Of a stretch of 57,897 nt of DNA, positions 1 through 57,897 are shown piece by piece. Origin of the DNA: a virus; the IMG/VR virus record IMGVR_UViG_3300044640_000504, positions 1 to 57,897 of that record; one strand, 5' to 3'. How positions within the stretch are numbered: the stretch's first letter is position 1; each line of letters begins with the position of its first letter. A program made the translations under genes and the position numbers. Under the pieces are notes generated by a model. That model did not search any database. It was not told the origin of the DNA and was given only the letters and a program-made list of their open reading frames with translations.

Positions 1-739
1 TTGAAAAATTATAATTTATAGTATGCTTTTTTGCTATATCATTTTTTAATCCTAAAAATTGACCATTTTCTAATTCTAATACACATGCCAAACGATTGTC
101 TGCTACCGAATCTTTGGTTGATGAGTTAGTATTTTTTTTATCCTGTCTATTAGTACCCAAATAAGCAGGTATTTCATTTTTTGTACCAACTACAAATGTA
201 GCATCGACACTTGCATCATTATTTATGGTATAACTAAAATCAATAAGTGGTCCTACCATTACATCTTCCGTACCATCTCCACAAAATTTTTCCCACGTAT
301 CTATATTATCTACCAATGTTTTAGCGGTTGGAGCATCTAATCCCTGTGGTACTGAATAATCTGCACCACTACTTCTTTTCTTTGTCCAGCCCCATCTAAT
401 TGCCTTTGGAGTACCAATTCGAAAAAATTCGCTATGATATTCCATAGCTCCCATTGATGGGAATTTAATAGTTATATGCCCCTCACGCAATACACCCATA
501 CTACCACCGGGTTTTACTTCAAGCCCAACCACCATTGGTGGAAATCTCCAACCCATTTGTCCTGGTACAAATGATGTATAATCTGAATCGTTTCCTATAA
601 CAAATGAACCCTTTTGATAAGATATAAACCTAACAAACGGCATTGCACCAGAGAACGTTTGCTTAAAATAAGCAGATGTACCTGATATTGCAGCCGTTTT
701 AGAGGATGGTAAAGGTTCAAATAATGGAAAATGATTCAT
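1..739 (-). CDS. Baseplate-region protein, 3' end outside window (partial)
   Basis: An open frame of 246 codons starts at the ATG at 739 and runs off the left edge of the window without a stop. It begins MNHFPLFEPLPSS. The visible part is rich in beta-prone segments and aromatic residues and shows no catalytic motif or membrane segment that I recognise. It follows the gp53-like gene by six bases and so belongs to the baseplate operon. T4 gp5 (hub lysozyme) was considered because it follows gene 53 in T4, but the N-terminus does not resemble it. I do not recognise the family; a baseplate or hub component is inferred from position only. Confidence 0.6.
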   Translation of the reverse strand, partial: MNHFPLFEPLPSSKTAAISGTSAYFKQTFSGAMPFVRFISYQKGSFVIGNDSDYTSFVPGQMGWRFPPMVVGLEVKPGGSMGVLREGHITIKFPSMGAMEYHSEFFRIGTPKAIRWGWTKKRSSGADYSVPQGLDAPTAKTLVDNIDTWEKFCGDGTEDVMVGPLIDFSYTINNDASVDATFVVGTKNEIPAYLGTNRQDKKNTNSSTKDSVADNRLACVLELENGQFLGLKNDIAKKHTINYNFS

Positions 740-745
740 AACTAT

Positions 746-1024
746 TTATATTTTATTTGTAACATTGGATGGATTATTCGGTATTCTTAATTGTAATCCA
801 GGTTCCAATTTTAAATCAACATCCGTCATATTATTATATACAGCAATAACCCACCATAAAGATGCATCTTTATAAAATTGAAATGCAAGCGTATCTAATC
901 TATCATCTTCTTCCGTTATTATTAACACATCGGAATCAACTGCTTTAAAATACGGCATAAGATTTGAATGAAATACTAAACCATTTGCTTTTTTCTGTAT
1001 ATTGAGTTTATCGTATCTTCCCAT
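746..1024 (-). CDS. 53: Baseplate wedge protein, gp53-like with LysM-type fold
   Basis: This is a 92-residue protein. Residues about 38-85 have the pattern of gp53/LysM-type baseplate proteins: an acidic stretch, then DRLDTLAFQFYKD, WWVIAVYNN and a C-terminal PGLQLRIP strand. In T4, gp53 joins baseplate wedges to the central hub. T4 gp53 is about twice as long, so this is a minimal version carrying mainly the LysM-like part. It lies 10 bases after the preceding baseplate gene. A small LysM tail protein of the P2 gpX type is the alternative; the T4-like context favours gp53. Confidence 0.7.
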   Translation of the reverse strand: MGRYDKLNIQKKANGLVFHSNLMPYFKAVDSDVLIITEEDDRLDTLAFQFYKDASLWWVIAVYNNMTDVDLKLEPGLQLRIPNNPSNVTNKI

Positions 1025-1034
1025 ATTAGTTTAA

Positions 1035-3224
1035 TTATTGTGGTGCTCCACCTAACATTCCAGTTGATGATTTTGGTGTACTTGTTGGATTTATTTTAAA
1101 TTCATTACTACTATTTAAATCACGTCCTCTTTCAGAAGTTGGTATTAATTCGTCCGTAGTATCTGTGCCAATTGTGTTAAATATACCACTACCATTTGGT
1201 GCTTCACCCGAACCTTCGGTTTGCCATTTTTCCGGGTCTAATATATTTGGTACTTCGCTCGTTGATGTTTCACCACCGGTAAATGAATTTTGGTTTATAG
1301 TTCCTTCCATACCGGCTTCGTCAGAACCTTGTTTTCCAAAAAATGGTCCAAGTCCTTGTAACTTTTTAATATCCGTATTTCCAGGTTGTAATTTTTTGCC
1401 AAAATTTAATCCTGGTAATGATGGTTGATTATAGTCATAAATTGGTTCATTTGATTTAAACATTTCATTAAACCCACTCATAGCACTTGGTATAACTTTA
1501 TATGTAATATCAAATTCACATATAAATGGGACTTGTGAATTTTCTTGTATTTCCCAAGGTGAATTATCAGGTATTGTTATTGTACAATTTGTTAAAAATC
1601 CATAGGATGAATCAACAAAGTTTCCTATTTTTAATTCACATATTTTCCCCTGAATACCATTAGTACCTCCCCAACTAGCCAATGTAAGATTTTGTAAAAA
1701 TTCTACTTTTTGCCAAAGTTGAACTAATTGTTTTTCATTTTTTGCATACAATTGACCTTTAAATGATATTTCCCTTTCAAATGATTCATAAAAATAAAAT
1801 TTGTTTGGAGAACCAATCGGTTTAACATCTCCCCAAGTTGGTGTGGGTGTATCAGTTAAACCAGTTAGATTTGACATTAACATTATATAGTCTTTACTAT
1901 TAACATCTTTTAAATATATTGATATTAAATCTGAATTTTTTTTTGTATTTCCATCAAGTGTCAAAGATGATAATGATGTGTGTCTTTTTGAATTTAGTAC
2001 ATCCACTTCTTCCAAATCACCACCGGGTGTAGCACCGCTTGGAGTTATATTAGCTCCAGATTTTTGACGTTTTACACCTACGAATAATTTTGTATTAATT
2101 GCATTTTTGCCATTATATAAAGTACTTTCACCTTTTCCCTGTTCTTTATAAACATTTTTTGAAAATGAAACTTCTTTTAAATCTTCTTTTGTTAAACCTT
2201 CAACATCAATAAATTTATATTTAATTCCTTGTATGTTATCTTTGGCTCCTTCATCGTATGTAATATACCCTTTAAATCCGGATGAACCTATAAAGTTTGA
2301 TAAAGCAGGTTTTAATGATGTATATTTTTTACCATCTAATCTGATTGTATTAAGTTGTTTTTCTGCATTTATACCTTCATATTTTGTATAAAAACGCTCT
2401 CCTTCTCGCATCAATTGGTCTTCACCAGTTGCAATACCCGTTAATGTTCCATTACTTTTTCCAAAACTTTTTGTTGCGTAATCGGATGGATATATTGGTA
2501 AATCATTATCTTTACTATTTAATGGATTTTTTATTTCACGTAAAGAACCATTCCCACCACCTCTTTTAGAACTTAATCCAAATTTTTTACCAATACCCTG
2601 TAAAGCAGAAAATCCAACATTTAATGCCAAATCAATCGCCGCGCCACCTATCCTAACTCTACCACCCTGACCAGGTGAACCTATATTTTGTGAAATTTGT
2701 TTTGGTGTTGCAAATGATGTTAATAGATTTCCTATTGCATTTTTGTTGTTATTTACGCCACCATTATATAAACTAGTATATAAACCATTTTTTGTAGATA
2801 GACCTAGGAAAGGTAAATCATTTACCTCATCACTTGGAAATTGTGGATTTGTAAATGAATTTAAAGCGTTTCTTACAAAACCACCAACCAAAGTATTATT
2901 ACCAAATGTACCAGCCAATAAACCTCTTGAAAGTCTATCTACTCCACGTTTTGCCAATTGCATTGGTTCTACTGCACCACGAGTTAAAATTCTAGCAGAA
3001 TCTACACCATATATTTCAATAACGTTTTCTGCTAATTTTTGATATTGCCTATCATATGGTAATTTTACACCTTCAACGTTTAAACCAATAGCGGGGATGT
3101 TTATATTACCAGTTGTTGGTCCTACTTCTTTGGAAGATAGCATATCAGCTTTAACTTTATTTGGGTCAAAGTTAGAATTATTAAATTGAAATTCTCCCAA
3201 TAAATCTTTTAATTGCTTTGCCAT
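1035..3224 (-). CDS. Large baseplate or tail-tube-cap structural protein
   Basis: This 729-residue protein follows the tape measure gene by three bases. The N-terminal 250 residues are Gly/Asn-rich and contain helical stretches (RQYQKLAENVIEIYG). Around residues 490-640 comes a compact domain (FYFYESFEREISFKGQLYAKN, then an FLQNLTLASWGG strand and NCTITIPDNSPWEI). The C-terminal 80 residues are disordered and rich in Ser, Thr, Gly and Pro. The order after the tape measure matches T4 genes 48 and 54, which cap the tail tube on the baseplate, so a tube-initiator role is plausible. I cannot assign it to a named family with certainty. Confidence 0.55.
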   Translation of the reverse strand: MAKQLKDLLGEFQFNNSNFDPNKVKADMLSSKEVGPTTGNINIPAIGLNVEGVKLPYDRQYQKLAENVIEIYGVDSARILTRGAVEPMQLAKRGVDRLSRGLLAGTFGNNTLVGGFVRNALNSFTNPQFPSDEVNDLPFLGLSTKNGLYTSLYNGGVNNNKNAIGNLLTSFATPKQISQNIGSPGQGGRVRIGGAAIDLALNVGFSALQGIGKKFGLSSKRGGGNGSLREIKNPLNSKDNDLPIYPSDYATKSFGKSNGTLTGIATGEDQLMREGERFYTKYEGINAEKQLNTIRLDGKKYTSLKPALSNFIGSSGFKGYITYDEGAKDNIQGIKYKFIDVEGLTKEDLKEVSFSKNVYKEQGKGESTLYNGKNAINTKLFVGVKRQKSGANITPSGATPGGDLEEVDVLNSKRHTSLSSLTLDGNTKKNSDLISIYLKDVNSKDYIMLMSNLTGLTDTPTPTWGDVKPIGSPNKFYFYESFEREISFKGQLYAKNEKQLVQLWQKVEFLQNLTLASWGGTNGIQGKICELKIGNFVDSSYGFLTNCTITIPDNSPWEIQENSQVPFICEFDITYKVIPSAMSGFNEMFKSNEPIYDYNQPSLPGLNFGKKLQPGNTDIKKLQGLGPFFGKQGSDEAGMEGTINQNSFTGGETSTSEVPNILDPEKWQTEGSGEAPNGSGIFNTIGTDTTDELIPTSERGRDLNSSNEFKINPTSTPKSSTGMLGGAPQ

Positions 3225-3227
3225 CTT

Positions 3228-5837
3228 TTAACTATTTTTCAAAAATTTACGCATTCCTCTTGCAATTTCTCTACCATCTATATTCACCACTAACTCTTCA
3301 CCCATTATAGCATTTGTTAATTTTTTAACTTCTTCAATTAATCCAGCTACATTGGTACTACCACCCGTAGTTGTTTGAGTTGTAGTGGTTGCAGTTCCAC
3401 CTACCGGTACACCCGCTATACCTAATTCATTTAATCCACTTAAAATAGGCAATGCTAAACCACCACTTGCCGCTACTAATCCTAATGATGTAGCCAATGC
3501 AGTTAATGCAGTTGCCATTCCGTATATTGGTGTAATGTTTAATGAAGATAATACTGATAAATTTTCAGTAATCATTCCAAATGGGCTACTAATACTCGAT
3601 AAACCATTACCAACTACCATCAATGCCGCGCCAAACATACCCAACGCAATTGATGCAAAACCTAATGCAACTGCTCCTAACATAATTGGTGCAGCAAATG
3701 CGCCGAATGCTGCTAATGCCAAACCAACTACAACCAATGCACCTGCCAATGATATAATTTCATTAGCACCAATCTTTGTAAATTGTTGTAACGCTAATCC
3801 CAATACATATATAGCAGCTGCTGCTATTAATAATGCAGCTGCACCTTTAAGCATTGCACTAGCATTATTACCTGCACCACCAACTGATTTACTTGTTTTA
3901 TCAACACCGCTTGTATCCATTTTTGGTGCAATTGATTTATTTGATGTAAAACGTCCTGCTGAATCTCTAGCTTTTGTTAAAGAGCCCGCGCCACCTGCTA
4001 AAGAAGAACCTGCACTTGATGCATTAACGGAATCTTGTGCAGCTTTTACTGCAAATAATCCAGAAACCCATTTTTTAAGTCCTGTCCATATTTGTGGTAA
4101 ACTAGTTCCAAATGTATTGAAAGCAAATCCTATATTTCCTAATAAGCTAAATACACCTGGTAATATACCAAGCCATTTTCCAAAACCGGTTGTTCCAATT
4201 TGGTCAACCATTGCACTCATTGTATTAAATGATGCCGTCATTGCTCCAACTGGTTTTAGTGCTTCTTTTTCATTAGCAATCATTTGTAGTAACTCTTGGT
4301 TTGATACACCAATTGCAGCTGCTAATGCTCTTTTTTCAATTGGAGACATTTTATCATATGCTGCAATACCACCAGCTGCTTTTAACGTTTCGTTCATTGC
4401 ACCATTTATATCACCAGCATAAGCTAACTCTCTTGCTCTTTGTAAATTTAAATTTCTGCCAAGTATTACAGATGCTTCCATTTCATTAGCAACCGATGTT
4501 TGATAATCTAATAAATTATCTGAAATCTTACCAGCAGTTGATAAATCAACTCCTAACCTTGCCGCATTTATAGCTGCATCTTGTAGATTTTTACCACCAT
4601 TTTTTGAATATACGGCAAACAACTCTGTGTTTTGAGCCAAATCTTTAAATACCTGCGATGGTATTGCACCATTAGCAGCTGCTAATTGAGATGCTGCTTC
4701 TAATGAATTTAAAGCTACTTCATTTGATAAATTTGATAAATTACCAAATTCATTTACTAAAACACCAGCTTCTTGTCCACTAACACCCAAACGGGCTGGT
4801 AGTAATCCCAAATCAAATGCCAATTCATTTGATATTTTATTTACATTACCAATTCTAGCACCAAATTCAGTTACTGCTCCAACTGCTTCTTCACCCAATA
4901 TTAAAGATATTGCTGTAAGTTGTGATTTAAAACCAACCAATTGAGCAAAACCACCACCTATTTGAGCATTTATTTTACCAAACTCATCTGCCACATATCC
5001 TGCTGCAAATCCAATTACTGTCATTGCACCAGTCCAACTACTAAAAAATACTTTTCCATAATTAATTAATTTTTGGAAAAATTTATTACCAGCTCCTAAC
5101 TCCTCATTCATTTCCTCATATAACTCTTTTACATCTTTTTGCATATTAGCAAATTTAGATGCTTTTATATACGCTTCATCCAATGATTTCATTTGAGCAA
5201 TCAATTGTGCCTGTGCTTCTTTGGCTGCTTTACCTTGCTTTGTTCTGCCATCGTCTTTCATATCCTGCAACTCTTTCAATTGTTGCAACATTATTGTATA
5301 TTGGTTTTGATATTCTTGCGTATATTCTGCTATCTGCGCTGCATCTTCTTTATTTAATTGAGCTAAAGATGTAATTGCACTAATAGCATTGGCAGCTGCT
5401 GAATTTGCCGATTTATACTTATCGCTTTGTGCCTCTGTACTATTTGCAATTGAAGTTCCAAAATCAATACCTAATTTTGTTGCATTTCTTAAATCAGTTT
5501 GCAAACCACCCATTGCCGAACTTATTGAACCAATTGATGACTCAATATTTGAATATTGGGTCATTTGTATTTTTAGTTCATCTCTTTGTTCTTTTGCAAG
5601 AGTTAATCCAATTTGACGTTGTTTATTTAAAACTATAATATTTGCGGTTTCATCTTTTAAAAGCTTTGCATCTTTTTCGGATAATACGTTTCCTAATTTT
5701 TTGGCTTCATTTTCTTTTTTAAGCAAGACAATTTGTCTCTCCTTTGCCGCATTAATTTCTTTTTGAAGGGCTAGGTTAGACTTATTAAGGTCGTTTAGTG
5801 AACGAGCATTTGATTGTTCTTGCGTATTATCAGCCAT
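3228..5837 (-). CDS. Tape measure protein
   Basis: This 869-residue protein is the expected tail-length ruler. The first 250 residues are charged, helical and coiled-coil-like (KEINAAKERQIVLLKKENEAKK). A hydrophobic segment lies near residues 265-285 (TVIGFAAGYVADEFG). A long Ala/Gly/Leu-rich stretch with several membrane-like helices covers about 655-750. A short ordered C-terminus follows (VVNIDGREIARGMRKFLKN). This architecture is typical of tape measure proteins, whose hydrophobic part may help DNA cross the inner membrane. It follows the gp26/gp51-like pair, the usual position for tape-measure chaperones. Confidence 0.8.
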   Translation of the reverse strand: MADNTQEQSNARSLNDLNKSNLALQKEINAAKERQIVLLKKENEAKKLGNVLSEKDAKLLKDETANIIVLNKQRQIGLTLAKEQRDELKIQMTQYSNIESSIGSISSAMGGLQTDLRNATKLGIDFGTSIANSTEAQSDKYKSANSAAANAISAITSLAQLNKEDAAQIAEYTQEYQNQYTIMLQQLKELQDMKDDGRTKQGKAAKEAQAQLIAQMKSLDEAYIKASKFANMQKDVKELYEEMNEELGAGNKFFQKLINYGKVFFSSWTGAMTVIGFAAGYVADEFGKINAQIGGGFAQLVGFKSQLTAISLILGEEAVGAVTEFGARIGNVNKISNELAFDLGLLPARLGVSGQEAGVLVNEFGNLSNLSNEVALNSLEAASQLAAANGAIPSQVFKDLAQNTELFAVYSKNGGKNLQDAAINAARLGVDLSTAGKISDNLLDYQTSVANEMEASVILGRNLNLQRARELAYAGDINGAMNETLKAAGGIAAYDKMSPIEKRALAAAIGVSNQELLQMIANEKEALKPVGAMTASFNTMSAMVDQIGTTGFGKWLGILPGVFSLLGNIGFAFNTFGTSLPQIWTGLKKWVSGLFAVKAAQDSVNASSAGSSLAGGAGSLTKARDSAGRFTSNKSIAPKMDTSGVDKTSKSVGGAGNNASAMLKGAAALLIAAAAIYVLGLALQQFTKIGANEIISLAGALVVVGLALAAFGAFAAPIMLGAVALGFASIALGMFGAALMVVGNGLSSISSPFGMITENLSVLSSLNITPIYGMATALTALATSLGLVAASGGLALPILSGLNELGIAGVPVGGTATTTTQTTTGGSTNVAGLIEEVKKLTNAIMGEELVVNIDGREIARGMRKFLKNS

Positions 5838-5842
5838 TACTA

Positions 5843-6055
5843 TTAGTTATTACTTTGTCTAATTTGCTTCAATAAATCGCCATATTGGTCTTCAATATTT
5901 TTCATTGCTTTTATTGCAGTTGGGTGCATACCAGCTTTATCAGCTGCTGCTATATAGTTATCCGATACACCTTTTTGTAATGCTTTGAAGAAATTATCAA
6001 CAATTTTATTTAATAGACTTTCTGATAATACGGCTTTATTTTATTTTAGTTTCAT
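5843..6055 (-). pseudogene. Small ORF interrupted by in-frame TAA at codon 5
   Basis: A frame of 71 codons begins with an ATG at 6055, has TAA as codon 5 (MKLK-stop) and then stays open for 65 codons, from NKAVLSESLL to QIRQSNN, before stopping at 5843, just before the tape measure start. The ATG sits about 20 bases downstream of a late-promoter motif and a terminator, as intact genes here do. After the stop there is no in-frame ATG, GTG or TTG until the Met 28 codons from the end. The product would be helical and of unknown function. It could be a nonsense-mutated gene, an error in the sequence or a readthrough case. Confidence 0.5.
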
Positions 6056-6072
6056 AATGATGTGATTTATCT

Positions 6073-6083
6073 TATATAAATAT
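6073..6083 (-). promoter_or_regulatory. Late-promoter-like motif
   Basis: The coding strand reads ATATTTATATA, a copy of the motif repeated at unit starts through the window. It lies directly downstream of a terminator hairpin and about 18 bases upstream of the ATG at 6055. Confidence 0.6.
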
Positions 6084-6091
6084 CCATAAAC

Positions 6092-6122
6092 AAAAAAAGT
6101 TAGGATTTATTATCTCCTAACT
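6092..6122 (-). terminator. Rho-independent terminator after the gp51-like gene
   Basis: A perfect 8-base inverted repeat (AGTTAGGA/TCCTAACT) with a 9-base loop is followed on the minus strand by seven Ts. It overlaps the last codons of the gp51-like gene and separates the hub-assembly unit from the tape measure unit. Confidence 0.8.
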
Positions 6123-6322
6123 CTGTTTGCTTTTTCAATTTGTTCCTTTTCTTCTTTTTTAACTTTAATCAATTGATTCACATATAATCTGCGTATATGT
6201 AGTGGTAAATTATATACATCCGCAAATGTAAAACCACCTCCTCCACCCAATATCAAAAAGAATATCTCTTCGTGAAGTTTTAAACTATAATCAATTGGTA
6301 GGGTAAAAAAAGCTAATCCCAA
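6110..6322 (-). CDS. 51: gp51-like hub assembly protein, possibly made by frameshift
   Basis: A 70-residue frame overlaps the end of the gp26-like gene by 32 bases in a different frame. It resembles T4-like gp51: LHEEIFFLILGGGGGFTFADVYNLP, then HIRRLYVNQL and a basic coiled tail. T4 gp51 is needed for hub assembly; gp26/gp51-like pairs occupy the place of tape-measure chaperones in other phages. The only start is a weak TTG at 6322, with no internal Met. The overlap contains a run of seven Ts, so expression by a -2 or +1 frameshift from the gp26-like gene is a serious alternative to independent initiation. Confidence 0.7.
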   Translation of the reverse strand: MGLAFFTLPIDYSLKLHEEIFFLILGGGGGFTFADVYNLPLHIRRLYVNQLIKVKKEEKEQIEKANRVRR

Positions 6323-7136
6323 ATGGGATGTCTAGCGCCTCCGTTTCGCCTGTGATTTCAGATGTGAAATCGTATTTAAGGTTCAAATCAGGTGAGATTA
6401 ATTTAATATAATCTCTAATTACTCTTGTATCTCTTGCTAACATATTTTTAGCAAACTTATTGATATTTCCCTTATCAGTATCACCATCCACCGATGTAAT
6501 CATATATTTTAAACGAGTAGATACATCTGAAGTATTATCTTTGTTTTTAGATAATCTTTCTAATGCTTGGATTTCAGCGTTTATATCCTTTTCATCTTTG
6601 TGAGTTAATAACTTAAATGTTATTTTCTTTTTAGATGTTGGTAATTCAAACTCATAACGATTTTCTGCATTTAATATACTGAAATCAATATCTTTTGTTT
6701 GTATTTCCGAAAGGTCTATTGTTACTTTTTGTCTTTCACCACTAAATGGGTCAGTAACTTCTACTTCATAATCAGGCCCATAACCCAACACACGAGTTGC
6801 AAGAAATACTGCATTCTTATCACCAATTACAATATCATCACAATTCACATCCGGTTGAACAATTACCGATTCAAATAATTTATCTAATACAATACCTTTA
6901 CGGATTAAATTTTGTGAAGAAAGTATATCTTCTTCTTTTGCAGTCATATATTTAATTTCCAAAGTTCCCTTACTTAACGGATTTGATGCAGGATAGCACT
7001 TTCCTTCCGATGGTAATGAAATTATTTGAGTTGGAAAATCAAATGTTTTTACTGGTGTTGGTTGTGGTGTTTGTTCCGTTTGTGGTTTCGCCTGAATTGG
7101 TTGCGTACCACGTGAAATACTTAAATTCTCTTCCAT
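6291..7136 (-). CDS. 26: gp26-like baseplate hub subunit / tape-measure chaperone
   Basis: This 281-residue protein matches the T4-like gp26 family. A Pro/Gln-rich N-terminus of about 30 residues precedes the signature (SLPSEGKCYP, LEIKYMTAKEEDILSSQNLI, GIVLDKLFESVIV, GDKNAVFLATRVLGYG). A more variable C-terminal half ends at FGISFFYPTN. In T4, gp26 belongs to the hub assembly pathway. The pairing with a small overlapping downstream frame mirrors the gpG/gpGT arrangement of other phages. It follows a small gene by five bases within one short unit bounded by terminators. Confidence 0.8.
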   Translation of the reverse strand: MEENLSISRGTQPIQAKPQTEQTPQPTPVKTFDFPTQIISLPSEGKCYPASNPLSKGTLEIKYMTAKEEDILSSQNLIRKGIVLDKLFESVIVQPDVNCDDIVIGDKNAVFLATRVLGYGPDYEVEVTDPFSGERQKVTIDLSEIQTKDIDFSILNAENRYEFELPTSKKKITFKLLTHKDEKDINAEIQALERLSKNKDNTSDVSTRLKYMITSVDGDTDKGNINKFAKNMLARDTRVIRDYIKLISPDLNLKYDFTSEITGETEALDIPFGISFFYPTN

Positions 7137-7141
7137 ATAAC

Positions 7142-7366
7142 TTATAATAAATTGTTTTTTATTCCTATTTGTCTAATACAATCTGGTCTTGTACATAGTT
7201 CATTTGGTAGATTACCACAAGAACATTTATTTTCATCTATATGTGATGAAAACTTTTGCACACTATCCAAAAGTAATCCTTTAGTTTGAGCAGGTTGTTG
7301 CTCTTTGAGTAAATCTCTAATTTCAGTTAATAGAGATTTGATTATTGCAAATTGTCCTAATTCCAT
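7142..7366 (-). CDS. Small cysteine-containing protein of unknown function
   Basis: I start this protein at the ATG at 7366 (MELGQFAIIKSLL), giving 74 residues. A longer frame from 7402 would translate the promoter motif itself (YIYIYK) and is unlikely. The N-terminal 30 residues form an amphipathic helix. The C-terminal part has four Cys in a CSCGN...CTRPDC arrangement that could bind zinc, although no His is present in the cluster. It is the first gene of the unit that continues into the gp26-like gene. I do not recognise the family. Confidence 0.65.
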   Translation of the reverse strand: MELGQFAIIKSLLTEIRDLLKEQQPAQTKGLLLDSVQKFSSHIDENKCSCGNLPNELCTRPDCIRQIGIKNNLL

Positions 7367-7383
7367 AACATTATTTTTGTATA

Positions 7384-7393
7384 TATAAATATA
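7384..7393 (-). promoter_or_regulatory. Late-promoter-like motif
   Basis: An exact coding-strand TATATTTATA lies between the tail-tube terminator and the ATG at 7366, about 17 bases upstream of that start. It supports choosing 7366 over the upstream start. Confidence 0.65.
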
Positions 7394-7399
7394 CCAAAA

Positions 7400-7431
7400 C
7401 AAAAAAAGTGTGTAAAAAATTACACACTTTT
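7400..7431 (-). terminator. Rho-independent terminator after the tail tube gene
   Basis: A perfect 12-base stem (AAAAGTGTGTAA/TTACACACTTTT on the plus strand) has a four-base loop and is followed on the minus strand by a T run. It lies 25 bases beyond the tail tube stop. Confidence 0.85.
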
Positions 7432-7455
7432 CTTAAATTTTTAATTTTGTTAATA

Positions 7456-7944
7456 TTAGTATTCTAATACACAATAATCCATTGAAAGAGTTACTGTAAT
7501 ATTTACAGGGTCATTTGAACTCCAATCCATATCACCAAATTCGGCTGCTGAAATAAATGCTCCTATCAATTTCCACTCTTCTACTTTATCGCCAACTGGT
7601 CCTAATGCGTAAATGCTAATATCTTTTTTGTAGAAATCTGCATAACCATCACGACCTGTAATAGATTCATGTGAAGTTCTAATCCATTCCATTACCGCCT
7701 GTGCTCCAGATGGAACAATTGGGTCATACAAAGTGATTGTTAAATCAGACCAATCAGATTTTCCTTTAATCTTACGTTTTACGTTGATGTGGTCCAATAT
7801 TACTGTTTCACTTGTATATTTTGGTCTGTTAGCCGCTTTTATCATAAACGATGGGATACCACCGATTTCCATTACAAATCTATTAGCTAATTTGGGTTCA
7901 AAATTTTGATAAAAAATCTTATCATACCCTAATACGTCTGCCAT
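7456..7944 (-). CDS. 19: Tail tube protein (gp19 family)
   Basis: At 162 residues this is almost the same length as T4 gp19. It shows the family pattern: an N-terminal KLANRFVMEIGGIPSFMIKAA strand region, an ITLYDPIVPSGAQAVMEWI segment, and a C-terminal DWSSNDPVNITVTLSMDYC strand pair. It forms the inner tube through which DNA passes. The gene stands alone between a late-promoter motif and a strong terminator, and it has a canonical AAGGAG 11 bases before the ATG, rare in this window. These features fit very high late expression. Confidence 0.93.
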   Translation of the reverse strand: MADVLGYDKIFYQNFEPKLANRFVMEIGGIPSFMIKAANRPKYTSETVILDHINVKRKIKGKSDWSDLTITLYDPIVPSGAQAVMEWIRTSHESITGRDGYADFYKKDISIYALGPVGDKVEEWKLIGAFISAAEFGDMDWSSNDPVNITVTLSMDYCVLEY

Positions 7945-7970
7945 TTTTTATATTCTCCTTATATCTTTTA

Positions 7971-7980
7971 TATAAATATA
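7971..7980 (-). promoter_or_regulatory. Late-promoter-like motif before the tail tube gene
   Basis: An exact TATATTTATA on the coding strand is followed by TAAAAGATATAAGGAG and then the ATG at 7944. The motif, ribosome site and start are compactly spaced. Confidence 0.65.
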
Positions 7981-7995
7981 TGTTTTTTAAATTTA

Positions 7996-10272
7996 TTATG
8001 CTCCAAAAGTTGCACCAGTTGGTAAAATGTTGAAGTCAATTTGGATAAATTCAGCAGTTTTAGTAGGTTGTAAGAAAATTGCTCCTTGTAATATGTTTCT
8101 ATCAATTACGTCAGGTGTATTATTTGAATCATCCATTACAACTCTAAACGAATATAAACCTTGTCTTTGTTGGATACCCTCTAAATATGGATTTACTGTG
8201 TTTAAGAATCTGTTTCTAGTTTCTGTACTATTTTGTTCAAATACCAAATATCTCGAAGTAGATGCGATATACTTTTTAACTGTAATCAACAATCTTCTTA
8301 CGTTAATTCTATCTAATGCAGATGGTCTAGATTGTAAAGTCTTTTGTCCAAATGCTACGATACCTTGTCCTGGGAATTGTGCGATTGGGTTTACTTTTCC
8401 TTCGTACAATGTATCTCTATCAGAATGAGTTAGACGATTTACTACACCAATTGCTCCCGTAATACCACCACGATTCAAACCTGCCGGTGCAAACCATTCA
8501 GCTGCTGAATTATCGTTAGCTGCAAATACCGCTGGCATTAATACCGATGGTGGAACTGCTACCATTTTGTTAGTATTCAAATCAATTGTCTTAATCCAAG
8601 GGTAGTAAGTTGCTGCGTAGTTAGTATCTAAACCTTCTGCTACTCCAACTGCTCCAGCGATTGTACCATCTTGTGCTACTGAATCCATAATGTAGAAACA
8701 ATCAGTACGAGCTTCACACAAATCAATACCAGCTTGTGCTACCGATGTATGTAATGTTTGAATAACACCCGGCATAACTACCAAGTTAATATCATATTCG
8801 TCTTGATTAGAAATTGCGTCTAATGCTCTTTGGTATGCTATCGAACCACTTGTACTAGCAGATGATAAATCAAATCCTTGTGAATTTGTGTTTGTAATAG
8901 ATGAACCTTTAGCAATTGATTTAGCCGGGCTCATACCATCAAAACCACCTTGTAATGCTACTACAAATGCTCTTTTAGCTACCGCATCTGCTGCTGAACC
9001 AGTTAATGGTAAACCAGCGGTTACATCTAATGAAAATGCCGATGATGTTGTAAATCCTTGTGGAATTGGTTTTAAGAATTGTGTATTATCTGCTGATAAT
9101 GTTCCTTCAAAATCAAATCCACCAGGTGTAGTTGAAGATACAGAAGTAGATTTGTAAGAAACATCTACCAATGAACCAGTATAAATACCAGCTGCAATTG
9201 GGTGTGAGTAACCAGCGTTACCATATGGTGCAGCCGTTACAGGTATTGCATCTATGTTACCCATTTCAATATAGATGTAACGAGATTTGTTAGAGTAATC
9301 ACCATATTCGGTAATCTTTCCACTTGCATCAGTTGTTATATATCTATCACCAATTGCTCTTGCAATATAGTTAGGTGATGTTGGGTCTAAATTTAAGTTA
9401 GAATAAGTTTCTAATACATATTTTCTCTTATCAGTATCGTTGTACTTTCTAACTTGTAATGTAAATGTTGCGTAATCTGAACCAGCAACTGAACCAGCTG
9501 CTTTAACATCTGAAATTACAATTTTAAATCTTGTGTTTTCAGCGTTACCATCTGCAATAGTTTTAACTTTAAATAAATCGTAGTTAGTACCTGCAACTAA
9601 TTGAGATTGAATGTATGGAGTTGAAGCTCCAACTGCACCCTCACTAAAGTTTTGTAATGGTAAAATTACTGCAGATGCACTATAATGCGTAGTTCCTAAA
9701 ATATTTTCAAAATAAGTATATGCATATGCGTTTTTAGCTCCCAATGGAGATGTTCCAAAAGTTTTAGTAACTGCATATGGGTCAGCTGGTGAAATTGAAA
9801 ATTGGTTAGAATCACCAAAAGTACCAATGTGAGTTCCATTTATGCTTAATAAATCAGCAAGTGGAGCAGGTGAAGTAGATGCGGTAATAGCTACATCACT
9901 AAATGATGCGGATGTATTTGCCGTTTCGGTATTGTTTAATGTATAAACTAATTTTTTAAATCCACTACCAGATGCTATAACACCGATTGGTCCTAATTCT
10001 TTATATCCACCTAATCCAGCAACTCTTACGATTGTTGCTACACCAGTTTCTCTTAAATAATTTTGTACTGCGTTTTCAGTATAGTAAGTGCTATCAACAA
10101 CACCAAAAATATCTTCAAATTCAGATTGAGTATTTACAATTGTAGGTTTGAATGCTGGTCCCTGCTTTAAAGGTCCGATGAAAACTCCACCGATTGCACC
10201 AACACCCTGTGCTATAAAAGATAAATCATTCTCTCTAGTGAAAACACCAGGTGATACGATTTTTTCAGCCAT
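7996..10272 (-). CDS. 18: Contractile tail sheath protein (gp18 family)
   Basis: This 758-residue protein is a tail sheath of the T4 gp18 type. It opens with MAEKIVSPGVFTRENDLSF and IGGVFIGPLKQGPA, followed by FEDIFG. The middle (about residues 130-460) is Ser/Thr/Ala-rich and variable, probably the surface-exposed domain. The conserved C-terminal subtilisin-like fold region contains the INVRRLLITVKKYI and DRNILQGAIFLQP motifs. It is about 100 residues longer than T4 gp18. A canonical AAGGAG lies before the start, as for the tube. It contracts to drive the tube through the host envelope. Confidence 0.95.
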   Translation of the reverse strand: MAEKIVSPGVFTRENDLSFIAQGVGAIGGVFIGPLKQGPAFKPTIVNTQSEFEDIFGVVDSTYYTENAVQNYLRETGVATIVRVAGLGGYKELGPIGVIASGSGFKKLVYTLNNTETANTSASFSDVAITASTSPAPLADLLSINGTHIGTFGDSNQFSISPADPYAVTKTFGTSPLGAKNAYAYTYFENILGTTHYSASAVILPLQNFSEGAVGASTPYIQSQLVAGTNYDLFKVKTIADGNAENTRFKIVISDVKAAGSVAGSDYATFTLQVRKYNDTDKRKYVLETYSNLNLDPTSPNYIARAIGDRYITTDASGKITEYGDYSNKSRYIYIEMGNIDAIPVTAAPYGNAGYSHPIAAGIYTGSLVDVSYKSTSVSSTTPGGFDFEGTLSADNTQFLKPIPQGFTTSSAFSLDVTAGLPLTGSAADAVAKRAFVVALQGGFDGMSPAKSIAKGSSITNTNSQGFDLSSASTSGSIAYQRALDAISNQDEYDINLVVMPGVIQTLHTSVAQAGIDLCEARTDCFYIMDSVAQDGTIAGAVGVAEGLDTNYAATYYPWIKTIDLNTNKMVAVPPSVLMPAVFAANDNSAAEWFAPAGLNRGGITGAIGVVNRLTHSDRDTLYEGKVNPIAQFPGQGIVAFGQKTLQSRPSALDRINVRRLLITVKKYIASTSRYLVFEQNSTETRNRFLNTVNPYLEGIQQRQGLYSFRVVMDDSNNTPDVIDRNILQGAIFLQPTKTAEFIQIDFNILPTGATFGA

Positions 10273-10310
10273 TTTTAATTTCTCCTTTTAATAATAATTT
10301 TTTATCTTAA

Positions 10311-10320
10311 TATAAATATA
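10311..10320 (-). promoter_or_regulatory. Late-promoter-like motif before the sheath gene
   Basis: An exact TATATTTATA on the coding strand lies 38 bases upstream of the sheath ATG. The leader between them carries the AAGGAG ribosome-binding site. Confidence 0.65.
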
Positions 10321-10348
10321 TAAGATTGTGATGAAAAGATATATTTGT

Positions 10349-10591
10349 TTATTGTTTTGGTGTAAATTCCCCAGTATCAATATCTAAATTTCCTTCACCA
10401 TATTCGGTTTGGATTTTAGATAATAATTCTTTCTCTTCTAAACCAAATTGTTGATATTGTTCTTGTAAGAATTTTTCATCTCTTTCAATTGTAGCTTTCT
10501 GAATTGCCAATTGACCTAATGAAATAACAATATCATTAAAACTATCACGTAATTCGATAATTTTATTCTTGTATTCTTCTTTAATTTGCAT
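10349..10591 (-). CDS. Small coiled-coil protein of unknown function
   Basis: This 80-residue protein is helical and strongly charged. A heptad-like stretch runs from about residue 5 to 62 (KNKIIELRDSFNDIVISLGQ, then ERDEKFLQEQYQQ), followed by an acidic Gly-containing tail. There is no signal peptide or membrane segment. It has its own late-promoter motif and sits between the fibre genes and the sheath, so a small virion or assembly role is possible. I do not recognise the family. Confidence 0.65.
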   Translation of the reverse strand: MQIKEEYKNKIIELRDSFNDIVISLGQLAIQKATIERDEKFLQEQYQQFGLEEKELLSKIQTEYGEGNLDIDTGEFTPKQ

Positions 10592-10615
10592 AACTTATAT
10601 TGTTTATTTTATATA

Positions 10616-10625
10616 TATAAATATA
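10616..10625 (-). promoter_or_regulatory. Late-promoter-like motif
   Basis: An exact TATATTTATA on the coding strand, within an alternating AT stretch, about 24 bases upstream of the ATG at 10591. Confidence 0.6.
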
Positions 10626-10650
10626 TGGTTTTCTACTCAAACGTTAAAAT

Positions 10651-11565
10651 TTAACCGATTTTTTCTTTAATTTCTTCGATTTGTTTTTGCTGTTCTTTGA
10701 TTGCTTCGATTAAAAGAGCTATTATTTTTTCATATTGAACTGCAAGGTATCCACTATTTCTTTCTACTACTATTTCAGGTAAGATTTCTTGTATCTCTTG
10801 TGCTATTATACCAACATCTTTGCCTTTATGAGAATGTATTTCATCAAATCCTTCTTTCCAATCAAATGTATTTCCACTAATTTTGTTTATTTTAGATAAT
10901 GCATTTACAATTGGTTCAATTTTTTCTTTTAATCTTCTATCTGATGTATCGTAAGCAGTAATATCACCAGTTGCAGTAATTGAACCTTGTACTGCTATAC
11001 CACCTGTAAAAGTTCCACCACCAAATGGATTACCCGTCGGACCTGTTGGTCCTTGTGGACCTGTTGAGCCGTTAGAACCAGCAGTTCCTTGTACACCTTG
11101 TGGACCAGTTGAACCGTTAGAACCTGCTGCTCCTTGTGCTCCATTAGAACCCGCTGCTCCTTGTGGACCAGTTGGTCCCTGATTACCTTGTGGGCCGGTT
11201 GAACCATTGTTTCCGTTTGGTCCCTGATTTCCCTGTGGACCTGTTGAACCATCGTTTCCGTTTGGTCCTTGATTTCCTTGTGGTCCTTGTACTCCAGATG
11301 TACCAGAAGTAGCCGCAGTATATGATGTACCATTTATACTTAATGGTCCTAATAATGATAATGAACCAGTTAAACCAAATGAACCAGTCATAGTATGTGC
11401 ATCATCTAACGAATTACCAAAGTTAAATGAACCTGATACGGATGATTGAGTAACATAATATACAGATGTTGATATGATATATTGTTCGGCAGTAATATTT
11501 CCTTTTACAGATAAACTACCTGTTACATTTAATGAGCCAGTAATCGAACTACTATGTATTTGCAT
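10651..11565 (-). CDS. Collagen-like tail fibre with C-terminal self-cleaving chaperone
   Basis: This protein has 304 residues. The N-terminal 90 residues carry short GSLxVTGSL beta repeats. A collagen-like Gly-X-Y run follows (about 92-180; [17 protein letters not shown]). A near-copy of a linker in the 34.8 kb fibre comes next ([16 protein letters not shown]). The last 97 residues form a peptidase S74 intramolecular chaperone starting at SDRRLKEKI (Ser 208) and ending in a coiled coil. In this family the chaperone trimerises the fibre and cuts itself off before that Ser. The start lies two bases after the giant collagen-like fibre gene. Confidence 0.85.
   Translation of the reverse strand: MQIHSSSITGSLNVTGSLSVKGNITAEQYIISTSVYYVTQSSVSGSFNFGNSLDDAHTMTGSFGLTGSLSLLGPLSINGTSYTAATSGTSGVQGPQGNQGPNGNDGSTGPQGNQGPNGNNGSTGPQGNQGPTGPQGAAGSNGAQGAAGSNGSTGPQGVQGTAGSNGSTGPQGPTGPTGNPFGGGTFTGGIAVQGSITATGDITAYDTSDRRLKEKIEPIVNALSKINKISGNTFDWKEGFDEIHSHKGKDVGIIAQEIQEILPEIVVERNSGYLAVQYEKIIALLIEAIKEQQKQIEEIKEKIG
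11030..11295 (-). repeat. Collagen-coding DNA repeats
   Basis: Imperfect 9- and 18-base repeats encode Gly-Pro-Gln-Gly-Asn-Gln and related triplets. Such tracts can change length by recombination. Confidence 0.7.
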
Positions 11566-11567
11566 TA

Positions 11568-14500
11568 TTAACTATTTTTTAATTTTTGTATTTCGTTTCT
11601 TAATTCTACAATTTGAGATTGTTGTTCTTTAATTGCTTCTATAAGTACCGCAGTTAAACCTCTTTCTCTTACCGTTAAATATCCATTATCACCCATTCTT
11701 ACTAATTGTGGGAATACCTTTTCTACTTCTTGTGCTATAACTCCTATATCTTTCGTAACACCCATAAAGGTTGCGTGGATTGCTTTACCATTCCATTCGT
11801 ATTCGTATCCGTTTAATCCCATTACCTTATCTAATGCCCCAGCGATTGGAGTTAGATTATCTTTTAACTGAATATCAGATGGAGTACCAAATGATGCAAC
11901 ATCACCACTTGCTACTATTGAACCAGAAACTTGTAATCTATCAGTTGTATTATCAGATGCAACAGGTCCAATTAAAACATTAGTACCATTATCAGTAATT
12001 TGAGTTGCAGTTCCTAATGTAGATGAGGTTGCAAATTTAACTACTTTATTTGTAGTTCCACTTACACTCACCGTACCACCAGTTGCCGATGTACCCGATG
12101 TTCCACTTGCTCCAGTTGCTCCTTGATTTCCTTGTGGACCGGTTGGTCCAGTTGAGCCAGCTGCTCCTTGTGGTCCAGTTGCTCCTTGTGCTCCACTTAC
12201 ACCCGATGTACCAGTTGCTCCTTGATTTCCTTGTGCTCCGTTTATTCCACTTGTACCATTAACTCCACTTGTACCATTAACTCCACTTGTACCACTTACG
12301 CCAGATGTACCAGATGTTCCGTTTGCTCCCGATGTTCCGTTTTCTCCATTTGAGCCAGTATTTCCTTGTGGTCCTTCTGCACCTTGAGGTCCTAATAGAC
12401 CAGTTGCACCCTGATTACCTTGTGGACCAGTTGGTCCTTGATTACCCTGTGCTCCACTTGTACCGTTTGTTCCAAAGAAAGTACCATTTACACCAGATGA
12501 ACCAGATGAACCAGATACCCCCGTTCCTACACCAAATGTAAACATAGCATAACCAGCGAATGGAACACTAAATGTTATTGTTGTTTGGTTTATAGAATCG
12601 GATTTAATTGATTGTGGTATCATTACATACCCATTAACATCATATACGGTTACTGATGGGTATTCATTTCCTAAAGCATGGGTTATTACCCAATTTGTAT
12701 CTTCTACTACTTGTGTATGTGTGTATGCCGAACCATTTGTTGTACCCGATGTTCCAGTTGTTCCCGATGTTCCACTTGCTCCTTGATTTCCTTGTGGTCC
12801 AATTGGTCCTAAATCGGAAATGTTAATCGTTCCTTGCATTGAAGAATGGAACTGACAAACATAGTATAATGTACTAGGAGCATTGTATGGTATTGCAAAT
12901 GTAATAGTACCGCTTTGAGTTCCATTATTTGTTACACCACTATTATATACATTACCAGAACTATATGCTCCAGCAGTAGTTTGTATCCAAAACGGATGAC
13001 CTGTTGCACTTACTGTAAATGTATATGTAAATCCACGTATTAAATTTAAAGTTGGATTAGATGCACCATCTATTGTATATGCAGATGCTCCACTATTAAC
13101 AACGCTAAAGTTTCTTGCTCCACTTATTCCAGATGTACCAATTGTACCTTGCGGTCCTTGTGCTCCATTTACTCCACTTGTTCCATTTGCTCCGTTTACT
13201 CCGGATGTACCATTTGTACCATTTGCTCCAGATGTTCCACTTACACCCGATGTTCCATTTGTACCATCTAAACCAGAAGAACCCGATGTTCCGTTGTTTC
13301 CACTACTTCCCGATGAGCCACTTAATCCACTAGTACCATTTTCACCCGAAGTTCCCGATGAGCCACTTAAACCATGTGTTCCACTACTTCCAGATGTTCC
13401 GTTTACACCACTTGTACCATTTGCTCCAGTTTCTCCTTGAACTCCTTGTGGGCCAGTTTCTCCTTGGTATCCTTGTGGACCAATTGGTCCTTGTCTACCT
13501 TGAGAACCAATATCACCTTGTGGTCCGTTTGGCCCTTGATTACCTTGTGTACCATTTGGTCCTTGATTACCTTGCGGTCCGATATTTCCTTGTACTCCGG
13601 TTTCTCCTTGTGTTCCCTGCGTCCCTTCAATTCCTTGATTACCTTGAGGTCCAGTATTTCCTTGATTTCCCTGCGGACCAGTTGGTCCTTGATTACCTTG
13701 CGTTCCATCAATACCTTGATTTCCTTGTGGGCCGATTGTACCTTGATTACCTTGTGTTCCTTGTACTCCCTGCGTTCCTTGTGTACCAGTTGGTCCTTGA
13801 TTTCCCTGCGTTCCATCAATTCCTTGATTTCCTTGCGGACCAGTTGTTCCTTGATTACCTTGAGGTCCAGTTATACCCTGATTTCCTTGTGGACCAGTTG
13901 GTCCCTGATTTCCTTGCGTACCTTGTGTACCTTCAACTCCTTGAGTTCCTTGTACTCCCTGCGTTCCTTGTGTTCCTTGAACACCATCTATACCTTGTAC
14001 CCCTTGTGGTCCTTGTGTACCTTGTGTTCCATTTACACCCTGCGTTCCTTGTGTTCCTTGAACACCTTGATTTCCTTGTGCTCCAGTTGGTCCTTGATTA
14101 CCCTGTGTTCCATCAATTCCTTGATTACCTTGTGGACCAGTTGGTCCTTGTGCTCCTTGCGAACCATTTATACCAGATGTACCATTTATACCCGATGTAC
14201 CATCTACACCAGTTGTTCCCGATGTACCATTTGCTCCAGATGTACCTGATGTAGAACCAAATACTCTATCAACTTGCTTTGCACTTACCAAAATAGATGG
14301 TGCAAATGGTCTATTAGGTGAAACTTGAGCTGCTGTGGATATTAATTTAATTGTGTTATCAGCTGATGAAAAACAAATCTCAATAAAATCATTAGCATTT
14401 GCTTGTATTAAAAATACATTAGTAATTGCTCCTATTGAATTTGCATCACGTATCGTTCTTTCTAAATTTGAACCAGAAATGTTTGTTCCATTTAATTTTG

Positions 14501-16229
14501 CCCAAATATCAACTATATCAGAACCAGGTGTAGTTTTTGATACATTTGCAGTATATGCAACCTCATATGTACCACTATATTGGAATTGAATATGTGTAGC
14601 GTTTTGTCTTATTATACCTTGATTTTCATTTGTGGTATCAAATGATGCAGTTGTTGCTATATTTGCTGCAGTTACGGTTTGGGAACCTGATGATAAGAAC
14701 TCACCATAATAGTTTGCAACCACTGGTGCGTTTACACCAGATGTACCACCCGTTCCATCCGTACCCGATGAACCATTTGCTCCTTGATTACCTTGCGGTC
14801 CTTGTGAACCTTGTGCTCCCGATGTACCATTAGTACCATTTGTACCATTTGTACCACTCGTTCCACTTGTACCAGTAGTTCCTGATGTACCATCGTTTCC
14901 ACTTGTACCGCTTGCTCCTTGATTACCCTGTGCTCCTTCAATTCCCTGCGTTCCTTGCGTTCCTTGTGTTCCTTGATTACCTTGTGTACCCTGCGTTCCT
15001 TGCGGTCCTTCAATTCCTTGATTACCTTGCGTTCCTTGTGTACCTTGCGTTCCTTGCGGTCCTACATTTCCTTGATTACCTTGCGGTCCTTCAATTCCTT
15101 GTACACCTTGATTACCTTGCGTTCCTTGCGGACCTGTGTTACCCTGATTTCCTTGTGGCCCTTCAATTCCTTGATTACCTTGTGGTCCTTCGATTCCTTG
15201 ATTACCCTGTGGTCCTACATTTCCTTGATTACCCTGTGCTCCTTGCTGACCTGTTTCTCCTTGAGTTCCTTGTGTACCTTGCGTTCCTTGCGGACCAGTT
15301 ATACCTTGATTACCTTGTACTCCTTGCTGACCTGTTTCTCCTTGATTACCTTGTGTACCTTGAGTTCCTTGTGGTCCTACATTTCCTTGATTTCCTTGCG
15401 GTCCTACATTTCCTTGATTACCTTGATTACCTTGCGTTCCTTGTGGTCCTTCAATTCCTTGTACACCCTGTGCTCCGATTTCTCCTTGATTTCCTTGTGG
15501 ACCTGTTGCTCCTTGATTTCCTTGTGCTCCTTGAACACCAGTTGGTCCTTGTCTACCTTGTGCTCCATCCGTACCAGATGTACCATCTAATCCACTTGTA
15601 CCTTCATCCCCACTTGTACCACTTAAACCACTTGTTCCACTTAAACCCGATGTACCAGGTAAACCTGATGTACCAGATGAACCATTTGTTCCACTAACTC
15701 CAGATGAACCCGCATTACCGGTTGCTCCTTGAGCACCTTGTGGACCAGTTCCACCCATTGTAACCGTCTTATATCCAACACGATTTTCCGATGATGCATC
15801 TATAACTAAAAAAGTATCAGATGTTACTGCTGATAAATCTTTTAAATACAAATAGTTATTTAGCCAAGCAGAACCAGTAAATTCATGCTTATCATCCGAT
15901 GTATTACCAAATCTAGTTGAACCTGATGTTTGTAAAACTGAAGATGATATAGTTGTTACATAGTATTCGTTTGCAGTTAATCTACCACCAATAGTAACAT
16001 TGTTTGAAAATGATGCATTTGATGCCGTTACGTTTCCAGTAAGAGTTAAAGAACCTGTGTTAGTACCCAATACAACAAATACCGCTTCACCACCAGCACC
16101 ATCTGTACCGATTTCTAATGTATTTTTTGTAGTATTTAAGTAAGGTTCACCTTGTGCTAAATAGCCAGGTGATGTATTTGTTTTATCACTTTGACTACCG
16201 CGTCTTATCTGAAAAGTTGTAATTGCCAT
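11568..16229 (-). CDS. Giant collagen-like tail fibre with C1q-like, cupredoxin-like and S74 domains
   Basis: This is a 1553-residue fibre. Residues 1-50 form a tropism-determinant-like attachment module (FQIRRGS, AQGEPYLNTTKNTLEIGTDG). Collagen-like Gly-X-Y tracts occupy about 165-500, 660-1040 and 1245-1385 (GPQGNQG and GTSG types). Between them lie a C1q/TNF-like beta domain (about 500-660), a cupredoxin-like domain (about 1040-1140; GHPFWIQ and CQFHSSM) and a small fibre module with THALGNEYPSVTVYD (about 1165-1240). The last 103 residues are an S74 chaperone beginning SDIQLKDNL. It is preceded by two late-promoter motifs and is a probable substrate of the nearby glycosyltransferase operon. 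Confidence 0.88.
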   Translation of the reverse strand: MAITTFQIRRGSQSDKTNTSPGYLAQGEPYLNTTKNTLEIGTDGAGGEAVFVVLGTNTGSLTLTGNVTASNASFSNNVTIGGRLTANEYYVTTISSSVLQTSGSTRFGNTSDDKHEFTGSAWLNNYLYLKDLSAVTSDTFLVIDASSENRVGYKTVTMGGTGPQGAQGATGNAGSSGVSGTNGSSGTSGLPGTSGLSGTSGLSGTSGDEGTSGLDGTSGTDGAQGRQGPTGVQGAQGNQGATGPQGNQGEIGAQGVQGIEGPQGTQGNQGNQGNVGPQGNQGNVGPQGTQGTQGNQGETGQQGVQGNQGITGPQGTQGTQGTQGETGQQGAQGNQGNVGPQGNQGIEGPQGNQGIEGPQGNQGNTGPQGTQGNQGVQGIEGPQGNQGNVGPQGTQGTQGTQGNQGIEGPQGTQGTQGNQGTQGTQGTQGIEGAQGNQGASGTSGNDGTSGTTGTSGTSGTNGTNGTNGTSGAQGSQGPQGNQGANGSSGTDGTGGTSGVNAPVVANYYGEFLSSGSQTVTAANIATTASFDTTNENQGIIRQNATHIQFQYSGTYEVAYTANVSKTTPGSDIVDIWAKLNGTNISGSNLERTIRDANSIGAITNVFLIQANANDFIEICFSSADNTIKLISTAAQVSPNRPFAPSILVSAKQVDRVFGSTSGTSGANGTSGTTGVDGTSGINGTSGINGSQGAQGPTGPQGNQGIDGTQGNQGPTGAQGNQGVQGTQGTQGVNGTQGTQGPQGVQGIDGVQGTQGTQGVQGTQGVEGTQGTQGNQGPTGPQGNQGITGPQGNQGTTGPQGNQGIDGTQGNQGPTGTQGTQGVQGTQGNQGTIGPQGNQGIDGTQGNQGPTGPQGNQGNTGPQGNQGIEGTQGTQGETGVQGNIGPQGNQGPNGTQGNQGPNGPQGDIGSQGRQGPIGPQGYQGETGPQGVQGETGANGTSGVNGTSGSSGTHGLSGSSGTSGENGTSGLSGSSGSSGNNGTSGSSGLDGTNGTSGVSGTSGANGTNGTSGVNGANGTSGVNGAQGPQGTIGTSGISGARNFSVVNSGASAYTIDGASNPTLNLIRGFTYTFTVSATGHPFWIQTTAGAYSSGNVYNSGVTNNGTQSGTITFAIPYNAPSTLYYVCQFHSSMQGTINISDLGPIGPQGNQGASGTSGTTGTSGTTNGSAYTHTQVVEDTNWVITHALGNEYPSVTVYDVNGYVMIPQSIKSDSINQTTITFSVPFAGYAMFTFGVGTGVSGSSGSSGVNGTFFGTNGTSGAQGNQGPTGPQGNQGATGLLGPQGAEGPQGNTGSNGENGTSGANGTSGTSGVSGTSGVNGTSGVNGTSGINGAQGNQGATGTSGVSGAQGATGPQGAAGSTGPTGPQGNQGATGASGTSGTSATGGTVSVSGTTNKVVKFATSSTLGTATQITDNGTNVLIGPVASDNTTDRLQVSGSIVASGDVASFGTPSDIQLKDNLTPIAGALDKVMGLNGYEYEWNGKAIHATFMGVTKDIGVIAQEVEKVFPQLVRMGDNGYLTVRERGLTAVLIEAIKEQQSQIVELRNEIQKLKNS
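12076..12520 (-). repeat. Collagen-coding DNA repeats, tract C
   Basis: Repeated Gly-X-Y codon blocks for GTSGVNGTSG and GPQGNQG types, nearest the chaperone end of the giant fibre gene. Confidence 0.7.
13110..14250 (-). repeat. Collagen-coding DNA repeats, tract B
   Basis: About 1.1 kb of 9- to 27-base imperfect repeats encode Gly-X-Y triplets, with Ser/Thr-rich blocks at both ends and Pro/Gln/Asn-rich blocks in the middle. Confidence 0.75.
14735..15750 (-). repeat. Collagen-coding DNA repeats, tract A
   Basis: About 1 kb of imperfect repeats encode GTQGNQG, GPQGNQG and GTSG triplet blocks in the N-terminal collagen-like tract. Confidence 0.75.
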
Positions 16230-16250
16230 TATATCTGTATTTCTTTCTTA

Positions 16251-16259
16251 TATAAATAT
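16251..16259 (-). promoter_or_regulatory. Late-promoter-like motif, proximal copy
   Basis: ATATTTATA on the coding strand (preceded by G rather than T), about 21 bases upstream of the giant fibre ATG at 16229. It is the closer of two copies. Confidence 0.6.
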
Positions 16260-16269
16260 CTATACATCC

Positions 16270-16279
16270 TATAAATATA
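16270..16279 (-). promoter_or_regulatory. Late-promoter-like motif, distal copy
   Basis: An exact TATATTTATA about 11 bases upstream of the proximal copy. This is the only place in the window with two tandem copies. Confidence 0.55.
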
Positions 16280-16283
16280 CCAT

Positions 16284-18575
16284 TTATAGATTTTTAATTC
16301 TTATCACCGATGTATAATTTCCCCAAACATCTGCCGTAAATTCGTAATTTGATTTAGTTGGTAAACGGAAAGTAAACGTATCCTTTGTGTATCCATTATT
16401 AAATCCGTTAAATATCAATACTAATGCTTCAGTACCATCCGTTGATAATTTGTATCTACATATTGGTCTAGCGTTATTGTAAAGTGATACTGGGTAGTTT
16501 TGTGTACCGCTAGTCCAAGAACCACCACCAATAGATAAATCAGGAACTAACCATTCAGTATTTGCAGATATAATATCTTCATTTTGTTTAGCGTGTAAGT
16601 ATCCCACATATGCCCAATCCAAAGAACTCTTACCCAACCAAGTGGTATCACCCCACTTTGCATCAAACGTATCATCACTTAATGATGAGTTTTCTCTATC
16701 CAAACGAGCAGTACCAATTTCTTCACCAACAACGGATTGATACCACATAAATAAACCATCCGCATAACACATAGACCATACTCCCATAGCATACATTAAT
16801 GATGGGCAAGCTTCTAATCGGTTACGGTCTGTAAATCGTAGTGATTTATTTATATTTACTTCTTTTCTTGCCATTCCAAAATCAGAACCTTCTATTGGTT
16901 CTTGCTTATACCAAAAATAAGAAACTGCTAATCTATCATGACTAGGTCCCAATATTTCATCTAACATTTTTTTAGTAATATCGGTATTATGTACGATTGA
17001 ATACACGTGAAATGCAGATTCCATTCTGAATTGGTAATTAGTAACATAGTGATACTTATAATTTTCCAATGCACCCTTAAACCAAGGATAGTATAAACCC
17101 GTTTGGGAATATGTAATTGTATCATTTATATAATAGTCGTGATAATCCGAATATAATCTAGTAGATGTAATAGAATTACCTGGTTCCATTGATTCCCAAC
17201 CAAAACCAGCAGCACCTGTGTAACGTGATTGATAAATACCATTTCCATAATTTGAAAATTGAGGAGTTACCCAATCAATATATAAAGGTGTATTATCATT
17301 TTTTAAAGCTTGAGCCTTTGCTAAAGCATTATTAAAACATTCATTCCAAACAGCCCCCGCCTCTTCGATAAATAATGCGGGTGATAGGTGTTCAAAATCG
17401 TACTCAAAATGTATAGCGTTAAATGGAACACTTTCCACAAAATATCCTAACATTCTACCCGTCAAACCTTCACCCTCTGTTCCACTCCCCCATGCAGTTG
17501 TCCATTGATATGGGTTTGCTTGTGCGTATGTATAAGTAAAACCTCCACCATTATAGGTCCAACTACTACGACTTGCCTCCGATACACCATGTGCCAATAA
17601 TAGTGCAGTTGTTCTGTGTTGCCACATTTCACTTAAATCCACAGTAGCAAAGTCAACACCCCAAGCGTATGCTACTGCACCTCTAAAGATTAAATCACCA
17701 TCAAAATGTAATCTTTTATCTTTGGGAATTTGTTGATTATATCCCCATTGCGTATTTATATCTGTTGATTCAGATATACCTTTATTTAATCGTGTGGATG
17801 TTCTTACCGCGTGGGAACCTGTATATAATATATCCATCAAAGGTACGGCCATATCTACCCATTTTTTATCTGCTCCCTTTTCATTTTGTATAGGAGTAAT
17901 ATCCGGCATTCTTCTAAAATAAGACGGTTCATTATGTGTTATGTTGGGTATCCAATAATCTGGTCTAAAAAAATAAGTTTTATTTCCAACTATATCTTGT
18001 CTATCTACATCTGGTGCCAAATGTATAATTGCAGTTGTAGTATTTATACCATCATCTCCCCCAACAAATGCATTGTTAGCATACTGACCAGTAACTAAAC
18101 GTAAATCATAACCTTTCATTGCGGATAAGTCAATATTTGTAATAGATGATGAATAAATTGTACCAACATCTATAATCCACGCTTTGGGATTGTTGTATTG
18201 TCTTGATTCCCAAACTGCATCTGTTAGTAATGAGCCACTTAAAGATAAAGATGTTCCACCTACACTTGAAGTATTTGCTATTAAATTATCACCATCTTTT
18301 AATCTATCCTCTACCCAACTTGCATCTGTACCCTGCATTAGTTCTTGTGGTTCACCTGTCATTTTACCATCATTTCCGATTGTAATATAATAACTTAAAT
18401 AGTTGGTAGGTATCACATAGTTACCGGCGGGGGCTAGTGTAGTTTTTGCTTCGTTTGTATAGAATATTGTATTTAAATCCAAAGATGTATTACTTGCATA
18501 TAATTTAATAGATGCGTTTTCTGCTCTTGGATTTATTAGTTTTGCTCTTGCGTCACTTAATGATGAGTATGCCAT
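16284..18575 (-). CDS. Tail spike or adhesin, paralogue 1 of 3
   Basis: This 763-residue protein is the last of three tandem paralogues. The shared N-terminus (about 1-90) has ARAKLINPRAENAS, then FYTNEAKTTLAPAGNYVIPT. The shared middle holds a [Y/L]W..[Q/H]EP motif (here YFWYKQEPIEGSDF) and VWSMCYADGLFMW. The shared end is GYTKDTFTFRLPTK...WGNYTSVIRI. The Glu after Trp and the later acidic, aromatic strand resemble clan A glycosidase barrels, so a glycan-cleaving spike is possible, but I cannot prove the fold. It lacks the extra C-terminal domain of paralogue 2. No signal peptide is present, as expected for a virion protein. Confidence 0.7.
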   Translation of the reverse strand: MAYSSLSDARAKLINPRAENASIKLYASNTSLDLNTIFYTNEAKTTLAPAGNYVIPTNYLSYYITIGNDGKMTGEPQELMQGTDASWVEDRLKDGDNLIANTSSVGGTSLSLSGSLLTDAVWESRQYNNPKAWIIDVGTIYSSSITNIDLSAMKGYDLRLVTGQYANNAFVGGDDGINTTTAIIHLAPDVDRQDIVGNKTYFFRPDYWIPNITHNEPSYFRRMPDITPIQNEKGADKKWVDMAVPLMDILYTGSHAVRTSTRLNKGISESTDINTQWGYNQQIPKDKRLHFDGDLIFRGAVAYAWGVDFATVDLSEMWQHRTTALLLAHGVSEASRSSWTYNGGGFTYTYAQANPYQWTTAWGSGTEGEGLTGRMLGYFVESVPFNAIHFEYDFEHLSPALFIEEAGAVWNECFNNALAKAQALKNDNTPLYIDWVTPQFSNYGNGIYQSRYTGAAGFGWESMEPGNSITSTRLYSDYHDYYINDTITYSQTGLYYPWFKGALENYKYHYVTNYQFRMESAFHVYSIVHNTDITKKMLDEILGPSHDRLAVSYFWYKQEPIEGSDFGMARKEVNINKSLRFTDRNRLEACPSLMYAMGVWSMCYADGLFMWYQSVVGEEIGTARLDRENSSLSDDTFDAKWGDTTWLGKSSLDWAYVGYLHAKQNEDIISANTEWLVPDLSIGGGSWTSGTQNYPVSLYNNARPICRYKLSTDGTEALVLIFNGFNNGYTKDTFTFRLPTKSNYEFTADVWGNYTSVIRIKNL

Positions 18576-18591
18576 AATTTTATTTTAATTA

Positions 18592-21381
18592 TTATCCAAT
18601 TAGTGTATAATAAACTCCCGAACCATATATACCCGTTGTGCAATTAACATAACTACCACTTGCATTCAACTGAATCGTAACGTATATGTTTGTATTATCA
18701 CTTATAGATTGTGTATATGGACTACATCCAAATGAACCAGTATTAGTTTCACCATATCTTGCTGATAAATTACTACCCGTTACATCGGTAGGATAATATG
18801 AAATAGTTGAGCCCGATGTTATTTTCATTGAACCCATATTTACATAAGTTGAGCTAGATACAGATGAACCGGTCATATAACTTGATGTTATATCTGCGTA
18901 AATATCATTTGAGCTCCAATATATTTTAGAATTATTATATTCCGGAGATACACTACCACTAACTCTTGCAAAGAATGTTAAAGTTCGTTGGTTTGGAGCT
19001 GATATATTTCTAATTCGTATTACCGATGTATAATTACCCCAAGTATCTACTAAATATTCTTTATTATCCTCTGTTGGTAATCTTACTCTATGTGTTTCTT
19101 TTGTATATCCATTATTATACGGACTTATAACTAACATCAATGCTTCCGAACCATCATCTGATAATTTATATTTAACTATTGGTGCTCTTAAATAATATAA
19201 AAATACAGGATAATTCTTTTCACCAGTCAACCACTCACTATTCCAATAAGTTTCGGCTTTTTCCCAAACCGTACTTGCCGCTATTATATCTTTATGTTGT
19301 AATACTTGCCAATATCCAATATAGTACCAATCCCAACTCCCATTACTACGAGAACGAGTTTCACCATATGCACCAATTGTTTTGTAAAATACTTGATTTT
19401 CAGTACCATCGTATCCAAAATAGTTTTGCCAATAATTTATAGATTCAGGTTCTTCTCCTTGTGTATATGATTCCCAACACCAACTTCCATCTGCGTACGC
19501 CATAGACCATACCGCTTGCGATTGTATAGTAGATGGTGCAGGTTGAGGACGATACCAACCATTATTAGCGCCAGTCCAATCGGTATAAATTCTTTCAAAA
19601 TAAAAATCGGAAGCATCTATCGGTTCTTGAAATTGCCAAAAATAACCCATAGCTCTAGCATTACCAGCAACGGTTGGACCAAATAACTCTAATAACAGTT
19701 TTTTAGTAACATCGTAACTATGTACCAATCCGTATGCTCTCCAAGCTTCTTTTCCTAAATTTTGATAATTAGTTACATAATGTCTATTTATAGCATCTCC
19801 GGCGCCAGCATAAAATGCAGTTACCCTTGCTCCCAACGCAGTATAATCTACACTTTGACTTGTATAGTAATTATTATAATCATAATATAGAGTATTATTT
19901 CTTAATTGAGTAAGAGATTGGTTGTTACTAGCGTTATTTGCATCATCCCAACCACCGTACCAACCGGGTGCATATATGCCACCGGCATAATTACTTAATT
20001 TAGGAATAAAACCATTTGGGTCTGAATATGCAAAGTAATTGTTAGCTTGGGCGTAAACTTTACAAGCATCTATACATTTTTTAAAGGCCAATCCACAATT
20101 ATAACTATCTGCACCAGCTCCTGAAAAATATTCAAAATCAAATTCGCGTATATAACTATTACCATTTTGGTTAAACAATCCCAATAAATTATTAGCGGGA
20201 GAATGGTTTCCTCCGTTTGTACCTGAATTAATTTCCCAAGTCCATTGATATGGGTTTATAGTAGAATATTTAATACCGTGAGGACTATAACCATCTTGCC
20301 AAGTAGCATTATCAACTACCAAAGATTCCATCATTGCAGCACATCTCCAAGTATCTTCCTCTCGTAAATCAATTGCTCTTCCTATGATAAATCCTACGGA
20401 ATCTCTAATAAAAAAATCATTATCAAATACTAATCTATTGGCTGGGTTTGTAAAAGTTTCTTCATACTCCGTTCCATATGGGTATTGTGCAAATCCAGCT
20501 TGAACTAGCGTTGTCACACATTTCTTTCTTCTAGTCGATATACGTCTAACTCTGTTTTGAGAACCCAAACCAGGACTTTTATATATTAAATCTCCCAAAG
20601 GAGTACCCATATCAATAAATTCTTTTACTGAACCTGAATTATCTATTATTGGTAATGTATCTGGTAATCTTCTAAAAAATGAACTATACTCATAATTGTA
20701 AGATGGTATAAAATAATCTGGTCTAAATGTATAAGTTATACTACCAGTTGTTACTACACGATTTGGGTCAGCAGCTAAATGAACAATTGCACTTGTTTGT
20801 GTACGGTCTTTAAAACCAGGACCTGATGGTTGTCCTCTCCAAGTTCTACCACTAGTTACCCAATTACCACAAGTTATCTTTACTTCGTATCCTTTCATAT
20901 CCGAAAGGTTTATATTTTCTAACGAAGAAGACCTGTAAATACCCATATCAACTTGCCATACTTTATATGAACCATCTTCTGGTTGTTGGGTATGCCATAT
21001 AGTATCGGTAAGTAATAAACTAGAGGTATTTAAAACCATTGCAGTACCACCACCATTTATATAACTCCAAGGGTAATTTGCTATCTTTACACCACCACTA
21101 TTTATAGTATCATCTACCCAACTTGTATCCATACTACCGGTCATTACTTCCAATGGTTGAGTTACCATTCTACCATCTGAACCTAATGTTACATAATATG
21201 ATTTGTAATGAGTTGGAATTACATAATTCCCAGCTGGTGCTAAAACCGATTTGGATGCATTTGTATAAAAGATAGTTCCCACCGTAAAGAAATTATCACT
21301 ACCATATAATATGGATGAACTATGTTCTTGCGTTGGGTCTATCAATCTTGCTCTAGCTTCTGTTATATTTGCGAATGCCAT
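18592..21381 (-). CDS. Tail spike or adhesin, paralogue 2 of 3, with added C-terminal domain
   Basis: This 929-residue protein shares the paralogue architecture: an N-terminal module with SKSVLAPAGNYVIPTHYKS, a middle with YFWQFQEPIDASDF and VWSMAYADGSWCWES, and GYTKETHRVRLPT...WGNYTSVIRIRN. It then carries about 130 extra residues (FFARVSGSVSP...SSSTYVNMG...GSTISYYPTD...YYTLIG). That tail is clearly related to the C-terminus of the different protein encoded at 23898-25268. The gene starts 2 bases after paralogue 3 ends. It is probably a receptor-binding or glycan-active spike, with the added module changing or extending binding. Confidence 0.7.
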   Translation of the reverse strand: MAFANITEARARLIDPTQEHSSSILYGSDNFFTVGTIFYTNASKSVLAPAGNYVIPTHYKSYYVTLGSDGRMVTQPLEVMTGSMDTSWVDDTINSGGVKIANYPWSYINGGGTAMVLNTSSLLLTDTIWHTQQPEDGSYKVWQVDMGIYRSSSLENINLSDMKGYEVKITCGNWVTSGRTWRGQPSGPGFKDRTQTSAIVHLAADPNRVVTTGSITYTFRPDYFIPSYNYEYSSFFRRLPDTLPIIDNSGSVKEFIDMGTPLGDLIYKSPGLGSQNRVRRISTRRKKCVTTLVQAGFAQYPYGTEYEETFTNPANRLVFDNDFFIRDSVGFIIGRAIDLREEDTWRCAAMMESLVVDNATWQDGYSPHGIKYSTINPYQWTWEINSGTNGGNHSPANNLLGLFNQNGNSYIREFDFEYFSGAGADSYNCGLAFKKCIDACKVYAQANNYFAYSDPNGFIPKLSNYAGGIYAPGWYGGWDDANNASNNQSLTQLRNNTLYYDYNNYYTSQSVDYTALGARVTAFYAGAGDAINRHYVTNYQNLGKEAWRAYGLVHSYDVTKKLLLELFGPTVAGNARAMGYFWQFQEPIDASDFYFERIYTDWTGANNGWYRPQPAPSTIQSQAVWSMAYADGSWCWESYTQGEEPESINYWQNYFGYDGTENQVFYKTIGAYGETRSRSNGSWDWYYIGYWQVLQHKDIIAASTVWEKAETYWNSEWLTGEKNYPVFLYYLRAPIVKYKLSDDGSEALMLVISPYNNGYTKETHRVRLPTEDNKEYLVDTWGNYTSVIRIRNISAPNQRTLTFFARVSGSVSPEYNNSKIYWSSNDIYADITSSYMTGSSVSSSTYVNMGSMKITSGSTISYYPTDVTGSNLSARYGETNTGSFGCSPYTQSISDNTNIYVTIQLNASGSYVNCTTGIYGSGVYYTLIG

Positions 21382-21382
21382 T

Positions 21383-23893
21383 TTATAAATCTTTAATTCT
21401 TATTACCGAAGTATAATTACCCCAAGTACTTACTAATATTTCTTTGTTTGCTTTAGTTGGTAATCTTAAACTAAAATCAGTTTTAGTGTATCCAATATTA
21501 CAAGCGTTTTGAGTTATAAGAAGAGCTTCCGTTCCATCTGCGGATAATTTATATGCGGATATTGGAGCATCTCTATTATATAGATATACTGGATTATTAT
21601 ACTTTCCGGTTTTCCATTCACCATTCCAATAAACTTCTGGTTTTACCCAAGGCGTATTTGCTTCTATAATATCTTTATGTTGTAATACTTGGAAATAACC
21701 AATGTATAACCAATCCATAGGACTATTAGCATGGTCACCAGTATCCCCGTACATAGCGTTGATATTACCAGTTACACTACTATCTTCCAATCCATTCCAA
21801 CCATAATAATTTGCCCAATATTTAAATGCATCTTTATCTTCATCTTGTCCTATTGAACCACCATCCCACATAAATAAACCATCTGCATAAGCCATACACC
21901 AGACTGCGTATGATTGAAAAACGGATGGAGCTATATATGCCCTAGAACCCGCATTCCCACCAGTACCAGGTAAATATCCCCCATAATTTGTACCATTCCT
22001 TACATATGTTAAATCGGCGCCAGCTACCGGTTCATGTCTTCTCCATAAATATCCAGCACATTGCATGGTTGAGGCCGTTGCCTCATTATAGGTTGTATCT
22101 ATTACTTTCCTTGCTACATCATAATTGTAAACTAAAGAATATGTAAACCATTGTGGAGCCGCATCGTTAAAGTAATTTGTTACAAAGCAATATTTAACAT
22201 ATTCACCAAAACCTTGCCATAACCCATAATCCCCAACTGCTTGGTCTATTGTCCAAGTCCCATTTGTAACAAATTTATCATAGCGTTCAAATAATTTATA
22301 ATTTTCATTTACATTTGAACCAGTAGAAAAATAAAACCAACCATCACCTACGGCTCCGTATTTGCCTCTATTATCTATTCCACCACCATAATAAGACCAT
22401 TTTGGGAAACGTTCTTTATTTGGTATTTGACCAGTTGCAATTCCATATGCAACTACACTATCATAACATCTCTTTAATGCATACCCAACATAATAATCGT
22501 TAGTTCCATTATATACCTCAAAATCTTCTTGTATGTGGTCTGCTAAATATAAATTTGCAGATGTTGCATCGTAACCACCAGGTTTTCCCAAATAAGTACA
22601 TAGTTGATTTGCAGGTCCTTCGCTTTGATAAGCAGTTCCAGAGTTTATTTCAGTAGTCCAATGGTATGGATTTACATAATTATATCTAAATCCTGAATAA
22701 CTACCGTTTTCCCAAGTAAAATTATCTACAAATAATGAAATCATCATAGCCGGTATTTCCATACCATTTGGCCAAGATGGAATACCAGGAACTGCTCTTT
22801 GCATTGCGTTTCTAATTGGAAAATCTCCACCAAAAACCATTTTTCCAACACCACTACTAGCTTCATCAAAATCAGGTTCGGTGTACCAATTGAGTTCCAA
22901 ATCCATAATCTTTTTTGTTGAAACTCTTTGCTTTTCAGTTATTCCTTGATTTTTCCAAGTCTGTATTCTCCAATCTACATTTTTTGAATATGGGGGTGTT
23001 CCATTACTTAATGGTGTTATATCGGCAAGAGGTAGTGACATATCACTAAATAATTTTTGCTTTCCAAACTTATCTTTTATATGATTTACTTTTGGCATTC
23101 TTCTTATAATGGTTGATGCCTCATAGTTTTCATTTGCATACCAGTAATCTGGTTTAAATGTATAAGTTAAACTCCCAGTTGTTACTACTCTATATGGGTC
23201 ATCTGCTAAATGAATTACACCTTGAACTATACTATTTAATGTATATCCGGGTGATGTATCTGGAGTACCACTTAAATTTTCGTTTCTATTACTACCAGTA
23301 TGGTATTCACCATTTATTACACGAAGGTCATATCCCTTCATATCTGTAATATCTATGGATTTTAATGAACGAGATACAAATGCATTATTACCAGAACCAC
23401 CTGCTGAATGTAATTTTCCATTTTCTATTACAAATGATTTAAATGCACCATTTGCATCCGGTCTTACATATGTTGTATCCCAATAATCATCCGTTACATA
23501 AATTCTACCTTGTGCGGATTGTGATAATGATAATTTCATCCCACACCATTGAAAATAACCACCATTACCATCGGAACGAGAACAAGTTAAATCCATTTTA
23601 GCTGAACCACTATATCCCGTACAATCTGTCCAGTTTGTATCAAAACTACCCGTCATTAACTCTAATGGTTGTGTTGTAAATCTCCCATTAGAACCCAACG
23701 TTGCGTAGTATGTTTTAAAGTGTGTGGGGATTACATAATTACCAGCAGGTGCTAACACAGATTTAGATGCATCTGTATAAAATGTTGTACCCAATGTAAA
23801 AAAATTATCACTAGCATAAAGTATAGAGCCACTATTATCTAATCTAGGATTAGTAATCCTGTCTTTTGCTTGAATGTACGATGAATACCCCAT
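21383..23893 (-). CDS. Tail spike or adhesin, paralogue 3 of 3
   Basis: This 836-residue protein is the first-transcribed of the three paralogues. It has the common N-terminus (AKDRITNPRLDNSGSILYAS, SVLAPAGNYVIPTHFK), an insertion of about 40 residues near 95-150 relative to paralogue 1, the middle motif GYLWRRHEPVAGADL, WCMAYADGLFMWDGG, and the common end (FSLRLPTKANKEILVSTWGN then YTSVIRIKDL). The acidic residue after the DGLFMW segment differs between copies. It lies five bases after the jelly-roll-like protein gene. A receptor-binding spike is inferred; enzymatic activity is possible but unproven. Confidence 0.7.
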   Translation of the reverse strand: MGYSSYIQAKDRITNPRLDNSGSILYASDNFFTLGTTFYTDASKSVLAPAGNYVIPTHFKTYYATLGSNGRFTTQPLELMTGSFDTNWTDCTGYSGSAKMDLTCSRSDGNGGYFQWCGMKLSLSQSAQGRIYVTDDYWDTTYVRPDANGAFKSFVIENGKLHSAGGSGNNAFVSRSLKSIDITDMKGYDLRVINGEYHTGSNRNENLSGTPDTSPGYTLNSIVQGVIHLADDPYRVVTTGSLTYTFKPDYWYANENYEASTIIRRMPKVNHIKDKFGKQKLFSDMSLPLADITPLSNGTPPYSKNVDWRIQTWKNQGITEKQRVSTKKIMDLELNWYTEPDFDEASSGVGKMVFGGDFPIRNAMQRAVPGIPSWPNGMEIPAMMISLFVDNFTWENGSYSGFRYNYVNPYHWTTEINSGTAYQSEGPANQLCTYLGKPGGYDATSANLYLADHIQEDFEVYNGTNDYYVGYALKRCYDSVVAYGIATGQIPNKERFPKWSYYGGGIDNRGKYGAVGDGWFYFSTGSNVNENYKLFERYDKFVTNGTWTIDQAVGDYGLWQGFGEYVKYCFVTNYFNDAAPQWFTYSLVYNYDVARKVIDTTYNEATASTMQCAGYLWRRHEPVAGADLTYVRNGTNYGGYLPGTGGNAGSRAYIAPSVFQSYAVWCMAYADGLFMWDGGSIGQDEDKDAFKYWANYYGWNGLEDSSVTGNINAMYGDTGDHANSPMDWLYIGYFQVLQHKDIIEANTPWVKPEVYWNGEWKTGKYNNPVYLYNRDAPISAYKLSADGTEALLITQNACNIGYTKTDFSLRLPTKANKEILVSTWGNYTSVIRIKDL

Positions 23894-23897
23894 AATA

Positions 23898-25268
23898 TTA
23901 AACTCCTGTTAATGTATAGTATATACCAGGCCCAAATACTTCGGTGCAAGAAACATAAGCACCACTACTATCTATTGGGATTGTTACATGTACATCTATA
24001 TTAGAACCAACAATTGAATTAGCTGCGCCACATATAAATGAACCCGTACAATTTTGCGTATAACACGCTGATATGTTAGTACCAGCATTATTTGTTGCAA
24101 AGTATGATATGGTTGAACCAGTTGTTAAAGTTACAACTCCCATATTTACATAAGTAGATGAAGATACAGCCGAACCAGATAAATATCCAGATGTAGTAGT
24201 TGCAAATATATCATTATTCGTATTCCAAAATATTTTAGGATTTGTATTAGTAGGTGATACACTACCACTAACTCTTGCGTAAAATGTAACGGTTTGTTGT
24301 GCGGATTGTACAGGAGAACTCAATGTAAATCCAAAGTTTGTATTACCCAATGGTGATTCAACAATTACTATTGAACCAGTTACCGTTGATAATTTATTAA
24401 AACTTGCACTTCCAGCTGCCGAACCTGATATTCCATTTATTTTACCACGTCTTTTTAGAGCTCTGTTATGAATAGTACTACCTCTAAATCCAGTATCAAT
24501 TACATTAGAACCAGAGTATTGAACTATAAATCTATCAGGTAATTCACCCGAATCATAAGTAAGTGTAACTGCACCAAATGTTGTTCCTAAATCTACTGAA
24601 TATGAATACGAACCAGTTACCCCACCTAAATATTTAACCTCCGCAACATCTGCTGCCAATGTAGTTAGAGAACCAGTTGCTGGTAAATTATATTGAGATG
24701 TATATGTATAAAAATCGTTTGGAGCATCTTCGTGATAATAATATGCTTCAGGTATTGGAAATGTTGTTCTATCAGGACCAGCCAATCCACCATACGCAGA
24801 TGAAACAAATGCAAAACAAGAACACAATTCACCATAAGATGCACTATATAATACTAAATTTCCATTTATTATCATTTCAGCACCACGTGGTAAGAATGCA
24901 TCTACACTTGATGAGTAAGCAGCTGCTACGGATGCATATCCAACACCCTGTTGTTGTTGGACCATCCACCATTTTTCGTGAAATCTTCTTGCTTTGAATG
25001 GTACATTTGGTCCTAATACAGACCAATAACCCAACACTAACCCATCATATAATCTACCACAATTTGCAGATGCGGATGTATCATTGTATCCACCAAACTC
25101 ACCAATAGTTACTGGATATGTATCGTTTATATCCGGTGCTCCGGTTAGATTGACATTCTTATATACATCATTTTGAGCTGCAGTTAATGAAAACGAACTA
25201 GCTGTCAATGACATTTCTGTCCGTATGTCCCCTAATGATATTTTTGAACCTGATGATGGTAAAGGCAT
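23898..25268 (-). CDS. Phage tail adhesin-like protein with modular C-terminus
   Basis: This 456-residue protein begins with the short N-terminal module common in phage tail proteins (MPLPSSGSKISLGDIRTEMS, then TIGEFGGYND). The middle (about 225-335) is a beta-rich module with VDLGTTFGAVTLTYDSGELP and DRFIVQYSGSNVIDTGFRGS, seen in many phage fibre proteins and probably a jelly-roll fold. The last 130 residues match the C-terminal domain of the 18592-21381 spike. It is the first gene downstream of the glycosyltransferase operon and has its own late-promoter motif. The role is probably receptor binding. Confidence 0.7.
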   Translation of the reverse strand: MPLPSSGSKISLGDIRTEMSLTASSFSLTAAQNDVYKNVNLTGAPDINDTYPVTIGEFGGYNDTSASANCGRLYDGLVLGYWSVLGPNVPFKARRFHEKWWMVQQQQGVGYASVAAAYSSSVDAFLPRGAEMIINGNLVLYSASYGELCSCFAFVSSAYGGLAGPDRTTFPIPEAYYYHEDAPNDFYTYTSQYNLPATGSLTTLAADVAEVKYLGGVTGSYSYSVDLGTTFGAVTLTYDSGELPDRFIVQYSGSNVIDTGFRGSTIHNRALKRRGKINGISGSAAGSASFNKLSTVTGSIVIVESPLGNTNFGFTLSSPVQSAQQTVTFYARVSGSVSPTNTNPKIFWNTNNDIFATTTSGYLSGSAVSSSTYVNMGVVTLTTGSTISYFATNNAGTNISACYTQNCTGSFICGAANSIVGSNIDVHVTIPIDSSGAYVSCTEVFGPGIYYTLTGV

Positions 25269-25291
25269 ATATAAAAGTATTATTCAACTAA

Positions 25292-25300
25292 TATAAATAT
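25292..25300 (-). promoter_or_regulatory. Late-promoter-like motif
   Basis: ATATTTATA on the coding strand 23 bases upstream of the ATG at 25268. It marks the start of the spike operon and overlaps the stop of the heptosyltransferase-like gene. Confidence 0.6.
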
Positions 25301-27393
25301 CAGTCTAATACCTTTTTCAACATTTTAATTACCTCTGTGTATTCTATTGATTTAGAACATTCAAATTGTCTTTCAGTACCTTTGTGGTCTGGACACCAAT
25401 TCCAATCCCCAGCGTCCAAACGATAGCGGTTAAAACAACCACTACATTTAGTTTGTGGTGCAGTTATTCTATATGTATCTAATCCAGTTTCTGCAAATCC
25501 TTCGGAGAATCCTGATATTAGTATGGTTGGTGTTTTGGTAGCCCAACTTACCCAACTCAATCCACTACCAATTCCTATGAATGCCTCACTCTTTTGTAGT
25601 TCTTCTATTACATTATCTATCGGTCCGTTTGGTAGTTGAGTAATTCCAGTTGGATGATTATTTCCCATATACCCATCACCCTCTCTACTTAAAAGAACAA
25701 CTTTATATCCTTTATTATTTAACCAATCTACTACCTTTTGCCACCCACCATCGTTGTTCCAATACTTTGATTGAGCAGTTCCGTGTATTGCAATTGCTAT
25801 TTGCTTTTCACGTTTGATTTCTGTGTTTAGTTTTAGTAAAGGTCTTACCTCTTTGTATTCTAATCCCAATATATCGGTTGCCGTTTTTTGTAAAGGATGT
25901 TGTTTGAAATCGGTTGGAACTTTTGCATTATCATATTCTGCGGATGTATCATCTTTATAGAACCAACCTATACGATACATAGCATATAAATTAGGTGCAG
26001 TTTCACCTGGCTCTATAAATTGTAATTGCGGGTATTGTTCTTTAAAAAACTGATTACTAAATGTAGATACAACTACATCACAATTCCATTTCTTACGGAA
26101 CTCTTCTGCTATTGGAAACCAAGCTAATGTATCACCCAATGATTTAGACTCTAATGCAATATAAACTCGCTTACCAGTTGCATCATAATCGTGCTCATAA
26201 ACTAATATATTATCCTTATATACTTCAATTTTCCAATTTACAAAATACTTTTTACCAGCTTTTGCCCAATGGCCATCTTTTAATTTAGTAGTAAATTCTA
26301 AACCATTTGTATCTTTGTTTATAAATTTAACTTCATATTCATCGGTTGTTGGTGATTTTACATCTAAATAAGGACCATCTACAAAATTTACCTCAAATGT
26401 AGGTTTTAATAAATTTGGTCTTTTAATTAAATTATTGTAAATCACTTTTTCTGGTTTTAATTCTTTTACTATATTTTGTAAATTTACTTTTTGATTATCA
26501 CTTATATATGTTGCTATACTATCGTAGTAATTTTCGTAAGTGTGTAGTTTTTTAAGAAAAAGGGGTAATCTATATGATAATGCTTCTTTAACTGCTAATG
26601 GGTTTAGTTCCCACTTTGATGGAAAATAAAATAAATCAGCCCCTTTGTAGAACTTTTCAGTATCACTTTGCTCTCCCCATATTATACAATTATCAGGTTT
26701 GTTTTCCATCAACGGTCCCCAATAGAATTGGAAGTTACCAGCTTGATTTCCTACAAAATGAAACTTTACTTTATAGTTTTCTTCTTCACATAACCTTGCT
26801 AACTCAAATATATCACCCTGATTTTTACCATCTGTAAATAAACCAACGTGAAGAATGTGTTTGTATTCTTTATCAAATCCTACAATTTTCTTTGCTTCAT
26901 CTTTATCACCATCCCAATACTCAATTGGATATTCCCAAATATCACAATCAATGTGAGTAAAGTATTTGGCAAATTTCTTTCTACTCCATTCACTTACTAA
27001 TACGAATTTATCAGCCGTATAAAGTAAATCTTTTGGTTCTGTGTAAGATGAGTGAGTTGTTATTACTATGTTGTAATTTCTACCATTATCAAAAATCTCA
27101 TTTAGATATTGTTTATCTACAAAGGTTTCTGGTATTTCTTGAAAGTGAATAATATGTGGTTGCTCTTTACGGATAATACCAACAACATCACTTTTATGCT
27201 CGCCAATAGTTATTACTTCACATAATTCCTTTATTTTGTTTCTTTGAACTACAAAATCCATAGATACACAATTATACTCTACAACAACTATTTCAAACTC
27301 ATCCTTAAATGTTTGGATTTGCTTTAATAGGTATTGTGGCATACCACCCGTTGAAAGGTGAGGAACTATATATAATAACTTTTTCTTATCCAT
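25300..27393 (-). CDS. GT4-type plus TibC-like heptosyltransferase fusion
   Basis: This 697-residue protein joins two glycosyltransferases. Residues 1-300 are GT4-like: YIVPHLSTGGMPQYLLKQI, THSSY, HVGLFTDGKNQG and NPLAVKEALSYRLP. Residues about 390-697 match the autotransporter O-heptosyltransferase family (TibC type): SKSLGDTLAWFPIAEEF, IAIHGTAQSKYWNNDGGWQ, FIGIGSGLSWVSW. Four Cys (650, 653, 667, 679) stand where that family binds iron, in GDWNWCPDH and RQFECSKS contexts. Known members put heptose on Ser/Thr of secreted adhesins. Here the likely substrate is the phage's own Ser/Thr-rich fibres, by inference. It is the last gene of the operon and overlaps the previous gene by 8 bases. Confidence 0.85.
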   Translation of the reverse strand: MDKKKLLYIVPHLSTGGMPQYLLKQIQTFKDEFEIVVVEYNCVSMDFVVQRNKIKELCEVITIGEHKSDVVGIIRKEQPHIIHFQEIPETFVDKQYLNEIFDNGRNYNIVITTHSSYTEPKDLLYTADKFVLVSEWSRKKFAKYFTHIDCDIWEYPIEYWDGDKDEAKKIVGFDKEYKHILHVGLFTDGKNQGDIFELARLCEEENYKVKFHFVGNQAGNFQFYWGPLMENKPDNCIIWGEQSDTEKFYKGADLFYFPSKWELNPLAVKEALSYRLPLFLKKLHTYENYYDSIATYISDNQKVNLQNIVKELKPEKVIYNNLIKRPNLLKPTFEVNFVDGPYLDVKSPTTDEYEVKFINKDTNGLEFTTKLKDGHWAKAGKKYFVNWKIEVYKDNILVYEHDYDATGKRVYIALESKSLGDTLAWFPIAEEFRKKWNCDVVVSTFSNQFFKEQYPQLQFIEPGETAPNLYAMYRIGWFYKDDTSAEYDNAKVPTDFKQHPLQKTATDILGLEYKEVRPLLKLNTEIKREKQIAIAIHGTAQSKYWNNDGGWQKVVDWLNNKGYKVVLLSREGDGYMGNNHPTGITQLPNGPIDNVIEELQKSEAFIGIGSGLSWVSWATKTPTILISGFSEGFAETGLDTYRITAPQTKCSGCFNRYRLDAGDWNWCPDHKGTERQFECSKSIEYTEVIKMLKKVLD

Positions 27394-28030
27394 TTTGTAA
27401 ATTTCGTATTACCTCATCAAAATATGGTAATTCTACTTGTATTTCATCGTTGTAATCTTTGCTAGTCAAACTCAATTCACCTAATGCTTTTAGATTATCT
27501 ATAATGTATATTGGTCTTTTGTTTTTATCTCTGTTCCACCAATACAATAAATCATCTCCAAAGAATATGCGTAATCTTTCATCTATTTTTATATAGTTTT
27601 CTTTACGAATAAACATCATACAACCAAATCCTAAATACCTACATTCCGCTTCTTTAAATTCAAATACATCTACATTTGTATTAAACTCTGTACCTAAATT
27701 TTTATTCGAATCAAACCCAATTATTCCAAAATCTAAATTGTTTATTGCTTCTAAATTGTGTTTTATTGTTTGAAAGTTTATTTCTATATCATCATTTAAT
27801 AAACAAACAATATTATTTTTAGCAAGTTCAACACCAATATTCCAAGCTTTATTTACAAATAAGTTTTCTTTTGGAATTAAAATTGTTAGTTCTGGGTCTA
27901 AATAGCAACCATGTGAATTATCAATTAAAATAAATTCAGCATTTGGAATGTTTGCTCGTTTGTAATCATCAATGATATTACATAATCGTTTTGCATCTTT
28001 CCACATTGTGGGTACTATAAAACTTATCAT
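27386..28030 (-). CDS. GT2-family glycosyltransferase
   Basis: This 214-residue GT-A fold enzyme has the family N-terminus (MISFIVPTMWKDAKRL), an FVNKAWNIGVELAKNNIVCL helix-strand and the LNDDIEIN motif where the acidic pair binds metal and sugar nucleotide. YLGFGCMMFIRKENY and FFGDDLLYWWN supply the acceptor-side and catalytic acidic residues. There is no membrane segment, so it is soluble. It overlaps both neighbours by a few bases (ATGA-type at 28027-28030), indicating translational coupling in the operon. Donor and acceptor cannot be read from the sequence. Confidence 0.8.
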   Translation of the reverse strand: MISFIVPTMWKDAKRLCNIIDDYKRANIPNAEFILIDNSHGCYLDPELTILIPKENLFVNKAWNIGVELAKNNIVCLLNDDIEINFQTIKHNLEAINNLDFGIIGFDSNKNLGTEFNTNVDVFEFKEAECRYLGFGCMMFIRKENYIKIDERLRIFFGDDLLYWWNRDKNKRPIYIIDNLKALGELSLTSKDYNDEIQVELPYFDEVIRNLQNG

Positions 28031-29850
28031 ATTTTAAATGTTTTGTTTGCGTTATTCTCATCTGCACCAATTCTTGATACAACATCTATTGGATTATTTG
28101 GATTTTCTTTATAGCAATAATCATCCAATCCCAATTCTTCAAATCGTTTAGCAATTCTTTCGTTGTAGTGATACATAATGGTTCTTACTCTTCTTTGAAT
28201 ATCTGCTCTACTTAAATCATGTGTATTTCTACCAGTTGTATTATTATAGATAAACTGAATATAACACATTCTAGGTATTCGCATCATTAGTGTTCCCAAA
28301 AATGTTCTTACTAATAATTCATAATCATCTGCAATTGCTAAATCTCTGTTATGTCCACCAATTTGGAAATAGATTTCTCTTCTCCAAGCTCTAATATGAT
28401 TTGGAACACCCACAATATGACGAATTGTTTTTGGATTTATGTTTGGTGCAATGCAAGAATCAAATTTCATCCCACCTACATTAACACTTTCATATTTACC
28501 ATAACCAAATGCAAACCCATCAGGATAGTGTAGTGAAGTCCAATTCTCATCACATTCAGCATTATCGGTATAAAAGAAACCAATTTCCGGGTGAGTTTGT
28601 GATGCGGAAAAAAGATAATCAGTACAATCAGTAGTAAGGTAGTCATCGTGGTCTAATTCTGCTAATAAATATCCTCTACATAAACTTGCGGCTCTATATT
28701 TACTTTCACCAATTATACCGCCACTCTTTTCTCTAAAATCATATACCTTAACTCTTGCATCGTTTTTAGCAATTTCTTCTGCAATTTTAAGTGTTTTACC
28801 ACCATCCGTTGAATCATTCACCAATACCCATTCCCAATTAGTATAAGTTTGGTTTTGTAAAGATTGATATGTTTTTAATAATTTTTCACCAGTATTATAT
28901 ATTGGAGTAAAATACGAAATCAATTGTGAAACATCGTTTTTTAAAATGTTTTCCATAGCACAATGATATGCATACTCACCGGTATTTCCATCAATGGCAG
29001 GAATAGTAATCCATTTATTACGAATTTGTAAGGGTTGATTTGCCAAATTAGGAAAATTTCTCCAATCGTCTGAAATGGTTACAATAGAATCTGGCTTTAA
29101 CGATGCAATTGTTTTTTCAATATCTACATCATTTTGCAATTGTAATGTAATTAAACTATCATCTTCGTAATCACCTATTTTGTACGATTTTAGTTGTACT
29201 TGTTCTCCTTTATTTATAAGTAAAACTTTTGGAACTTTTGCAGTTGGTGTAGTTTCTAACTGATTGTAATAAGAAAGTTCTTTTGGAATGTAACTAAACC
29301 ATTGTGGATTTTCTGCATAGATTTTATCTATTAAAATACCATCACCCGCGTAATCTCCTGTGAAACTATACTCATTAAATACACTATGGTGAAAAATTAG
29401 TTGGGCAATATCCACACCCTGATATTTCATATTTTCAGGTTTAGCTTCTCTTACATCTAAACCAGTAAAATCTTTACCATATACACTTTGATTTACTACA
29501 AATATTTTTTGTGTATTATTACTTGTTTCGATTGCTTTTACAACCTCTATAAAAAAATGGGGATGAACTATATTATCATCATCCACTACTACCACAAAAC
29601 CATCATCAAATGTTTTTGCTAAATCACTTATTTGTGGATATAAATAATCCGTACCATTGCCAGTTACAAAATGTAGTTGGATTTTTGGATTATTTAATCT
29701 AGCTAATAGTTCAGCTGATATATCTTTTAATCTTGTAGTATCAAATAAAATATGCCATTTAACATCTCCGTTATAATTATCAAATATAGATACTCTTACT
29801 TTATCTAAATTATTTACTCTACTGCAACGTGTTATTATGTTAAATTTCAT
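28027..29850 (-). CDS. Two-domain glycosyltransferase (two GT-A-like halves)
   Basis: This is a 607-residue protein. The N-terminal half (about 1-230) is GT-A-like with FDDGFVVVVDDDNIVHPHFF, where DDD is a metal-binding candidate, and SFTGDYAGDGILIDK. The C-terminal half (about 305-600) is a clear GT2 domain: YFTPIYNTGEKLLKTYQSLQ, NWEWVLVNDSTDGG, LLAELDHDDYLT and a late IADDYELLVRT that may hold the catalytic base. Two transferase domains in one chain suggest successive sugar additions. It shares one base with the next gene upstream. No signal or membrane segment is seen. Confidence 0.8.
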   Translation of the reverse strand: MKFNIITRCSRVNNLDKVRVSIFDNYNGDVKWHILFDTTRLKDISAELLARLNNPKIQLHFVTGNGTDYLYPQISDLAKTFDDGFVVVVDDDNIVHPHFFIEVVKAIETSNNTQKIFVVNQSVYGKDFTGLDVREAKPENMKYQGVDIAQLIFHHSVFNEYSFTGDYAGDGILIDKIYAENPQWFSYIPKELSYYNQLETTPTAKVPKVLLINKGEQVQLKSYKIGDYEDDSLITLQLQNDVDIEKTIASLKPDSIVTISDDWRNFPNLANQPLQIRNKWITIPAIDGNTGEYAYHCAMENILKNDVSQLISYFTPIYNTGEKLLKTYQSLQNQTYTNWEWVLVNDSTDGGKTLKIAEEIAKNDARVKVYDFREKSGGIIGESKYRAASLCRGYLLAELDHDDYLTTDCTDYLFSASQTHPEIGFFYTDNAECDENWTSLHYPDGFAFGYGKYESVNVGGMKFDSCIAPNINPKTIRHIVGVPNHIRAWRREIYFQIGGHNRDLAIADDYELLVRTFLGTLMMRIPRMCYIQFIYNNTTGRNTHDLSRADIQRRVRTIMYHYNERIAKRFEELGLDDYCYKENPNNPIDVVSRIGADENNANKTFKI

Positions 29851-30764
29851 TATCTTAAACTAGCTTCAAATCTGGAATTATGTTCTTCTAAATCTTTAAA
29901 ATCTTTTGTACTATCACAAAACTTACAAAAGGCTTCTCTTGGAAAAGTAAATCCATATTTACAATTTATAGCACAATTTGTTTCGTATCCACACCCGCGT
30001 ATATCTTCAACTACTTTATCAAAATTATCATCATAATGCCAATGGTCACAATGTACCATAATACCATTTTTTAACCAAGCTGATTTTAGTTGCTTACCCA
30101 ATGCTTCTGCTTGTATTTCAGCTTGTCCCCATTGTGTAGATGTTTTTAATTCTGTTGGATTTCCGCTTTCATCGTAAAATTCCTTTAATGGTAATATACC
30201 CAAATTGTAGTATGCTGAATTTTTTCGTATATGCGGATTATTGGTATAATCTCTTTCTTTTAAGAATACAAACTCATCGGTTACACTTTCTACATTTCTA
30301 TCAACAACCCAATATGCAAATCCAAATTGCCTGTTATCAATATCATGTTGATATTTTCGTAATTGTATTTGTTCAATACCGTTGGCTTCCATCATTTCTA
30401 ATGAACGATTTAACCACTCACTATCAAAACCAGCAATATTTTTGGGTAAAGTAATCCAATCTCCTTCTAAAAAAAGAGTATATTTGTAATCTCTACAATA
30501 ATGATTTAATCTATTTATACCAGCACCAACTCCCATATTGATATTGGATTGAATTGGAATAATATCTACCTTATCTTTCCATTTAGTACGAAGAGTATCA
30601 CATACATCAAATATGATTTCACTTTCACCATTTATAAAAATAAACCATTTTACAAACGGAATATTCGTATTTTCTAAAAATGTATTTATTGTAAGTTCTA
30701 ACTGCGTATCACGTTTTACACCGTTATGAGTTAAAGTTACTATACAAAAATGTAGTTTATTCAT
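29850..30764 (-). CDS. Glycosyltransferase-like protein with Cys-rich tail
   Basis: I start at the ATG at 30764 (MNKLHFCIVTLTHNG), directly after the upstream stop; an earlier ATG at 30785 would overlap that gene by 20 bases. The 304-residue protein looks like a GT2-type GT-A fold: IVTLTHNGVKRDT, NINMGVGAGINRL and TLFLEGDWITLP, where EGDW replaces the usual DxD. A HCDHWHYDDNFD segment and a C-terminal cluster of five Cys (CGYETNCAINC, FCKFC) may bind a metal. It shares its final base with the next gene. Function as a glycosyltransferase is likely but less certain than for its neighbours. Confidence 0.7.
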   Translation of the reverse strand: MNKLHFCIVTLTHNGVKRDTQLELTINTFLENTNIPFVKWFIFINGESEIIFDVCDTLRTKWKDKVDIIPIQSNINMGVGAGINRLNHYCRDYKYTLFLEGDWITLPKNIAGFDSEWLNRSLEMMEANGIEQIQLRKYQHDIDNRQFGFAYWVVDRNVESVTDEFVFLKERDYTNNPHIRKNSAYYNLGILPLKEFYDESGNPTELKTSTQWGQAEIQAEALGKQLKSAWLKNGIMVHCDHWHYDDNFDKVVEDIRGCGYETNCAINCKYGFTFPREAFCKFCDSTKDFKDLEEHNSRFEASLR

Positions 30765-30765
30765 A

Positions 30766-31350
30766 TTATTTATAAGGAGAACCACCTACCCAAAGTACTA
30801 AACTTTTACGAGTTCCTTTTGTTACAGGTGTTACTCTATGTAATAAAAATGATGGGAATAAAACTGCTACTCCTTTTTGTTTTGGCATTGTTTGAAAATC
30901 ACCATCGGACCACATTTCTAAATCACCACCTTCATACTCATTTGGGTCTGATAATTGAATTGTAATACTTATTTTTCTATGGTTTATTGAACCTGGTCCA
31001 ATATCCGTGTGCCAACCATAGTGCCCACCACCCTCATAATATTCAGTATATTGTATTGAATCTATAATAGAATGCAAGTTAAATTTCCATATTGCATTAT
31101 TTGCTTCTATTGATAAATCACGTATTCTATCATATACCCAAGCAGATTGACCATCATGATGCATCCATTTTATTTTGGATTTTCTATATTCAGTCTCATC
31201 ACCTGCAATTGTACTTGCAGTTTCAAAACTATAACATTTTTGTAAATTATGTATCCATTCTAATTCCTGCGAATTAAATGCAGAATCAAATGAATAATAA
31301 TTGGTTTGGTCTATTGTATTATCAATACCATATATTGGATATGATTCCAT
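30766..31350 (-). CDS. 2-oxoglutarate/Fe(II) oxygenase, PiuC/prolyl-hydroxylase type (copy 1)
   Basis: This 194-residue protein has the complete dioxygenase set: HTD at 114-116 and His 171 for iron, and Arg 181 for 2-oxoglutarate, in GWHTDIGPGSINHRK and LLHRVTPVTKGTRKSLVLW. The SDPNEYEGGDLEMW strand is typical of PKHD-type (PiuC/YbiX) and prolyl 4-hydroxylase-like enzymes. It is a paralogue of the next gene upstream, which lies five bases away. Hydroxylation of a protein residue is a reasonable guess, and Pro-rich collagen-like fibres are encoded nearby. Other substrates such as lipids or nucleotides are not excluded. Confidence 0.85.
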   Translation of the reverse strand: MESYPIYGIDNTIDQTNYYSFDSAFNSQELEWIHNLQKCYSFETASTIAGDETEYRKSKIKWMHHDGQSAWVYDRIRDLSIEANNAIWKFNLHSIIDSIQYTEYYEGGGHYGWHTDIGPGSINHRKISITIQLSDPNEYEGGDLEMWSDGDFQTMPKQKGVAVLFPSFLLHRVTPVTKGTRKSLVLWVGGSPYK

Positions 31351-31355
31351 ATTTT

Positions 31356-31976
31356 TTATTTAAAAGTGTTTCCACCAACCCACAATACTAAACTTTTACG
31401 AACTCCTTTAGTTACAGGTGTTATTCTGTGCATTAAATAACTTGGAAACATCACTACTGCTCCTTTTTGTTTTGGTGCTTTAATTGGTTCTTTACCACCT
31501 GCCCATATTTCTAAATCACCACCCTCGTAATCATCAGGGTCAGATAATTGAACTGTAATACTTATTTTACGATGATTTAGTGGGGCTGGTCCTACATCCA
31601 AATGCCAATCATACCCACCTCCTTCTTCACCATTATATTCCGTATATTGAATAGCATCTTTTACACATGATAAATCAAATTTCCAATAGTTAAAGTTTGC
31701 TTCTAATGCTTGTTGCATTAATTTATAATAAAGCCATTCGGTTTTATCTGCTTCAGGTGCCATCCATTTAATATTAGATTTTCTAATTGGATTTTCTTCT
31801 TTTTTACTATCATTAAATTCAATTTCACTTTGTGTAAGTGCTTCTTGAAAATCATATAATTTTGAAATGCGTAATACATTACGAATTTCTACATTACTAA
31901 AACCTTTTTCAAACCAATAATAATCTATTTGATTTAATTGATTGTTTTGTGGAAAAACTGGATAAAATTCTAACAT
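31356..31976 (-). CDS. 2-oxoglutarate/Fe(II) oxygenase, PiuC/prolyl-hydroxylase type (copy 2)
   Basis: This 206-residue paralogue of the downstream gene keeps all active-site residues: HLD at 125-127, His 183 and Arg 193, in YDWHLDVGPAPLNHRK and LMHRITPVTKGVRKSLVLW. Relative to copy 1 it has an insertion of acidic residues near 52-65. The two share the KWM...W.Y start of the fold and the I[D/K][S/D][A/S]IQYTEY segment. Having two divergent copies suggests two substrates or two positions. It follows the sulfotransferase gene by six bases in the same operon. Confidence 0.85.
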   Translation of the reverse strand: MLEFYPVFPQNNQLNQIDYYWFEKGFSNVEIRNVLRISKLYDFQEALTQSEIEFNDSKKEENPIRKSNIKWMAPEADKTEWLYYKLMQQALEANFNYWKFDLSCVKDAIQYTEYNGEEGGGYDWHLDVGPAPLNHRKISITVQLSDPDDYEGGDLEIWAGGKEPIKAPKQKGAVVMFPSYLMHRITPVTKGVRKSLVLWVGGNTFK

Positions 31977-31982
31977 AATTTA

Positions 31983-32804
31983 TTATTTTGAGTAATTGAA
32001 ATATTTATAAAACCATTGATATTTTTCATATATATAATTTGATGCATGTTCACCAATAACATCAATATAATCTTCTCTAGGTGGGGTAAAGTTTTTTCTT
32101 ATTGTATGGTCCGCATATGGTCCATATACTTGGTCATTTTCGTGTGTAATTTGTTCAATATTATTAAAATCATGTTCATAGTAAGGTAGTTCTAAATATT
32201 CATATAATTCTTCCATTGCTTCTGTTGGAAATTTACAGAAATCTTCAAACTTTATAAAATGAATATGTTTATCATTTCCATCTATAATACATTGCCATAA
32301 ATTTTCCAATGGCAAATCAAGCATTGGCTTTTGTGCCATATCATCAATTCTAGTAATAACAGAATTTCCTTTGGGGAATTTATAATCAGTTACATTAAAA
32401 TCCTTTAATGGGTTTGCTCTATATTTTTTTTCCATAGATGAAAATATACTACGCAAATCCCTAACCATAACTACTATTTTTGGATTTGGGTCATAGGCAT
32501 TAACAAAATTATATTCACCATGCCAACCTCTAAACTTATCTATTGCATATGGTTTATCTGTTAAACCGCTATAATACCCATTTATTCCATTCTTTAAAAA
32601 AGAACTGAATCCTGGTAATAATTCATCTTGATTTTGAGCTTGAAAGAGTATGTGATTTGTAAATAAATTTCTACATTCCAACATCATAGTAAACATACCA
32701 GATGTTGGAGATGGAAATATATCAGGATTTTGTCCCAACACATTTTGCAATAAAGTAGAACCACTTCTTGGAAAAGAAGCATTATAAAAAACTCTTTTTA
32801 TCAT
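31983..32804 (-). CDS. PAPS-dependent sulfotransferase
   Basis: This 273-residue protein has both PAPS-binding signatures: the 5' phosphosulfate loop SFPRSGSTLLQNVLGQNP (about 10-27) and the 3' phosphate motif VVMVRDLRSIFSSM (about 111-124, with Arg 115 and Ser 119). The layout resembles tyrosylprotein and polysaccharide sulfotransferases. It transfers sulfate from PAPS to a hydroxyl of protein or sugar. It is the first gene of the seven-gene modification operon and has a variant late-promoter motif just upstream. The acceptor is unknown; glycosylated or hydroxylated phage fibres are the suggested target. Confidence 0.85.
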   Translation of the reverse strand: MIKRVFYNASFPRSGSTLLQNVLGQNPDIFPSPTSGMFTMMLECRNLFTNHILFQAQNQDELLPGFSSFLKNGINGYYSGLTDKPYAIDKFRGWHGEYNFVNAYDPNPKIVVMVRDLRSIFSSMEKKYRANPLKDFNVTDYKFPKGNSVITRIDDMAQKPMLDLPLENLWQCIIDGNDKHIHFIKFEDFCKFPTEAMEELYEYLELPYYEHDFNNIEQITHENDQVYGPYADHTIRKNFTPPREDYIDVIGEHASNYIYEKYQWFYKYFNYSK

Positions 32805-32825
32805 TATAACTTTGATATATTATCT

Positions 32826-32835
32826 TACAAATATA
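32826..32835 (-). promoter_or_regulatory. Variant late-promoter-like motif before the modification operon
   Basis: TATATTTGTA on the coding strand, one mismatch from the consensus, about 21 bases upstream of the sulfotransferase ATG. TATATTTG also fits the Bacteroidota -7 pattern TAnnTTTG. Confidence 0.5.
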
Positions 32836-32864
32836 CCACTTTTTTATTTAATAACCAAATTATT

Positions 32865-33341
32865 TTATGGATTGTTTTCTTCCGTTGGATTTAAACTTTC
32901 ATCAATTGGTGGATATTCACCTGGCTCTTCATATATCCATTTACGTCTTTTTTCGGCCCATATCCAATAATCATGTCCACCAACAGGTACTTCTGGTTTT
33001 GCATATTCGGGTTTTAATTCCCACTTAAATGTTGTTCTGTTTAATATCCAAGCTGGTTCGGTTGAGCCTTCAATAACCTCTTCTGGAGTAGCCATTCTTG
33101 GTTCTTTTGCATAAAACGCATCTGCTTCCGCATCATAGTAACCACCAATGGTTGCAAAGTTATATCGTAATGGTGCTTTGTATGAACCACTTTCTGGAGT
33201 AAAATATTGACCACCAAATGTATTATACGATGTCTGTATCCATAAAGAAGGTTCTCCATGTCTTCCAGAATCAATATCAGCTTGTTCTGCTCTAATTACA
33301 TCTACTACTATACCGTCTTCTACTTTTGCAAAATGTCCCAT
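32865..33341 (-). CDS. Conserved phage virion-associated protein
   Basis: This 158-residue protein matches a small family I recall from T4-like marine phages: MGHFAKVEDGIVVDVIRAEQ at the start, SLWIQTSYNTFGGQYFTPES, PLRYNFATIGGYYDAEADAF, then short Trp-containing strands such as AWILNRTTFKWE and a Pro-rich end. It has no catalytic motif. In other phages such genes lie among tail-fibre genes, as here, between the adhesin and the sulfotransferase. A structural or accessory tail role is likely but unproven. Confidence 0.7.
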   Translation of the reverse strand: MGHFAKVEDGIVVDVIRAEQADIDSGRHGEPSLWIQTSYNTFGGQYFTPESGSYKAPLRYNFATIGGYYDAEADAFYAKEPRMATPEEVIEGSTEPAWILNRTTFKWELKPEYAKPEVPVGGHDYWIWAEKRRKWIYEEPGEYPPIDESLNPTEENNP

Positions 33342-33365
33342 ATTATATTTTTACTTTTAATTTTA

Positions 33366-34313
33366 TTATGTCCATCTAATAACAACTTTTCCATGACCAC
33401 CATTTGCGGCACGTCTATCACCGGGTGTATTTGCCCATTTATTAACTGCCCCACCACCGGCTCCTCCGCCGCGGCCACCTTCACCATCTGATGCATTCTT
33501 TCCACCTGGATTATTTCCAGTACATCCTTGACCACCTCCACCATTTCCACCATATCCGGAGGCTCCATTATTATAGCCCGAACCTCCACCTCCTCCACCG
33601 GCTTGGTATCCAGTTGGACCTCCGTATGGGAAATATGAACCACCATTTCCACCTGGTCCTCCACCATCACCTTGTCTACCGTTACCAGAACTACCACGTC
33701 CTCCACCACCGCCTGAACCAGAGCCACCCCCGCCACCTGGCCCACCGGGGTTTCCTTGTGTTCCATTACCAGCTGCTCCACCATAGTTACCACGAGAACC
33801 TCCGCCACCTGAACCACCTTGTCCAGCTGCTCCCCAACCCCAAGTACCACCGCCACCACCAGTAGCTCCTACGTTTCCAATTGCCGAACCACCACCGTTT
33901 CCAGCAGTTCCATCTACACCACCACCTCCGCCACCAACGGTTACACTAACAGGTGATGCTATATAATAATTAGTTTCAACTACACCACCAGCTCCACCGC
34001 CTCCGCCTGTATTTGCATCATTTCCTCCGCCGCCGCCGCCACCAGCAATTACTAATGTACCAAAGGCCTTTCCACCACCAGTTAAAAATGTACCAGGTGA
34101 GTTCCACTCTGCAAAGTTATGTCCACCAGAGTTAAATGTATATGCACCTTGTGCGTTAGCAAAGAATGCTGAATATCCGTGAAATTCACTCATAGAGTCT
34201 GGAGAAGACCTTCCAATAGCAGCTGATAATGTTCGTAGTGAACTATTACTATTACTTCTAGATAACTCTGCGTTTATCTGTGAAATTGATATTGTTCCCG
34301 ATGGTAATGCCAT
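33366..34313 (-). CDS. Poly-glycine tail adhesin
   Basis: This 315-residue protein begins with the tail-protein module MALPSGTISISQINAELSRS, a SMSEFHGYSAFF segment and a short beta domain (YTFNSGGHNFAEW). From about residue 85 it is dominated by glycine runs separated by short loops (GGGGGGGND, GGGGGAGGVVETNYY, TVGGGGGGVDG), ending HGKVVIRW. Sandwiches of polyglycine II helices with variable tip loops form the receptor-binding adhesin of phage S16 (gp38), so this is probably a receptor-recognition protein. Eukaryotic-type glycine-rich domains are an alternative. A late-promoter motif lies 20 bases upstream. Confidence 0.75.
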   Translation of the reverse strand: MALPSGTISISQINAELSRSNSNSSLRTLSAAIGRSSPDSMSEFHGYSAFFANAQGAYTFNSGGHNFAEWNSPGTFLTGGGKAFGTLVIAGGGGGGGNDANTGGGGGAGGVVETNYYIASPVSVTVGGGGGGVDGTAGNGGGSAIGNVGATGGGGGTWGWGAAGQGGSGGGGSRGNYGGAAGNGTQGNPGGPGGGGGSGSGGGGGRGSSGNGRQGDGGGPGGNGGSYFPYGGPTGYQAGGGGGGSGYNNGASGYGGNGGGGQGCTGNNPGGKNASDGEGGRGGGAGGGAVNKWANTPGDRRAANGGHGKVVIRWT

Positions 34314-34332
34314 ATTATATTACTTTATTTAA

Positions 34333-34761
34333 CTATAAATATAAAACTTTTTTAATTTCTCTAAATGTTTCTCTCGGTTCACCATCTGTGCAAATTGAAA
34401 TAAAGTCCTCTAATGGTTCTTCATAATTATCTACAAAGTATGTTTCCCTTCCTCTTTCTTTTGTAGTGTAAAGATATATTTCTTTTACATTACAATCTTT
34501 TTTTAATGCTTCACGAAGTTCTCTGTAAGGTGCTACCATTGATATGATTACACCTTTATTTTCAGAGTCCAAATATCGAACTATATCAAATGATTTTTCA
34601 ATATTTTTTAATCTTCCTTCTTTTGTATAATCGGTATTTGGAAATAACTTTCGCATCGTATCACCATCTATATGAAACATATGGTTTCCAAGATACATTT
34701 GTAACATTTTTGCTAATGTAGTTTTTCCACTACCCGGCTGTCCTATGAATAAATAAATCAT
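34333..34761 (-). CDS. cysC: APS kinase-like P-loop kinase
   Basis: This 142-residue protein has a P-loop GQPGSGKTT (7-15), the APS-kinase hallmark HIDGDTMRKLFPN (30-42), KNIEKSFDIVRYL, and ISMVAPYRELREALKK matching the ISPFRAER segment of CysC. APS kinase makes PAPS from APS and ATP. It is shorter than bacterial CysC (about 200 residues) and could instead be a related kinase. A sulfotransferase gene lies 1.5 kb downstream, which supports a PAPS role. No ATP sulfurylase is visible in this window, so APS would have to come from the host. Confidence 0.75.
   Translation of the reverse strand: MIYLFIGQPGSGKTTLAKMLQMYLGNHMFHIDGDTMRKLFPNTDYTKEGRLKNIEKSFDIVRYLDSENKGVIISMVAPYRELREALKKDCNVKEIYLYTTKERGRETYFVDNYEEPLEDFISICTDGEPRETFREIKKVLYL
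34334..34343 (-). promoter_or_regulatory. Late-promoter-like motif before the adhesin gene
   Basis: An exact TATATTTATA on the coding strand inside the last codons of the APS-kinase-like gene, 20 bases upstream of the adhesin ATG. Confidence 0.6.
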
Positions 34762-34778
34762 AACTCTATAATTTTAAT

Positions 34779-34788
34779 TATAAACATA
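34779..34788 (-). promoter_or_regulatory. Variant late-promoter-like motif before the APS-kinase-like gene
   Basis: TATGTTTATA on the coding strand, one mismatch from the consensus, about 17 bases upstream of the ATG at 34761. Confidence 0.45.
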
Positions 34789-34818
34789 AAGTTACGATTT
34801 ATTTTTCACAATTCCAAA

Positions 34819-36987
34819 TTATTTATTCTTTAATTCGTCTAATTCAGCTTTCAATTCTTTGATTGCTTCTATAATAAGTGGAACAATCTTTTCGTATTTA
34901 ACCGTTAAGTAGTTCTCACCTGATTTAGATATAATTTCACCACTTTCTAATACTAATCTATCTATTGGTGCTAATACTACTACCTCTGGTAATACTTCTT
35001 GTACCTCTTGTGCCGATACTCCGACTTGTTGCTCATCTGTTGTATAACCCAATGATTTAGCCACATCACTATTTGTGTAGTGGAAACCATTTAATTGTTG
35101 TACTTTTGATAATGCGTTTTCAATATTACCAATTCTTACTTTCAATCTATCGTCAGATGAATATGCCGTAATATCACCAGTTGCAGTAATTGCTCCTTGT
35201 ACTGCTATACCTCCGGTGAATGTACCACCACCAAATGGGTTTCCAGTTGGACCAGTTGGTCCAGTTGGTCCAGTTCCACCATTTGGTCCAGTTGGTCCTT
35301 GTCTACCTTGTGGACCAGTTGGTCCAGTTCCACCAGTTGGTCCAGTTCCACCAGTTGGTCCTTGATTACCTTGCGGTCCAGTTCCACCAGTTGGTCCAGT
35401 TCCACCAGTTGGTCCTTGATTACCTTGCGGTCCAGTTCCACCAGTTGGTCCTTGATTACCTTGTGGTCCGTTTGCTCCATTAGAACCATTTGGTCCTTGA
35501 TTTCCTTGTGCTCCGGCCGTACCTGATGTAGCTGCACTATATGATGTTCCGTTTATAGTTAAATCACCAACTACACCAATTGAACCAGTTACTCCAAGAG
35601 AGCCAGTTATTTGAGTTGCTGATACTATTGTTACTAATGTACCATTATCTGTAATGTTTGAGTTAGCAACGTGCTCTCTACCACCACCTTTTAATAATTT
35701 GTTAGTTGTAGGGTATGTTTCATTACCTAAATCGTTATATGTTTCTGGTCCTACCAAAAATACAGATGATGTTACAGTAGTACCATCTCCTCTGTGTACA
35801 AATATAAATTCATCTAAAACTGAATCATAAAGGAATGAACCAGAACCACCCGTTGAACCACTATCTACTGAAACTACACCTGAAAATCTAACTGCTGGTG
35901 TATCAGTATTTAATATTACTGTGTTTGTCCCAATACTTACTGCCGAAGCGGTAATGTTTTGTACCGATGATGAACCTTGTACAACTAAATTAGCACTAAC
36001 AAAAAGTGAACCAGTAATTACTTGTGTTCCAGTAAATATATTATCACCACTTAATTTAGCGTAAGTTGTTACTGCACTACCACTATATGCAGATGCTGAT
36101 GCAAATGCTCCAGCTGCTGCTTGCGTAGCAGTTGTGATATTATCAGTTTGAGTATTGTTTGTTGTTGCTAAACTTGCTGATAAACCAACTTGAGAAGCTA
36201 AACTAGCACTAAATGATGTTGCTGCTGAACCACTATATGCAGATGCTGATGCAAATGCTCCAGCTGCTGAAGCAGAGTTGGTAGTGATGTTACCAATATT
36301 TGTGTTTATCGTTGTATAGAAACTACCACTATAAGCAGATGCAGAAGCGAATGCTCCAGCTGCTGAAGCAGAGTTGGTAGTAATATTGGTATTGGCCGAT
36401 TGTGTGTAAGAGTTGAATGAACCAGTAGTTGTATAGATTTCCGCTACACCAGCTGATGATGAATTTGCTACTTGTTGAGTAACAGTTCCATTATTATCTA
36501 CCACATTGATTGAACCGGTTGTGATTTGGATATTACCAATTTGGATACCACCACCTGCAATACCAGTAATTGTAGTTACTACTTGGTTATTACCCGGATT
36601 AACCATTTTGATTGAACCAGTAGAAATGTAAAGGTCTCTCCACATTTTTGCTGCACTACCCAAATCAAATGTATTATCATTTGAAGGGATAAGAGATGAA
36701 CTTAAACTAGCTACAACATTTACACTGTCGGATGTATTATCACCAATTGTAATGTTTCCACCTAATGTTAAATTACCACCAATTTTTGCGTTTCCAGTAA
36801 TATCTAATCCTGAACCTGAAATAGGTCCAAAATTTCCAGTACTTCCAGTTCCTCCTGCTGATAATACGATGTCTCCATTTGGACCACCAATTACTAAAGT
36901 TCCTAGTGTGGAGTTTACGAATGGTTCTCCGAATTGGAGTGAACCTGATTGTTGTGCGGTTGTACCGCGTCTAAATTTAAGTGCCAT
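34819..36987 (-). CDS. Collagen-like tail fibre with S74 chaperone
   Basis: This 722-residue fibre has an N-terminal tropism-determinant-like module ([20 protein letters not shown], then [15 protein letters not shown]), Ser/Ala/Thr-rich stalk repeats (about 195-310; [10 protein letters not shown]), a beta module also present twice in the 38.6 kb fibre ([20 protein letters not shown]), a collagen-like tract (about 495-580; [10 protein letters not shown]) and an S74 chaperone of 112 residues starting SDDRLKVRI. The linker [16 protein letters not shown] is nearly identical to the one in the 10.6 kb fibre. The S74 domain trimerises the fibre and is then cut off. A late-promoter motif lies 30 bases upstream. 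Confidence 0.85.
35225..35515 (-). repeat. Collagen-coding DNA repeats
   Basis: Tandem imperfect repeats encode [13 protein letters not shown] blocks. Two copies of a roughly 50-base unit near 35340-35460 are almost identical, suggesting recent expansion. Confidence 0.7.
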
Positions 36988-37018
36988 TTAGTTTACCTTT
37001 TTTTTAGTTATGTACGCT

Positions 37019-37028
37019 TATAAATATA
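37019..37028 (-). promoter_or_regulatory. Late-promoter-like motif
   Basis: An exact TATATTTATA on the coding strand about 31 bases upstream of the collagen-like fibre ATG at 36987. Confidence 0.6.
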
Positions 37029-37041
37029 AAGTTTTTTTTTA

Positions 37042-37809
37042 TTAAACATTAAAATCCAAATCTCCGCTATTATTTATATATTTAGCAAGATGCATATAGT
37101 TGGCAGTGATACTACCAGTTGTTATATTCATTGTATCTGCACTCATAGATAAATAAGTTGTACTTGCAATTATTACTTGCATCGAGTCTGTTTGTGCAAC
37201 TACTTGAGTATTTGATGATATATCTTCTATAAAACCAACTTGCCCAGCTACTGATGGTTCTAAATTAAAATCAAATGTATTATTACCACCTGCAGATGCA
37301 CTAACTATTCTAGCATCTAGTGATGAACTGAAATCGGTTAGATTACCAACTCCGGTAAATGTTGATGCAGATACTGAACCAGTTACATTTATAGAACCTG
37401 TAAATTGGTGTGTATCATCTTGTGTATCACCAAACTTTGTTGAACCTGATTGAAATATTACAGATGATGAAACTACCGATATATTGAATTGTCTTGCATT
37501 AATTGCTCCTAATACCGTCAATTCATCCGTTACTAATTGAGAGCCACTAATGATGGTTGTTCCGTGATTGACGGTAAGAGTATCATTAACTTTTAGTGAT
37601 GAGAATGAACCAGTCCCATTTAGAGTTAGGGAGCCAGTAATTGTTGAATTTGTTGTTAGTATTTCTTGTATTGACTCAACGGAACCTGAACGTTTGAAGA
37701 ATACTTTACCATCGTAAGTATTGATTGCTACCTCTCCCAAGTTCAAAGAACCTGTATCCGGTACTTTTCCAGCTAAACCGGAACGCTTTAGTATAATGTT
37801 TTGAGCCAT
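37042..37809 (-). CDS. Short fibre or fibre-associated protein
   Basis: This 255-residue protein starts with the attachment-type module shared by five proteins here (MAQNIILKRSGLAGKVPDTG, then LGEVAINTYDGKVFFKRSGS) followed by ITGSLTLNGTGSF-type beta repeats and a C-terminal LSMSADTMNITTGSITANYM segment. The N-terminus is closest to the next protein upstream (37944-38576), so the two are probably duplicates. It has no chaperone domain. A role as a short fibre or fibre adaptor is inferred from composition and position. Confidence 0.65.
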   Translation of the reverse strand: MAQNIILKRSGLAGKVPDTGSLNLGEVAINTYDGKVFFKRSGSVESIQEILTTNSTITGSLTLNGTGSFSSLKVNDTLTVNHGTTIISGSQLVTDELTVLGAINARQFNISVVSSSVIFQSGSTKFGDTQDDTHQFTGSINVTGSVSASTFTGVGNLTDFSSSLDARIVSASAGGNNTFDFNLEPSVAGQVGFIEDISSNTQVVAQTDSMQVIIASTTYLSMSADTMNITTGSITANYMHLAKYINNSGDLDFNV

Positions 37810-37864
37810 ATGTATGGAACGTATTGGTGTTATTTAACAAGAAATATGTAGTATATACTACCTA

Positions 37865-37874
37865 TATAAATATA
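37865..37874 (-). promoter_or_regulatory. Late-promoter-like motif
   Basis: An exact TATATTTATA on the coding strand just downstream of a terminator and 55 bases upstream of the ATG at 37809. Confidence 0.6.
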
Positions 37875-37878
37875 TAAT

Positions 37879-37909
37879 AAAAAAATAAAACCCTCCAAAA
37901 TTTGGAAGG
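37879..37909 (-). terminator. Rho-independent terminator after the 37.9 kb gene
   Basis: A 9-base stem with one G-U pair (minus strand CCTTCCAAA/TTTGGAGGG) is followed by TTTTATTTTTTT. Confidence 0.8.
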
Positions 37910-37943
37910 TCCTATCTCACTTTACCTTTTAATAAATTATTTT

Positions 37944-38576
37944 TTAGAATGTTCCAGCATCTATACCCTCTTCTAATGCTTGCAATCTACTTGCTACTGA
38001 ACCAGAGTATGCCAATACATCACCAATACCATATAATGAGCCACTAAAACCATAAGTATCTGTTAGTTCTGCGAACTTTGTACCATTTTTTCTAAACTCA
38101 ATTGATGCAGTAGTTGGTGTAATATTATATATTGTACTACCACTATTTTCTAAATAACCAACATAACCCGCCGTTGGGTCTGTGTTGAAGTCATAATTGT
38201 TAGCTGCTGATATAACAACATTTGTTAATTTACTACCATCTCCAACGAATGCTGAAGCGGTAACAGAACCACCAAAATCTATATCACCTAGACCAACTAT
38301 ATCACCATTTACATAGATACTACCTGTTACATCCAAATCTTGTCTTACAACAAGCTCACTAAATGAACCAGTACCTATTATGTTTATATTACCAACAGTA
38401 TCACTATTAGTAACAACTAACTGCTCTATGCTTTCAGCCGAGCCTGATTTATGAATATACGCTTTACCATCGTAGGTGTTTAATCCAATCTCACCAACAA
38501 AAAGTGTTGATGTAGTTGGTAAACTGCCTGATACGGCGGAGCGTCTTTGTAATATTTTTTGATTTGGTACAGCCAT
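37944..38576 (-). CDS. Short fibre or fibre-associated protein
   Basis: This 210-residue protein has the attachment-type N-terminal module (KILQRRSAVSGSLPTTSTLF, then VGEIGLNTYDGKAYIHKSGS) and GNINIIGTGSF / DVTGSIYVNGD repeats, with a short helical end (ASRLQALEEGIDAG). It resembles the 37042-37809 protein over the first 100 residues. It has a terminator on each side (before its start and after its stop), so it may form its own transcription unit, yet no clear late-promoter motif is seen upstream. The function is inferred as fibre-related. Confidence 0.65.
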   Translation of the reverse strand: MAVPNQKILQRRSAVSGSLPTTSTLFVGEIGLNTYDGKAYIHKSGSAESIEQLVVTNSDTVGNINIIGTGSFSELVVRQDLDVTGSIYVNGDIVGLGDIDFGGSVTASAFVGDGSKLTNVVISAANNYDFNTDPTAGYVGYLENSGSTIYNITPTTASIEFRKNGTKFAELTDTYGFSGSLYGIGDVLAYSGSVASRLQALEEGIDAGTF

Positions 38577-38610
38577 TTTATTTTTTATTTTATCAGTTCA
38601 TTTATTTACT

Positions 38611-38641
38611 AAAAATAACCCCCCATTTCTGGGAGGTTATT
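38611..38641 (-). terminator. Rho-independent terminator after the long stalk fibre gene
   Basis: A 12-base stem with one G-U pair (minus strand AATAACCTCCCA/TGGGGGGTTATT) and a 4-base loop, followed by a T-rich tract. Confidence 0.8.
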
Positions 38642-38646
38642 TGTTA

Positions 38647-41600
38647 TTAGAATGAACCACCATCTATGGTATTACTCATTACGAAATCAGTACCATTCCA
38701 TTGTGCTATATCACCAGCCGTTGTAGGTGCTGCTATAAACTCAATGTTATCAGTTAAACCTCTAAATGCTAATCGTTTAGTTGAAGCACCTCCCGGTACA
38801 TTTAGTGAAGCTGTTACACTACTGAATGATACATTGTTTGCCGTACCAACTCCTTGTATTGAACCACTACCTTCTAATGTATCTAGTCTACTATCTACTG
38901 AAGAAGATAAAGCGGTTACACTTGCTGCACTTGCGGAGAATGATGTTGCTACCGAAGAACTAAATGTACCAGTTACACTTGCTACCGAAGAACTTAATTG
39001 TGCTATTTGGTATGCACTAGAACTAAATGAAGTTGAAATTGCGGTGTCAAAAGTTGCGTAACCAAATGTTCCACTTAATGCAGTTTGGATTGAAGATGTA
39101 AATACATTATCACCAGTTGCTAAAAGAACTTTATATTCACTATCTTTTACACCAGCTTTCCAGTAATCATTAGTTGAATCCCAAATTAAAGAACCAGTTG
39201 CCAAATTAGGTGATGTTACATCTTTAACATATAAACCACCATTAGATGCACCCGAACCATTTAATTCGATAATATTATCACCTAATTCAATTGTAGTTGA
39301 ATTAACCGAAGTTGTTGTACCTCTTACTAATAAATCACCTTGAATTGTTACAGATGAACCAGTTAGTTCAATTGCGGTTTTTAAAGATGATGAATATGTT
39401 TCTAATGCACCAATTCTATCAGTTTGTGCGTTATCCGTAGTTGCAATTGAAGCACTTAATGCGGTTTGTGAAGCTAAACTTGCAGAGAATGAAGTAGCTG
39501 CCGATGCACTATTAGCCGTTGCAGTTGCTGCACTTGCACTAAATTGAGTGTAAGCAGAGCCAGATAAGGTATTGAAATCCGATGCTGCTGATGCACTATT
39601 AGCAGTTGCAGTAAATGCACTTGCAGAGAATTGAGTATAAATTGAACCACTAAACTCACCAGTTGTACTTGCTACCGATGCAGATACTGCAGTAATACTA
39701 GCGTTACTTGCAGAGATTGAAGTAGCCGCACTCGCAGAGTTTGCAGTTGCAGTAAATACACTTGCAGAGAATTGTGTATAAGCCGAACCAGATAATGTAT
39801 TAAAATCCGTAGCCGCACTTGCAGAGTTTATAGTTGCAGTAAATGCACTTGCAGAGAACGATGTTGCTGCCGATGAACTATTTGCAGTTGCAGTAGCTGC
39901 ACTTGCAGAGAATTGTGTATAAGTAGAACCACTTAATGTGTTAAAGTCAGATGCCGCACTTGCAGAGTTTGCAGTTATTGTAGCTAAACTTGCAGAGAAC
40001 GATGTTGCTGAACTTGCTGAATTAGCCGTTACACTTGCCGCACTTGCAGAGAATTGTGTATAAGCCGAACCAGATAATGTATTAAAATCAGATGCTACAC
40101 TTGCAGATAGAGCCGTTTGAGAAGCTAAACTTGCAGAGAATGAAGTTGCTGCCGATGCAGAGTTTGCAGTATATCCAGCAACACTTGCACTAATTCTTGT
40201 ATCAAACGATGCAGAATCTATGTAGTATGATTGTGTAAATGCTAAATAAGAACCAGAAATAGTTTCCAAATTAGAAACTCTTGTTCCTAATGAACCACCA
40301 CCACCGATTGAACTTTCAATTGTATCTAATCTAGTATCAACCGATGTAGAGTATGCAGTTACATTACCTAAACCAGTTATTGTAGATGAACTAATGTTAC
40401 CACTTACATCCAAATCACCAGTTAAAGTAATTTTACCTGCTGATTGGCTCATTATTGAATCACCAATATGGTCATCACCCGTTGCAACCATTATTCTACC
40501 AGGAGTCAAATGAACTTCATCACCCAAAGAACCAGAGTTTTTTGGACCAGAAATTAACATTGCACTCATATTGGCTTCATCACCTACATTTGGATGTTGG
40601 TAAATCCAATGATTATTTAATGAATCCCAAAATAATGAACCAGATACACCTGCATTAGAACCAGAATCTTGTACACTTATACCACCAAATCTAACGGCAG
40701 GAGTTGCGTTGTTTAATACAATTGTATTATCACCAATATCTAAAACCGATGCAGTTACATTAAATAGTGATGAAGAACCATAAACAATTAAATCGTTTGT
40801 GATGTACATCGAACCAGTAATGACCTGATTTCCTTGGAATATGTTTGAACCAGTAGTTGCTAATCTTGTATCGTTAAATTCAAGTGCATCTAATCTAGTA
40901 TCTACCGAAGTTGATAATGCTAATACCGATGCTGCCGATGCGGAGAATGAAGTTGCTACTGAAGAACTAAAGTTACCCGTTACACTAGCTACCGAAGAAG
41001 ATAATGCAGTTACTTCTGCTGCACTTGCACTAAATCTAGTATCTACTGATTGTGAGAACAAAGTTACATTACCAATACCACTTATTGTTGATGCACTAAT
41101 GTTACCACTAGCACTTAAACTACCAGTAAAATCAATTCCATTTACAGCAGTAATTGTTACCGTTCCTGCACTATCATTTATTGCTACATAGTTAGTATCA
41201 TCACCTAAAAAGGTTAATCCACCCGTAGCTTTAATATGAACATCCGTAGCTGCAGTATTATAAATTTCAAGTTGTCTTGCATCACCAACATTAGGTTGTA
41301 AGAAAATTGAACCAGTACCTTGTATTGGACCGGTAACAAGTAATGAACCTGTTATAGTTTGGTCACCATTAAATCTATTTGAACCAGTTGTTGCGTATGA
41401 ACCAGTTAAGGCTTCTAAATTACCAACACGAGTTGCAATTGAACCGCCACCGCCTAAAGAAGCTTCAACCGAACCTAATCTACTATCAACTGATTGTGAG
41501 AATGGTTGGATGTTACCTACTAAATTGATTGCTTCGTTTCCATCACTACCTAATAAGAATAAGGTAGAACTACCACTTGCGTAGTAAGGAACTCCTTTAA

Positions 41601-41835
41601 GCATTCCATTGTAAGTAGATGCAGAAAAGATATTAGGGTTAGATGAACCCATCAAGAATCTGTTGGTAGCTTGTACCGAACCTGATTCAGGAACAATGAA
41701 CGACAATGCCGTTCCGTTGGTTGTGGTTAGGTTAGCGGAGCCAGTAGCTAATACTATCTCACCTTTTTGTAGTGAGCCAGTTACCTCACTTAATTTTTCT
41801 AGACTACCACGTCTGTGTTTGATTATTTGTGCCAT
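38647..41835 (-). CDS. Long stalk-type tail fibre
   Basis: This 1062-residue fibre starts with an attachment-type module (MAQIIKHRRGSLEKLSEVTG, then LQKGEIVLATGS). The central 500 residues are repeats of short heptad-like units ([27 protein letters not shown]), which look like a trimeric coiled-coil stalk. A beta module (LDIGDNTIVLNNATPAVRFG) occurs near residue 360 and again in diverged form near 850, and once in the 34.8 kb fibre. The C-terminus is short (RLAFRGLTDNIEFIAAP then IAQWNGTDFVMSN) with no chaperone. It is probably a proximal fibre segment. Confidence 0.75.
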   Translation of the reverse strand: MAQIIKHRRGSLEKLSEVTGSLQKGEIVLATGSANLTTTNGTALSFIVPESGSVQATNRFLMGSSNPNIFSASTYNGMLKGVPYYASGSSTLFLLGSDGNEAINLVGNIQPFSQSVDSRLGSVEASLGGGGSIATRVGNLEALTGSYATTGSNRFNGDQTITGSLLVTGPIQGTGSIFLQPNVGDARQLEIYNTAATDVHIKATGGLTFLGDDTNYVAINDSAGTVTITAVNGIDFTGSLSASGNISASTISGIGNVTLFSQSVDTRFSASAAEVTALSSSVASVTGNFSSSVATSFSASAASVLALSTSVDTRLDALEFNDTRLATTGSNIFQGNQVITGSMYITNDLIVYGSSSLFNVTASVLDIGDNTIVLNNATPAVRFGGISVQDSGSNAGVSGSLFWDSLNNHWIYQHPNVGDEANMSAMLISGPKNSGSLGDEVHLTPGRIMVATGDDHIGDSIMSQSAGKITLTGDLDVSGNISSSTITGLGNVTAYSTSVDTRLDTIESSIGGGGSLGTRVSNLETISGSYLAFTQSYYIDSASFDTRISASVAGYTANSASAATSFSASLASQTALSASVASDFNTLSGSAYTQFSASAASVTANSASSATSFSASLATITANSASAASDFNTLSGSTYTQFSASAATATANSSSAATSFSASAFTATINSASAATDFNTLSGSAYTQFSASVFTATANSASAATSISASNASITAVSASVASTTGEFSGSIYTQFSASAFTATANSASAASDFNTLSGSAYTQFSASAATATANSASAATSFSASLASQTALSASIATTDNAQTDRIGALETYSSSLKTAIELTGSSVTIQGDLLVRGTTTSVNSTTIELGDNIIELNGSGASNGGLYVKDVTSPNLATGSLIWDSTNDYWKAGVKDSEYKVLLATGDNVFTSSIQTALSGTFGYATFDTAISTSFSSSAYQIAQLSSSVASVTGTFSSSVATSFSASAASVTALSSSVDSRLDTLEGSGSIQGVGTANNVSFSSVTASLNVPGGASTKRLAFRGLTDNIEFIAAPTTAGDIAQWNGTDFVMSNTIDGGSF
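39430..40200 (-). repeat. Stalk-coding DNA repeats
   Basis: Repeats of about 100-130 bases encode Ser/Ala/Thr stalk units (LSGSAYTQFSAS-type). Several 40-base stretches recur almost unchanged, for example near 39780, 39915 and 40060. Confidence 0.7.
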
Positions 41836-41871
41836 TTGTTTGAGTTATTCCCCTTTTGTTTTTTATCTTTA

Positions 41872-41881
41872 TATAAATATA
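41872..41881 (-). promoter_or_regulatory. Late-promoter-like motif before the stalk fibre
   Basis: An exact TATATTTATA on the coding strand, 36 bases upstream of the ATG at 41835, with an AAGGGG purine run in the leader. Confidence 0.6.
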
Positions 41882-41922
41882 CCAAAACCTTTTAATCAAC
41901 TGTTTTTTTTTGTATTATATTT

Positions 41923-42282
41923 TTACCACTCACCCTGGTCTATCACATTACTTTGTGGTTGGTTATTTACAAATGGGTCAGCAGGTGCAATAGAACCCGT
42001 CTGTCCACTTATCCATAGTTGTGCAGGCACTGAAGTATCTAATTCTAAATTTAAAGAACCAGTTAAATTTGTAGCATCTACTACCGCAACTGCTCCACTT
42101 ATAATTAGTGAATAACTATCCGCATCTGTTGGTACGATTGTTAAACCTTCCATCGTAACATTTTTTAATGTCATCCCATCTACGGTTTCGTAAATAGCAT
42201 TTGCTAAATCAGTTCCAACCAATGAAGCTGATAATAGTGCATCTGCGTTTTCTAATTGTTTTAATGCTATAAATGTTGCCAT
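41923..42282 (-). CDS. Small virion-associated protein of unknown function
   Basis: This 119-residue protein begins with a helical segment (LKQLENADALLSASLVGTDL) and continues as beta strands rich in Thr/Val (GLTIVPTDADSYSLIISGA, NLTGSLNLELDTS). The TGSL signature is shared with fibre proteins of this phage. It is the last gene of the neck unit and starts three bases after its upstream neighbour, with AGGAT six bases before the ATG. No catalytic motif is present. I do not recognise the family. Confidence 0.6.
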   Translation of the reverse strand: MATFIALKQLENADALLSASLVGTDLANAIYETVDGMTLKNVTMEGLTIVPTDADSYSLIISGAVAVVDATNLTGSLNLELDTSVPAQLWISGQTGSIAPADPFVNNQPQSNVIDQGEW

Positions 42283-42285
42283 ATC

Positions 42286-42786
42286 CTATATTATATTCTT
42301 AAATGCTCCACAAATTAAAAAACTATCCTCATTCAAATTATCAGGAATTGTTGTTTTTTGCATTGTAAAAACTATGTTTCCTATATTATTAAATGAAACT
42401 ATATAATCGGGTACATCCAATCTAATTCCGTTTATATAAATATCAAAATCTTTACTAGTTAAACTATCGTATCCCTGCATTGGTGCATATGATGTTATAG
42501 TTGCTACATAATATGTTGGATATTCTATTAAAAGATTTGGATTTAGTTTAACATCACTTGCTATATAATCAAACATATCCAATTTGTAATCCAACACCTT
42601 ATCTAAATAATTTGGTTGAATTGTTTTAATTGGTGCTGATTTTGTTTTTGATGGAGTTGGTAATGTTTTTTCAGCCAATATAGAACCGGTCATATCATTC
42701 AAAACTAAATTGGACAGAGTTTCCATCTTATCTAAAAATAGATTTTTTCTATTAGATATTGCCGATATATTTGGTCTATTTTTCAT
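42286..42786 (-). CDS. Neck-cluster protein of unknown function
   Basis: This 166-residue protein has a charged N-terminal 55 residues (KNLFLDKMETLSNLVLNDMT) and a beta-rich C-terminal part (IEYPTYYVATITSYAPMQGY, DFDIYINGIRLDVPDYIVSF). The C-terminal half resembles the DIYINGIRL-type strands of phage virion beta-sandwich domains and of its neighbour (42786-43115). It shares one base with that neighbour. Being in the gp13-gp15 unit suggests a tail-completion or head-tail component. Confidence 0.6.
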   Translation of the reverse strand: MKNRPNISAISNRKNLFLDKMETLSNLVLNDMTGSILAEKTLPTPSKTKSAPIKTIQPNYLDKVLDYKLDMFDYIASDVKLNPNLLIEYPTYYVATITSYAPMQGYDSLTSKDFDIYINGIRLDVPDYIVSFNNIGNIVFTMQKTTIPDNLNEDSFLICGAFKNII

Positions 42787-43115
42787 TAGTGTGGTATATG
42801 TTTGAACATTCCAGTTACTCTTATATCATCCGTTGCATCTAATGTATATGGAAAGTTTGCTTTAATAAACTTCACTAATACTGAATTACCTTCATTATTT
42901 TCCAAAATGTAATCCATTGGTAGAATTGTTTGTCCGTTTACATCTATTCTTTCTTTTTCTTGCACCGAAGTTAAAGTTCCCATTAAACTATTGGGAGCTA
43001 AAATAAATCCTTCAATTATGAATATAAAATAAGTTGGATTACTTAAATCATATACATCTACTTTATGTGTGCTAGTAGTAACAAATGGTTTTACTAGCTT
43101 TTGGAAATTGCTCAT
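42786..43115 (-). CDS. Neck-cluster protein of unknown function
   Basis: This 109-residue protein is beta-rich: YDLSNPTYFIFIIEGFILAP, INGQTILPMDYILENN-like (here VNGQTILPMDYI) and SVLVKFIKANFPY. The layout of an INGxxL strand pair resembles the C-terminal half of the next protein, so the two may have arisen by duplication. It starts one base after the gp15-like gene stops. I do not recognise a named family. A small structural role at the neck or tail terminus is inferred from position. Confidence 0.6.
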   Translation of the reverse strand: MSNFQKLVKPFVTTSTHKVDVYDLSNPTYFIFIIEGFILAPNSLMGTLTSVQEKERIDVNGQTILPMDYILENNEGNSVLVKFIKANFPYTLDATDDIRVTGMFKHIPH

Positions 43116-43116
43116 A

Positions 43117-44211
43117 TTAAACTATTATTTTACCAACAATAGAAACCTCATCCGTTAAAGGATTTAATCCACCGGCAAAAATTGAACTATCAAAATTAAC
43201 AACATAGTTGTTTCCAACTTGTAATGATGTAGGCCAATATGCTTTTGAATACTTTACACCATTTATATAAACTTTAATACCATCCGTTGCCGTTACTGAA
43301 AGTTCTGCTGGTGGTGTTACTAATTTTGTATTACTAAATGTAATTTGGTATGTTCCCGTAATTACACCAATTTTACTATTATATAAGTTGATATAATCAA
43401 ATAGTATTTTATTATCGTTGTAATCATTCATTGTAATTCCAGCAGTTAAAGCATCTCCTGCTGATTTGTTTATATCAGTTTCTAATGTAGTAACAACTGC
43501 TCTCGTTGATATTGATTTTTTGATTGTACTTTCGTTGTTTGCAGATTCAGGTAAAAGATATGCATAAGTTGTTAGTGAAAAATTACTACGAACCAATCTT
43601 TCTTGATTATCTGTAACTTCAGTTACACCTTCAAACCCATCTATTGTAGTTCTAAACTTAAAGCCATCACGTTCTCCCCAATACTCTTGACTAGCCCATT
43701 GGAATTGTTCAACTATACTATTCATATGCTCTGTATAGTTTGTCCAAATCATAATATCATATGTAACATTTACATAATCAGGCATCGTAATATCAATGAT
43801 TTCTTTTCTAGGTTTGAAATTGTTTAACAAAGAAAACTTATCATATCTATTTTTATTGGAATATCCAACGTAAGATTGATAATGTAATTGACGATTGGGC
43901 ATTGCCATCGTTTCATTTGGGGTTTGGCCGGTACGTTTGAACATAACCAATGGTAATTGTATCTTACCCCTTTGGTCTCTATATACACCATCTATTTGTG
44001 CCGATTTCCATCTTTCAGCATTTCCGTAGATTACTGGAACTGTTATTTCTTTACCATCCAATTTTAATTTTGGAACAATAATATCTCTCATATACGAAAA
44101 GATTGCCTCATCCACATCGTATATACTAATACCACGTTTGTATGTAATACCTTCTCTCGGCATTTGCTCTGCACGATTGATTGGTTTTTGTAGTGGATTA
44201 TTTGTTGCCAT
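43117..44211 (-). CDS. 15: gp15-like tail sheath stabiliser / tail completion protein
   Basis: This 364-residue protein resembles T4 gp15. Residues about 35-110 have SYMRDIIVPKLKLDGKEITV and PVIYGNAERW, then IQLPLVMFKRTG. Residues about 145-235 hold YDIMIWTNYTEHMNSIVEQF, TTIDGFEGVTEVTDNQERLV and NFSLTTYAYLLPE. This is the conserved core that forms a hexameric ring at the head end of the tail. It is longer than T4 gp15 (272), with an added C-terminal beta domain of about 100 residues that contains an INGVKY strand like those of the two downstream proteins. Confidence 0.75.
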   Translation of the reverse strand: MATNNPLQKPINRAEQMPREGITYKRGISIYDVDEAIFSYMRDIIVPKLKLDGKEITVPVIYGNAERWKSAQIDGVYRDQRGKIQLPLVMFKRTGQTPNETMAMPNRQLHYQSYVGYSNKNRYDKFSLLNNFKPRKEIIDITMPDYVNVTYDIMIWTNYTEHMNSIVEQFQWASQEYWGERDGFKFRTTIDGFEGVTEVTDNQERLVRSNFSLTTYAYLLPESANNESTIKKSISTRAVVTTLETDINKSAGDALTAGITMNDYNDNKILFDYINLYNSKIGVITGTYQITFSNTKLVTPPAELSVTATDGIKVYINGVKYSKAYWPTSLQVGNNYVVNFDSSIFAGGLNPLTDEVSIVGKIIV

Positions 44212-44212
44212 A

Positions 44213-44668
44213 TTATTCTACTCTTGGTTTAATATTCAATTGTGATAATCTAGTCAAACGAGTTGTACATTCAATACCAAAATTGTTTTCCGATTGCATA
44301 CCTACCAATTGTGATTGATTGGTATTTGTAATTTCATAAAAACTATCATTGAAATAAAAGAAATCACCAACTTCTGGTAATATATCTTTGACAATACAAG
44401 TGTCTTGATTTACTCTTACAATTACTTCTTGTTCTGTATCTTGTCCAAATCCATCATATTGTTGAGTTTCATCACCGTATTGTAAAACTGCAAATACAGA
44501 TACACCATCATAGTACGATTTGTCTAATGACTCACCATATAGATTTACTTTTGTTTCACCCACTATAAGTTTATAAAAGAACACTTGAGTTTGGATTACA
44601 GAATCCACAAGCTCTCTACTTATATTTTGGAAAAAATTGTAATCTCTTGTACCTATAAAACGTGGCAT
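44213..44668 (-). CDS. 14: gp14-like neck protein
   Basis: This 151-residue protein sits between the gp13- and gp15-like genes, the T4 order. Residues about 10-50 carry the family feature FFYKLIVGETKVNLYGESLD, followed by a beta barrel (VFAVLQYGDETQQYDGFGQD, VGDFFYFNDSFYEITNTNQS). It is shorter than T4 gp14 (256 residues). gp14 acts with gp13 to close the head and join the tail. The start has AGGAT upstream and lies one short gap after gp13. The assignment is supported equally by motif and position. Confidence 0.7.
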   Translation of the reverse strand: MPRFIGTRDYNFFQNISRELVDSVIQTQVFFYKLIVGETKVNLYGESLDKSYYDGVSVFAVLQYGDETQQYDGFGQDTEQEVIVRVNQDTCIVKDILPEVGDFFYFNDSFYEITNTNQSQLVGMQSENNFGIECTTRLTRLSQLNIKPRVE

Positions 44669-44672
44669 ACTA

Positions 44673-45839
44673 TTATCCTATATAAAATGGCATTGGTATT
44701 TTATTCAACATCTTTTGTACATTATCTGCTTCTTGCATTCTGTATTCCATTTGTTTTGGTCTACTCAATTCTTCCAAATTCTGTCTCAATTGCTCGTACA
44801 ATCTATCTTTATCGTTTTGTGCTTCTGCTCTCAATGCTGCACCATCCAATGAAACCTCACCCTCTGGAATTGGAATAGTTGCGTATTTCTCTCTAATAGC
44901 ACCTAATAGTTCCTTTGCTAATGCTAATGTATATTTCCAAATCCATTGCTTACCAACTGAATTGATTGTTCTATATGGAATAAAATCGTAATTTACATTT
45001 GAGTAAGATGATACTGCACCTGCTTTCTTTTGAATTGCATTTTCATCTCTATCATCCACTACAATATATTCAAACCACATTTGCGCCGGTGTTTTATCCG
45101 TAGGAGCAGGAAAAATGTGTAGTTCATTATTTACTATGTTAAATGTATATGCACTTCTACGAACCTGGTCATTAAATTCAATTGCCTGAATACGAAGTAA
45201 ATCTTCATATATTGGCATCATTACAAATTGTGCCGCTGGTGAGAATGAACTAAATCCAAATTCATCCATAAGGTTTAGAGTACCTTTTGCAGAAACTGCA
45301 TATGGGTCAAAGAAACGAGAGATTGCGGGTGTGTTTTCATAAAACACCTTTTTAATTTCAATTCTTTTTCCACTTTCACTTACATCTGCCCATAGGTGGT
45401 TCAAATCATATTTACTTACACCAATTTGAGTTTGGAATGAACCTGATTTTTGTGATGTATAACCACCAACTTCTGCTTCTTGTCCATAAGAATTTGCAAT
45501 ACGGATTAAAGAACCGATATTAGTTCCCTCTACATATGTGTTTGTAAAGTTAGAACCAGTAGATTGCCCCATCAAATTAGATAGGTTATTACGGATGTTG
45601 AATTGATTTACTTGTGCAGAGTATTCACTAATTGATTCCTCAAAACAAGCATATATGTTTACGGGTAGTAATTCAATGTTTTGAATTGGATAACCTAATC
45701 GTTTTGCAACCCAATCGCCCACACGAGGTCCGTCTGCTTGGAAGTTTATATCTGTATCATAAATTCCGAAAGGAGTTGAACCGGAGATTGCAGAACCACT
45801 TCCCGGCCAGTTTATACTAGTTACTAAATCTGCTGCCAT
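44673..45839 (-). CDS. 13: gp13-like neck protein
   Basis: This 388-residue protein leads the neck unit. The N-terminal half is Ser/Gly-rich. The C-terminal half matches T4-like gp13: ELHIFPAPTDKTPAQMWFEY, WIWKYTLALAKELLGAIREK, then IPIPEGEVSLDGAALRAEA and a helix running into RLYEQLRQNLEEL. gp13 forms the neck with gp14 after DNA packaging. It is about 80 residues longer than the T4 protein. A late-promoter motif and terminator precede it, so this unit begins here and continues to 41923. Confidence 0.75.
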   Translation of the reverse strand: MAADLVTSINWPGSGSAISGSTPFGIYDTDINFQADGPRVGDWVAKRLGYPIQNIELLPVNIYACFEESISEYSAQVNQFNIRNNLSNLMGQSTGSNFTNTYVEGTNIGSLIRIANSYGQEAEVGGYTSQKSGSFQTQIGVSKYDLNHLWADVSESGKRIEIKKVFYENTPAISRFFDPYAVSAKGTLNLMDEFGFSSFSPAAQFVMMPIYEDLLRIQAIEFNDQVRRSAYTFNIVNNELHIFPAPTDKTPAQMWFEYIVVDDRDENAIQKKAGAVSSYSNVNYDFIPYRTINSVGKQWIWKYTLALAKELLGAIREKYATIPIPEGEVSLDGAALRAEAQNDKDRLYEQLRQNLEELSRPKQMEYRMQEADNVQKMLNKIPMPFYIG

Positions 45840-45860
45840 AATTTGTTGTTATATACCTAA

Positions 45861-45870
45861 TATAAATATA
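45861..45870 (-). promoter_or_regulatory. Late-promoter-like motif before the neck unit
   Basis: An exact TATATTTATA on the coding strand 21 bases upstream of the gp13-like ATG, shortly after a terminator. Confidence 0.65.
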
Positions 45871-45892
45871 CGATTTCTAAAATAGGATATAA

Positions 45893-45920
45893 CAAAAAAA
45901 CTACCCACAAAGTGAGTAGT
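45893..45920 (-). terminator. Rho-independent terminator closing the accessory island
   Basis: A 9-base stem with one G-U pair (minus strand ACTACTCAC/GTGGGTAGT) is followed by seven Ts. It lies after the 45972-46331 gene and before the neck promoter. Confidence 0.75.
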
Positions 45921-45971
45921 CTTTAACACAATCAAAATGAAAAATCAAAAAAAGAAACCTAATCTATATTT

Positions 45972-46331
45972 TTACAAACCTTGCTCCCTTCGAAGTTGTT
46001 GGTTGTCATATTCAGCTTCCGAATACTCTACCACTTTTAAGTAAGGGTCAAACTTTGTTTCGTAGTAACCATTTAGGTTAGCAATTGAAATCATTGTATC
46101 AATGAATGACTTACGAACATAAGTCATATCAGATGAACCAAAACCCTGGTCTTCAGGCCAATCAGAGTAATCTTCAGCTACCTCATTTAATGCATCGTAA
46201 ACTGCATCCATATAGGTAATAACTCTATTAGTAAAACGTCCCTCAACAGGAAAAGTATTTTTAATAGTATCAAACCCCTCGATTAAAGAAGCGGTGGCTA
46301 AAACTGAATTAAGATTAAATGGAAGACTCAT
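45972..46331 (-). CDS. Accessory-island protein of unknown function
   Basis: This 119-residue acidic protein has long helices (IEGFDTIKNTF, VITYMDAVYDALNEVAEDYS) and several Trp/Tyr residues (DWPEDQGFGSSDMTYVRKSF). No signal peptide or membrane segment is seen. It is transcribed from its own host-type promoter and ends at a terminator, so its timing may differ from that of the virion genes around it. I do not recognise the family. Confidence 0.65.
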   Translation of the reverse strand: MSLPFNLNSVLATASLIEGFDTIKNTFPVEGRFTNRVITYMDAVYDALNEVAEDYSDWPEDQGFGSSDMTYVRKSFIDTMISIANLNGYYETKFDPYLKVVEYSEAEYDNQQLRREQGL

Positions 46332-46369
46332 AGTAGATATATTTAAAATGTTTAACTCTTATTACTCTA

Positions 46370-46400
46370 TAAAGGTAAGCATAATAAATGGGAAAGTCAA
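46370..46400 (-). promoter_or_regulatory. Bacteroidota-type promoter (copy a)
   Basis: On the minus strand TTG, 20 bases, then TACCTTTA fits the Bacteroidota housekeeping consensus (TTG and TAnnTTTG). It is the only copy whose -33 region lies in a perfect 7-base inverted repeat (GGGAAAG/CTTTCCC, 46390-46409), which could be a terminator or an operator. It drives 45972-46331. Confidence 0.75.
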
Positions 46401-46419
46401 GTCTTTCCCAAATTATTTT

Positions 46420-46998
46420 TTAAATATTTTGTAATGCTTTTTGAATAACATTTTCAGTATAAGAATAACCTCTCAACTTCTCAATCGCTTTCTCCAAAGT
46501 TAATACTCCCCATACATACTCACCGGCCATCATAGCTTTCAAGCTACGTTTTGCTTCTGGCCAAGTACCATAGGGTGCTTTACCATTGAAACTCACATAC
46601 TTTGCACCAAACTCTAATTCAGTTCCGTTATCAGTCTTACCATTATCTCCGTATTCGTAGATGTCATGCATCCCGTCATAATGTCCACCTTTGAACATAT
46701 TACAGAACGAAGCGATTTCACGATAATCATCAGTACCATATTCTAACTCCGAACCATCAGCGTAACAAGCATAAAGGTCAGATGAACAACCATTAGCAAA
46801 GGTTTCTGATTTACCCCATACTAACATATTAGGATATTTAACTTTCATCCATTGTTTGAACATCAAAGGAACTTCTTTTCGTCCAATAGAAATAACTGGA
46901 TTAAGTAACGCAACTCCTGAATAAGAGTGAGTACGAAGACAATTTACAGGTAACTCAAAACGGATACCCAAGTAATCAAATTTCGTTGTATTTTTCAT
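46420..46998 (-). CDS. Accessory-island protein of unknown function
   Basis: This 192-residue protein has a mixed alpha/beta composition: FDYLGIRFELPVNCLRTHSY, then VPLMFKQWMKVKYP, many Gly/Tyr/Asp residues in the middle (GGHYDGMHDIYEYGDNGKTD) and a helical end (LTLEKAIEKLRGYSYTENVI). Four Cys are scattered and do not form a zinc pattern. It has its own host-type promoter and no close neighbour. I do not recognise the family; a host-takeover role is possible only from its promoter class. Confidence 0.65.
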   Translation of the reverse strand: MKNTTKFDYLGIRFELPVNCLRTHSYSGVALLNPVISIGRKEVPLMFKQWMKVKYPNMLVWGKSETFANGCSSDLYACYADGSELEYGTDDYREIASFCNMFKGGHYDGMHDIYEYGDNGKTDNGTELEFGAKYVSFNGKAPYGTWPEAKRSLKAMMAGEYVWGVLTLEKAIEKLRGYSYTENVIQKALQNI

Positions 46999-47034
46999 AA
47001 TTTTATGTTTAATGTTTAACCCTCATTGGTTTAA

Positions 47035-47065
47035 TAAAGGTACAAAGAATAATTGAGAATGTCAA
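47035..47065 (-). promoter_or_regulatory. Bacteroidota-type promoter (copy b)
   Basis: TTG, 20 bases, TACCTTTA on the minus strand, with the extended CTTGACATTCTCA upstream block. It drives 46420-46998 and has a GGTTAAA segment about 18 bases past the -7 box. Confidence 0.75.
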
Positions 47066-47084
47066 GCTTTTAGCAAAATATTTT

Positions 47085-47339
47085 TCAATTATTTTCATCT
47101 TTTTTTGCAATAATTTCCAAGTCACCTTGAACCATTACTTTCCTTCCATACACATCATCAAATACAATACCACGACCATAAACTCTAAATGAATTTGCAT
47201 AATATCGTTTTCCATTTTCCGATGTAATTTCATACTTTGCTTTATCCGTTTTACCAGGTATTGCAAATGCAAGTGCCGCTGCCATTGACATAATCACCAA
47301 TGCTCCAAAAATTGCTAATCCGCTTTTAAATGTTGCCAT
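47085..47339 (-). CDS. Small membrane-anchored protein
   Basis: I start at the ATG at 47339 (MATFKSGLAIFG), giving 84 residues; a TTG at 47348 would add three. Residues 6-28 form one membrane segment or uncleaved signal anchor (GLAIFGALVIMSMAAALAFA). A soluble C-terminal domain follows with basic and beta-prone residues (KYEITSENGKRYYANSFRVY, GIVFDDVYGRKVMV). It overlaps the upstream 45-residue membrane protein by 14 bases, so the two are probably coupled. An envelope role is likely, but the family is unknown. Confidence 0.65.
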   Translation of the reverse strand: MATFKSGLAIFGALVIMSMAAALAFAIPGKTDKAKYEITSENGKRYYANSFRVYGRGIVFDDVYGRKVMVQGDLEIIAKKDENN

Positions 47340-47463
47340 CTTTATCAAAATTTTTAAAATCGTTAATTAAATAAACCAAACCACCAACAAATAGTGATGC
47401 TAATAAGACGAGATATACCCCATCTACTACATAATCCATTGTTTTATAAATGTATCCTAACAT
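47326..47463 (-). CDS. 45-residue single-span membrane protein
   Basis: An ATG at 47463 opens a 45-codon frame (MLGYIYKTMDYVVDG...) ending TAA at 47326. Residues about 14-34 are hydrophobic (GVYLVLLASLFVGGLVYLI), followed by a charged tail (NDFKNFDKDGNI). It fills what would otherwise be a gap of 133 bases and overlaps the next membrane protein gene by 14 bases. Its size and topology fit holin-like or superinfection-type small membrane proteins, but no specific motif supports either. Confidence 0.6.
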   Translation of the reverse strand: MLGYIYKTMDYVVDGVYLVLLASLFVGGLVYLINDFKNFDKDGNI

Positions 47464-47481
47464 AGTTTTATTATTTTAAGT

Positions 47482-47724
47482 TTAAAAGAAAAATGCATTC
47501 CATACACACTCAACAGGCCTTTGATACCTCTCACCAGCTCTATGGTTATGTTGGGCAGAGAATGAATGAGATGGATAAATGGATTTAACTACCTCCATTG
47601 TACACGTCCCAGCGTACTCATTAATACCTATCAGTTTTGCTCGTAAGGTTGGAGAGAAGTTCTCTGGTGTATCCTCACCTATTACCTTAACTAAATCCGT
47701 AATCTTACTATCTGAATATTTCAT
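47482..47724 (-). CDS. Accessory-island small protein
   Basis: This 80-residue protein starts KYSDSKITDLVKVIGEDTPE and has a central beta segment (SPTLRAKLIGINEYAGTCTM) with a Cys, followed by a His- and Arg-rich part (SFSAQHNHRAGERYQRP) and an aromatic end (VECVWNAFFF). It is the second gene of the unit from promoter c. No known family is recognised. The NHRAGERY region could bind nucleic acid or metal, but this is a guess. Confidence 0.6.
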   Translation of the reverse strand: MKYSDSKITDLVKVIGEDTPENFSPTLRAKLIGINEYAGTCTMEVVKSIYPSHSFSAQHNHRAGERYQRPVECVWNAFFF

Positions 47725-47731
47725 AGTTTTA

Positions 47732-47920
47732 TTATTTAAAAGATTTTAAGTTCATTATAAGAAATGCGTTGGTTTTTTTGTAAACCGATTCGGCAACTAA
47801 ATTGTTGGCAAACATAACATCATTTTTTGTGATAGTATTTATGATGTGGGATTTACTTAAAAAATCAAAACCACCGGTCAATGCCGCAATGTAAAAATGA
47901 AAATCTGTGAATCGTTTCAT
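47732..47920 (-). CDS. Accessory-island small protein
   Basis: This 62-residue protein (MKRFTDFHFYIAALTGGFDF...) is basic and helical, with a SKSHIINTITKNDVMFANNL middle and a KTNAFLIMNLKSFK end. It has no convincing membrane segment. It is the first gene after host-type promoter c and is followed by three further small genes. I do not recognise it. Confidence 0.55.
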   Translation of the reverse strand: MKRFTDFHFYIAALTGGFDFLSKSHIINTITKNDVMFANNLVAESVYKKTNAFLIMNLKSFK

Positions 47921-47951
47921 ATTGAATTATTTATGTTTAACTGATGTTTAG

Positions 47952-47982
47952 TAAAGGTAAGCAAAATAAATGAGAAAGTCAA
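47952..47982 (-). promoter_or_regulatory. Bacteroidota-type promoter (copy c)
   Basis: TTG, 20 bases, TACCTTTA on the minus strand, with CAGTTAAA downstream of the -7 box. It drives the four-gene unit from 47920 to 47085. Confidence 0.75.
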
Positions 47983-47999
47983 GTCTTTTCTTAATTATT

Positions 48000-48182
48000 T
48001 TACAAACTATGTCCTAATTTATTATGTATGGAAACCATATGTTTGCAAGGTGTGTATCTACGGAAACTTCTTGCTTCACAATTACAATCTACAATTTTCC
48101 AATCTTCAACTGAAACTTTGTAGTATTTTAACTTTTGGGTCTTTTTATCTCTACTACCCATTTCTTTGTAAAACCACTTCAT
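48000..48182 (-). CDS. SWIM-type zinc-binding protein
   Basis: I start at the ATG at 48182 (MKWFYKEMG), giving 60 residues. A TTG at 48233 would extend the frame by 17 codons but overlaps the short leader frame and is less likely. The C-terminal half is a SWIM-like CxC...CxH zinc motif: DCNCEARSFRRYTPCKHMVS (the two Cys, a third Cys and a His). SWIM domains bind DNA or protein partners. It is monocistronic from promoter d, so may act early, perhaps as a small nucleic-acid-binding protein. Confidence 0.7.
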   Translation of the reverse strand: MKWFYKEMGSRDKKTQKLKYYKVSVEDWKIVDCNCEARSFRRYTPCKHMVSIHNKLGHSL

Positions 48183-48193
48183 ATCTTTGTTGT

Positions 48194-48253
48194 TTAGTAA
48201 CCTAACATTTTTAAAACTCGCAATCCAAACCAAATAAAATCTAAAATTTTCAT
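48194..48253 (-). CDS. Possible 19-residue leader peptide
   Basis: An ATG at 48253 lies four bases after the AGTTAAA segment that follows host-type promoter d and opens MKILDFIWFGLRVLKMLGY before a stop at 48194. The SWIM-protein ATG comes 11 bases later, in another frame. It may be a translated leader or small membrane peptide, or a chance frame. The promoter-to-start spacing is its best support. Confidence 0.35.
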   Translation of the reverse strand: MKILDFIWFGLRVLKMLGY

Positions 48254-48275
48254 ATCTTTAACTCTTATTACATAG

Positions 48276-48306
48276 TAAAGGTAAGTAAAAATAATGAGAA
48301 TGTCAA
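48276..48306 (-). promoter_or_regulatory. Bacteroidota-type promoter (copy d)
   Basis: TTG, 20 bases, TACCTTTA on the minus strand, with CTTGACATTCTCA and GAGTTAAA flanks as in copies a-c. It drives the SWIM-protein gene. Confidence 0.75.
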
Positions 48307-48333
48307 GTCTTTTCTTAATTATTTTTTAGACAT

Positions 48334-48357
48334 AAAAAAACCCACCGAAGTGGGTTT
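48334..48357 (-). terminator. Rho-independent terminator opening the accessory island
   Basis: A perfect 8-base stem (AAACCCAC/GTGGGTTT) with a CGAA/TTCG loop is followed by seven Ts on the minus strand. It ends the unit carrying 48379-48615. Confidence 0.85.
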
Positions 48358-48378
48358 AGATATTTTTGTAAATTTATA

Positions 48379-48615
48379 TTATTCCAAAATAATCATTGCA
48401 CCTGATGAAATTGTTAAATATATCGGGTAGCAAGGAAATATTTGATGATTATCAATTGATGTTAAATTTATAACACCACCACCTGCTAATGCTACACTAC
48501 CACTTGGGTTTCCTTCACCTCGCATAACTCCCCAAACATTTGGATATGCCGTTCCTTTTCCTAATGCAACCGAACCACTTACGGTTGATACTTTATATGC
48601 TCTATATTCTGCCAT
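48379..48615 (-). CDS. Small virion-type protein
   Basis: This 78-residue protein is Gly/Ser/Val-rich and beta-prone (VSTVSGSVALGKGTAYPNVW, SGSVALAGGGVINLTSID, then YPIYLTISSGAMIILE). It has no signal peptide. It is encoded 19 bases after a head-fibre-like protein and shares its SGSVAL style, so it may be a small capsid decoration or fibre partner. I do not recognise the family. Confidence 0.6.
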   Translation of the reverse strand: MAEYRAYKVSTVSGSVALGKGTAYPNVWGVMRGEGNPSGSVALAGGGVINLTSIDNHQIFPCYPIYLTISSGAMIILE

Positions 48616-48634
48616 TTTATTTTTATTTATAATT

Positions 48635-49171
48635 TTAATGAACTATTGCTAAAAAATCACTTGCAGTATAGATATAAATATCACCTGCTACTAACCCGCC
48701 TGCTAATGCAGCTGCATTATTAGCATATGTTGGGATATTTGCAATGTTTAAACGATTTGCACCATTCGAACCAATTACAGGTGTATTAGAACCACTTGCA
48801 AATTTAATATATCCAGTTGCTGCATTTTGTACACCTGATACTTGCATTGTATTTGAACGATTTACATCACCAATCCAAGCATCATCACCAACTTTAAAGT
48901 TTTGTCCACCACCATTGTTGGTTGCGAAGAATTTATCTTGTGTAGAATAACTACCACTTACACCAATCGAACCACTTAATGCGGCTATTGATGCGCTTAA
49001 AGATGTAATATCAGCATCGGTTGCTAATCCAGCCACATCCAATGGTGATTGGATTGCTTCTACTGTTGAATATGCAAATTGAAATCCATCTTCCGTTACT
49101 ACCATCACTTTGGTACTACCACTCGGTGCTATAATATCTAAATCGTATGCTCTATGTAATGAGTTTGCCAT
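48635..49171 (-). CDS. Possible head-fibre or capsid decoration protein
   Basis: This 178-residue protein has a beta-rich start (LDIIAPSGSTKVMVVTEDGF), a helical ADITSLSASIAALSGSIG segment like the stalk repeats of the fibres, and a C-terminal AAALAGGLVAGDIYIYTASDF-type ending. That ending (AGGLxxGDIY) is common in small phage head-fibre and decoration proteins. It lies directly downstream of the major capsid gene, with its own late-promoter motif after the capsid terminator. A surface head protein is a reasonable inference; a tail role is possible. Confidence 0.55.
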   Translation of the reverse strand: MANSLHRAYDLDIIAPSGSTKVMVVTEDGFQFAYSTVEAIQSPLDVAGLATDADITSLSASIAALSGSIGVSGSYSTQDKFFATNNGGGQNFKVGDDAWIGDVNRSNTMQVSGVQNAATGYIKFASGSNTPVIGSNGANRLNIANIPTYANNAAALAGGLVAGDIYIYTASDFLAIVH

Positions 49172-49195
49172 TTTAATCCTATTGTTTTTATATTA

Positions 49196-49205
49196 TATAA
49201 ATATA
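49196..49205 (-). promoter_or_regulatory. Late-promoter-like motif
   Basis: An exact TATATTTATA on the coding strand about 24 bases upstream of the ATG at 49171, after the major capsid terminator. Confidence 0.6.
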
Positions 49206-49221
49206 TAGTTTTCATATAAAC

Positions 49222-49250
49222 AAAAAAAAGAGAGGATTTCTCCTCTCTCT
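49222..49250 (-). terminator. Rho-independent terminator after the major capsid gene
   Basis: An 8-base perfect stem (AGAGAGGA/TCCTCTCT) with a 4-base loop is followed on the minus strand by eight Ts. It ends the head operon. Confidence 0.85.
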
Positions 49251-49275
49251 TTTCACTTTACTTTTGATTGTTGGA

Positions 49276-50922
49276 TTAGATATTAGCCAAACCTTCAACC
49301 AATACTTTACCGTAAAATTCTGGACGAACCAATTTTTTAGCGTAACGAGTCATAACACCTCTACGTGGAGTGAAGTTATCTGGGTCGTACACCAATGGAG
49401 TCAAGATTAAAGGTACATATGGAGCATAAACCGCACCAGTCTCAAGGAAGTTATTTCCTTTGTAACCCAATAAGATTTCGTTAGAAGTCATGTAAGGGTT
49501 TTTGTAAACTGTGTAACGATTAGCCAAAGAACCAACTTGAGTTACACCAGCTGCGAATTGTTTAGCATCTTTATCAGCGTTTACAGAGAAAGCTGGGATT
49601 GATTCTAAAATAGTACAAACGTCTGGAGAAGCAACGATAAAGTTAGCTCCACCACGCATTGTCAATTGGTGAATCTTGTTAGATACTTTGTTTAATTTAG
49701 TTCCTAAAGTCTGGAACCAAGTGTTTTTAGTGTAAGCACTTGCGTTAGATGAATCTGCATCAATTGCAAATTCTGAACCATTCCACTCATTACCAATCTT
49801 TGTAGACCAGTATTCAGTAGTTAATGCGTTTCCTTTCAATAAATCCAAGATTTCCAAGTCAATCTCTAATGAGATATATTCAGATAACATAGCAGTCAAT
49901 TCAGCTTCTGCATCAATTGAGTGGTAAGCGTTCAAATCTTGTGCCAATTCTGGAGTCCAAACTGCTTTCAACTTACGAGTTTTAGCAACGATTGCCTCTG
50001 ATTTCAATTCTAAATCTACTTGAGGAATGTTCAAGTTAGTTCCACCTGATGGGTTGTTGATAGGGTCTCTATCTTCGAAATCACCACGAGATGTTGCAGT
50101 TGGCTGTACAGAATATACTAAACCAATAGTTGCAGCAGTTGAACCTGAAGCCAATACTGATGAACTTACGATTAATGATACAGTACCATTAGAAGAGTAA
50201 GTAGTCAATGCTGGGTAGTAAGTGTTGATTGAACCAGAAGTTCCACCTTGTAATGAACCAGATACATAGAATGAACGTACTGCGTTAGTGTCAGCAGATA
50301 ATGCTGCAACTGAAGCAGATGTTAAAGTAATTTTGTACAAGTTACCAGCAGCAACTGAAGCCGATAAAGATGAATCAAAATTGATGTCAGATAAAGCAGT
50401 AACTTTAGCTGCAGTAGCGAAAGATACGATAGCAGAATTATCATTTACTGAATATGCATAACGTCCTTCACCGTAAAGACCATTTTGAGCTACGTTAGTT
50501 GAACCTAACTTCGCTGCAGATGTTCCACCATATAATGATGTGCTAGATGCATCACCATATCCTTTTCCAGTTGTACCATATTTGAAATCCATGTAGAAAA
50601 TCAAACCTGATGGTAAGTTCATTGGTTGTACCGAAACAAATTCCTTTGCTGCGATTTCACCGAATATACGGCGAACCAATGGTAAAGCTACACCAGACCA
50701 TTCTTCAGAACCACCTGAAAAACCTGTCTTTGTAGTCTCATCTAATAATTGTTTTGCTTGGTTTTCTAAAATTACAGCCATTCCGTGCTCTTCAGTTGCA
50801 CCAGTTAAGCCTTCTAATAAACCAGTTTTTTCCCACTTGTTTTTCAACCCGCGAGTTTGCTCAAGCATAACCGCAGTTGGGTTTTTGCCTTCCATTAATT
50901 TGTTTAAATTAAATTGTGCCAT
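49276..50922 (-). CDS. 23: Major capsid protein (gp23 family)
   Basis: This 548-residue protein resembles T4 gp23 (521). An N-terminal propeptide has helical LNKLMEGKNP and LLEGLTGATEEHGMAVILEN parts and ends at LLDE (59-62), fitting the (L/I)xE rule of the gp21 protease, so the mature chain probably starts at Thr 63. Then comes the conserved core (ALPLVRRIFGEIAAKEFVSV then QPMNLPSGLIFYMDFKYG), DLEILDLLKGN in the middle and TRYAKKLVRPEFYGKVLV at the end. The gene follows the scaffold gene by 19 bases, has AAGGAA before its ATG and ends at a strong terminator. Confidence 0.93.
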   Translation of the reverse strand: MAQFNLNKLMEGKNPTAVMLEQTRGLKNKWEKTGLLEGLTGATEEHGMAVILENQAKQLLDETTKTGFSGGSEEWSGVALPLVRRIFGEIAAKEFVSVQPMNLPSGLIFYMDFKYGTTGKGYGDASSTSLYGGTSAAKLGSTNVAQNGLYGEGRYAYSVNDNSAIVSFATAAKVTALSDINFDSSLSASVAAGNLYKITLTSASVAALSADTNAVRSFYVSGSLQGGTSGSINTYYPALTTYSSNGTVSLIVSSSVLASGSTAATIGLVYSVQPTATSRGDFEDRDPINNPSGGTNLNIPQVDLELKSEAIVAKTRKLKAVWTPELAQDLNAYHSIDAEAELTAMLSEYISLEIDLEILDLLKGNALTTEYWSTKIGNEWNGSEFAIDADSSNASAYTKNTWFQTLGTKLNKVSNKIHQLTMRGGANFIVASPDVCTILESIPAFSVNADKDAKQFAAGVTQVGSLANRYTVYKNPYMTSNEILLGYKGNNFLETGAVYAPYVPLILTPLVYDPDNFTPRRGVMTRYAKKLVRPEFYGKVLVEGLANI

Positions 50923-50941
50923 TTGTTTTGTTCCTTATTTG

Positions 50942-52114
50942 TTATTTAATTAATCCTGCTAATTGTTTAAATCTATCAGAGTAAGCAGAATTTTCGCTGA
51001 TGATTTGTTTTTTTACACCTGTACTCTTTTGTGGTTTAGAAGCTCCTTCAGTAATTCTCTTTACAGATTGTACTTTCTTAACACTTCCACCCATCTTCAT
51101 AGATTCGGCGATTGTTGAGTAAACCAATTTCACTTCACGAATTGTTCCAGTTCTATCGAATGAATCAATAACTTTTGTTTTTTGTTCGTTAGTCAAATTG
51201 TATCCTCTAAATAATTTGTTAGAATATAAAAGTTTAGCGTTCAATAAGTTAATCTCATTGATTGTAGACTTCAAAGTTCTGATTACAGATATTGCTTGTC
51301 TCAATTCATTTTTCAATGATTTTGATTCTTCTACTGCTTTCTTCTCTTCTTCTTCCGCTGCTTCTTCATCTTCTAATTCTTTGATGATAGATTCGATGTT
51401 TAATTCTTCTTCACCATCTTCTTCTTCACCTTCTTCCATTTCAGGAGCTTCTTCTTCGCCGTTTTCACCTTCTAATTCAGCTATTTGCTTTCTTAATTCA
51501 GCAATTTTTTCTGCGTTAGGGTTTTCGTCTTCGTATTCACCTTCTTCCATTTCTTCTTCACCATACTCACCTTCTTCCATTTCATCTTCTCCTTCTGCGC
51601 CCAATTCGTCTTCTAATTCACGAATGATTGCTTCCAAATCTAAATCATCTTCCGATGGAGCTTCCATAGAATCATCTTCCATATCTTCACCTTCTTCCAT
51701 TTCAGCTGCATCTTCCGCTGCATCTTCCATTGAATCTTCATCTTCTTCTTCTGTGATTGATTTAGCGAAATCGTAATCTTCTAACTCATCTTCTGGCTTA
51801 CCAGAAGTTTTAGTTACGTCTGCTGCACCTAACTCATCTTCAGCTTCTGCTGAATCTAATGTTGGTTGTGCACCACCCCCAATGTTAGAAGAACTTAATT
51901 CTTCTTCCATTTTATCTTCTTCTTCCTCTTCTCCCTCATGCATTTCGTCTTCAGCTTCCATATCTTCAGCTTCTGCACGTAATTTTTGAGAAAGAATTGA
52001 CTTCAAACGAGGAGTAAATGCTTCCTCTAATTGAAGTTTTGCGTTTGCTAATGCAGTTTCTCTTACAGCTTTAGCATCGGCGATTGCTTCTTTTAACAAT
52101 TTTGAACTTGCCAT
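50942..52114 (-). CDS. 22: Prohead scaffold / core protein (gp22-like)
   Basis: This 390-residue protein is placed like T4 gp22, between the protease-linked genes and the capsid gene. The N-terminus (SSKLLKEAIADAKAVRETAL) is helical. Residues about 55-260 are extremely acidic (runs such as EEEEEDKMEEELS and DDLDLEAIIRELEDEL). The C-terminus is helical and basic (SSIIRTL-type LRQAISVIRTLKSTINEINL, then a Lys/Arg-rich end). It probably forms the core around which the head assembles and is digested by the prohead protease. It is longer than T4 gp22 (269). Confidence 0.85.
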   Translation of the reverse strand: MASSKLLKEAIADAKAVRETALANAKLQLEEAFTPRLKSILSQKLRAEAEDMEAEDEMHEGEEEEEDKMEEELSSSNIGGGAQPTLDSAEAEDELGAADVTKTSGKPEDELEDYDFAKSITEEEDEDSMEDAAEDAAEMEEGEDMEDDSMEAPSEDDLDLEAIIRELEDELGAEGEDEMEEGEYGEEEMEEGEYEDENPNAEKIAELRKQIAELEGENGEEEAPEMEEGEEEDGEEELNIESIIKELEDEEAAEEEEKKAVEESKSLKNELRQAISVIRTLKSTINEINLLNAKLLYSNKLFRGYNLTNEQKTKVIDSFDRTGTIREVKLVYSTIAESMKMGGSVKKVQSVKRITEGASKPQKSTGVKKQIISENSAYSDRFKQLAGLIK

Positions 52115-52250
52115 TTTTTATACTTGATTTTTTCTAAACCCATTGATTTCGGGTCTAATAGAATTTTGTTAGATTTTCGGTGAGTTTATATAAGGATAAA
52201 CTATTCATCAACTAACAGGATATTAACCAAATGATATTGGTATTACATTA

Positions 52251-52260
52251 TATAGATATA
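52251..52260 (-). promoter_or_regulatory. Variant late-promoter-like motif before the scaffold gene
   Basis: TATATCTATA on the coding strand, one mismatch from the consensus, about 137 bases upstream of the scaffold ATG. The leader holds imperfect inverted repeats (GGGTC/GACCC-like near 52140-52160) of uncertain role. Confidence 0.4.
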
Positions 52261-52282
52261 TACTTTTTAAAAAAAAAGTAAA

Positions 52283-52525
52283 TTATTTATATAAACTACG
52301 AAATTTTTTTGGTATTTCTTTTAATTTTTTACCTCTGTAAAGGTCTTTTTGCTGAACTAATTGTTTTCTTTCAGCTTTTTCCATCATTTCTCTTTTAGTA
52401 ACGGATGGTTTTGTAAATTGTTGTCTATCTCTTAATTCTTTAACAACACCAATTGCATCAAACTTTTTCTTTAATTTCTTTAATGCTCCAGCTATATTGC
52501 CGTCTTTTACTTCAATGTTAATCAT
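52283..52525 (-). CDS. rpsU: Phage-encoded ribosomal protein bS21
   Basis: This 80-residue protein is a bS21: IEVKDGNIAGALKKLKKKFD, then VVKELRDRQQFTKPSVTKRE, closest in style to the Bacteroidota form. Host bS21 has about 64 residues; this one has a basic extension ending FRSLYK. bS21 is a loosely held small-subunit protein near the anti-Shine-Dalgarno. Where I recall Tyr 54 in Flavobacterium (KAAY context), this protein has AERK. It is embedded in the head operon, five bases after a tagged gene. It may join host ribosomes and bias translation toward phage mRNAs. Confidence 0.85.
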   Translation of the reverse strand: MINIEVKDGNIAGALKKLKKKFDAIGVVKELRDRQQFTKPSVTKREMMEKAERKQLVQQKDLYRGKKLKEIPKKFRSLYK

Positions 52526-52529
52526 AACT

Positions 52530-52892
52530 TTACTTTTGTTCTACTTTAGTATAACGTTGATTTTTATCGTTTTGTATTCTTTTCTTTGTTGATTTTACTT
52601 TATCATAAGATGGAGCACCATTGATATATCCACCAGGTAGGGATAAACCTACACCTGCACCACCAGGAAACCCATCTTCTTTAACCATAGATTCTGAACA
52701 ACCGATTGCATCATAGAACTTACTATAATCAAACTTTATTCCTTCGTCTTTAAATTGTCTTACCATATTATCAGCAATAGATTTACGATTTTCTACATCT
52801 AATACTTGATTTAGAATATCAACAATCCCATCTACCATTTGGTATTCGTTATTATCTAACTTTTCTTTTAATATGGTTTTTAACTTTATCAT
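52530..52892 (-). CDS. Putative capsid-targeted internal protein (MIKLKTILKE tag)
   Basis: This 120-residue protein begins MIKLKTILKE, a member of the tag family seen in four or five neighbouring genes. The tag fits a T4-style capsid-targeting sequence with an (L/I)xE cut site (ILKE, residues 7-10). After it comes a helical part (YQMVDGIVDILNQVLDVENR), a Gly-rich loop (GGAGVGLSLPGGY) and a basic end (KRIQNDKNQRYTKVEQK). The start overlaps the previous stop as TAATG. The body has no recognised domain. Confidence 0.65.
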   Translation of the reverse strand: MIKLKTILKEKLDNNEYQMVDGIVDILNQVLDVENRKSIADNMVRQFKDEGIKFDYSKFYDAIGCSESMVKEDGFPGGAGVGLSLPGGYINGAPSYDKVKSTKKRIQNDKNQRYTKVEQK

Positions 52893-53287
52893 TATAGTTT
52901 CTTTAATAAAGTATCCATATCAATTTCAAATGCGTAACCTGCACCACTATATCTTTTATCTGCAATAACTTTCAATCCTAATTTCTTTTCTAAACGGATT
53001 TGAACTAATGATAAGAAATCATCTTCTCCACCATTACCTAATTTAGATATTACATTTTCAATTTTTGATTTATCTTTTATAGATTTTGGAATTAAAACAA
53101 TTTTACCATTATTTGAGGATGCCATAAACTCAACACCACTTGCTTGCGCAAAATCTAACTTTGTAGTTGCTTCTTCTATTACCTCTTCTTTGACCTGTGA
53201 TTTGAATGCAGTATGGTATGGATTAGAATAAACAACTCCTTGCTCAAACTTACCATATCCTTTAACCAAATCCGTTAGCTTTATCAT
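52892..53287 (-). CDS. Putative internal protein with divergent tag
   Basis: I start at the ATG at 53287 (MIKLTDLVKGYGKF), which overlaps the previous stop by one base; an earlier start at 53302 would extend into that gene. The 131-residue protein has a variant of the tag (MIKLTDLV) without the Glu of a cleavage site. The body is mixed alpha/beta: EATTKLDFAQASGVEFMASS, IENVISKLGNGGEDDFLSLV and RYSGAGYAFEIDMDTLLKKL. The last two segments resemble small DNA- or protein-binding folds, without a firm family. Confidence 0.6.
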   Translation of the reverse strand: MIKLTDLVKGYGKFEQGVVYSNPYHTAFKSQVKEEVIEEATTKLDFAQASGVEFMASSNNGKIVLIPKSIKDKSKIENVISKLGNGGEDDFLSLVQIRLEKKLGLKVIADKRYSGAGYAFEIDMDTLLKKL

Positions 53288-53841
53288 TATCCTATATAGC
53301 AATTAAGTTCGTATCCGTTTTTCATTCCGTATACCTGAATATGTAATTGTTTGTTTGATGGTTTTCCACCTTTAGTCAATTCAACCGATACTTTATTAGT
53401 CTTTCCTTCCGATGGTTTACGAGGTCCCATTCCTATCTTTCTAAATGAGTCATCATCATCTACCATATATCCTCTCTTCAAAGCGTATTCTTTTGCAGTT
53501 TGGATTGCTTCAGTATAAGATTTGTGATATACTTTTAAATCGTTTGCTTCGTTCAAAGACTCTACTACAATTACCATTTGGTCTTTTTGTGGAATTGTAT
53601 ATTTTTTATTTCTTTTCCACGGAGTTAAAATTGCGTTACCTTCTGCATCTTTACCTACTACTTTTGATAAATACGATTGTCCGATATTTTTAAAATCATT
53701 AGCGTTCTTTCCTACCCAAACATAATCTCCGTTTTTGGCGTTTTTCTCAAAATCAGAAACATTGTTGTATTGTTTTTTGATTTTCATTTGACCATTGGAG
53801 TCAAACTTTATTTCGCTTAATAATTCTTTTAGCTTTATCAT
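53287..53841 (-). CDS. Putative capsid-targeted internal protein (MIKLKELLSE tag)
   Basis: This 184-residue protein starts MIKLKELLSE, giving an (L)xE site at LSE. The body has an SH3-like KNGDYVWVGKNANDFKNIGQ segment, AILTPWKRNKKYTIPQKDQM, and a C-terminal strand pair (KQLHIQVYGMKNGYELNCY) with a helix YTEAIQTAKEYALKRGYMVD. It starts two bases after the previous stop. If packaged and trimmed it would be an injected internal protein. The body function is unknown. Confidence 0.65.
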   Translation of the reverse strand: MIKLKELLSEIKFDSNGQMKIKKQYNNVSDFEKNAKNGDYVWVGKNANDFKNIGQSYLSKVVGKDAEGNAILTPWKRNKKYTIPQKDQMVIVVESLNEANDLKVYHKSYTEAIQTAKEYALKRGYMVDDDDSFRKIGMGPRKPSEGKTNKVSVELTKGGKPSNKQLHIQVYGMKNGYELNCYIG

Positions 53842-53842
53842 C

Positions 53843-54352
53843 TTATTTTTGTGCTCTTAAATCTGCTAAATCATCTGAACCAATATCACCATCTTTATCA
53901 ACATCTAATTTGTGTTGATTTCCAACTAACTTTTCGTTACGGATACCTAATCTTTGATTTACTTCTTCTTCACTTAATTCACTAACACCATAGTATCTAC
54001 CTATAATGTGTCCCATATCTTCGTATAGGTTTTCCATTTGTGAATGTAATGATTTTGCTTCGTTAGCAATCTTTTCGAATTGAGATGATAGTTTCCCTAG
54101 CTCATTCATATTTCGTTTGACTGTGCTCTCGTCAAAGTGATTACCAGCTTCTTTATTAGCGAACTCACTAGCTGCATCTGTGATTGCACCCAATGTTTCA
54201 GCGATTTGTGCCAAATCATTTTCATTCTTTAACTTTGGTCCAAATGAACCATAAGTAGAAATGATTTCTAAAAAGTGTCTTCTTGCTTCGTTGCTTAAAG
54301 TTTGTTTAGATGCACCCACACCTTCACCTAATAATTTCTTTAACTTTATCAT
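53843..54352 (-). CDS. Putative capsid-targeted internal protein (MIKLKKLLGE tag)
   Basis: I start at the ATG at 54352 (MIKLKKLLGEG), following the pattern of its neighbours, rather than at 54376. The 169-residue protein is mostly helical: SNEARRHFLEIISTYGSFGP, AETLGAITDAASEFANKEAG, NELGKLSSQFEKIANEAKSL. It ends with a possible EF-hand-like calcium loop (DVDKDGDIGSDDLADL). The LGE at 8-10 fits the (L/I)xE cut rule. A helical, possibly calcium-binding internal protein is suggested. Confidence 0.65.
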   Translation of the reverse strand: MIKLKKLLGEGVGASKQTLSNEARRHFLEIISTYGSFGPKLKNENDLAQIAETLGAITDAASEFANKEAGNHFDESTVKRNMNELGKLSSQFEKIANEAKSLHSQMENLYEDMGHIIGRYYGVSELSEEEVNQRLGIRNEKLVGNQHKLDVDKDGDIGSDDLADLRAQK

Positions 54353-54376
54353 ATTATTTTTTATTAAATATTTCAA

Positions 54377-54895
54377 TTACATATCTAATTTAACTTTAGA
54401 CTTAACCATATCTAAATTTTTCATAAATATTTGTACAGCTTCTCCAGCATCTTTAGTTTTTCCAAAAGATTTTATTATTTCACCTTCTTCAGTACCTAAT
54501 GTTACATAATATTTATCACCTTCTTTAGCTATACCATATTTTATAGCACCATCTTTTGTAGATAAATAATCCATTTCGCCAGCATCACTATCTTCATTAT
54601 CCATTTTAGCATAAATTTCTTTTGGAAGTGCATCCGATATATGGTTTACTTTTTTAGCTGGAGTGGATGTTGAAGTTGATTTAGGTTCTAATTTTTTTGG
54701 TTTACCAAAAATATTTCCGTTTGAAGAACTTCCAGTAGATTTTGTAGATTGCGATTTATCTTTTATAGCAGTATGTGTACCTGCTTTAATTGCAGAATCT
54801 CTATGTTCTTTTGATTTAAATACCGACGTGTTACCTGTTTTCTTATTAGTAGCAGTAAACGTTTCTTCGTTCAATAATTTCTTTAACTTTATCAT
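54377..54895 (-). CDS. Putative capsid-targeted internal protein (MIKLKKLLNE tag)
   Basis: I start at the ATG at 54895 (MIKLKKLLNEETF), five codons inside a longer frame, because it keeps the tag at the very N-terminus. The 172-residue protein has a Lys/Ser/Thr-rich disordered part (STGSSSNGNIFGKPKKLEP) and a folded C-terminal half (DYLSTKDGAIKYGIAKEGDK, KSFGKTKDAGEAVQIFMKNL). LNE at 8-10 is a candidate cut site. T4 internal proteins are likewise basic and tagged. It starts one base after the previous stop. Confidence 0.65.
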   Translation of the reverse strand: MIKLKKLLNEETFTATNKKTGNTSVFKSKEHRDSAIKAGTHTAIKDKSQSTKSTGSSSNGNIFGKPKKLEPKSTSTSTPAKKVNHISDALPKEIYAKMDNEDSDAGEMDYLSTKDGAIKYGIAKEGDKYYVTLGTEEGEIIKSFGKTKDAGEAVQIFMKNLDMVKSKVKLDM

Positions 54896-54896
54896 A

Positions 54897-55121
54897 TTAT
54901 TTTGCTTCAAATTGTTCTATAAGTTTGATTGCCATATCAATATGTTTGATAGCTTCTTTGCTATAAGGTGCAATGTTATGCTTAACCTCTTTCAATCTAT
55001 CTAATGATTTTTCACGAGTCATTGCGTGCATTGCTGCTTCTAACAAATCTCTTCTTTCTTGCTCATTAGATTTGGCTTTAATCTTATTAGAAGCCATATA
55101 TTGCGTTATATTAAATGCCAT
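54897..55121 (-). CDS. Small helical head-operon protein
   Basis: This 74-residue protein is helical and charged (NITQYMASNKIKAKSNEQER, then LLEAAMHAMTREKSLDRLKE, then KHIDMAIKLIEQFEAK). It has no tag and lies seven bases after the prohead protease gene. T4 has small core proteins (gp67, gp68) near gp21, so a prohead core role is possible, but I see no specific similarity. Confidence 0.6.
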   Translation of the reverse strand: MAFNITQYMASNKIKAKSNEQERRDLLEAAMHAMTREKSLDRLKEVKHNIAPYSKEAIKHIDMAIKLIEQFEAK

Positions 55122-55128
55122 ATTTTTA

Positions 55129-55713
55129 TTAGTTTAATTCTTCTATTATTTGTCTCATTAAATCTTGTGATTTACACCACTTTCCACACTCTTCGATTTC
55201 TCTTTTCACACTTTCGTTCATAGAAGTTGGTGATAAAAATGCACCATGTGTAGATGGATTAGATACAAAATCCCAACCAATTAGTTCAAAATCTTCTTGT
55301 ACCATTACAGTATTATCTCTCATAGGTTTAACTGAACCCATACCTCTACTGCTAATACCCAAACGGATATTGTGTTTGAATAATTCTTTTAAGATGTTAC
55401 CAGATGGAGTTGAAAGAACTTCTACTGTCCCACATAAATCACTACCATCCCACCAAATTTCTTTAATGTTATGTGATACATTCTTTAAGTTAATAACGGT
55501 TGATTCTGGATGGTCTAATTCACCCAATGCTCTACGCTCTTGTATTAGGGTTTCGTATTTCTTTGCTTCCCTCTGTAATATGTTAAGAGGATAGATACGA
55601 TGATTTTGGTTAGGAGCATCTGCTCTTTGCAAAACACCTTTAACCAAAAACTTGCCGTTTTCATCTTCTTGTAGCCTACCTTCAAAAAGGTTGTGTTCTA
55701 TTAATAATCCCAT
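55129..55713 (-). CDS. 21: Prohead core protease (gp21 family)
   Basis: This 194-residue protein fits the T4 gp21 / herpes-assemblin-like fold. It has HRIYPLNILQREAKKYETLI, GELDHPE with the likely catalytic His 68, the VSHNIKEIWWDGSDLCGTVE strand pair, and GISSRGMGSV with the likely catalytic Ser 122. A second His lies in the LFKHNIRL region. It cleaves scaffold, internal proteins and capsid propeptide after (L/I)xE. It is upstream of the tagged genes, scaffold and capsid gene, as in T4-like phages. It is close in length to T4 gp21 (212). Confidence 0.9.
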   Translation of the reverse strand: MGLLIEHNLFEGRLQEDENGKFLVKGVLQRADAPNQNHRIYPLNILQREAKKYETLIQERRALGELDHPESTVINLKNVSHNIKEIWWDGSDLCGTVEVLSTPSGNILKELFKHNIRLGISSRGMGSVKPMRDNTVMVQEDFELIGWDFVSNPSTHGAFLSPTSMNESVKREIEECGKWCKSQDLMRQIIEELN

Positions 55714-55716
55714 ATC

Positions 55717-56595
55717 TTATGCTAGTAAGTAGTAATACTCTTTAAAATGTTTGATTCGGTCAGCCAATCCAATTGTACCACCATTTACTCTTTTTGTTAT
55801 TTGTGTAACTACCGCATCGGAAGACCCACCATCAGCTAACTTATGTAATCCGTTTTTAGAGAAAAACCAAGCGGCCGAGAGTAAAGCGTACTTTGAAGCA
55901 ACCACATCTGGGTTTGCACAAACATCTTCACCGATGGACTTACCGAATGCGGTATAGTTTTCCTTTCCAGTTAATTGAATATACCCACGCCCTCTGAATT
56001 TGTAGCCCTCACGAGTTGCTTCAACTCCATTTCCCATACGTCCACCATATACTCTACTTGCAATCATCTCCGGCTTTCTTTGATATGCCGTTGCCATTGC
56101 TACCGTTGGAAAGTATTTCTTAAATATACCCATCAATCCTTTTGCAGAATAGTTTAGGTTTTCTTGTGTTGCTTTGAAACCACCACTTTCATGTCCACAT
56201 TGTGCCAAAAAGTGTGCTAATCTTAAAGGAGTGTTTATACCAAACTTCGCTGCCGTATCTGGAATCATAGCAATTACATTGGCAGGAATATGTCCTTTTA
56301 ATTTATCTAATTTTAAACCAGGAAAAGATGGTGATGCTACTACTACTGGTGCAGGTGCTACAACGGGTGCTGGAGTTGGTGTTGCTACTACTACTGGTTT
56401 AGGAACTGGGGTTAAACCCATAATCTTATTCCAAGTATTAGGTCCAACAATACCATCAGCAGTCAAACCATTTTTGGCTTGCCATGCTTTTACTGCATCT
56501 TCCGTTTTTGGTCCGAAATTACCAACTGGGTCTAGTCCCAATTTAACCTGTAATTTCTTTACATCTTCGTTATTATCACCTCTCTTCAATAACAT
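55717..56595 (-). CDS. Endolysin: peptidoglycan-binding domain plus GH19 lysozyme/chitinase-like
   Basis: I start at the ATG at 56595 (MLLKRGDNNEDVKKLQ), just after the previous stop and with AGAGAGGG upstream, giving 292 residues. Residues 1-60 are a PG_binding_1 domain (DVKKLQVKLGL, FGPKTEDAVKAWQAKNGLTA). A Pro/Val-rich linker spans 62-92. Residues about 100-292 are GH19-like: LAHFLAQCGHESGGFKA with the likely acid Glu 136, SRVYGGRMGNG and FRGRGYIQLTGKENY. It cuts the cell-wall glycan. There is no signal peptide, so release needs a holin or it acts from the virion. Confidence 0.9.
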   Translation of the reverse strand: MLLKRGDNNEDVKKLQVKLGLDPVGNFGPKTEDAVKAWQAKNGLTADGIVGPNTWNKIMGLTPVPKPVVVATPTPAPVVAPAPVVVASPSFPGLKLDKLKGHIPANVIAMIPDTAAKFGINTPLRLAHFLAQCGHESGGFKATQENLNYSAKGLMGIFKKYFPTVAMATAYQRKPEMIASRVYGGRMGNGVEATREGYKFRGRGYIQLTGKENYTAFGKSIGEDVCANPDVVASKYALLSAAWFFSKNGLHKLADGGSSDAVVTQITKRVNGGTIGLADRIKHFKEYYYLLA

Positions 56596-56597
56596 AA

Positions 56598-57188
56598 TTA
56601 ATCCCTCTCTTGTTTTGCTTTCCAAGCTGCATCTACTTTATTAAAAAATGCTTTCTTTTCATCATCACTCATAGATGGAATAGATTTACCAGCTTTATCC
56701 ATTACTTTTTGGAAAAACTTTTGGTATTCTGCTTCCTCTTGCATTACCTCTCTTACGATTGATTTTAATGCTTCTCTCTTTAATGATTTTTGCTTACCCA
56801 TAGTTTGTGGCAATCCGTTTGCTACATTTTCGATACCTTCTTTTACTACTTCTTCTTTAATTTTTTTAGATGCTAATTTAGAATCGTGTTTTGATTTATT
56901 AGATGTATATGAACCATCACCCCACCACGCTACAATTGCATCAGTATCGGCAGTTGAATGAAATCCAGAACCTGCATTAAATACATCTACAAATTGTAAT
57001 CCTTTTTTAGATTTGATTAGGTCTTTAGCAAATTGAATTGCCTGTCTTTCATTACTAAACTTTTTAGCAGCTCTTATACCATCTGAATAATGAACTTCAT
57101 ATGCTTCTTGAACTTGTGCAGTTCTTGAACCAATTGGTCCACCTAATGCTTTAAGAGTAATGATACCCGATTTTTGTAAATGTCTCAT
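56598..57188 (-). CDS. Head-operon protein of unknown function
   Basis: This 196-residue protein has an N-terminal alpha/beta part (VHYSDGIRAAKKFSNERQAI, then FAKDLIKSKKGLQFVDVF), a disordered Lys-rich linker, and a C-terminal part (SIVREVMQEEAEYQKFFQKV, then SMSDDEKKAFFNKVDAAW). The C-terminal DDEKKAFFNKVDAAW ending resembles endings I recall from proteins of T4-like marine phages near the portal and protease genes. It starts after the preceding stop by one base. The function is unknown. Confidence 0.6.
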   Translation of the reverse strand: MRHLQKSGIITLKALGGPIGSRTAQVQEAYEVHYSDGIRAAKKFSNERQAIQFAKDLIKSKKGLQFVDVFNAGSGFHSTADTDAIVAWWGDGSYTSNKSKHDSKLASKKIKEEVVKEGIENVANGLPQTMGKQKSLKREALKSIVREVMQEEAEYQKFFQKVMDKAGKSIPSMSDDEKKAFFNKVDAAWKAKQERD

Positions 57189-57189
57189 A

Positions 57190-57621
57190 TTAAAAATCTA
57201 TAATTGTTCTTGCTATTTTATTTAATCTTTCTTTTATACGAAAGATACTTGTGTTTGTTCTTTTGTAAAAATCTTCGTTCTTTACTCCGTTTTCCATTTT
57301 AAGTTTGTTGTACCAACCTAAAAATCTTTCTACCTCTGCTAATTGGTTTTTGATTTCCCTAACACCTAAATTGATTTTTTGTTCTGGTGAACGAGTTTCA
57401 TCTCTTTTAAGTGCTAACCAACGATTTTCAGCTAATTCATATCCAGTTCCAGATGATTTAGCTTTACGCTCTTTATCAGCCTGTGTATTTCTACCAAACG
57501 CAAATGGAGTTTGATACCCGTCTACCGAAGCAGTTGTAGTTTCTTCGTTAGTTGGTGTGTTCCTTTCACGAAGTTTTTTACGAACTATTTCTTTTAATCT
57601 ATCTCTACTAGATAATTCCAT
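57190..57621 (-). CDS. Head-operon protein of unknown function
   Basis: This 143-residue protein starts MELSSRDRLKEIVRKKLRER and contains TGYELAENRWLALKRDETRS, then INLGVREIKNQLAEVERFLG and a helical RIKERLNKIARTIIDF end. It is highly charged and helical. Its start overlaps the upstream gene by 14 bases. It ends one base before the next gene. The N-terminus is basic and amphipathic, loosely like a targeting tag but without the MIKLK pattern. I do not recognise the family. Confidence 0.6.
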   Translation of the reverse strand: MELSSRDRLKEIVRKKLRERNTPTNEETTTASVDGYQTPFAFGRNTQADKERKAKSSGTGYELAENRWLALKRDETRSPEQKINLGVREIKNQLAEVERFLGWYNKLKMENGVKNEDFYKRTNTSIFRIKERLNKIARTIIDF

Positions 57622-57897
57622 TTTGAGTTCCCTTTAATACTTTATCCAACTCATATCCCATAATAACAGATGTAATGTGTGTATCTGTAATTTTAGATGC
57701 AGTTTTGATTTTATTCAACTGATTGATTGTTTCAGCTAACTTTATTTTGGTAACTTTATCTTTGATTTCTTTACCAGTTTTAGTTAGTTCTTTGTTTAAT
57801 TGAACAACTTCGTTTGTAATAAATGCTTTAAGATTATCAGAGTTAGTAAATGAGTTGATGTATTCTTTTAAAATACCCTTTTGTTTCTCATTTAAGG
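57608..57897 (-). CDS. Helical head-operon protein, 5' end outside window (partial)
   Basis: A frame enters from the right edge of the window and stops at 57608, giving 95 visible residues. The protein is helical and charged: KQKGILKEYINSFTNSDNLK, then NEVVQLNKELTKTGKEIKD, then LAETINQLNKIKTASKITDT. Its end overlaps the next start by 14 bases, indicating translational coupling. No start is visible, and I cannot assign a family. Position upstream of the head operon suggests a head-assembly role. Confidence 0.6.
   Translation of the reverse strand, partial: LNEKQKGILKEYINSFTNSDNLKAFITNEVVQLNKELTKTGKEIKDKVTKIKLAETINQLNKIKTASKITDTHITSVIMGYELDKVLKGTQNGII

Follow-up and report, generated by a model that had tools for sequence, protein, structure and literature searches.

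A candidate fibre-modification operon combining BAHT-type glycosyltransferase, 2OG oxygenase and sulfotransferase genes in the tail-fibre cluster of a probable T4-like phage

The window analysed here comprises all 57,897 nucleotides of the IMG/VR virus record IMGVR_UViG_3300044640_000504, which probably derives from a T4-like phage with a host probably belonging to Bacteroidota. It contains a minus-strand operon of seven enzyme genes running from 32804 down to 25300. All seven ORFs of this originally predicted array were confirmed, with successive gaps or overlaps of 6, 5, −20, −1, −4 and −8 nt, as were the sulfotransferase, the two oxygenases and the APS-kinase-like gene (34333–34761, same strand) that had been proposed. 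The operon is set inside a tail-fibre gene cluster, with the enzyme and fibre genes contiguous on one strand from 36987 down to 10651 without a gap exceeding 60 bp. It recurs in other phages and is under purifying selection, with dN/dS values of 0.075–0.21 for all eight enzymes in comparison with the relative L004. A small phrog_7759 protein (32865–33341, minus strand) recurs beside this sulfotransferase and is found in L004, L009, L010, L011 and L017.

Three minus-strand genes of the cluster code for collagen-like proteins: a fibre with 32 Gly-X-Y triplets, 10 of them GPT (34819–36987), a long fibre with 291 triplets (11568–16229; PF01391, 1.1e-125) and a short one (10651–11565; PF01391, 6.5e-15). 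As each bears a C-terminal Peptidase_S74 chaperone, we regard them as genuine fibre or spike genes. The original prediction placed collagen-like genes on both flanks of the enzymes; the gene at 34819–36987 indeed adjoins them, but the nearest on the other side (11568–16229) lies about 9 kb away, beyond four non-collagen structural genes. Between the operon and this long fibre are three paralogous Tyr-rich (7–9%) structural proteins (16284–23893, minus strand), which are also possible substrates of modification, and a glycine-rich structural or adhesin-like protein (phrog_2295, 2.3e-20) is encoded at 33366–34313 on the same strand. The description of the fibres as full of Gly-X-Thr/Ser is apt insofar as Thr and Ser make up about 31% of the Y and 35% of the X positions in the 11568–16229 product, but Gln, at 46%, is the most frequent residue at Y.

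The last enzyme of the operon (25300–27393, minus strand) is a GT4 (GT-B) glycosyltransferase fused to a TibC-type protein O-heptosyltransferase domain of the bacterial-autotransporter-heptosyltransferase (BAHT) family, which occupies about half of the protein (residues ~345–695); Pfam renders it as a GT4 plus GT9 fusion. The BAHT family glycosylates protein serines, with heptose as the sugar transferred and a dodecameric assembly among its traits. The domain scores 291.9 bits against TIGR04414 (hepto_Aah_TibC; curated cut-off 200), covering profile positions 22–374 of 374, and the protein matches the TibC structure 4RAP with E=1.8e-53. Alignment equates TibC Asp110, Thr226, Lys230 and Trp305 with D421, T539, K543 and W614, and the four-cysteine iron finger is kept as C650, C653, C667 and C679. 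Across 48 aligned phage BAHT domains the catalytic D, K and W are invariant, with Thr or Ser at TibC position 226, and the iron finger is present in 48 of the 49 rows of the phage alignment. The adenine-contacting Arg286 of TibC is V595 here and varies among T, V, R, L and A across phages, suggesting that the donor may not be ADP-heptose. By score and catalytic residues the domain belongs to the BAHT family, though its donor may differ. This clue, the strongest in the operon, was absent from the original prediction.

Upstream in the operon, all on the minus strand, lie a small GT2 glycosyltransferase of 214 aa (27386–28030; PF00535, 2.5e-5), a GT2 enzyme of 607 aa with two GT-A-like halves (28027–29850; PF00535, 7.7e-19 in the C-terminal half and PF13641, 1.6e-7 in the N-terminal half) and a putative GT-A glycosyltransferase of 311 aa (29850–30785), with a GTG start or, alternatively, an in-frame ATG at codon 8. 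The N-terminal ~130 aa of the last resemble GT-A folds such as TarS in a low-confidence model (6 sequences, mean pLDDT 48) of which only that half is usable. Of the four glycosyltransferases proposed, Pfam supports the GT2 genes and the GT4–GT9 fusion; the 29850–30785 product has no significant family match.

We compared the distribution of BAHT domains across phage records picked by tract pattern, 26 with Gly-Thr-Ser and 24 with Gly-Pro-Thr tracts. BAHT is present in 15 of the former as against one of the latter (Fisher p=5e-5, kinship ignored), and among records of at least 60 kb in 13/16 and 1/9, respectively. In this pattern-chosen set, a Gly-X-Y gene lies within ~10 kb of 11 of the 16 BAHT genes, where 4.5 would be expected (p=3e-4). 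The initial argument had drawn on the Gly-Pro-Thr tracts of BclA; it is weakened because phages chosen for such tracts mostly lack both BAHT and the type of 2OG enzyme discussed below. Gly-Pro-Thr tracts are accordingly rejected as a predictor of the operon: only 1/24 such records has either domain, and that one also matched the Gly-Thr-Ser pattern.

The two 2OG-Fe(II) oxygenases are paralogues with 48% identity, PKHD/P4H-like oxygenase a (30766–31350; PF13640, 6.1e-17) and oxygenase b (31356–31976; PF13640, 2.6e-15), both on the minus strand. The HxD...H iron triad and 2OG-binding arginine of oxygenase a (H114, D116, H171, R181) are invariant in 27 relatives, and its PDB matches are PKHD hydroxylases and a prolyl 4-hydroxylase. 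A Gly-X-Y gene is found within 10 kb in 38 of 45 loci anchored on this family; in the comparison sets the count is 14/47 for loci anchored on the sulfotransferase, 6/68 on the APS kinase and 3/21 on the sheath (at least 5 kb upstream). In the pattern-chosen set, five of six 2OG genes of this type are within 2.5 kb of a Gly-X-Y gene, three of them within 40 bp; these were counted with an alignment (A8), since PF13640 missed a true relative in G041. In a first sample of related sequences, Pro was enriched at X in tracts neighbouring 2OG genes (0.28 versus 0.02). There are exceptions, the 2OG neighbours in G072 and G077 being nearly Pro-free, and as a general rule prediction of 2OG genes from Pro at X fails in the pattern-chosen sample, leaving a tendency only.

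The first gene of the operon (31983–32804, minus strand) codes for a PAPS-type sulfotransferase (PF13469, 4.6e-14, over the cut-off), in which residues of the 5'-PSB PRSGST loop (P12, R13, G15–T17) and of the 3'-phosphate site (R115, S123) are invariant across 32 sequences. By profile and fold its nearest solved relatives are human TPST1/2, followed closely by heparan 3-OST, with TM-scores of only ~0.5. Given this resemblance and the three neighbouring Tyr-rich paralogues, sulfation could be separate from any glycan, with the enzyme acting as a TPST-analogous protein-tyrosine sulfotransferase on the 16284–23893 proteins. We consider this improbable: the catalytic Glu of the TPST GEETR motif aligns with Pro or Thr in the phage family, which also led us to reject TPST membership, and most sulfotransferase relatives are without these Tyr-rich genes.

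The APS-kinase-like protein has a shortened lid in place of the full one but passes the Pfam cut-off (PF01583, 1.6e-12), and a 28-member profile of its family matches PDB APS kinases with 2e-18. The P-loop, DGDxxR, GR..N and SPY..R motifs of APS kinase (CysC) are invariant or nearly so in these 28 sequences. An APS kinase gene lies within 3 kb in 30 of 47 sulfotransferase loci (counted as families), often with overlapping stop and start, which supports PAPS-dependent sulfation. An HxGH nucleotidyltransferase of other sulfotransferase cassettes, considered as an ATP-sulfurylase partner, was set aside, being absent from the possibly incomplete records L004, L009 and L010. Co-occurrence of operon and collagen genes in related phages had been proposed as a check: BAHT and 2OG genes do track Gly-X-Y genes, but many of the 47 sulfotransferase-anchored loci lack a collagen gene. 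A score of 42 bits against the NCBIfam apsK equivalog cut-off of 138.7, together with a 2OG relative adjoining a topoisomerase-like gene in the 735-kb phage LR756501, could point to a role in which the 2OG enzymes act on nucleotides while the kinase-like protein and sulfotransferase modify a DNA base or a metabolite, and DNA glucosylation is possible in T4-like phages. Such a role is very unlikely in view of the retained APS-kinase motifs, the conserved sulfotransferase linkage, the fibre-gene setting, the 2OG–fibre linkage and the BAHT domain.

The position of the operon in the fibre cluster could also reflect a hypervariable host-interaction island, with the enzymes acting during infection on LPS or capsule, the surface polysaccharides of the host, for instance to prevent superinfection or aid progeny release. 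Enzymes of the GT2 and GT4 families are characteristic of LPS synthesis, genome assemblies of Planctomycetota and Verrucomicrobiota also contain members of the sulfotransferase family, and such a reading has been published for the glycosyltransferases of the pelagimyophage host recognition cluster (PMC7029224). However, no 19-residue window exceeds a Kyte–Doolittle value of 1.2 in any enzyme, which argues against transmembrane anchors and the membrane-embedded GtrA/GtrB/Gtr proteins of O-antigen conversion, and the operon ORFs include no lipid-carrier enzyme or flippase. Moreover, protein acceptors define the BAHT family, which goes along with Gly-Thr-Ser fibre genes, and the operon genes are packed amid structural genes on one strand. 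We therefore rate host-surface modification as unlikely, though less so than the preceding alternatives.

Instead, we lean somewhat towards a late cytoplasmic operon that would O-glycosylate, hydroxylate and sulfate the phage's own fibres. On the sequence evidence, fibre O-glycosylation is fairly well supported and hydroxylation moderately so, while sulfation of the fibre or its glycan is perhaps a further activity; the BAHT and 2OG genes near Gly-X-Y genes and the retained PAPS link favour the fibre modification originally proposed, with the fibre itself only a possible sulfate acceptor. We posit that the BAHT domain and partner glycosyltransferases would act on Ser and Thr in fibres that are rich in these residues or carry Gly-X-Y tracts, during the synthesis of the fibres, and that the oxygenases might hydroxylate the fibres, with proline in Gly-Pro-X triplets as the most likely target. 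This would confer stability and perhaps create additional sites for glycans. The phage APS kinase would make PAPS from host APS for the sulfotransferase to add sulfate to the glycan or the fibre. The fibre substrates, late expression, order of steps, sugar and sulfation site are all what we infer, as is a function in adhesin stability, host binding or shielding.

More tentatively, large phages might widely carry their own decoration pathway, which would comprise PKHD/P4H-like hydroxylases, a BAHT-type O-glycosyltransferase and a sulfotransferase unit that makes PAPS, and would furnish Gly-X-Y virion fibres with glycans that are both hydroxylated and sulfated. Virus-made protein decoration of this kind is hardly known in bacteriophages, and the pathway would yield what is, as far as we know, the first sulfated virion glycoprotein that a phage produces with enzymes of its own. 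If phages do alter the chemistry of their receptor-binding fibres, adsorption, stability and antibody recognition would not be predictable from sequence alone, and structures of recombinant fibres would not show the true surface. Phages would also gain a protein O-glycosyltransferase family known from bacterial autotransporters, and the finding would bear on the split of phage Gly-X-Y tracts into Pro-containing and Gly-Thr-Ser classes, and offer compact bacterial tools for modified collagen-like proteins. The associations yield specific predictions, cheap to test, for the cultured Microcystis phage Mel-JY01 (PP395634), in which ORF 2–3052 codes for a Gly-Thr-Ser fibre and adjoins an FkbM-BAHT gene.

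A literature search mostly outside subscription journals turned up no phage sulfotransferase or hydroxylase reported to act on fibres. The assertion that no such phage system had been described must nevertheless be qualified, as virion glycosylation in mycobacteriophages and both hydroxylation and glucosylation of collagen in mimivirus are known. We know of no hydroxylase, sulfotransferase, APS kinase or BAHT domain described for the mycobacteriophage system, nor of a sulfotransferase operon for that of BclA. Virion proteins of mycobacteriophages Che8, Corndog and Myrna are decorated by phage-encoded glycosyltransferases, a shared feature (Freeman 2023, cited in PMC12363180); the targets there are capsid and tail tube. 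Mimivirus, a giant eukaryotic virus, modifies its own collagen-like proteins with a collagen lysyl hydroxylase and glucosyltransferases, but targets lysine, and the available portions of the sources describe no sulfation (PMC9546862, PMC8968730). Bacillus anthracis BclA is a glycan-bearing Gly-X-Y protein, and a B. anthracis prolyl 4-hydroxylase acts at X and Y of test peptides (PMC8968730); however, BclA is a spore protein. The host recognition cluster of the T4-like pelagimyophages and cyanomyophages likewise has glycosyltransferases among tail-fibre genes, read as host O-antigen/LPS modifiers, but a sulfotransferase is not mentioned there (PMC7029224). The BAHT enzymes TibC and Aah share with the phage domain the Asp base, the Thr/Lys/Trp sugar-site residues and the iron finger; the phage domain differs in its fusion to GT4 and in the loss of the adenine-contacting Arg. 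The known acceptors of the family are beta-helical autotransporters, not collagen (PMC4358343), whereas the phage has no autotransporter but fibres with Gly-X-Y tracts. In L005 the BAHT gene is additionally fused to FkbM-methyltransferase and sugar-binding GT domains.

The virus is T4-like (57,897 bases). Its major capsid protein is 52–53% identical to the counterparts in Flavobacterium phage immuto and in a metagenomic huge phage; with Microcystis phage Mel-JY01 the identity is 50%. Based on these identities, Bacteroidota are the likely hosts of the clade, an assignment that is unproven for this phage itself. From 36987 down to 10651 every gene lies on the minus strand with gaps of at most 60 bp, in the order: a collagen-like fibre, an APS-kinase-like gene (34333–34761), a glycine-rich protein, a small phrog_7759 protein, seven enzyme genes (25300–32804), a structural protein, three Tyr-rich paralogues and two collagen-like fibres. 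This continuous block and the family matches confirm that an enzyme operon sits among fibre genes. Each of these three fibres carries a C-terminal Peptidase_S74 chaperone; the Pfam collagen model matches the long fibre at 1.1e-125. The Tyr-rich paralogues (16284–23893) are structural proteins with 7–9% tyrosine and no Pfam match, present in only a few of the loci compared.

Family searches recovered one sulfotransferase, two GT2-type enzymes, one GT4–GT9 fusion (25300–27393), one APS-kinase-like protein and two paralogous 2OG-Fe(II) oxygenases (2OG; a, 30766–31350; b, 31356–31976) that are 48% identical to each other. The expected families are thus borne out except for a fourth glycosyltransferase (29850–30785), which had no significant match in these searches and whose N-terminal half resembles GT-A enzymes in a low-confidence structure model. 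The operon recurs in three other records (L004, L009 and L010, with sulfotransferase identities of 95, 80 and 77%, respectively), and dN/dS against L004 is 0.075–0.21 for all eight enzymes.

The key finding is that the GT9 half of 25300–27393 is a predicted bacterial-autotransporter-heptosyltransferase (BAHT) domain, scoring 291.9 bits against TIGR04414 ('autotransporter strand-loop-strand O-heptosyltransferase'; curated cut-off 200) and matching the TibC structure at 1.8e-53. In TibC, catalysis relies on Asp110 as the base, the donor site comprises Thr226, Lys230, Arg286 and Trp305, and the iron ligands are Cys339/342/358/370 (PMC4358343). All these residues are kept in the phage protein excepting Arg286, the adenine contact, which is replaced by Val595. 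Across 48 phage BAHT domains the catalytic and iron-finger residues are nearly invariant and the Arg286 position is variable, suggesting that the donor may be other than ADP-heptose. In a 318-kb phage contig (L005), a 1447-aa protein (4976–9319) fuses an FkbM methyltransferase, a sugar-binding GT, a GT4 and a BAHT domain; nearby (1556–2803) lies a PF11397 'GlcNAc' glycosyltransferase (9e-72), of a family that includes the Skp1 hydroxyproline GlcNAc-transferase. Mel-JY01 (PP395634) has a BAHT fusion (4750–8430) annotated merely as 'methyltransferase FkbM' and a Gly-Thr-Ser fibre ORF of ~1016 aa (2–3052), overlain by antisense CDSs in the record.

We defined Gly-X-Y genes by at least 8 consecutive triplets, a length reached by 1 of 4171 residue-shuffled proteins. 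Among the matches listed, viral contigs were picked solely by GPTGPQG or GTSGTSG, and the search then covered 50 entire records with a minimum length of 30 kb. With clustering at 90% identity as the sole kinship control, 15 of the 26 Gly-Thr-Ser records carry a BAHT domain (above the cut-off in 14), compared with 1 of 24 Gly-Pro-Thr records (Fisher p = 5e-5), this single record matching the Gly-Thr-Ser pattern as well; in records of at least 60 kb the counts, under the same control, are 13/16 and 1/9. Likewise with 90% clustering only, a Gly-X-Y gene lies within ~10 kb of 11 of the 16 BAHT genes, where record lengths would predict 4.5 (p = 3e-4). In two pattern-chosen sets (viral contigs L340–L419 and L460–L536), the tracts form two distinct groups, one containing Pro (GPQ/GPT) and one almost devoid of it (GTS); few are intermediate.

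Among the 80–120 matches listed per scan, and again with only 90% clustering to control for kinship, a Gly-X-Y gene lies within 10 kb in 38 of 45 2OG-anchored, 14 of 47 sulfotransferase-anchored, 6 of 68 APS-kinase-anchored and 3 of 21 sheath-anchored loci (the last with at least 5 kb upstream). An association with Gly-X-Y genes is seen for the oxygenase and BAHT genes; many sulfotransferase loci among these matches have no collagen gene. In the pattern-chosen sample, 6 of 50 records contain the present 2OG type; for five of these six genes a Gly-X-Y gene is no more than 2.5 kb away, and for three of them within 40 bp. A counterexample to the fibre link is the closest database relative among the matches listed (L245:16753–20591, from the 735-kb phage LR756501; 60.6% to oxygenase a), which adjoins a topoisomerase-like gene and no fibre gene. 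Proline is a plausible target of the oxygenases; in the first sample it occupies position X of 28% of triplets in loci with 2OG versus 2% without. However, this association is restricted, because Gly-Pro-Thr phages of the pattern-chosen sample mostly lack this oxygenase and two 2OG-neighbouring tracts there are nearly Pro-free. With BAHT also scarce in them, the Gly-Pro-Thr tracts invoked by the original prediction do not mark the operon.

The sulfotransferase family keeps its PAPS-binding elements, and its nearest solved relatives, by profile and AlphaFold model (mean pLDDT 89), are protein-tyrosine sulfotransferases (TPST), then heparan 3-O-sulfotransferases. The phage family does not keep the catalytic Glu of TPST, and therefore tyrosine sulfation cannot be claimed; the sulfate acceptor is the weakest link in the whole reading. 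The APS-kinase-like protein retains nucleotide- and APS-site motifs, has a shortened lid and scores under the NCBIfam cut-off. Both genes stay together in more distant phages: after clustering at 90%, and counting sulfotransferase-anchored loci alone among the matches listed, 30 of 47 sulfotransferase families have an APS kinase no more than 3 kb away, and the stop codon of one gene often overlaps the start codon of the other. Many cassettes run on into a 118–154-aa HxGH nucleotidyltransferase and a DUF2061 membrane protein, the order sulfotransferase–APS kinase–HxGH nucleotidyltransferase, often with DUF2061 next, being seen in loci L019:10001–13025, L036:10001–11724, L059:9992–11822 and L082:1855–3668. 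The L005 nucleotidyltransferase shows a weak ATP-sulfurylase likeness, and the cassette may be a compact, candidate complete sulfate-activation unit; the HxGH gene is absent from window-type records (L004, L009 and L010), which may be incomplete. Contig L638 (CAJQMN010000070.1), placed in a Flavobacteriaceae MAG by binning and most likely of phage origin, carries sulfotransferase and collagen-like fibre genes together with a 315-aa protein resembling one upstream of the sulfotransferase in phage cassettes.

Glycosyltransferases within the host recognition clusters of T4-like phages have been read in print as modifiers of host LPS (PMC7029224), here a less probable alternative. We favour the fibres themselves as the putative substrate of the operon, because of its co-location with structural genes, the soluble nature of the enzymes (none of the eight has a transmembrane segment), and a BAHT domain that is directed at proteins and correlates with Gly-Thr-Ser tracts. 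The proposal that the phage hydroxylates, glycosylates and sulfates its own fibres is thus partly supported, and sharpened by the BAHT domain as a new element: putative O-glycosylation is the best-supported step, through BAHT and its Gly-Thr-Ser link, putative hydroxylation has moderate support from the 2OG–fibre link, and sulfation of the fibre is possible. Known relatives are mimivirus collagen hydroxylation and glucosylation (PMC9546862, PMC8968730) and mycobacteriophage virion glycosylation (PMC12363180). Both narrow the suggested novelty to the combination of virion-protein decoration with sulfation and BAHT, of which the literature searched contained no description.

Elsewhere in the genome (52530–54910), five adjacent small genes (at 52530, 52892, 53287, 53843 and 54377) share a leader, MIKLKxLL, and directly precede a prohead-protease-like gene at 55129. 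These leaders look like capsid-targeting leaders, and similar MIKNFxxF leaders are present in the 735-kb phage.

Follow-up and report, generated by a model that had tools for sequence, protein, structure and literature searches.

A compact APS-kinase-like protein and a linked sulfotransferase as a probable sulfation module of phages

Introduction

What could a phage gain from activated sulfate? The question is raised by a 57,897-base linear virus record (the window, by which we mean the whole stretch of DNA analysed) from an uncultured phage, which encodes a T4-type major head protein (phrog_138) together with an APS-kinase-like protein and a sulfotransferase. Genes of both kinds have been reported from phages: cysC has been catalogued in large freshwater phages and read as part of assimilatory sulfate reduction (PMC10914622), and sulfotransferases occur in OM43 phage genomes, their function being called unclear (PMC10580990). 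Are the two genes of the window chance neighbours, or do they work together? We consider it likely that they form a phage-borne sulfation module, in which a predicted PAPS-making kinase is combined with a PAPS-using sulfotransferase.

Results

Gene neighbourhood in the window

Both genes belong to a minus-strand gene run that is unbroken over 25300-41835, with intergenic gaps of -20 to 134 bases (Table 1). They lie about 1.5 kb apart and two ORFs intervene, the Gly-rich one of which is retained in the window's clade (L003-L005). The run is flanked on one side by two 2OG-Fe(II) oxygenases and several glycosyltransferases, and on the other by tail-fibre-like genes. The collagen-like fibre protein, with about 32 Gly-X-Y triplets, scores 26.1 bits for Collagen, slightly below the cut-off of 27.2, and its gene shares the run with both oxygenases. 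No tRNA genes were found in the window, and a promoter scan gave a signal no better than that of shuffled sequences. As for the host, tape-measure-like similarity to Flavobacterium and Microcystis phages was all that the search gave, and it was weak.

Table 1. Position and assignment of the module genes and their neighbours in the window
Feature	Position	Strand	Basis
Compact APS-kinase-like protein, 142 aa	34333..34761	-	Pfam APS_kinase, PDB profile matches, AlphaFold model
PAPS-dependent sulfotransferase (predicted), 273 aa	31983..32804	-	Sulfotransfer_3; PHROG 27463, 127 bits; motifs and their spacing
Adhesin-like Gly-rich ORF (37% G), located between the two module genes	33366..34313	-	phrog_2295, 73.8 bits, unknown function; composition
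ORF158, phage family without known function	32865..33341	-	phrog_7759, 60.5 bits
Tail-fibre-like protein, collagen-like run and Peptidase_S74 chaperone end	34819..36987	-	Peptidase_S74, 46.5 bits; repeat run
2OG-Fe(II) oxygenase, 6 bases downstream of the sulfotransferase	31356..31976	-	PF13640, 57.6 bits; HxD...H...R residues
Second 2OG-Fe(II) oxygenase	30766..31350	-	PF13640, 62.8 bits
Glycosyltransferase family 2 protein	28027..29850	-	PF00535, 68.7 bits
Glycosyltransferase family 2-like protein	27386..28030	-	PF00535, 24.7 bits
Glycosyltransferase, group 1 and family 9 domains	25300..27393	-	PF00534, 50.7 bits; PF01075, 29.6 bits

The APS-kinase-like protein

Is the kinase really related to APS kinases? 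Its product passes the Pfam model APS_kinase (PF01583) with 48.1 bits against a cut-off of 21.1, and it carries the P-loop GQPGSGKT, HIDGDTMR (DGDxxR), GRxxNI and SxVxPYRxxR. An alignment of 41 phage kinases shows no variation at D32, G33, R37, R50, N53, P78 and R83 and hardly any at Y45; the conserved residues include positions that bind APS in solved APS kinases. A profile of the same 41 proteins ranks APS kinases first in the PDB. The AlphaFold model (pLDDT 95.4) superposes on 7yq1, the A. fulgidus APS kinase with APS, over 142 of 142 residues with Z 20.2 and rmsd 2.0, and Foldseek again puts APS kinases at the top. The 142 model residues span residues 3-168 of 7yq1, and the protein has a shortened lid ahead of the YExP motif, a difference in length that the sequence alignments show as well. 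Pfam, PDB profile and structure agree, so that the family and the fold are established by computation, and the preliminary description, which had recognized an APS-kinase-like protein from its P-loop and HIDGDTMR, was correct and placed it at the right coordinates. Under the NCBIfam models the scores stay below the cut-offs (adenylyl-sulfate kinase, 48.5 against 127 bits; apsK, 42.1 against 138.7 bits); because these cut-offs are far out of reach, the protein is regarded as a divergent member of the family and is labelled APS-kinase-like. It is probably a kinase of this type, with a predicted PAPS-making activity.

Could such an enzyme act instead on another substrate, such as a sugar acid, a nucleotide or a CDP-phosphoramidate-like compound, its proximity to a sulfotransferase being incidental? 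The protein is short and divergent, falls under curated cut-offs, and finds gluconate kinases (Z 16.4) as its closest structural matches after the APS kinases, followed by adenylate kinases at about 14. A CysC homologue with a changed substrate, CDP-phosphoramidate-like, is reportedly known from work on the Campylobacter capsule, where the enzyme name is in use. We nevertheless judge a change of substrate highly improbable here, given that the kinase gene repeatedly overlaps the sulfotransferase gene in distant phages, that the two functions adjoin each other in CPR and DPANN genomes as well, and that the kinase is associated with DUF2061 and with canonical APS kinase contexts.

The sulfotransferase

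The second enzyme matches Sulfotransfer_3 (PF13469) with 53.6 bits (cut-off 27) and Sulfotransfer_1 (PF00685) with 33.2 bits (cut-off 22). The two PAPS-binding motifs that had been described for it are both present: the 5'-phosphosulfate loop PRSGST occupies residues 12-17, and the 3'-phosphate motif consists of R115 followed eight residues on by S123, in MVRDLRSIFSSM. Across 36 aligned relatives these positions are mostly invariant. By profile, the nearest protein in the PDB is protein-tyrosine sulfotransferase. The catalytic Glu of that class is lacking, the GEETR stretch that holds it being replaced in the alignment by PTSG, which is invariant among the phage proteins.

Linkage of the two genes in related phages

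With two genes lying between them in the window, is the link between kinase and sulfotransferase real? Whole-contig searches found both genes in all nine of the first relatives. These fall into two clades, between which the sulfotransferases share 43-44% identity. Wider searches, one by the kinase and one by the sulfotransferase, yielded 80 loci each; the counts that follow refer to non-redundant loci, grouped by the gene that found them, and describe co-occurrence at the found loci only. The kinase lies within 3 kb, often overlapping, in 22 of the 40 sulfotransferase-found loci that have 3 kb of downstream sequence. Where both genes are present (n=25), they are within 20 bases of each other in 10, and 7 of these 10 share an identical short overlap. 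Starting from the kinase (47 loci), a member of this sulfotransferase family is found within 8 kb in 12, DUF2061 within 3 kb in 24, and a small adenylyltransferase, here called N, within 1 kb in 38; N was counted in phage loci with a profile cleared of fusions between kinase and N (K-N fusions). The link is real, despite the two intervening genes. The pairing put forward in the preliminary description thus holds in other phages, where the genes are often directly adjacent, even though the window pair itself is not.

The two genes also occur apart. Among the contigs that carry the kinase or N but have no sulfotransferase close by, 48 were tested, many of them short fragments, and 43 gave no Sulfotransfer_3 match at any other place; several nevertheless encode divergent PRSGST/PRTGST proteins, and a clear Sulfotransfer_1 is present in L078. 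PAPS may serve another purpose in some phages. Conversely, no kinase was found on 27 of 30 tested sulfotransferase contigs without a nearby kinase, many of which are short, and in G018 a distance of about 58 kb separates the sulfotransferase from the kinase and N.

Two further genes recur near the kinase. In a subset of the phages, a small HAD-type phosphatase gene stands between the kinase and N (L070:8435-8773, L225:5658-5999, L084:8432-8800), and its product could be a PAP phosphatase. A carbamoyltransferase gene lies near the kinase in eight K-N phage loci where no member of this sulfotransferase family is close by (for example, L062:2788-4455, L066:6169-7836 and L042:6169-7851).

An adenylyltransferase beside the kinase

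Where would the APS come from? In most relatives, the gene downstream of the kinase, usually overlapping it, encodes N, an HxGH adenylyltransferase of roughly 110-160 aa; in some phages N adjoins or is fused to the kinase, and DUF2061 often comes next. One such K-N fusion is encoded at L242:187-987. The HxGH nucleotidyltransferase superfamily model PF01467 is matched by 33 of 34 N members. Overall, NMN and phosphopantetheine adenylyltransferases are closer to N than the known ATP sulfurylases are: the fold of N reaches Z 9.8 to the phosphopantetheine and 9.5 to the NMN enzymes, with no clear preference, and ATP sulfurylases are not among the structural matches listed, a ranking that has no bearing on whether N is an ATP sulfurylase. 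Against the Sat model (PF01747), any match at all was obtained for 15 of 34 members (best E 2.8e-4), and N of L009, encoded at 9277-9687, scores 17.3 bits where the cut-off is 24.3. S-adenosylmethionine synthetase-like genes lie beside N or K-N in some viral contigs, Bacteroidetes and a marine group III archaeon (L242:988-2082, L288:1391-2656, L272:6431-7570).

Is N then an NMN adenylyltransferase for NAD salvage that travels with the kinase by chance? Its best database matches are indeed NMN adenylyltransferases. However, these matches cover mainly the N-terminal half and are far under the cut-offs (for N of L009, 33.4 of 127 and 30.0 of 181 bits with the two NCBIfam models), phages, bacteria and archaea alike have N in linkage with APS kinase or fused to it, and N and CysN exclude each other (see below); a role in NAD salvage is accordingly improbable.

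In the window's clade N was not found, a 195 kb contig included; weak matches inside a large protein were rejected. The clade being without N, the host is a plausible source of APS there, as had been suggested at the outset. As a general account a host supply is incomplete, because many relatives encode an adenylyltransferase of their own and those phages therefore probably make APS too.

N in bacteria and archaea

The same gene is present in cellular genomes, where a scan gave 80 loci, including Marinimicrobia, Flavobacteriales, Omnitrophota and haloarchaea. In 71 of the 80, an APS-kinase-like protein is beside N or fused to it. A Flavobacteriales locus combines N with a canonical APS kinase (241 bits), an inositol-monophosphatase-family (CysQ-like) protein and a sulfotransferase, and in this order a flippase-like gene and sulfotransferases are found near N. 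In loci of Patescibacteria and Diapherotrites (CPR and DPANN, respectively), a Sulfotransfer_3 gene directly adjoins a K-N fusion. DUF2061, which often follows K-N as a small gene in phages, is fused to the APS kinase in L320:7210-8001 and L318:3686-4384, with N as the next gene. In Nitrospiraceae (L276:4698-8471; also L275 and L277), N follows sulfite reductase and PAPS_reduct genes with no APS kinase nearby, and Sat is encoded elsewhere in the genome.

Does N take the place of a known ATP sulfurylase? The 146 genomes of the order to which G094 belongs were searched for APS kinase (E <= 1e-15) and CysN (E <= 1e-50). CysN matches that reach about 100 bits on frames of 400 aa were generally ascribed to EF-Tu background. 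An APS kinase is encoded in 62 of the 146. Among these, CysN occurs in none of the 6 genomes with N and in 54 of the 56 without it (Fisher p 4.6e-7, a value that overstates independence because the six genomes may be related and three of them, G094, G105 and G108, were known beforehand as N carriers). In the two genomes with neither N nor CysN, the APS kinase lies within 1 kb of a contig end. Sat is absent from G094, G105 and G108, the three of the six N-bearing genomes that were searched for it. N is not always the sole candidate for ATP sulfurylase, since Sat and N occur together in three Nitrospiraceae or Nitrospirales genomes, one Pyrinomonadaceae and one Omnitrophota genome.

From these patterns in sequence and gene content, we infer that N represents an undescribed type of ATP sulfurylase. 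The broader proposal, namely that N is a third type, neither Sat nor CysDN, and that large aquatic phages combine it with a sulfotransferase and a compact APS kinase into a full pathway from sulfate to sulfoconjugate that decorates the virion, is tentative, and we give it somewhat more than one chance in three.

A different use of PAPS would be assimilatory sulfate reduction in the infected cell, the phage kinase providing more PAPS for CysH and so more cysteine. This is the published view of phage cysC and cysH (PMC10914622), and in Nitrospiraceae a related N does sit in a PAPS_reduct/sulfite reductase operon. For the phages it seems very unlikely: no CysH or CysI relative was found by a single-sequence search in the kinase flanks examined, the sulfotransferase often adjoins the kinase, and the kinase of the window is placed among fibre and glycosyltransferase genes.

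Discussion

How might the sulfation module operate? In the window's clade, APS would be supplied by the ATP sulfurylase of the host; in most related phages, N would make it from ATP and sulfate. The 142-aa kinase would then convert APS into PAPS by 3'-phosphorylation, and the sulfotransferase would use this PAPS as donor of the sulfo group that it passes on to an acceptor. In N-bearing phages, the module could thus lead from sulfate through APS and PAPS to a sulfo-product.

Which acceptor is involved? The chances are about even that the target is a glycan or a protein of the virion, such as the tail fibre. This is the likeliest acceptor because the module sits among tail-fibre, tail-sheath and glycosyltransferase genes, and genes of these three kinds recur beside it in relatives. 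In the window, the collagen-like fibre, the two 2OG-Fe(II) oxygenases and the glycosyltransferases together suggest that the fibre may be modified; the fibre protein is a candidate acceptor. Alternatively, the module could make PAPS in order to sulfate a surface glycan of the host or a small molecule, for instance to block superinfection. Phages are known to modify host surface glycans, glycosyltransferases are among the commonest neighbours of the module, and N of Flavobacteriales lies near a flippase-like gene and sulfotransferases. The embedding of the genes in a tail-fibre/tail-sheath region, which is evidence from position, speaks against this, and we regard a target outside the virion as possible but rather unlikely; a virion glycan or protein is preferred.

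What do these genes mean for the wider field? (i) Phage cysC is at present read as sulfur assimilation and phage sulfotransferases are unexplained; the linkage gives them a joint role, the supply of PAPS for sulfation. (ii) In marine bacteria with APS kinase and with neither Sat nor CysN, the first step of sulfate activation is missing; should N be an ATP sulfurylase, it would supply that step. (iii) Sulfation of phage particles, if true, would be a little-known means to alter charge and receptor binding. The PAPS part of the predicted module is well supported by comparison, and the candidate ATP sulfurylase is the newest element of the finding. A literature search, with most subscription journals outside its coverage, found no paper on an alternative ATP sulfurylase or on a phage PAPS module. 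The preliminary description had called virion sulfation rare in phages; the word is to be used with care, because sulfotransferases are annotated in several Synechococcus phages and phage cysC has been catalogued (PMC10914622).

Comparison with known systems

The kinase belongs to the same gene class as the phage cysC of PMC10914622, a paper that mentions no sulfotransferase. The sulfotransferase is a Sulfotransfer_3 protein, as are those of the marine Synechococcus and OM43 phages, and related sulfotransferases are encoded by the cultured Synechococcus phages S-SCSM1 and S-SKS1; for those of OM43, the accessible part of PMC10580990 describes no PAPS-making partner. Like other APS kinases (CysC, the PAPSS kinase domain), the phage kinase has the P-loop, DGDxxR, GRxxNI, PYRxxR and the full-length fold; unlike them, it has only 142 aa and a shortened lid, and it scores under the NCBIfam cut-offs. 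The sulfotransferase shares its PAPS loops with TPST, its nearest solved structure by profile, and differs from it at the GEETR stretch, where the catalytic glutamate of TPST is located and the phage family has its invariant PTSG.

The closest parallels in organization are bacterial. In NodPQ-NodH of rhizobia and RaxPQ-RaxST of Xanthomonas, dedicated PAPS-making genes are kept with a sulfotransferase, and the phage module likewise keeps a predicted PAPS-making gene with its sulfotransferase. RaxST is the subject of PMC4216712. The parts differ: NodPQ and RaxPQ comprise a CysD/CysN-type ATP sulfurylase and a full-length APS kinase, whereas the phages have a compact kinase, joined in many relatives by an HxGH adenylyltransferase and in the window's clade by none.

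Follow-up and report, generated by a model that had tools for sequence, protein, structure and literature searches.

What is the purpose of a start that is shared by five small genes in the head module of a T4-like phage, when the remaining parts of their products have nothing in common? The question is raised by an IMG/VR contig fragment of 57.9 kb (the whole stretch of 57,897 nucleotides is referred to as the window), which carries a T4-like head module on its minus strand. Since the bodies of injected phage proteins have nothing in common, it is difficult to recognise such proteins. Here, the shared start MIKLKx[LI]LxE is interpreted as a capsid targeting sequence of the T4 internal-protein type that would work like the T4 pathway of targeting and trimming by gp21. 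Judged from comparisons of sequences, this reading is given a probability of roughly 0.83.

The head module and the five MIKL-start genes

In the order of transcription, the part studied consists of a lysozyme-like gene, gp21, a 74-aa gene, the five MIKL-start genes, an S21-like gene, a gene in the gp22 position and the gene for the major capsid protein. The first of these encodes a peptidoglycan-binding and lysozyme-like protein (55717-56591) and lies directly upstream of gp21 within the head cluster; beyond it, a gene at 56598-57188 shows a long candidate leader, MRHLQKSGIITLKALGGPIGSRTAQVQE/AYEV (the slash marks the cut position here and below). The prohead protease gp21 (55129-55713, minus strand) belongs to Peptidase_S77 (PF03420, E 1.7e-27) and is 49.7% identical to gp21 of the Flavobacterium phage immuto. 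The first-pass annotation had placed the tagged genes next to this protease; they do belong to the same cluster, but an untagged gene of 74 aa (54897-55121, minus strand), which contains an internal LLE/A, intervenes. At its other end the tagged cluster is adjoined by the untagged ribosomal S21-like gene (52283-52525, minus strand; PF01165, E 9.4e-15), which takes this place in relatives too and is untagged every time. The acidic scaffold-like protein in the gp22 position (50942-52114, minus strand) starts with MASSKLLKE/A, which fits the same cut motif as the tags. The major capsid protein gp23 (49276-50922, minus strand) is 52% identical to that of immuto and has its inferred maturation site at LLDE62/T.

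The real ATG starts of the five genes lie at 54895, 54352, 53841, 53287 and 52892, all on the minus strand. The open reading frame ends at 54910 and 54376 derive from upstream TTG codons, and the tag begins at an internal ATG. The genes are packed tightly and many of them overlap. Gene 1 (54377-54895, minus strand; 172 aa, tag 54866-54895) starts with MIKLKKLLNE/ETFTATNKKTGN..., and its FTATNKKTGNTSVFKSKEHRD module directly follows the tag in the related loci L330, L347, L184 and L341. Gene 2 (53843-54352, minus strand; 169 aa, tag 54323-54352) starts with MIKLKKLLGE/GVGASK..., gene 3 (53287-53841, minus strand; 184 aa, two domains, tag 53812-53841) with MIKLKELLSE/IKF... and gene 5 (52530-52892, minus strand; 120 aa, tag 52863-52892) with MIKLKTILKE/KLDNNEYQ...; relatives of gene 5 are present in L005, L008, L009 and other loci. 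Four consecutive MIKLK genes had been reported before. All four are real and follow MIKLKx[LI]LxE, but the fifth gene, which was correctly described as starting with MIKLTDLV (gene 4, ATG at 53287, minus strand), sits between the third and the fourth of them.

Searches of Pfam and PHROGs assigned no confident family and no GmrSD-inhibitor-type match to any of the five window bodies, and no enzymatic Pfam match was obtained for these genes of 120-184 aa; weak matches (COG3_N, 0.003; phrog_14545, 0.0017) were left unused. These searches pointed to no anti-defence function of the five bodies, and we claim no counter-defence activity for them. The body of gene 2 belongs to a helical core family with an FLEIISTYG motif, which recurs lineage-wide. 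Its AlphaFold model is all-helical with a disordered tag region (pLDDT 72), and the sole match in a fold search is an uncharacterised phage protein. The gene 2 body, which occurs throughout the lineage, is more likely a head-core component.

The tag is a sharply bounded unit of ten residues

The 14-base start pattern ATGATHAARYTNAM occurs five times in the window compared to 0.36 expected occurrences, and none of 100 shuffles reaches five or more; the five MIKL starts are the only ones of at least 40 aa in the whole window. For the information content of the tag, open reading frames of relatives were chosen by MIKL at positions 1-4 only, in loci retrieved with gp21 or with body domains, one frame being kept per unrelated body (n=55); the conservation of L4 is due to this selection. 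Information amounts to 2.65, 2.42 and 2.50 bits at positions 7 (L/I), 8 (L/I/V/M) and 10 (E) and does not exceed 0.2 bits from residue 11 onward, resulting in a sharp boundary after ten residues. Glu10 is found in 44 of the 55 relatives with unrelated bodies and in four of the five window genes. At P1', T, G, K, D and N occur in the tags besides A, which is looser than in the capsid proteins.

Codons 2-4 are biased compared to the background (ATA in 45/55; AAG in 37/55 vs. 21%; TTA in 47/55 vs. 59%) and the codons at positions 8 and 10 are near the background choice. Judging from this codon usage, part of the conservation of the tag is at the DNA level. To that extent the tag resembles a conserved stretch of DNA, the probable cause being that tags are spread through copying or recombination. 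In the variants MNIKLKDLLSE and MAHIKLRDLLNE, which have residues inserted, the peptide is retained but its spacing to the ATG is not. The tag was not found printed in the literature searched, and as papers seldom print such sequences this is weak evidence of novelty. Within the window, the first four tag codons ATG ATA AAG YTA (52879-54895) are more uniform than background usage, which suggests copying of tag DNA.

Tagged genes accompany gp21, and their tags match the inferred cut site of the capsid protein

In 80 related loci fetched by gp21 the same head order was observed, and bodies appear, vanish, fuse and split while MIKLKxLLxE persists. Genes were assigned by BLAST, in place of a gp21 motif that missed most relatives. 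The regular expression for the tag matched 83 of 194 genes (43%) in the gp21-gp22 intervals vs. 9 of 475 genes (2%) upstream of gp21 (Fisher p 6e-41), and none of the S21, gp22 and gp23 genes in the relatives. Relatives of the lineage also have another class of leader, M(A)KL[VI]NLIP..., in gp21-gp22 intervals. Moreover, the association was analysed independently of gp21 by a scan of DNA for the tag alone, with a permuted peptide pattern as control. The scan returned at least 119 contig stretches, the permuted control 47 stretches in all. Among the matches listed, 118 of 136 tag matches lie where an open frame of 45 aa or more starts, compared to 8 of 47 for the control, and of 50 tag contigs, many being short fragments, 29 carry gp21, compared to 3 of 47 control contigs (p 3e-8). 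In fetched stretches that include gp21 or gp23, the nearest tag is a median of 1.2 kb away from it.

The maturation site of the capsid protein, which was inferred from homology with FLTE/A of T4 gp23, reads L[LIV]xE/[ATS] in 37 of 38 relatives and LLDE/T in the window. The tags thus end in precisely the sequence that the protease of this lineage would be expected to cut.

Putative internal cut sites and possible cargo polyproteins

A domain that comes immediately behind the tag Glu in one gene may be located inside another gene, and the residues preceding it were read at such junctions. [LIVM]xE lies within one residue of the junction in 21 of 41 non-redundant junctions, 16 of them exact, compared to a mean of 2.8 and a maximum of 9 in 2000 trials with random positions in the same proteins. 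An HMM version of the junction test mixed in off-register partial matches, and for the C-terminal YHK domain of gene 3 its place was taken by a stricter count, for which loci were fetched by the body domain itself, avoiding selection on the tag. [LIVM]xE directly precedes the YHK domain in 33 of 34 distinct internal contexts (null 3.5, maximum 10), although the contexts depend on one another to some extent and the homologous region borders on the site, so that common descent contributes to the number. Examples are ESLNE/A, ESVTE/A, NESIKE/A and KVVSE/A; P4 and P2 vary, P3 stays hydrophobic and P1 stays Glu.

Two refinements beyond the first-pass annotation result from these comparisons, a second, internal site in gene 3 and a delayed site in gene 4. 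In gene 3 the candidate gp21 site is SLNE98/A (53548/53547, minus strand), placed there by comparison of domain junctions. The second domain (KVYHKSYTEA..., 53290-53547, minus strand) is a stand-alone tagged gene elsewhere, following LLSE, LLKE or LLTE in L005, L007, L127 and L137, and the junction VVESLNE98/ANDLKVYHKSY compares with MIKLxDLLSE/ATDFKVYHKSY of the stand-alone form. A structure model predicts a coil at the domain junction, and a PDB fold search with this model returned no significant match. Gene 4 (52892-53287, minus strand; 131 aa), which reads MIKLTDLVKGYG... with the start MIKLTDLVKG, has no Glu10. Comparison of domain starts places a putative delayed site at VIEE39/ATTKLDF (53171/53170, minus strand), and the domain that follows E39 is found as a stand-alone form behind LLAE in L144 (MIKLKTLLAE/AKTKLDF) and behind LLKE in L340. 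A delayed site at E39 would explain why gene 4 is an exception.

Going by these junctions, some of the cargo look like polyproteins cut by gp21. For the lineage as a whole we lean slightly towards a delivery of cargo as polyproteins, i.e., several effector domains would be carried in one tagged chain, gp21 would separate them at [LIV]xE linkers within the prohead, and units could be fused, split and swapped with the release sites kept. To our knowledge, this idea is new.

That the tagged proteins may be packaged into the head and trimmed after the tag Glu had been proposed from the window sequence. This is strongly supported by evidence of a comparative kind, because the key positions of T4 are kept, the cut site of the capsid protein is matched, the genes cluster between gp21 and gp22, tags co-occur with gp21 and LxE recurs at internal junctions.

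A repertoire of unrelated bodies

Across the relatives, 280 distinct bodies fall into 101 single-linkage clusters, the largest of which was split into 34 subgroups, resulting in 134 representatives. The clustering bears out the earlier observation that the bodies are otherwise unrelated. Most representatives have no Pfam match; the matches obtained are to ART-PolyVal, Zeta_toxin/AAA_33, NUDIX, GNAT, Mom, NT5C, metallopeptidase, phage lysozyme and M23. A PADLOC scan of the 134 representatives, which cover two of the five window bodies, gave weak single matches only. Most bodies are accessory and show a rapid gene turnover. Some tagged bodies could be tail-associated, namely the few that are cell-wall hydrolases (tail lysozyme, peptidase M23) or that match tape-measure PHROGs. 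In Microcystis phage Mel-JY01 (L202:9389-10555), a gene between S21 and gp22 begins with MYEYVEYILE/K and looks ADP-ribosyltransferase-like by eye. The megaphage LR756508 (L204:15793-20483) carries tandem related genes near its capsid protein gene with the leaders MRLKEILLE, MRLKNVLLKE and MKLKGILKE and a YRG motif. The likeness of the genes of both phages to ADP-ribosyltransferases was seen by eye, had no supporting Pfam match and was not counted as evidence.

Proposed mechanism and alternative explanations

According to the targeting model, the first approximately eight residues of the tag would form a short amphipathic helix binding to the scaffold core, by which the tagged proteins would be built into the prohead. 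During prohead maturation gp21 would cut after [LIV]xE, usually directly behind Glu10, so that the body would be set free within the head beside the DNA, and the bodies would leave with the DNA at infection. The bodies would represent interchangeable cargo. In multi-unit genes, further [LIV]xE sites between domains would yield several cargo proteins from one polypeptide, as at E98 of gene 3, and in gene 4 gp21 would remove a longer leader, at E39. Core binding, cleavage, packaging and injection are what we infer from these patterns, and roles of the bodies in host takeover or counter-defence are speculative.

The tag might instead be a scaffold- or shell-binding helix that stays on, and the tagged proteins would then be untrimmed parts of the head core and not injected cargo. 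This would suit the lineage-wide, helical body family of gene 2, the missing Glu10 of gene 4 and the location of the tagged genes within the head cluster. We regard it as improbable, since Glu10 with a hydrophobic P3 is kept in 80% of the unrelated bodies, LxE recurs at internal junctions, where a binding helix is unneeded, and most bodies are accessory with fast turnover. The bodies that match tail lysozyme, peptidase M23 or tape-measure PHROGs point to another role, in which the tag directs assembly into the tail or baseplate or marks mixed virion proteins. The tagged genes are located between gp21 and gp22 and not among tail genes, though, the nearest tag lies at the median distance of 1.2 kb given above from gp21 or gp23 where these are in the fetched stretch, and the cut motif is that of the capsid protein, which makes such a role more improbable still.

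Least probable of all, in our view, is that the shared start acts at the level of DNA or RNA, as a signal for translation initiation or a recombination sequence (ATGATAAAGTTAAA), and encodes a functionless peptide. The biased codons 2-4 and the tight packing of the genes, which often overlap, would be in line with this. However, positions 8 and 10 keep the residue with a roughly background choice of codons, in MNIKLKDLLSE and MAHIKLRDLLNE the peptide persists although it is shifted away from the ATG, and the LxE part is found again at sites well away from start codons. A pure translation signal was rejected on the basis of the junction sites and of the information and codon data of the tag. 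A paralogous family with diverged bodies was also rejected, the bodies being without similarity.

Comparison with known systems

For T4 it was shown that the first ten residues of IPIII suffice for packaging, that suppressor genetics assigns targeting mainly to residues 4 and 7 and processing to residues 8 and 10, and that gp21 cuts after L/I-x-E (PMC9026906). The capsid targeting sequences of IPI, IPII and IPIII resemble the tag as leaders of ten residues with hydrophobic positions 4, 7 and 8 and a Glu10 with hydrophobic P3. Moreover, in both systems unrelated bodies follow one leader and a gp21-type protease is encoded in the same genome. T4 ipII and ipIII start with MKTYQEFIAE/A, whereas MIKLKxLLxE is found here, and only M1 and E10 are identical; the likeness is one of pattern, and descent from the T4 leader is not claimed. 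The site of ipI is delayed (ITE/A) and resembles the delayed site of gene 4. In contrast to T4, where the ip genes lie at 65-74 kb and gp21 at 103 kb, the tagged genes are located between gp21 and gp22, the repertoire of bodies is far larger and internal sites between cargo domains are present. We therefore class it as a variant of the T4 internal-protein system: the consensus differs, the genes lie in the head cluster, the repertoire is much larger and polyprotein cargo is likely. T4 Alt, a head-packaged and gp21-processed ADP-ribosyltransferase, has its counterpart in the tagged ART-PolyVal and other enzyme bodies of the relatives, although no ART is found among the five window genes. T4 Ip1, Ip2 and Ip3 each inhibit a distinct GmrSD type IV enzyme (PMC12373910), and this precedent is the reason for testing the window bodies for counter-defence.

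In phiKZ, SPN3US and 201phi2-1, many head proteins are cut after Glu by a gp21 relative, with long propeptides and several sites (PMC9026906, PMC10052503). Cutting after Glu by a gp21-type protease would be shared with these ejection proteins. However, their motif is S/A-x-E and their leaders are long, compared to [LIV]xE and ten residues here, where L, I, V or M occupies P3 of both tags and junctions. Polyvalent proteins, which are thought to be injected, combine several domains per polypeptide (Iyer et al. 2017, PMC5512222). The domain types ART-PolyVal and MPTase-PolyVal overlap with those of tagged relatives. Release was proposed to occur by built-in peptidase domains in polyvalent proteins, whereas it would be achieved here by the prohead protease at LxE linkers, and the window genes are small, without several disparate enzymatic domains per polypeptide.

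Lineage and use of the tag

The best matches of the capsid protein are the uncultured LR756508 (53%), Flavobacterium phage immuto (52%), Mel-JY01 (50%) and RM378 (39%). The lineage is divergent, may be Far-T4-like, near the RM378-type Bacteroidota branch of T4-like phages, and probably infects Bacteroidota. In the isolate immuto, at 52% capsid protein identity, no MIKL tags were found in the stretch read. A signal of ten residues makes it possible to search for cargo by sequence across a large environmental lineage, and about 100 body clusters were obtained from few scans. If the targeting model is true, the tag provides a catalogue, drawn from sequence alone, of proteins that T4-like phages of the environment package into their heads and probably inject. 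Factors for counter-defence and host takeover could then be sought systematically beyond the phages of E. coli, and the tag might serve as a packaging handle for Bacteroidota phages. The logic of T4 capsid targeting would then be conserved and its sequence not. Elsewhere in the window, three long tandem paralogous proteins of 763-929 aa (16284-23893) are probably tail or surface proteins, and a block of glycosyltransferase-like, 2OG-oxygenase-like and sulfotransferase-like genes, identified by eye, is located at 25300-32804.
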